A DNA stretch of 15,522 nucleotides from assembly GCA_021789355.1 (NCBI GenBank), contig JAJYJR010000064.1:1-15522 (forward strand). Direction: 5' to 3'. The DNA comes from Chloroflexota bacterium (GTDB lineage Bacteria; Chloroflexota; Limnocylindria; Limnocylindrales; CSP1-4). The notes below the pieces were generated by a model. It was not told the DNA's origin. It saw only the letters and a list, made by a program, of their open reading frames with translations, and ran no database searches. Positions 1 to 15,522 of the stretch are shown one piece after another (the stretch's first letter is position 1; each line of letters opens with the position of its first letter). Both the position numbers and the translations under genes were made by a program.

Positions 1-677
1 CGATCCAACGCGCGGCCGCGGATGCGCGGGAGCAGCTGATCGCCTGGGCCGGCGAGCTGCACGGCAGCCCCGAACTCGAGGTGGTCGAGGAACGCGGGGG
101 CGTGCGGATCGGGGATCGCCGCTACGACTGGTCACGGATCATCCAGGACTGGTTCGCGGCCGCTTCCGGTGAGGTGGTGGGCCGCGGCTACGTGCGGCGT
201 GAGGGCGTGACCGCGGAGGTGCCGCTCTTCTGGGAGGTCGCGGCGATCGGTATCGACGTCTCCGTCGACGAGGAGCTGGGCGAGATCCGGGTGAACCGCC
301 TCGCGACGGTCGGCGACGTCGGGTGCGCGATCAACCCGCAGCTCGCGGAAAGTCAGGACGTCGGCGCGGCGATGATGGGCCTCGGCGTGGCGCTCCGCGA
401 GGACCTGGTGTACGAGGAAGGCACACTGGTCAACGGCAACCTGTTCGAGTACCGGTTTCCACGCACGACCGACCTGCCCGAGATCCGCTCCGTCCTCGCC
501 CAGCGGGGCGACGGCGTCGGTCCGTACGGCGCGAAGGGGGGTGGCGAGGGGAGCCTCAACCCGGTCGCACCCGCGCTCGCCAACGCGGTCTACCAGGCAA
601 CCGGCGTCCGCATCCGCCAGGCTCCGCTGACACCCGAACGGGTCTGGCGGGCGCTCCGCGAGAGGCGGACGACGTGA
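1..677 (+). CDS. Xanthine dehydrogenase-family molybdopterin-binding (large) subunit, C-terminal part (set A)
   Basis: This is the last 224 codons of a large subunit whose start lies left of the window; the reading frame is open from base 3. The family binds the molybdopterin cytosine dinucleotide cofactor and hydroxylates ring carbons (or other electrophilic carbons) using water. The diagnostic C-terminal stretch YGAKGGGEGSLNPVAP is present, and its Glu (codon 546-548) corresponds to the catalytic base Glu of the KGxGE motif. The preceding segment with GCAINPQLAESQ and the closing PLTPERVWRAL are also typical. The stop codon overlaps the GTG start of the FAD subunit by 4 nt (GTGA), which indicates translational coupling in an L-M-S operon. 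The active-site loop that would separate CO dehydrogenase from other hydroxylases is outside the window, so the substrate is unknown. Confidence 0.93.
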   Translation, partial: IQRAAADAREQLIAWAGELHGSPELEVVEERGGVRIGDRRYDWSRIIQDWFAAASGEVVGRGYVRREGVTAEVPLFWEVAAIGIDVSVDEELGEIRVNRLATVGDVGCAINPQLAESQDVGAAMMGLGVALREDLVYEEGTLVNGNLFEYRFPRTTDLPEIRSVLAQRGDGVGPYGAKGGGEGSLNPVAPALANAVYQATGVRIRQAPLTPERVWRALRERRTT

Positions 678-1549
678 TCCGGCCGTTCCGCCTCCATCGG
701 CCCTCGACCGTGGAGGAGGCGATCGGGCTGGTGCAGGAGCTGCCCGAGGCGGCCGTCTACCGCGGCGGCACGGAGCTGCTCCAGGTCATGAAGATGGGCC
801 TGGCTCGCTTCCAGCACCTCGTGGACCTGAAGGGGATCGACGCCCTGCACGCCGTCTCCGTGCTGGACGACGGCTGGATCCGGATCGGGGCGGGCGTGAC
901 CCACCGGGACGTCGCGGCGTCGGCCGCCGTGACGGCCGCCTTTCCCGCCTTCGCCGTGCTCGAGGGCCGGATCGCCAACCCGCGCGTCCGGAATGTCGGA
1001 TCGCTCGGTGGGAACCTCTGTTTCGCGGAGCCCCATTCCGACCCCGCCACGTTCCTCCTCGCGATCGAGGCTCGTCTCGAGCTGCAGGGGCCGGACGGCC
1101 GGCGGACACTGCCGGTCGACGAATTCGTCACCGGGATGCTCTCGACCGATCTCCGGCCTGCCGAGCTGCTCCTCGCGGTCCTGCTGCCGCCGGTGGGGAC
1201 GGACGAGGTGACGGCCTACGATCGGCGAGCGTTCGTCGAGCGGCCCACCGCCTCGGTCGCCTGCCGGCTCCGGTTCGAGGACGAGCGGGTCTCCGACGCG
1301 AGGATCGCGGTGGGGGCCGTCGCCGACCGACCGGCCCTCGCGGCCGGGGCGGCCGGGGCACTGCGGGGCGTGCGCATCGGCGAGCTGGATGCGGCAACGC
1401 GCGCGCTGCCGCATGGTCTCGACCCGTCACTGCGGTTCGACGACGGTCCGACCATCTCCGCGGAGTACAGGGCGCACCTGGCGACCGTGCTCGCGCGGCA
1501 CGCGATCCTCGCTGCGGCGGAGGCACGAGCGGAGGCACGACATGGCTGA
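674..1549 (+). CDS. Molybdenum hydroxylase FAD-binding (medium) subunit (set A)
   Basis: This 291-residue protein matches the usual CoxM/XdhB-type length of about 280-300. It takes electrons from the [2Fe-2S] subunit onto FAD and passes them to an acceptor. The two FAD pyrophosphate motifs are visible: RGGTELL at residues 30-36 and NVGSLGGNLCFAEPHSDPA at about 107-125. A CO dehydrogenase flavoprotein C-terminal domain follows. The GTG start at 674 was chosen because it forms a GTGA overlap with the upstream stop and places the typical 'RPF.LHRPSTVEEA' N-terminus first; the frame is open further upstream, but that stretch lies inside the large-subunit gene. The end overlaps the next gene by 8 nt. 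Substrate specificity is set by the large subunit, not here. Confidence 0.93.
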   Translation: MIRPFRLHRPSTVEEAIGLVQELPEAAVYRGGTELLQVMKMGLARFQHLVDLKGIDALHAVSVLDDGWIRIGAGVTHRDVAASAAVTAAFPAFAVLEGRIANPRVRNVGSLGGNLCFAEPHSDPATFLLAIEARLELQGPDGRRTLPVDEFVTGMLSTDLRPAELLLAVLLPPVGTDEVTAYDRRAFVERPTASVACRLRFEDERVSDARIAVGAVADRPALAAGAAGALRGVRIGELDAATRALPHGLDPSLRFDDGPTISAEYRAHLATVLARHAILAAAEARAEARHG

Positions 1550-2039
1550 GTTCGCCGAGCGTCCGACGATGCCGGTCGCCCTGTCGGTGAACGGACAGCC
1601 GCGACGTCTCGTCGTGGAGCCCCGGGAGACGCTCGCGGAAGTCCTGCGCGACCGTCTGGGCCTGACCGGCACGAAGGTCTCCTGCGATGCGCAGGTCTGC
1701 GGCGCGTGCACAGTCCTGCTCGACGGCCTGCCGGTGAGCTCGTGCTCGTTGCTCGCCGTCGACGCGGACGGTCGCGCCGTCGAGACGGTCGAGGGCCTGG
1801 CGGACCCGGTGACGGGCCGCCTGTCGCCGCTGCAGCAGGCATTCATCGACCACGCTGCATTCCAATGCGGCTTCTGCACGCCGGGGCTCCTGCTCGCCGC
1901 GACCGCGCTGCTCCGCGAAACACCGTGCCCGAGCCGGGAGCGCGTAGTCGAGGCGCTCGAGGGCAACATCTGCCGCTGCACGGGCTACGCGCCCGTTGTC
2001 GAGGCGGTGCTCGCCGCAGCGTCCGAGCCCCGGACGTAG
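1542..2039 (+). CDS. Molybdenum hydroxylase [2Fe-2S] (small) subunit (set A)
   Basis: This 165-residue electron-transfer subunit carries two [2Fe-2S] clusters. The N-terminal plant-ferredoxin-type domain supplies Cys48, Cys53, Cys56 and Cys68 (CDAQVCGACTVLLDG followed by SSC). The C-terminal four-helix domain supplies Cys109 and Cys112 (FQCGFCTPG) and Cys144 and Cys146 (NICRCTGY). All eight ligands are present, so the subunit looks functional. The ATG at 1542 lies inside the end of the FAD gene (8-nt overlap) and follows GGAGGCACGAC, a usable ribosome-binding site. It is the last gene of the visible rightward operon; the next gene is convergent. Confidence 0.95.
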   Translation: MAEFAERPTMPVALSVNGQPRRLVVEPRETLAEVLRDRLGLTGTKVSCDAQVCGACTVLLDGLPVSSCSLLAVDADGRAVETVEGLADPVTGRLSPLQQAFIDHAAFQCGFCTPGLLLAATALLRETPCPSRERVVEALEGNICRCTGYAPVVEAVLAAASEPRT

Positions 2040-2047
2040 CCACTCTC

Positions 2048-2070
2048 GCCGCGGCCGAGTGAGCCGCGGC
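2048..2070. terminator. Possible hairpin between convergent operons
   Basis: GCCGCGGC at 2048-2055 is repeated at 2063-2070. Because the word is self-complementary, the two copies can form an 8-bp stem around a 7-nt loop, starting 8 nt after the stop of the [2Fe-2S] gene. A second repeated word, GCCGGCAG, occurs at 2069-2076 and 2083-2090. There is no U-tract, so intrinsic termination is only a possibility. The position between convergent genes supports it. Confidence 0.35.
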
Positions 2071-2143
2071 CGGCAGTCGCCCGCCGGCAGGCGCCCTTCG
2101 GCAGCCGTCCACTGGCAGGCGCTGCAGGCTCATCCTGGCCCGG

Positions 2144-3676
2144 TCAGCCCGCCGGCTCAGCCTGCCCGGTCGGCTCCGCGTCCGGTGATCGGGCCGAGGC
2201 CGGCGACTCGAGGATCCAGCCGAAGCGGGCGCGGGCGACACGCGCGCGCTCCGGCGTCAGCACTGGCTCCGGGAAGCGGCCGCGCCACTCCCAGGGCCGC
2301 GTCGCGTCGATGATCGCCCGCGAGTTGAGCCCCCGAGCGTCGGGGTGCGCCGCCTGGTCAAGGGGCCCGGCCCACCCGCGCCGGACCAGGGCCGTGTCGC
2401 GCGCCGGGTCGGTACGCGTCGCGATCGCCCACCAGACTTCGCGCATGTCGTAGATGTCGATGTCGTCGTCCACGACGACCGTGTAGCGGCCGAGGTAGGC
2501 GACGCCACCGGCCTGGCTGGCGACGATCCCGGCCTGCGTCGCGTGGCCCGGGTAGGCCTGGCGGATCGCGACGACGACGAGCCCCCGATTCCCCGCCTCG
2601 GGCGGGATCCAGACACCGGTCACCTGGGGGACTCCCGCCCCCTCGAGCTGGCGCCGGACCACCGACGAGCGCAGGTAGGCGCCGAAGCGGTTGTCCTCGT
2701 GGGGCGGCTTGCCCTGAGGACAGCCGAGGATGATCGGGTCGTCCCGGTGGTAGATCCGCTCCACCGTGATCACCGGGGCGTCCATGACGCGCTCCGAGTA
2801 GTAGCCGTATGCCTCGCCGTAGGGTCCCTCCGGCCGCCGTTCGAGCGGATCGATGAAGCCCTCGATGGCGATCTCGGCGTGCGCCGGGATCGGCAGGCCG
2901 GTCACCTCGCCGCGGACGACCTCCACGGGCGCGCCGCGCACGGCCCCCGCCCAGCCGAACTCGCTCATCCCGTAGGCGGGCGCCTCCGAGCACGCGGCGA
3001 TGAAGAGGAGCGGGTCCGACCCGACGACGACCACGATCGGCACGCGCTGCCCGCGGTCGAAGTACCGCTCGCGGATGATCCGACCGTGCTTCCCCGGACT
3101 GATGTAGACACCCAGATGGTTCCGGTCGAACACCTGGTTGCGATACGTCCCCGCATTGACCCAATCGGAATCGGGGTCGCGGAGGATGTTGATGCTGGCG
3201 GTCCCGATATACCGCCCGCCGGCCCTCGGATGCCAGACCGGCGCGGGGAAACGGGTGAGATCCACGTCCTCGCCGCGCAGGACGTTCTGAAGGATCGGAC
3301 CATCCCCGACCTCACGAGGCGGCAGTGGCTGGAGTCGACGCAGGGTCTCGGACCAGAAATGGAGCAGCGATTCGTGCGAGACGGTCGCGGGATCGAGCCC
3401 CAGCGTGATGGCCTGGCGCGCCAGGGACCCGTTGCAGTTGACGACCACCCGGCCACCGGGGAAGCCCGGGATCTCGTCGAAGAGGACACAGGGAGCCCGA
3501 TCCGCGTGATCCAGCATCTCCGCGATCGCGCCGATCTCGGCCTCGGACGATGCGCCCTGGACGGACCGGAACTCGCGCTCGGGCAGCTCCGCCCGAACCA
3601 GGTCGAGCCACTCGCGCAGGCTCGCGTACCCCGCGGTTCGTCGCTCCCCGACTTGGCTGTGCCCTCCGGCAGTCAT
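2144..3676 (-). CDS. UbiD-family prenylated-FMN-dependent (de)carboxylase
   Basis: This 510-residue protein belongs to the UbiD superfamily, which reversibly decarboxylates aromatic, heteroaromatic or alpha,beta-unsaturated acids with prenylated FMN and a divalent/K+ metal site. The catalytic Glu-Arg-Glu set appears complete: Arg179 in VNAGTYRNQ, and Glu283 and Glu288 in EGPYGE (spacing 5, as in Fdc1). Other family landmarks are RYIGTASINILRD, YISPGKHGRII and GYYSERVMDAPVITV. The ATG at 3676 is preceded by GGGAGACGGGAGC, a good ribosome-binding site; the frame is open further upstream but runs into the divergent coxG gene. No UbiX flavin prenyltransferase gene is in the window, so the cofactor must be made elsewhere. 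The substrate is unknown; the neighbours suggest a heteroaromatic carboxylate (inference). Confidence 0.93.
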   Translation of the reverse strand: MTAGGHSQVGERRTAGYASLREWLDLVRAELPEREFRSVQGASSEAEIGAIAEMLDHADRAPCVLFDEIPGFPGGRVVVNCNGSLARQAITLGLDPATVSHESLLHFWSETLRRLQPLPPREVGDGPILQNVLRGEDVDLTRFPAPVWHPRAGGRYIGTASINILRDPDSDWVNAGTYRNQVFDRNHLGVYISPGKHGRIIRERYFDRGQRVPIVVVVGSDPLLFIAACSEAPAYGMSEFGWAGAVRGAPVEVVRGEVTGLPIPAHAEIAIEGFIDPLERRPEGPYGEAYGYYSERVMDAPVITVERIYHRDDPIILGCPQGKPPHEDNRFGAYLRSSVVRRQLEGAGVPQVTGVWIPPEAGNRGLVVVAIRQAYPGHATQAGIVASQAGGVAYLGRYTVVVDDDIDIYDMREVWWAIATRTDPARDTALVRRGWAGPLDQAAHPDARGLNSRAIIDATRPWEWRGRFPEPVLTPERARVARARFGWILESPASARSPDAEPTGQAEPAG

Positions 3677-3723
3677 GCTCCCGTCTCCCGGACGCGGCGC
3701 CCCGAATGCCGCCGTTCTCGCCA

Positions 3724-3753
3724 AGGATAGCTGCGGTACACTGCGGTATGCAA
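3724..3753 (-). promoter_or_regulatory. Candidate leftward promoter of the UbiD gene
   Basis: Read leftward, TTGCAT (3753-3748) can serve as -35 and TATCCT (3729-3724) as -10, separated by 18 bp, followed by about 40 bp to the start of the UbiD gene. The -35 lies exactly inside the shared operator-like element. This assignment rests only on hexamer similarity. Confidence 0.4.
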
Positions 3754-3757
3754 CGCC
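3735..3757 (+). promoter_or_regulatory. Operator-like element, site 1 (ubiD/coxG divergent region)
   Basis: The element contains GGTACACTGC directly followed by GGTATGCAAC, two related 10-bp units one helical turn apart. It carries the core GTATGCAA (3746-3753) that recurs at sites 3 and 4. It overlaps the -35-like hexamer of the leftward UbiD promoter and a -10-like TACACT (3737-3742) facing coxG, so a bound protein could control both genes. Binding by the window's GntR regulator is inferred from recurrence at 12022-12044 next to that regulator's own start. Confidence 0.55.
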
Positions 3758-3772
3758 CGGAGGAGTGAACCG

Positions 3773-4252
3773 ATGATCGTCGACCAGCAGAGCGTGATCC
3801 CCGTGCCGGCAGACCGCGCGTGGGCATTCATCGCGGACATCCCCTCCATCAGCACGTGCCTCCCCGGGGTCGAGGAGTTCGCACCGGCCGGCGAGGACGC
3901 GTACGCCGGGGCGCTGCGGGTGAAGGTCGGGCCGATCGCGGTACGCCTCCAGGGCCGGCTCCGCGTCGTGGAGCGCGACGACGAGCACCGGACATCGCAC
4001 CTCGAGCTCCAGGCCACCGAACGACGCATCAACAGCACGGTCAACGCCCGCGTCACGCTGACGCTGGCGCCCCTCCCGGGTGACGCGACCGAGCTGCACG
4101 TCCACACGGAGGCCTCGATCCTGGGGAAGCTCGGCGAGTTCGGCCAGGCCGTCATGCGGCGCAAGGCGGACCAGATCATGGCCGAGTTCGTGGCGAACAT
4201 GGCGCGCAAGATCTCGGCGTCGACGGAGGGGGCGAGCGGGTCCGGTTCCTGA
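3773..4252 (+). CDS. coxG: CoxG-like SRPBCC-fold protein (first copy)
   Basis: This 159-residue protein belongs to the CoxG (carbon monoxide dehydrogenase subunit G) branch of the SRPBCC/START-like fold. CoxG proteins accompany molybdenum hydroxylases; in Oligotropha CoxG anchors the enzyme to the membrane. The N-terminal pattern VPADRAWAFIADIPSISTCLPGVEEF and the late helix KLGEFGQAVMRRKADQIMAE are characteristic. The usual C-terminal hydrophobic anchor is absent: the protein ends in a short Ser/Gly tail. A strong ribosome-binding site GGAGG (3759-3763) lies 9 nt before the ATG. The gene diverges from the UbiD gene and shares operator site 1 with it. Its exact job here (enzyme assembly, substrate handling or docking) is not known. 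Confidence 0.85.
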   Translation: MIVDQQSVIPVPADRAWAFIADIPSISTCLPGVEEFAPAGEDAYAGALRVKVGPIAVRLQGRLRVVERDDEHRTSHLELQATERRINSTVNARVTLTLAPLPGDATELHVHTEASILGKLGEFGQAVMRRKADQIMAEFVANMARKISASTEGASGSGS

Positions 4253-4265
4253 CCGGCGGGCGCGG

Positions 4266-4293
4266 GCCGACGCGGCGGCATCGTCGCCTCGGC
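4266..4293. terminator. Possible bidirectional hairpin
   Basis: Between the convergent coxG and luciferase-like genes, GCCGA (4266-4270) pairs with TCGGC (4289-4293), and GGCG pairs with CGCC inside it after a 3-nt bulge. This gives about 9 bp of stem with a 7-nt loop. There is no U-tract on either strand, so this is only a candidate. Confidence 0.3.
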
Positions 4294-4302
4294 GTCCACC
4301 CT

Positions 4303-5193
4303 TCAGCCGAACGCCGGGAGGACGTGCGTCGCCAGCGCCTCGACCTGGGCCAGCGACGGCACCTGCGGGAAGAGGACCAGCTCATCCAACCCGAGCGGCT
4401 CGTGCCGCCCGACCCACTCAGCGATCGCCGCGGCCGACCCGTGCTTCACCAGCTCCTCGGGGGGTCGCGCGGTTCCCTTCGGGTAGTAGCGCGCCGTCTG
4501 GCGCACCGCCTCGTCGAGCTCATTGCGGCCGCCCACGGCGACATACGCGATCCGTCCGATCGTGAACTGCGACTTGCCGTACTCCGCGGCCCAGGCGCGC
4601 ACCCGCTCGACCACCGGCCCGATCGCCTCCGGCTCCGGCGCGGCACCGATGAGGAAGCCGTCGCCGAGCTTCACCGCCCGCCGGACGCCCGCCTCGTTGG
4701 TGGGCACGGCCCCGATGAGGATCGCGGGTCCGGGGAGCTGCACGGGTGCCGGCCCCACCGGGCCGAAGTCCCGCGTCGTCGAGGCGTGCGCCTCCGCCCA
4801 GACCTCCCGGATCCGGCCCAGCTGGGCGCGGAACCGGCCCACGCGGTGGGCCATCGACACCCCGTACACCGCGTAGTCCTCGGCCCGCCCGCCCAGCCCT
4901 ACGCCGAGCACGAAACGCCCGCCGGACAGCCGATCGATCACGGCCGCCTGCTTGGCGACCATCGTCGCGTCGCGGATCGGCAGCTGCAGGATCGTCGTCG
5001 CGAGCCGCGCGCGGGTCGTCACCGTCGCGACGGCGGCGAGGCAGGCCAGCGGATCCCACATGTCGTAGTCGGGGTGGTCGAGGGTCGCGAGGGTGTGGAA
5101 GCCGGCCTCGTCGCCGAGGCGGGCCCAATCGAGAAGGAGCTGCCGATCCAGCCCGTGCGGCAGCGCGTTGGGCAGCCCGAGTCCCAGCTTCAT
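4303..5193 (-). CDS. Luciferase-like (LLM class) flavin/F420-dependent oxidoreductase
   Basis: This 296-residue TIM-barrel protein belongs to the bacterial luciferase-like superfamily, which uses FMN or F420 for monooxygenation or hydride transfer. Visible marks are the N-terminal KLGLGLPN strand, DEAGFHTLATLDHP, and the signature SGGRFVLGVGLGG at about residues 90-102. The ATG at 5193 begins the conserved first strand and follows GAGCGGAG; the frame is open for 32 further codons upstream, but these overlap the previous gene. The gene lies 11 nt after the asparaginase-like stop and is the last of the six-gene leftward operon. FMN versus F420 cannot be decided from sequence alone. A ring-oxygenating or ring-reducing role in a heterocycle pathway is inference from context. 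Confidence 0.85.
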   Translation of the reverse strand: MKLGLGLPNALPHGLDRQLLLDWARLGDEAGFHTLATLDHPDYDMWDPLACLAAVATVTTRARLATTILQLPIRDATMVAKQAAVIDRLSGGRFVLGVGLGGRAEDYAVYGVSMAHRVGRFRAQLGRIREVWAEAHASTTRDFGPVGPAPVQLPGPAILIGAVPTNEAGVRRAVKLGDGFLIGAAPEPEAIGPVVERVRAWAAEYGKSQFTIGRIAYVAVGGRNELDEAVRQTARYYPKGTARPPEELVKHGSAAAIAEWVGRHEPLGLDELVLFPQVPSLAQVEALATHVLPAFG

Positions 5194-5204
5194 CTCCGCT
5201 CGCC

Positions 5205-6206
5205 TCAGTACGTGTCGAAGATGCGCTGGACCTCGTCCGGGTCGGATGTCCGGGCGAGGGCGAGCCGCAGGAGGATCCGTGCCTTCCACGGCTGCAGGTT
5301 GTCGCAGGCGACCCAGCCCTTCCGCCGAAGCCCCGGGCTGCGCACCACGCGGCCCGACCCGACTCGCGTTCCCTGGCAGATCAGCACCCCGGCGTCGTGG
5401 GCTCGGTCCAGGGCGGCCATCTCGCCCGGCGTGGGCCGCCCCGCCCCGGTGCCGGCACTGATGAGGGCGCGGGCGCCGGCGGCCACCGAGGCGTCGATCA
5501 TGGTGCCGTCGGCGCCCAGGTACGAGACGACCAGGTCGACGCGCGGCAGTTCCTGCAGGGCGTCGACTTGGAACTCGGTGGCGAGAGTGTGCGGGCGGTA
5601 CGGGCGGTGGTAGTAGACGACCCGGCCGTCCGCGTCGGCATAGCCCAGCGGCCCCAGGTCCCGGCCCTGGAAGGTCTCGACCCGGTAGGTGGCCGTCTTG
5701 GTGACGTCGCGCGCGCCGTGAATCGCGTCGTTCAGGACCACGAGGACGCCCATGCCGGAGGAGGCGGGGTCCGCCGCCACCCGTACGCCGTTGAGGAGGT
5801 TGAGGTAGCCGTCCGCGCTGATCGCCGATGAGGGGCGCATCGCTCCCACAACGACGACGGGGCGGTCGGTTTTGAGGGCGAGATGGAGCAAGTACGCCGT
5901 CTCCTCCAGCGTGTTCGTGCCGTGGGTGATGACGACCCCGTCCGCGCGGTCGGCCTCGAAAAGGCCGTGGATCGCCCGCACCAGGTCGAGGAGGTCGGCG
6001 TCGGTGATGGCCTGGCTCGGGAGCCGCCGGAACGGGACCTCCTCCACGTCCGCGACCGACCCGAGCTCCGGCACGCGGCCGACGAGCTCGCCGTCGTCGA
6101 GCCGCTTGCCCGCCTCGAGGTACCAGGCCAGGTCCAGGCGGTCCACGCCGACCGAGTCGATCGTGCCGCCGGTGAAGATCAGCGCTACGCGCTTCCGCCG
6201 CTCCAT
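5205..6206 (-). CDS. Asparaginase/glutaminase-fold amidohydrolase
   Basis: This 333-residue protein aligns along its length with L-asparaginases (AnsA/AnsB family). The first catalytic motif FTGGTID (Thr12 nucleophile), the substrate-site LPSQ (about 62-65), GAMRPSSAISADG (121-133) and the catalytic Lys170 in DVTKT are present. The second motif reads ITHGTNTLEETA: Thr97 is kept, but the Asp that normally follows (Asp90 of E. coli AnsB) is Asn98. No signal peptide is visible, so it should be cytoplasmic. A perfect AGGAGG ribosome-binding site lies upstream. It sits in an operon with a Mo hydroxylase rather than with amino-acid genes, so an amide intermediate of ring cleavage is a plausible substrate (inference). 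Plain asparaginase activity remains possible. Confidence 0.85.
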   Translation of the reverse strand: MERRKRVALIFTGGTIDSVGVDRLDLAWYLEAGKRLDDGELVGRVPELGSVADVEEVPFRRLPSQAITDADLLDLVRAIHGLFEADRADGVVITHGTNTLEETAYLLHLALKTDRPVVVVGAMRPSSAISADGYLNLLNGVRVAADPASSGMGVLVVLNDAIHGARDVTKTATYRVETFQGRDLGPLGYADADGRVVYYHRPYRPHTLATEFQVDALQELPRVDLVVSYLGADGTMIDASVAAGARALISAGTGAGRPTPGEMAALDRAHDAGVLICQGTRVGSGRVVRSPGLRRKGWVACDNLQPWKARILLRLALARTSDPDEVQRIFDTY

Positions 6207-6249
6207 GGTGCCGCTCCCTCCTGGGTGTCCTTTCGCGCAGGTCGAGCGA

Positions 6250-6723
6250 TCAGCTCGAAGCCGCCGTCCCGGCCAGGGAACGGACCGCCGCGATGACCGC
6301 GGAGTACGTGCCGCAGCGGCACAGGTTCCCGCTCAGGTAGTCCCGGATCGCGGCCTCGGACGGCGCGGGATCCTCGGCGAGCAGCGCCTCCGTGGCCATG
6401 ATCATGCCGGGGGTGCAGTAGCCGCACTGGAACGCCTGCTGCTCCAGGAACGCGCGCTGCACGCGATCGAGCTCCCCATCAGAGGCGAGTCCCTCGACGG
6501 TCGCCACGGCGTGCCCCTCGACGTTCGTCGCGAGGGTCAGGCACGAACTCACCGGACGGCCGTCCAGGAGCACGGTGCAGGACCCGCAGACGCCGACCCC
6601 GCATCCCTCGCCTGCGCCGTGCAGCCCGAGATCGTCGCGCAGCAGCTCCAGGAGGGTCTGGTTCGCCTTGATCGCGATCTCGCGGGAGCGGCCGTTGACC
6701 TTCGTCACGATGACCCGCTTCAC
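6250..6723 (-). CDS. Molybdenum hydroxylase [2Fe-2S] (small) subunit (set B)
   Basis: This 157-residue protein has two [2Fe-2S] domains. The ligands are Cys41, Cys46, Cys49 and Cys61 (CGVGVCGSCTVLLDG then SSC), and Cys100, Cys103, Cys135 and Cys137 (FQCGYCTPG and NLCRCGTY). The last motif is CRCGTY rather than the more common CRCTGY seen in set A; both cysteines are kept. It starts with GTG at 6723, overlapping the large-subunit stop by 4 nt (GTGA). It would relay electrons from the Mo centre to the FAD subunit. A 43-nt gap separates it from the asparaginase-like gene downstream. Confidence 0.95.
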   Translation of the reverse strand: MKRVIVTKVNGRSREIAIKANQTLLELLRDDLGLHGAGEGCGVGVCGSCTVLLDGRPVSSCLTLATNVEGHAVATVEGLASDGELDRVQRAFLEQQAFQCGYCTPGMIMATEALLAEDPAPSEAAIRDYLSGNLCRCGTYSAVIAAVRSLAGTAASS

Positions 6724-9038
6724 CTCGCCGCCTCTTTCTCGATCGCCTCGAGCACCCGCTCCGGCCGGAGCGGCAGGTCACGCAGCCGGACTCCACCGAG
6801 AGCATTGGTCACGGCGTTGCCGATCGCCGGCGCGACGGGCCCCAGGGCGGCCTCGCCGAGCCCCTTGGCCCCGTACGGTCCGTCCGGGTGGGGCGTCTCG
6901 ACCACCCGCGACTCGAACGTGTCGGGGAAGTCCTCCATGGACGGCAGCATGTAGTCGAGGAACGTGGCGTTCACCGGCTGGCCGTTGTCGAAGACCATCT
7001 CCTCGAAGAGCGCCGAGCCGAGGGCGGTCAGCATCGAGCCCTCGTTCTGGAGCCAGCACTGGCGGGGATTGATGGCCTTTCCGCCGTCGACCACGCTCAC
7101 CGCCCGAACGACCCGGACCTTCCCGGTACGCCGGTCCACCGCGACCTCGGCGGCGGCTGCGGAGAGGAACCAGAAGGCGGATGCGCGACCCTTGCCCGTC
7201 TCGGGATCGAGCCCGCCCGTCGTCTGGTAGTCGAAGGTGCCGAAGAGCGAGCCGACAGCCGTCCCGAACCGGGCCGTGAAGGCCTCCGGGATCGTCATCG
7301 AGCGGCCCGGCACTCCCCGGACGCGGCCCACCCCCTCGACGATCTCCAGGTCGGCGGCAGCCACCTCGAGCCGATCCGAGACGATCCCCAGCAGCTCCGC
7401 CCGGATCTGCAGGGCGGCCTGGCGGGCGGCGTGGCCCATGCTGAAGACCGTCCGACTCGAGCTCGTGGACTGATCGTAGGGGGTCGTGTCGGTGTCCGGG
7501 AAGGTCACCCGCACCCGCCCCGGAGGCAACCCGAGCGTCTCCGCCACGATCTGTCCGAGCGAGGTGTGGGCCCCCTGGCCGATCTCGACGCTGCTCGTCA
7601 TCAGGGTCGCCGAGCCGTCGGCGTTCATCCGCACCGACGCCGCCGAGTTGGACGGGGTCATCGTGCTCTTGATCATCGCGGCGATGCCGAGTCCGTGGAC
7701 CACGTCGGGGTCTTCGGTCACGATCGGACGCGTGGACTCGAGCCCACGCCAGCCGATGGCCGCCGCCGCCTGCTCCAGGCAGGCAGCGAGCCCGACGGCC
7801 ACGAGACGGTCGCCGGTGACGAACAGGTCGCCCTCGCGCACGACGTTGCGGAGGCGCATCTCCACGGGGTCCAGCCCGAGGCGGCGCGCGATGTCGTCCA
7901 TCTGGCTCTCGTAGGCCCAGCAGACCTGCGGGACGCCGAAGCCGCGGAAGGCACCGGCCGGCGGCTTGTTGGTGTAGACGCAGTGGGACGTGAGGTGCTG
8001 ATGCTCGATCCGATACGGTCCCCCGGAGACGTATCCGCCGTTCTTCGCCGTCCGGGGCCCGATGTCCGCGTATGCCCCCGTGTCGTACACGGTCTCGACC
8101 CTGCGCGCGACGAGCGTTCCGTCCTGTCGGGCTCCGGTCCGGATCCGGACGACCGCCGGGTGGCGCACCGCGGTCAGGAACACCTCCTCCCGGGTCAGGG
8201 CGAGCGCGACCGGCCGCTGCGCCTTCCGGGAGAGCGCCGCGACCAGCGGCTCGAGCTTCGGGTAGGTCTTCGCGCCGTAGCCTCCCCCGACGTAGGGCAC
8301 CACCACCCGGACACCGCTCTCCGGCAGCCCGAAGATCTCGGCCAGCTGCGTCCGGATCACGGAGGGGTTCTGCGTCGAGGTCTGGACCACGAGTCGCCCG
8401 TCCGGCTCCCACCACGCAATCGACGCGTGCGGCTCCATGTGGCCGTGCTGGATCATCGGCACCGTGTAGACGTCCTCGAAGACCGCGGCCGCGGCGGCGA
8501 AGCCGGCCTCGACGTCGCCCTGTTCCACGTGGTAGACGCTGCACACGTTGCTGTCGGGCACGAAATGCACCGCTGCCAAGTCGATGAATGCCACGTCCGG
8601 CGTGCGGCGCGCCGCGTGGATCACGGGCGCCGACGGAGAGATCGCCTCGAGGGGATCGTTCACGGCCGGGAGCGGCTCGTACTCGACGTCGATCAGGTCG
8701 AGCGCCTCTTCCGCGATGTCCCGCTCCTCCGCGGCCACGGCCGCGACGACGTCCCCCACGTACCGGACGACGTCGATCGCGACGATGGGCTGGTCGCGGA
8801 CCACCGGGCCGTAGTACGGGTCCATCCCCGCCAGGTCGTCCCGGGTCAGCGTCACGACTCCGAGCTCTCGCTCGGCCCGGCTGGCGTCGATGCGCACGAG
8901 CCGCGCGTGCGGGAGCGAACTCCGCAGCACCTTGGCGTGCAGCGTTCCCGGCAGCACCAGGTCGGCCGTGTACTGCGCGGCGCCCGTGACCTTCGCCGGG
9001 CCGTCCACGCGCGGCGCGTCGATTCCGATGACCGTCAC
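6720..9038 (-). CDS. Xanthine dehydrogenase-family molybdopterin-binding (large) subunit (set B)
   Basis: This complete 772-residue Mo-cofactor subunit contains an aldehyde oxidase/xanthine dehydrogenase a/b hammerhead domain (about residues 15-130) followed by the Mo-binding domain. Landmarks are QHGHMEP (198-204), the cofactor loop GGGYGAK (251-257), AFRGFG (363-368), EIGQG (485-489) and the catalytic KGLGE with Glu729. The loop AFRGFG replaces the AYRCSFR signature of form I CO dehydrogenase, so this is not a canonical CO dehydrogenase and more likely hydroxylates an organic (hetero)cycle. The GTG at 9038 was chosen because of the GTGA overlap with the FAD gene, a GAGGAGGAG ribosome-binding site and the typical IGIDAPRVDGPAKVTGAAQY N-terminus. 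The frame stays open upstream only as a shadow of the FAD gene. Confidence 0.95.
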   Translation of the reverse strand: MTVIGIDAPRVDGPAKVTGAAQYTADLVLPGTLHAKVLRSSLPHARLVRIDASRAERELGVVTLTRDDLAGMDPYYGPVVRDQPIVAIDVVRYVGDVVAAVAAEERDIAEEALDLIDVEYEPLPAVNDPLEAISPSAPVIHAARRTPDVAFIDLAAVHFVPDSNVCSVYHVEQGDVEAGFAAAAAVFEDVYTVPMIQHGHMEPHASIAWWEPDGRLVVQTSTQNPSVIRTQLAEIFGLPESGVRVVVPYVGGGYGAKTYPKLEPLVAALSRKAQRPVALALTREEVFLTAVRHPAVVRIRTGARQDGTLVARRVETVYDTGAYADIGPRTAKNGGYVSGGPYRIEHQHLTSHCVYTNKPPAGAFRGFGVPQVCWAYESQMDDIARRLGLDPVEMRLRNVVREGDLFVTGDRLVAVGLAACLEQAAAAIGWRGLESTRPIVTEDPDVVHGLGIAAMIKSTMTPSNSAASVRMNADGSATLMTSSVEIGQGAHTSLGQIVAETLGLPPGRVRVTFPDTDTTPYDQSTSSSRTVFSMGHAARQAALQIRAELLGIVSDRLEVAAADLEIVEGVGRVRGVPGRSMTIPEAFTARFGTAVGSLFGTFDYQTTGGLDPETGKGRASAFWFLSAAAAEVAVDRRTGKVRVVRAVSVVDGGKAINPRQCWLQNEGSMLTALGSALFEEMVFDNGQPVNATFLDYMLPSMEDFPDTFESRVVETPHPDGPYGAKGLGEAALGPVAPAIGNAVTNALGGVRLRDLPLRPERVLEAIEKEAAR

Positions 9039-9898
9039 GCCACACTCCTCCTCGCCAGGCTCGCGGCGAGCGCGCGCTCGGCCAGAACCGCCGCGACGCG
9101 ACGCTTGTAGGCCGCAGAGCCGCGGATGTCGTCGATCGGATCGAGGGCGGCGGCGACCGCCGCGGCCATCTCCCCGAAGACCTCGGGACCGGGCCGGCTG
9201 CCGCGGACGAGCTCTTCCGCGGCGGTCACGCGGACCGGCGTCGCCGCCACTGCCCCAACCACGAGCCTGGCGTCGACGCAGCTGTCGCCCTCCACGCGCA
9301 GGCGGGCCGTCACGCCGGCGCATGGGCGATCCTCGCTCGAGCGTGTCGTGAACTTCAGGTAGGCCTCCGTCCAACCCGGCTCCGCCGGCGGAAGGCGGAC
9401 GGCCGAGATCAGCTCGCCGGATTCGAGCGCGTTCTCGTAGCCCCCGAGAAGGAAGTCGGCGAGCTCCATCTCGCGTTCGCCGGCGACCCCCGCGATCACC
9501 ACGCGCGCGTCGAGAGCGACGAGCGCCCCAGGCGGGTCGGACTGGTAGTCGCCGTGGGCCAGATTGCCTCCGACGGTGGCCATGTTCCGGATCCGCACGT
9601 TGGCGACCGTGTGACACGCCTCGGCGAAGGCCGGGTAGCGCCGTCGGACCAGTTCGCTCCGTTCGATCTCGCCGATCGTCGTGAGCGCCCCGATCCGCAG
9701 CCAGCCGTCCTCGAGGACGACCGAAGCGGCGCCGTCGATCTTGCGCAGGTTCACGAGCGTCGTCGGGACGAAGACGCCGTGCTTGATCAGGATGAGCAGC
9801 GCAGTCCCGCCGCTGATCGCCTTCGCGGTCGGATCGTCGGCCAGGCAGGCGCACGCCTCGGCGACCGTCCGGGGCTCGACGAGTTCGAAACGCCGCAT
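9035..9898 (-). CDS. Molybdenum hydroxylase FAD-binding (medium) subunit (set B)
   Basis: This 287-residue flavoprotein subunit carries SGGTALL (29-35) and TVGGNLAHGDYQSDPPG (about 108-124), the two FAD-binding loops, and a C-terminal CO-dehydrogenase flavoprotein domain ending in DIRGSAAYKRRVAAVLAERAL. The ATG at 9898 follows GAGGAGG by 7 nt and lies 2 nt after the CoxG-like gene. Its stop overlaps the large-subunit GTG by 4 nt. It differs clearly from the set A subunit, so the two sets are not recent duplicates. Confidence 0.94.
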   Translation of the reverse strand: MRRFELVEPRTVAEACACLADDPTAKAISGGTALLILIKHGVFVPTTLVNLRKIDGAASVVLEDGWLRIGALTTIGEIERSELVRRRYPAFAEACHTVANVRIRNMATVGGNLAHGDYQSDPPGALVALDARVVIAGVAGEREMELADFLLGGYENALESGELISAVRLPPAEPGWTEAYLKFTTRSSEDRPCAGVTARLRVEGDSCVDARLVVGAVAATPVRVTAAEELVRGSRPGPEVFGEMAAAVAAALDPIDDIRGSAAYKRRVAAVLAERALAASLARRSVA

Positions 9899-9900
9899 CG

Positions 9901-10404
9901 TCAGGCCTCCTCGCGGCTGGCCGGCGCGAGGCTGGTGTTGGCACGCCGCGCGAACTCGGCCTCGACCTCGCGCGTCTTGCGCTGGATGACAGCGAACCCC
10001 AGGCTCCCGAGACGCCCGAAGACGCTCAGGTCGTGGCGGTAGCTCAGGTTGGTGGCCTTGTCGCCGGCGCTCGAGAGCGTCACGACCGAGTCGATCCGGA
10101 CGTTGCTCCTGAGGCGACGGTCCTCGCCCGTGCCGTGGAGCCGAAGCCGGCTGGGCGGATCGGTCTCGAGGACGTCGAGGCGGACGTCGAACGAGGCCTT
10201 CAGGAATCCGACGCTCTGTTCGAGGTGCGCCCGGTACGTCCCGTCGTCGAGTTGCTCGGCCCGCGTGCAACCCGGGACCCAGCTGGCCAGCGTCGGAATG
10301 TCCCAGATGGCCTCCCAGACCCGGGCCTGCGGCGCATCGATGGTGAAGCTGCCCTCGATGATCATCCCGGAGCCGCGCCTCCGCCTCGTCCGGCCGCCCG
10401 ACAT
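9901..10404 (-). CDS. coxG: CoxG-like SRPBCC-fold protein (second copy)
   Basis: This is a second CoxG-type protein, 167 residues from the start given. The family core begins at IIEGSFTIDAPQARVWEAIWDIPTLASWVPGCTRAEQL and closes with the GRLGSLGFAVIQRKTREVEAEF helix, which resembles the first copy. There is no C-terminal membrane segment. Two starts are possible. The ATG at 10404 has a good GGAGG site but adds an Arg-rich MSGGRTRRRRGSG extension. The ATG at 10365 gives the normal family N-terminus but has a weak site. The gene heads the six-gene operon, 2 nt before the FAD subunit, as expected for a protein that serves the set B hydroxylase. Confidence 0.85.
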   Translation of the reverse strand: MSGGRTRRRRGSGMIIEGSFTIDAPQARVWEAIWDIPTLASWVPGCTRAEQLDDGTYRAHLEQSVGFLKASFDVRLDVLETDPPSRLRLHGTGEDRRLRSNVRIDSVVTLSSAGDKATNLSYRHDLSVFGRLGSLGFAVIQRKTREVEAEFARRANTSLAPASREEA

Positions 10405-10420
10405 CCCGGGCCTCCAGCAT

Positions 10421-10443
10421 CCAATTGTACACTACTGCATAGC
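10421..10443 (-). promoter_or_regulatory. Operator-like element, site 2 (six-gene operon)
   Basis: Read on the minus strand, this 23-bp stretch aligns without gaps to sites 1, 3 and 4. It has GTGTACAAT where they have GTATGCAA(T/C), so it is the most divergent copy. It contains TACAAT (10429-10424), a good -10 hexamer, which would start transcription near 10417, just before the CoxG-like gene. It is AT-rich against very GC-rich surroundings. Confidence 0.4.
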
Positions 10444-10472
10444 ACATGGGCTGGGGTTCACCTCCTTCCGGT

Positions 10473-10499
10473 GCGGCGCACCCGCGGCGCACCCGCGGC
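10473..10499 (+). repeat. 11-bp tandem repeat
   Basis: The unit GCGGCGCACCC occurs twice in tandem (10473-10483 and 10484-10494), followed by a 5-nt partial copy. It lies between the CBS/BON gene and the six-gene operon and has no assigned role. Confidence 0.5.
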
Positions 10500-10576
10500 C
10501 GGGCGGCCCGACGAGCGCAGTCGGACGACGTGGCGGCCGACGGAGGGAGCCCGGGGACCGTGAAGGTCGCCGGAGG

Positions 10577-11230
10577 TCAGTTGGCGGTCGGGCGCGGCTC
10601 CGGCCAGGCGACGGCCTTGTCGTCGACGCCGATGATCCCGTCGATCTGCTCGATCAGGACCCGGATCGTCGGGACGAGCGCCGCATGGGCGACCGTGCCG
10701 GAGAGCACGACGATCCCGTTTCGGACCCCGACGACCTGGAGGCCATCCACGGCGCGGACCGTGGCGCGCACGATGTCGTCGAGTTCCGCGTCGCTCCGCG
10801 CGTACGCGCGCACGATGTCCGCCCGAGTCACGATCCCGACCAGCCGACCGTTCTCGAGCACGGGCAGACGGTTGATGCTCGAGCCTGCCATCAGCGCGGC
10901 CGCTTCCCGCAGCGGTCGGTCGGCGGAGATCGTGACGGCCGGCGCCGTCATCGCCTCGCCGGCCGTGGTCGCATGGACGTGAGACTCCGGCCGCGGGGAG
11001 TCCCTGAGATCGCCCACGAGCCGACGCAGGGAAGATCGGCGCGCCGGACGCTCGCCCGCCTCCTTCGCGACGAAGTCGGCTTCCGAGACGACCCCCAGGA
11101 GTTCCCGCGCGGTGCTGACGACCGGGACGCCGCTGATGCGATGCTCGACGAGCAGCCGCGCGACCTGCTTGAGGGGTGTGCTCGGCAGCACGGTGAGCAC
11201 ATCGGTTGTCATCGCGTCGCGAACGTACAT
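10577..11230 (-). CDS. CBS-CBS-BON domain protein
   Basis: This 217-residue soluble protein has two CBS modules, which usually bind adenine nucleotides: about residues 7-57 (DAMTTDVLTVLPSTPL ... GVVSEADFV) and 93-143 (EAMTAPAVTISADRPL ... GIVTRADIV). A C-terminal BON domain follows (about 147-208: DDIVRATVRAVDGLQVVGVRNGIVVLSGTV). BON domains are proposed to bind phospholipid or other surfaces. The architecture is common in soil bacteria as a stand-alone sensor-like protein, and no enzyme domain is present. A GGAGG site lies 7 nt before the ATG. It sits 47 nt after the GntR gene on the same strand, so co-transcription is likely. A link to the catabolic pathway is inferred from position only. 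Confidence 0.88.
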   Translation of the reverse strand: MYVRDAMTTDVLTVLPSTPLKQVARLLVEHRISGVPVVSTARELLGVVSEADFVAKEAGERPARRSSLRRLVGDLRDSPRPESHVHATTAGEAMTAPAVTISADRPLREAAALMAGSSINRLPVLENGRLVGIVTRADIVRAYARSDAELDDIVRATVRAVDGLQVVGVRNGIVVLSGTVAHAALVPTIRVLIEQIDGIIGVDDKAVAWPEPRPTAN

Positions 11231-11277
11231 CGCAGCACCTCCGGAAGCGGAGCGGCCCCGGATCGCGCCGGCGGCAG

Positions 11278-11982
11278 TCAGCTGAGTACGCTCTCCGCGT
11301 ATTCGCGCAACTGGAGGCGCACGAGGTACTCCCGGGCGGCGGCGAGATGGGAACGCGAGGCCGCCTCTGCGGCGTCCGGGTCGCTTCGCTCGAGCGCGTC
11401 GATGATGGCGCGGTGCTCAGCGAGCACATCCTCGACCCGCTCGGGGCTCGCGAACGGAAGGGTCGAGTAACGCAGGACGTAGTCCCGGAGGTCCCGTGCG
11501 ATCCGTTCGAGGGCGTCGATCCCCGCCGCTTCGTAGATGACATCGTGGAACCGGGTATTCGCCGCCATAACCTGCTGTCGACGGCCGTTCTGGACTCCCT
11601 CGCTCATCGAATCGATGATGACGCGCAGGCGACCCAACTCCGAGGACGTGATACGGCGCGCAGCGAGCCGCGCGGCGAGGCCGTCGAGGACCTCGCGGAT
11701 CACGAACATGTCCTCGATCTCCGAGGCCTTTGGCCGCGGCACGACCATTCCGCGCCCCGGGTCGGCGACGAGGAGATTCTCGGCCTCGAGGCGCTTCAAT
11801 GCTTCACGGACCGGCGTCCGGCTCACGCCGTAGCGTGCCGCCACGGCAAGCTCGACCACCCGGGTATCGGGTTCGAGCGTACCGGAGAGGATCTCCTCCT
11901 TCAGGGCTCGATACACGTGCTCGCTGCTGGGGAGGCCATCGGGACGCTCGGTAGTCTTGGTGGGCACTGGACTTCCTGTCAC
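11278..11982 (-). CDS. GntR-family transcriptional regulator, FadR/FCD subfamily
   Basis: This 234-residue regulator has an N-terminal winged helix (about 20-85) with the GntR signature RYGVSRTPVREALKRLEAENL. A helical FCD ligand-binding domain follows (about 90-220). Its metal/ligand ligands probably include His146 (NTRFHD), His190 (AEHRAI) and His212 (SHLAAA). FCD regulators usually bind small carboxylates and repress nearby catabolic genes. It starts with GTG at 11982; a second GTG five codons in has a slightly better-spaced AGGA site. Its promoter region carries operator-like site 3, which suggests autoregulation. It is the only transcription factor in the window and the obvious candidate for controlling the flanking operons. 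Confidence 0.92.
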   Translation of the reverse strand: MTGSPVPTKTTERPDGLPSSEHVYRALKEEILSGTLEPDTRVVELAVAARYGVSRTPVREALKRLEAENLLVADPGRGMVVPRPKASEIEDMFVIREVLDGLAARLAARRITSSELGRLRVIIDSMSEGVQNGRRQQVMAANTRFHDVIYEAAGIDALERIARDLRDYVLRYSTLPFASPERVEDVLAEHRAIIDALERSDPDAAEAASRSHLAAAREYLVRLQLREYAESVLS

Positions 11983-12021
11983 TTGTCCTTGGGCCGATGC
12001 CTGTTCTCAGATCGGCACCAC

Positions 12022-12053
12022 AGTATAACGCCGTATGCAATTGCACTGTACAG
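12022..12053. promoter_or_regulatory. Operator-like element, site 3 (GntR promoter)
   Basis: The 23-bp element (12022-12044) carries AGTATAACGC followed by CGTATGCAAT, with core GTATGCAA at 12033-12040. It runs into two perfect palindromes, TGCAATTGCA (12036-12045) and CTGTACAG (12046-12053). On the minus strand TATACT (12027-12022) is a near-consensus -10, which would start transcription about 33 nt before the GntR GTG. Binding here would give autoregulation. Confidence 0.6.
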
Positions 12054-12122
12054 CCGGCGACGAGGGCTGGCGGCACCTGCCGAGTCCGTCGGCGCAGGGC
12101 ACGGGGCCAAGCCCGCGGTCGC

Positions 12123-13175
12123 TCATGCCGATTCGGCTGCTTCCGCCCGTCCGCCCGCCGGGAACCCCGGAGAGGGCGCGTGGCCGGCCCATGCCTTGGC
12201 GACGGCAGCAGGCGGCTCGTAGCGGGCGACGCGGCTGATGAGCCGCCGGATCCGCAGCCCCTCCAGCGGACCGAGGACGTAGCCCGGCATCCGGGTGAGC
12301 CATACGGCGCTGCCCAGGCTCACGGCGTCCGCGCCGGCCCAGAGGTACTCCCGGCAGTCGTCGAATGTCCGGATCCCGCCGGTGGCGATGATCGGCAGGC
12401 GGACACCGGCGTCGCGAAGCTCGGCCACCACGCGCAGGCCAATCGGCTTGATCGCCCGTCCCGAGAGGCTCCCGAACCGGTTCTTCATCCACGGCTCGCC
12501 CGTCGCCGGGTCGAGACGCAGCGCCTTGACCGCATTCGTTGCCGTGATCGCCGCGACTCCGTGTCGCTCGGCGAGGCGCGCCTGGGCGATGTAGTCCTCG
12601 TCGGGCGAGACCTTGAGGATCACCGGGTGCCGGCTGAGGGGCACGGCCTCCCGCAGAATCCCCTCGAGGATCGTCTCGAAGGGGAAGTTCACGTTGTGGC
12701 ACGATACGTTCAGCTCGACGGCCGCGATCTGCCCGGGTCGCGCCCGTTCGTTGACGACCTCGATCAGCCGGACGACATCCTCCAGCGAGAAGCCGCCGAG
12801 CGAGACGATCCGGTTCAGGTGGTGCGTCCGGGGGAAGTACTCCTCGAAATATGCCTCGATCCCGATGTTGCACCAGCCGAACGCGTTGAGCCAGCCGCCG
12901 TCGACCGGCCGGAGGGCCCGTCCGTAGAGCCGAAGCATCGTGGGCAGCTCTGTCAGGCTCCAGTCCTCCCGGAGGGTGAAGTGCCCCTCCCGAGGTTCGA
13001 CCGTGAGAGTCCGCGTCGTCACCGCCCCGAACCGCTCGAGCGGCACCCACTGCGCGATCGGGCTCATGCCGTAGAGGATCAACCGGCGCCTGGACGCGCC
13101 GTATCCGAGCAGGCTCGCCGAGGTCAGCAGGCGGTTCCGAAGGCGGATCCCGTTGAGGTCGACCGTGCCACTCAT
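12123..13175 (-). CDS. Dihydroorotate dehydrogenase-like FMN oxidoreductase
   Basis: This 350-residue FMN TIM-barrel of the class 1 dihydroorotate/dihydropyrimidine dehydrogenase family catalyses ring C=C reduction or its reverse. Marks in order are NAFGWCNIGIEAYFEE (97-112), the active-site motif NVSCHN with Cys159 (canonical NxSCPN), Lys188 in VILKVSP, TATNAVK (211-217), FGSLSGRAIKPIGLR (234-248), ATGGI (264-268) and ADAVSLGSA (282-290). The catalytic-Cys position is kept, but the adjacent Pro is His160, so the substrate may not be dihydroorotate. No pyr genes or PyrK partner are nearby. The ATG overlaps the upstream stop by one base (TGATG), so it is coupled to the split-barrel protein. 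A role in reducing a hydroxylated ring is inferred. Confidence 0.85.
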   Translation of the reverse strand: MSGTVDLNGIRLRNRLLTSASLLGYGASRRRLILYGMSPIAQWVPLERFGAVTTRTLTVEPREGHFTLREDWSLTELPTMLRLYGRALRPVDGGWLNAFGWCNIGIEAYFEEYFPRTHHLNRIVSLGGFSLEDVVRLIEVVNERARPGQIAAVELNVSCHNVNFPFETILEGILREAVPLSRHPVILKVSPDEDYIAQARLAERHGVAAITATNAVKALRLDPATGEPWMKNRFGSLSGRAIKPIGLRVVAELRDAGVRLPIIATGGIRTFDDCREYLWAGADAVSLGSAVWLTRMPGYVLGPLEGLRIRRLISRVARYEPPAAVAKAWAGHAPSPGFPAGGRAEAAESA

Positions 13176-13654
13176 CACTGCCTCGCCGACGCGCGCAGGG
13201 CCGCACGCTGCTCGCGCCACCGGGCGAGGACGCGCTCCTCGTCCGGGAGGTCGAACGTCATGCCGCTTGTCAGGCGGGCATAGGAGACCTCGTCGCGCCG
13301 GACCTCGAGGACGCGCGCGTCGAAGACGGCGACCGCGTGATCGCCGACGCGAACGTCGGACGCGCGATCGGTCGAGACGCGCACCGCGAAGGCTGCGCCG
13401 TCCCACACGAAGACGAGGGTGGCCCGTCCTGACCGCGTCAGGTTCGCCGTCGAGTGCGTGCCGGTCCAGAGAGCCAGGCGGAGTCGCTGGGGGCCCGTCG
13501 CGAGCACCTCCCCCGCGCTGAGGAGACACGAGCGCGGCCACCCGTCGTCGTCCGCGGTCAGGACCTGGATGACCAGGCCGACGCCGTCCTCGAGCTGCTC
13601 TCCGGCGAGCAGCCCAATAAGGTCGGCGGGCAGGTCAGTGCCGGATGCGGTCAT
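13175..13654 (-). CDS. Flavin split-barrel (pyridoxamine 5'-phosphate oxidase-like) protein
   Basis: This 159-residue protein looks like a PNPOx/flavin-reductase-type split barrel. The segment LWTGTHSTANLTRSGRATLVFV (about 62-83) is typical of the flavin-phosphate-contacting strands. Its short length suggests a small FMN-, F420- or heme-binding enzyme, perhaps a flavin reductase or partner for the DHOD-like enzyme whose gene overlaps its stop by one base. No clear Shine-Dalgarno sequence precedes the ATG at 13654. A TAGGAT hexamer (13698-13693, minus strand) could be a -10 about 32 nt upstream of the start. The assignment rests on fold-level resemblance only; the cofactor and substrate are unknown. 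Confidence 0.6.
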   Translation of the reverse strand: MTASGTDLPADLIGLLAGEQLEDGVGLVIQVLTADDDGWPRSCLLSAGEVLATGPQRLRLALWTGTHSTANLTRSGRATLVFVWDGAAFAVRVSTDRASDVRVGDHAVAVFDARVLEVRRDEVSYARLTSGMTFDLPDEERVLARWREQRAALRASARQ

Positions 13655-13850
13655 CGAAAAAGCGGTCGAATGCAGCGGCGCACATCCGCCCGATCCTACC
13701 CCACCGGGGGTCGCCCCGTGAGCACCTCGCCGGCTGGATCGGCGGGCCGGCTGAGGACGGCTCCGTCCGGCCGCGCGGAGCCCGGCCGGCGGCGGCGGTC
13801 CAGCGTCGATTCGCGGGCGGCGGTTCGCGGTGGCGGGCATCGTCGCGGCC

Positions 13851-13900
13851 CCGCCCGGACCTGCGCAGCCCCGTCCGGACCCGCCCGGACCTGCCCGGAC
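13851..13900 (+). repeat. 10-bp GC-rich tandem repeat
   Basis: There are five consecutive 10-bp units of the type CCGCCCGGAC. Units 1 and 4 are identical, units 3 and 5 differ by one base, and unit 2 is degenerate. No CRISPR or iteron context is present. Confidence 0.5.
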
Positions 13901-13996
13901 GAGGAGCGGAGGCCGGCGACCGCTCCCGGTTGTGGGCGCCAGGACGGGGCACCGTCTCGTCGTGGGGAACGTTACCTGCCCGGTGGCTAGCCACCA

Positions 13997-14019
13997 GATA
14001 TTGCATACTGGAATATGCG
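13997..14019 (-). promoter_or_regulatory. Operator-like element, site 4 (importer upstream region)
   Basis: On the minus strand the element contains the core GTATGCAAT and the inverted repeat GCATA-N6-TATGC (arms at 14014-14018 and 14003-14007). It lies about 95 bp upstream of the substrate-binding lipoprotein gene. It is AT-rich within a GC-rich gap and aligns without gaps to the other three sites. Confidence 0.55.
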
Positions 14020-14113
14020 AACGCACACGGCCAATCGATGGTCACCCCGACACAAGCCGCAGACAGGCGACCGATTCCGGATCGTGCTGTCTAGGGTCAT
14101 GAGGAGAGCGTTC

Positions 14114-15217
14114 ATGGACGTACTGCTCAGCAAGCAGAAGGCCCCGCTCGTGGTCGTTCTCGCGATCGCGATCGTTGCGGGCGGGTGCTCATCCGGTAGT
14201 TCGCCATCGGCCAGCGCCGCGCCCTCGGTGGCCGCGTCGATCGACCCGACCGCGTCCTATCCGTCGAAGTCGGGCAGCCTGCCGAGCGTCACGTTCGCGC
14301 AGTCGGTGCCCCAGCTGTCCTTCGCGCCGTTCGAGATCGCCCAGAACATGAACTTCTTCGGGTACGAGGGCGTGAAGCTGCAGTTCATCCAGCTCCAGAG
14401 TGGGGCCACGTCGCTCCAGGCGATGGAGAGCGGCAGCATCGACCTGGTCGACTCCGCATCGACGGAGGTGGCGACGGCTGCTGCCAAGGGCCTCGACTTC
14501 GAGGCGATCGAGAACACGATCATGATGACCCTGCAGTTCTGCGTGTCGAAGGACTGGGCGCAGCAGCACAAAGTGACGGCCAGCTCCACGATCCAGCAGA
14601 AGATGGCGGCCATGAAGGGCGCGACGATCGGCATCACCGGCCCCGGCGCCGTCTCCGACACCGCGACCCGCTATCTCCTCAAGAAGTACGGCAACCTGAA
14701 CCCCGACACGGATACCAGGATCATCCAGGTGGGCGGTGCCGCCGCGATCCCCGGCGCGCTCGACGCCGGGCAGATCCAGGGCTTCCTGCTCTCCCCGCCT
14801 GCCTGCGGCCAGACCAAGAACGGAATGGTCCTGGTGGATCCCTCGCAGCTGCCAGAGTTCCAGAACTACACGCACGAGGTGGTCTACGGCTCGAAGAAGT
14901 GGCTGACCGCCAACAAGGACCTGGCCACAAAGGTCGCGACCGCCGTCGCGATGGGCAACAACTTCATCCTGAAGTACCCGGCCGCGGCCCTGGCTCTGCT
15001 CGAGAAGGACTTCCCGAAGGTCGCCCCGAGCGTCGTCGAGACCTCCTTCAATGACACGATCAAGCCGCAGATCAAGCCCGACGGCAAGTTCGACGCCTCC
15101 ATGTGGCAGAACACGATGCAGGTGTTCGCCGACATGGGAATCGTGAAGCAGGCCCTCGACACGAGCGAGGGCGGGGTCTGGACCAACGCGTACATCGGGG
15201 ACGCCAGCGTCCGCTGA
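14114..15217 (+). CDS. ABC importer substrate-binding lipoprotein (NMT1/SsuA/ThiY-like)
   Basis: This 367-residue extracytoplasmic solute-binding protein has a short charged N-terminus (MDVLLSKQK), a hydrophobic core PLVVVLAIAI and a lipobox ending at Cys25 (VAGGC). A Ser/Ala/Pro-rich linker follows, then a type II periplasmic-binding fold related to NMT1/SsuA/TauA proteins (FAQSVPQLSFAPFEIAQNMNF; LQAMESGSIDLVDSAS; IGITGPGAVSDT). These proteins deliver small organic ligands such as pyrimidine precursors, sulfonates or aromatic acids to an ABC permease. The ATG at 14114 was chosen because GAGGAG lies 7 nt upstream and it gives a compact signal peptide; an ATG at 14099 is an alternative with a weaker site. 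Operator-like site 4 lies upstream, and an ABC ATPase gene follows. The ligand is unknown, but a link to the adjacent catabolic genes is likely. Confidence 0.9.
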   Translation: MDVLLSKQKAPLVVVLAIAIVAGGCSSGSSPSASAAPSVAASIDPTASYPSKSGSLPSVTFAQSVPQLSFAPFEIAQNMNFFGYEGVKLQFIQLQSGATSLQAMESGSIDLVDSASTEVATAAAKGLDFEAIENTIMMTLQFCVSKDWAQQHKVTASSTIQQKMAAMKGATIGITGPGAVSDTATRYLLKKYGNLNPDTDTRIIQVGGAAAIPGALDAGQIQGFLLSPPACGQTKNGMVLVDPSQLPEFQNYTHEVVYGSKKWLTANKDLATKVATAVAMGNNFILKYPAAALALLEKDFPKVAPSVVETSFNDTIKPQIKPDGKFDASMWQNTMQVFADMGIVKQALDTSEGGVWTNAYIGDASVR

Positions 15218-15300
15218 GCGTGCTCGTCAGCGTGGCCGGCGCCGAGGCCCTGCCGCAGCGCGGGGCCCCGGTCGTCCCCGTCCGGCCGCCGTCGCGCGTC

Positions 15301-15319
15301 GGAGCGGCGGGCCCGCTCC
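15301..15319 (+). terminator. Hairpin between importer genes
   Basis: GGAGCGG and CCGCTCC form a 7-bp stem around CGGGC. A perfect palindrome CGGGGCCCCG (15261-15270) lies just upstream. There is no U-tract, so the role could be partial termination or 3' mRNA protection after the binding-protein gene. Confidence 0.3.
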
Positions 15320-15404
15320 CGAGGTGGCCGGTCGCCCTTGAGACTCTCGGACGGCGCCCGTGCTAGGCTCCCGGGACCTTCCGCCCGCTCTGCGTCCGGA
15401 GACC

Positions 15405-15522
15405 ATGGCCATCGCGGCTGACCCGGAGACGGTGATCGAGTACGACGGGGTCACCAAGCGCTTCCGCAGCGGCAGCGCGCTCGTGACCGCGCTCGAGGAT
15501 GTCTCGCTGTCGGTCCGACGCC
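15405..15522 (+). CDS. ABC transporter ATP-binding protein, N-terminal fragment
   Basis: The window ends after 39 codons of this gene. The visible part, VIEYDGVTKRFRSGSALVTALEDVSLSV, is the first beta-strand region of an ABC ATPase of the SsuB/TauB/NrtD type. The Walker A motif would follow just beyond the edge. The ATG at 15405 has GGAG only 3 nt upstream; an in-frame GTG at 15360 is an alternative start. A TGCTAGGCT extended -10-like element (15361-15369) could give the gene its own promoter. It follows the binding-protein gene and would energise the same importer. Confidence 0.85.
   Translation, partial: MAIAADPETVIEYDGVTKRFRSGSALVTALEDVSLSVRR

Follow-up and report, generated by a model that had tools for sequence, protein, structure and literature searches.

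Genes and candidate sites at the locus

The window, by which we mean the whole stretch of 15,522 nucleotides that was analysed, carries a gene for a GntR regulator of the FCD type among genes for a UbiD-family decarboxylase, CoxG-like proteins, a xanthine-dehydrogenase (XDH)-family enzyme and an ABC importer (Table 1). Its host probably belongs to the Limnocylindrales, a Chloroflexota order known mainly from metagenomes. An earlier note, made from the sequence alone, had described a 23-bp element in four places. The four sites align as it claimed, with columns A4, G12, T13, T15, C17, A18 and A19 invariant and the core GTATGCAA exact in three of them; with up to one mismatch allowed, GTATGCAA occurs three times in the whole window, each time as an exact copy (1.47 expected). 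The note's statements on position also hold under our gene calls: all four sites are intergenic (for site 4 this requires an importer start at 14114, as opposed to the first in-frame ATG at 14015), and they precede genes for breakdown, uptake and regulation, site 3 being upstream of gntR itself. The AT-richness that it gave to all the sites applies to sites 2 to 4 (39-44% GC, versus 71% in the window) but not to site 1 (61% GC).

The start codons of coxG1 and coxG2 follow about 20 bp after the ends of sites 1 and 2, site 3 lies about 54 bp before gntR (GTG start at 11967), and site 4 about 93 bp before the importer gene. Judged by eye, all four overlap -10-like hexamers (TACACT, TACAAT, TATACT, CATACT). 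Site 4 is also near-palindromic (GCATA-N6-TATGC). A sigma-70 scan of 3600-14300 passed no promoter, with 0.2 expected. A known RNA element was considered and dropped, the Rfam scan having given no family at gathering score.

Table 1. Genes, aligned 23-bp elements and candidate operators in the window
Feature	Position	Strand	Remarks
UbiD-family decarboxylase (ubiD)	2144..3676	-	site 1 upstream
CoxG-like protein CoxG1	3773..4252	+	site 1 upstream
Luciferase-like (LLM class) oxidoreductase	4303..5289	-	start provisional; overlaps asparaginase frame as listed
Asparaginase-family protein	5205..6206	-	
CoxS-like 2Fe-2S subunit	6250..6723	-	
CoxL/XdhA-like molybdopterin subunit	6720..9038	-	
CoxM-like FAD subunit, XDH-family enzyme	9035..9904	-	start chosen within longer frame 9035-10492
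CoxG-like protein CoxG2	9901..10404	-	first gene of operon behind site 2
GntR/FCD regulator, 229 aa, proposed repressor	11278..11967	-	Pfam GntR + FCD; helix VSRTPVREAL
NMT1/SsuA-like substrate-binding protein, ABC importer	14114..15217	+	site 4 upstream; start chosen by us
Site 1, alignment	3735-3757	+	GGTACACTGCGGTATGCAACGCC
Site 2, alignment	10421-10443	-	GCTATGCAGTAGTGTACAATTGG
Site 3, alignment	12022-12044	+	AGTATAACGCCGTATGCAATTGC
Site 4, alignment	13997-14019	-	CGCATATTCCAGTATGCAATATC
Candidate operator, site 1	3734..3753	+	two tandem 10-bp boxes; between divergent ubiD and coxG1
Site 1 boxes	weaker 3734-3743; core 3744-3753	+	core CGGTATGCAA
Candidate operator, site 2 (weakest)	10425..10444	-	before coxG2 and its operon
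Site 2 boxes	core 10425-10434; upstream box 10435-10444	-	core TAGTGTACAA; upstream box TGCTATGCAG
Candidate operator, site 3	12021..12040	+	core 12031-12040 CCGTATGCAA; upstream of gntR
Candidate operator, site 4	14001..14020	-	core 14001-14010 CAGTATGCAA; before importer's binding-protein gene

Chance tests and motif scans

The four-site motif is far beyond chance. An unbiased search for one site per region recovered the original register when the width was 10, 16 or 19. At a width of 23 the four sites were found again, but a reversed alignment, which places site 1 by its other box, scored higher (136.1 versus 131.7). The width-19 motif scored 123.7, a value reached by none of 300 dinucleotide shuffles (mean 97.3, maximum 106.7) and by none of 600 shuffles inside 20-bp blocks, which keep the local AT content (maximum 111.3); these tests drew on the four regions in which the sites had been found, a choice that is not independent. 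An 8-mer with at least five A/T, a limit chosen after the site was seen, was common to three of the four regions in 0 of 2000 dinucleotide shuffles.

When each site in turn was left out of a 20-bp model, sites 1 to 4 ranked 4, 7, 5 and 4 among 31,006 positions on both strands. Each held-out site was the best place outside the training sites, the higher places being those sites or their overlaps. The 10-bp core alone gave ranks of 4, 9, 4 and 1. Site 2 is the least secure of the four because its core alone ranks ninth; the places that outrank it include four in coding DNA and one in the intergenic region of site 2 itself. With a matrix built from all four sites, the sites score 25.1-28.5 bits in the window, and the best other place that neither overlaps nor adjoins a site scores 6.8 bits, in coding DNA at 6106.

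The regulator and the fit to FCD operators

The window GntR has an N-terminal GntR winged helix-turn-helix (PF00392, 68.3 bits; cut-off 27) and a C-terminal FCD domain (PF07729, 103.7 bits; cut-off 24.3), which places it in the FCD subfamily. At E <= 0.001 it has 2516 homologs among 7999 proteins scored. Its residues R36, E39, S49, R50, T51 and R54 show no variation across 25 aligned proteins, namely the window protein and 24 from the 120 listed of those homologs. Solved chains that it matches include 6z74, which we take to be Atu1419, as well as 3ihu, 3c7j and 4p9f. In an alignment with chain 6z74_A, the DNA-contact residues Arg31, Glu34, Ser44, Arg45, Thr46 and Arg49 of Atu1419 fall on Arg36, Glu39, Ser49, Arg50, Thr51 and Arg54 of the window GntR. 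The residues of the chain at those numbers agree with the published account, which also names 3ihu, 3c7j and 4p9f as VanR members (PMC7797058).

Within each site is a 10-bp box, xxGTRTRCAA, that belongs to the FCD operator type described in the literature (NyGTNxACNy), and G3, T4, T6 and C8 are invariant in the four cores. Atu1419, an FCD protein of the VanR group, binds the 10-bp ATGTATACAT, with Arg45 reading G3 (PMC7797058). A further published consensus is TKGT/ACMA with 2-nt spacing (PMC4494728), of which TTGTATACAA is our own instance. The four cores match TTGTATACAA at 7-8 of 10 positions. With up to three mismatches, TTGTATACAA has seven matches in the window, four of which are the sites (30 shuffles gave an expectation of 2.6, and TTGTATACAA was tried along with four further strings), and TGGTATACCA has 20 (11.5 expected), only two of which are sites. 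In the literature searched, no mention was found of TTGTATACAA or GTATGCAA alongside GntR, nor of Limnocylindr alongside GntR, and TTGCATAC alongside GntR gave, in the portions of text available, only papers on other subjects.

Similar boxes beside distant relatives

The same kind of box is enriched beside distant relatives of the regulator. These comprise at least 80 loci with FCD proteins 28-39% identical to the window GntR; the patterns used to find them contain the helix VSRTPVRE, and their gntR starts are extrapolated. Of 80 distant loci, 15 have a box like TTGTATACAA (at least 9 of 10 matches) in the 250 bp ahead of gntR (1 of 400 shuffles); for other open reading frames the figure is 23 of 1576 upstream regions. 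Unlike TTGTATACAA, the 3-nt-spaced consensus TNGTNNNACNA is not enriched before the relatives' gntR. The core GTATGCAA occurs within 250 bp of the gntR ends in 8 of 80 loci, 22 times more densely than elsewhere, and ranks first of 1680 composition-matched 8-mers beside gntR; independent cases are few, because seven of the eight loci carry one identical element downstream of gntR.

XDH-family genes occur in 4 of 99 loci. In two of these, L004 and L065, boxes stand immediately ahead of the XDH-family operon; in the other two, L072 and L078, they do not. Among ten hand-picked loci, boxes with at least eight matches were above expectation in L004, L065, L080 and L025, and not or hardly so in L072, L078, L020, L074, L001 and L035.

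Regulators of 62-73% identity to the window GntR are its close relatives. Scans of viral contigs for such relatives gave nine remote loci in one scan and none in two others, and relatives in a plasmid collection were all below 60% identity among the 10 listed of 2032 records. Among genomes around G001, 31 gave no match above 43% identity (E <= 1e-20) and 148 gave none at E <= 1e-40.

A second box ten base pairs away

The 23-bp element is real, as the earlier note had it, but as a single 23-bp palindrome it fits less well than as a 10-bp pseudo-palindrome with a weaker box 10 bp upstream. This second box stands exactly 10 bp from the core in four of four sites and has 5, 6, 5 and 5 of 10 matches. 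Shuffles equalled it in 3 of 20,000 cases at that offset, in 1 of 2000 over 32 offsets and in 56 of 20,000 without site 2, in a test that is not fully independent, the 23-bp alignment having already covered that stretch. C8 is absent from two of the four upstream boxes and G3 from one. Among the 32 best sites of the relatives, a second box is placed preferentially at an offset of 21 bp instead of 10. Many GntR-family sites are reported to have additional weak boxes at 7-12 nt from their centre (PMC4494728).

We tentatively suggest, as an idea that we consider rather doubtful, that two boxes one helical turn apart could seat two dimers, one of them perhaps only half bound, on one face of the DNA and give cooperative repression without a NanR-type N-terminal extension. 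This would be a distinct FCD operator architecture in uncultured Chloroflexota, probably of the Limnocylindrales, with one switch for the XDH-family operon, the UbiD decarboxylase, the CoxG-like proteins and the importer.

Proposed regulation and alternatives

We postulate, with a probability of about 0.8, that the GntR/FCD regulator has its operators in these four sites, where it would repress its own gene and its neighbours until a metabolite releases it. The earlier note's attribution of the sites to GntR is supported: the published operator type fits all four, the window GntR retains the contact residues, and distant FCD regulators that share its recognition helix have such boxes ahead of their own genes. 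We infer that a GntR dimer reads the pseudo-palindrome through Arg50 on the G and the counterpart C, and that the weaker box one helical turn off may help to keep this dimer, or one next to it, bound on the same face. Bound GntR would most likely repress ubiD and coxG1, the coxG2-cox-asparaginase-luciferase operon, its own gene and the importer gene, because the sites lie close before genes and overlap -10-like hexamers. The releasing metabolite would probably be an organic acid, for example a carboxylate, that binds to the FCD metal site. Together the sites most likely make up a small genetic switch of a familiar type that controls itself, and the set reads as an autoregulated FCD-GntR catabolic regulon, a case added to a known type.

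It is unlikely that the shared element instead serves promoters in general, as a -10 or -35 type sequence particular to the lineage. All four sites precede genes and hold the hexamers noted above, and the restriction of the motif to the cluster comes from a scan limited to the window. However, by eye the motif runs forward at sites 1 (relative to coxG1) and 2 and backward at sites 3 and 4 with respect to the downstream gene, and the hexamer sits in differing registers. In the intergenic region 15218-15405, before the next gene, nothing matches: the best place there scores -0.8 bits and ranks 152nd of 31,006. Distant FCD regulators from other phyla also show enrichment of this core next to their genes.

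We hold it equally improbable that the sites belong to a regulator outside the window, such as an FCD paralogue, and that the local GntR acts elsewhere. FCD regulators share similar sites (PMC4494728) and a single genome can encode several (e.g., four matches each in G013 and G017), but one site lies upstream of the local gntR, as is usual in autoregulation, and the reading frames scanned, a part of those in the window, include no second DNA-binding protein. Chance resemblance, boosted by picking the best alignment of AT-richer stretches, seems very improbable. There are only four sites, spotted by eye and one of them weak, some 8-mer was common to three regions in 609 of 2000 dinucleotide shuffles, and at width 10 the block-shuffle maximum (76.3) came near the observed 77.2. 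Against this stand the width-19 shuffles, the recovery of each held-out site, and the fall of a literature-derived consensus on the same places.

If the sites are operators of the local GntR, genes of unknown substrate are tied into one regulon, and the releasing ligand would hint at the cluster's substrate. The regulator, which has many homologs, also gains a candidate operator sequence that can now be tested.

Comparison with known regulators

The window sites resemble those of several described regulators. FadR-subfamily sites with 2-nt GT/AC spacing (HpxS, HypR, PrpR) share the AT-rich GT-N2-AC core and, in many groups, a weaker extra box at 7-12 nt. In contrast to them, the AC is GC in three of the four window sites (GTATGCAA) and strictly kept only in site 2; the likeness described here is at the level of the sites (PMC4494728). 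NanR of Escherichia coli, an FCD repressor, binds (GGTATA)3, closely spaced GTAT-type repeats like those of the window, and it is plausible that the window GntR is also cooperative on its closely spaced boxes. NanR uses three short direct repeats, whereas the window has two boxes 10 bp apart, and the cooperativity of NanR needs a 32-residue N-terminal extension (PMC8012715). The window GntR lacks such a long extension, with about 13 residues before a matched region that begins at residue 14 of 229.

A further parallel is Atu1419 of Agrobacterium fabrum, which likewise has the SRTPVRE helix. Unlike its operators, the window boxes are less symmetric, with the right half GCAA or ACAA kept and the left half degenerate, and each core has a second box at a distance of 10 bp, where Atu1419 has identical palindromes 190 bp apart and a tetramer able to loop DNA (PMC7797058). 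Palindromes of Atu1419 lie over the -10 of two target genes, and one is located between the -35 and the -10 of the Atu1419 gene itself. The position of site 3 suggests a similar autoregulatory site here. Changing G3 and C8 of the Atu1419 box abolishes binding, and the same positions are invariant in the four window cores. Likely counterparts of its metal-binding histidines are invariant in the family of the window GntR, and Atu1419 represses a catabolic pathway, as we suspect the window GntR does (PMC7797058).

Four related sites in intergenic DNA

The earlier note proposed a 23-bp element with seven invariant columns at four intergenic sites (sites 1 to 4, Table), and from it a local GntR regulon. 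When the sequence was re-read and aligned, the four sites were present as described, and GTATGCAA has three copies in the window, with no extra copy at one mismatch. The claim that all sites are AT-rich is not exact, as site 1 is 61% GC; the 15,522-base window is 71% GC. An unbiased motif search of the four regions, which were those where sites had already been found, recovered the element in that register (widths 10, 16 and 19), and none of 300 dinucleotide shuffles and none of 600 shuffles preserving local composition reached its score. In leave-one-out 20-bp matrices, every held-out site came top after the training sites and overlapping places. Site 2 was the weakest: held out, it scored 9.0 bits where the other three reached 17.1 to 20.1, and its core taken by itself ranked 9th. 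With the all-four matrix, the sites scored 25.1-28.5 bits, and the best place neither overlapping nor adjoining any site scored 6.8.

Each site contains a 10-bp core box (CGGTATGCAA, TAGTGTACAA, CCGTATGCAA and CAGTATGCAA) that agrees at 7 or 8 of 10 positions with TTGTATACAA, one instance of the FadR-subfamily consensus TKGT/ACMA with 2-nt spacing (PMC4494728). TTGTATACAA, one of five strings tried in a mismatch scan of the window, occurs with at most 3 mismatches at 7 places vs 2.6 expected, and four of the seven are the sites. All four also have a weaker second box (5, 6, 5 and 5 of 10 matches), 10 bp upstream of the core. In a test that is partly dependent, since this stretch was already inside the original alignment, the second box was equalled in 3 of 20,000 shuffles at the 10-bp offset, in 1 of 2000 across 32 offsets, and in 56 of 20,000 with site 2 left out. 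Additional boxes of lower strength, at 7-12 nt from the centre, are reported for many GntR-family sites (PMC4494728), and the repeats used by NanR lie close together (PMC8012715).

Features in the window and in loci of distant FCD relatives
Feature	Locus	Position	Remark
cox/xanthine-dehydrogenase-type set	window	3-2039	truncated by window edge
Site 1	window	3735-3757 (+)	
cox/xanthine-dehydrogenase-type set	window	6250-9904	within 10 kb of the first
Site 2	window	10421-10443 (-)	
GntR/FCD regulator	window	11278-11967 (-)	229 aa
Site 3	window	12022-12044 (+)	upstream of regulator gene
Perfect palindrome, 14 bp	window	13982-13995	GGTGGCTAGCCACC; adjoins site 4
Site 4	window	13997-14019 (-)	
Apparent ABC-transporter ATPase start	window	about 15406	ATG, by eye; after intergenic 15218-15405
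UbiD-family decarboxylase	window		
Two CoxG-like proteins	window		one opens second cox operon, other divergent from ubiD
Luciferase-like oxidoreductase	window		
Asparaginase-family protein	window		
CBS-domain protein	window		
Dihydroorotate-dehydrogenase-like protein	window		
Small protein	window		PNPOx/DUF447 similarity below cut-off
NMT1/SsuA-like binding protein of importer	window		
Boxes 21 bp apart	L004	16196 + 16217	before xanthine-dehydrogenase-family operon
Boxes 21 bp apart	L065	17988 + 18009, 7041 + 7062	before xanthine-dehydrogenase-family operon and aldehyde dehydrogenase genes
Boxes 21 bp apart	L072	4972 + 4993	before aldehyde dehydrogenase gene
Element downstream of gntR	L022, L029, L032, L037, L054, L068, L006	about 10654-10689	

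Distant FCD relatives

Eighty FCD loci (28-39% identity) were found by patterns including the recognition helix and chosen without regard to GTATGCAA. Boxes matching TTGTATACAA at 9 or more positions out of 10 lie at most 250 bp before gntR, whose starts were extrapolated, in 15 of the 80, vs 1 of 400 shuffles; the regions upstream of the remaining ORFs in these loci gave 23 of 1576. GTATGCAA lies within 250 bp of gntR ends in 8 of the 80 loci, is 22 times denser there than elsewhere, and ranks first among 1680 composition-matched 8-mers; in seven of these eight loci a common element lies immediately downstream of gntR, and thus there are few independent cases. That element, in Methylobacterium, Bradyrhizobium and Pantoea loci, reads GGTATGCAA(A/C)TTGCT and, a few bases on, TTGTATAYC, TGCATACC or close variants; it is probably the operator of another FCD regulator.

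XDH-family genes were found in 4 of 99 loci. The first box of the L004 pair (TTGCATGCAA) and that at 17988 in L065 (TTGTATGCAA) precede such operons, and TTGTATGCAA also begins the L072 pair; no box was found before the XDH-family genes of L072 or L078. For the 32 sites in relatives that match at 8 or more positions, a second box fitted best at an offset of 21 bp, not 10, and so the 10-bp spacing looks local.

Proposed repression by the local regulator

The simplest account is repression by the local GntR, whose dimer would act from sites overlapping promoters, including its own, until a pathway metabolite relieved it. The shared element might instead be part of the promoters themselves, but two observations weaken this explanation: the motif has no constant orientation with respect to the genes, and it is absent from 15218-15405, the best scoring (-0.8 bits, all-four matrix) of five remaining intergenic gaps that all lack it. 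We regard the proposed regulon as a real, well-supported candidate FCD-GntR regulon of a known kind, in which the least secure points are site 2, what the two boxes 10 bp apart signify, and whether close relatives share the sites. Among the 120 regulator homologs listed of 2516 (62-73% identity, the window itself excepted), one is named from a MAG of Candidatus Limnocylindrales, a Chloroflexota order that is also the probable origin of the window.

By analogy, Atu1419 offers the best experimental precedent for the core boxes. This regulator recognises ATGTATACAT, and changes to G3 and C8 abolish its binding (PMC7797058); these two positions correspond to invariant columns G12 and C17 of the window sites. 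Its contacts Arg31, Glu34, Ser44, Arg45, Thr46 and Arg49 align with Arg36, Glu39, Ser49, Arg50, Thr51 and Arg54 of the local GntR, which are invariant in 25 of 25 aligned proteins (including 24 homologs chosen from the 120). Judged by the alignment with Atu1419, Asn137, His141, His185 and His207, likewise invariant, resemble the residues reported to bind metal in that protein.
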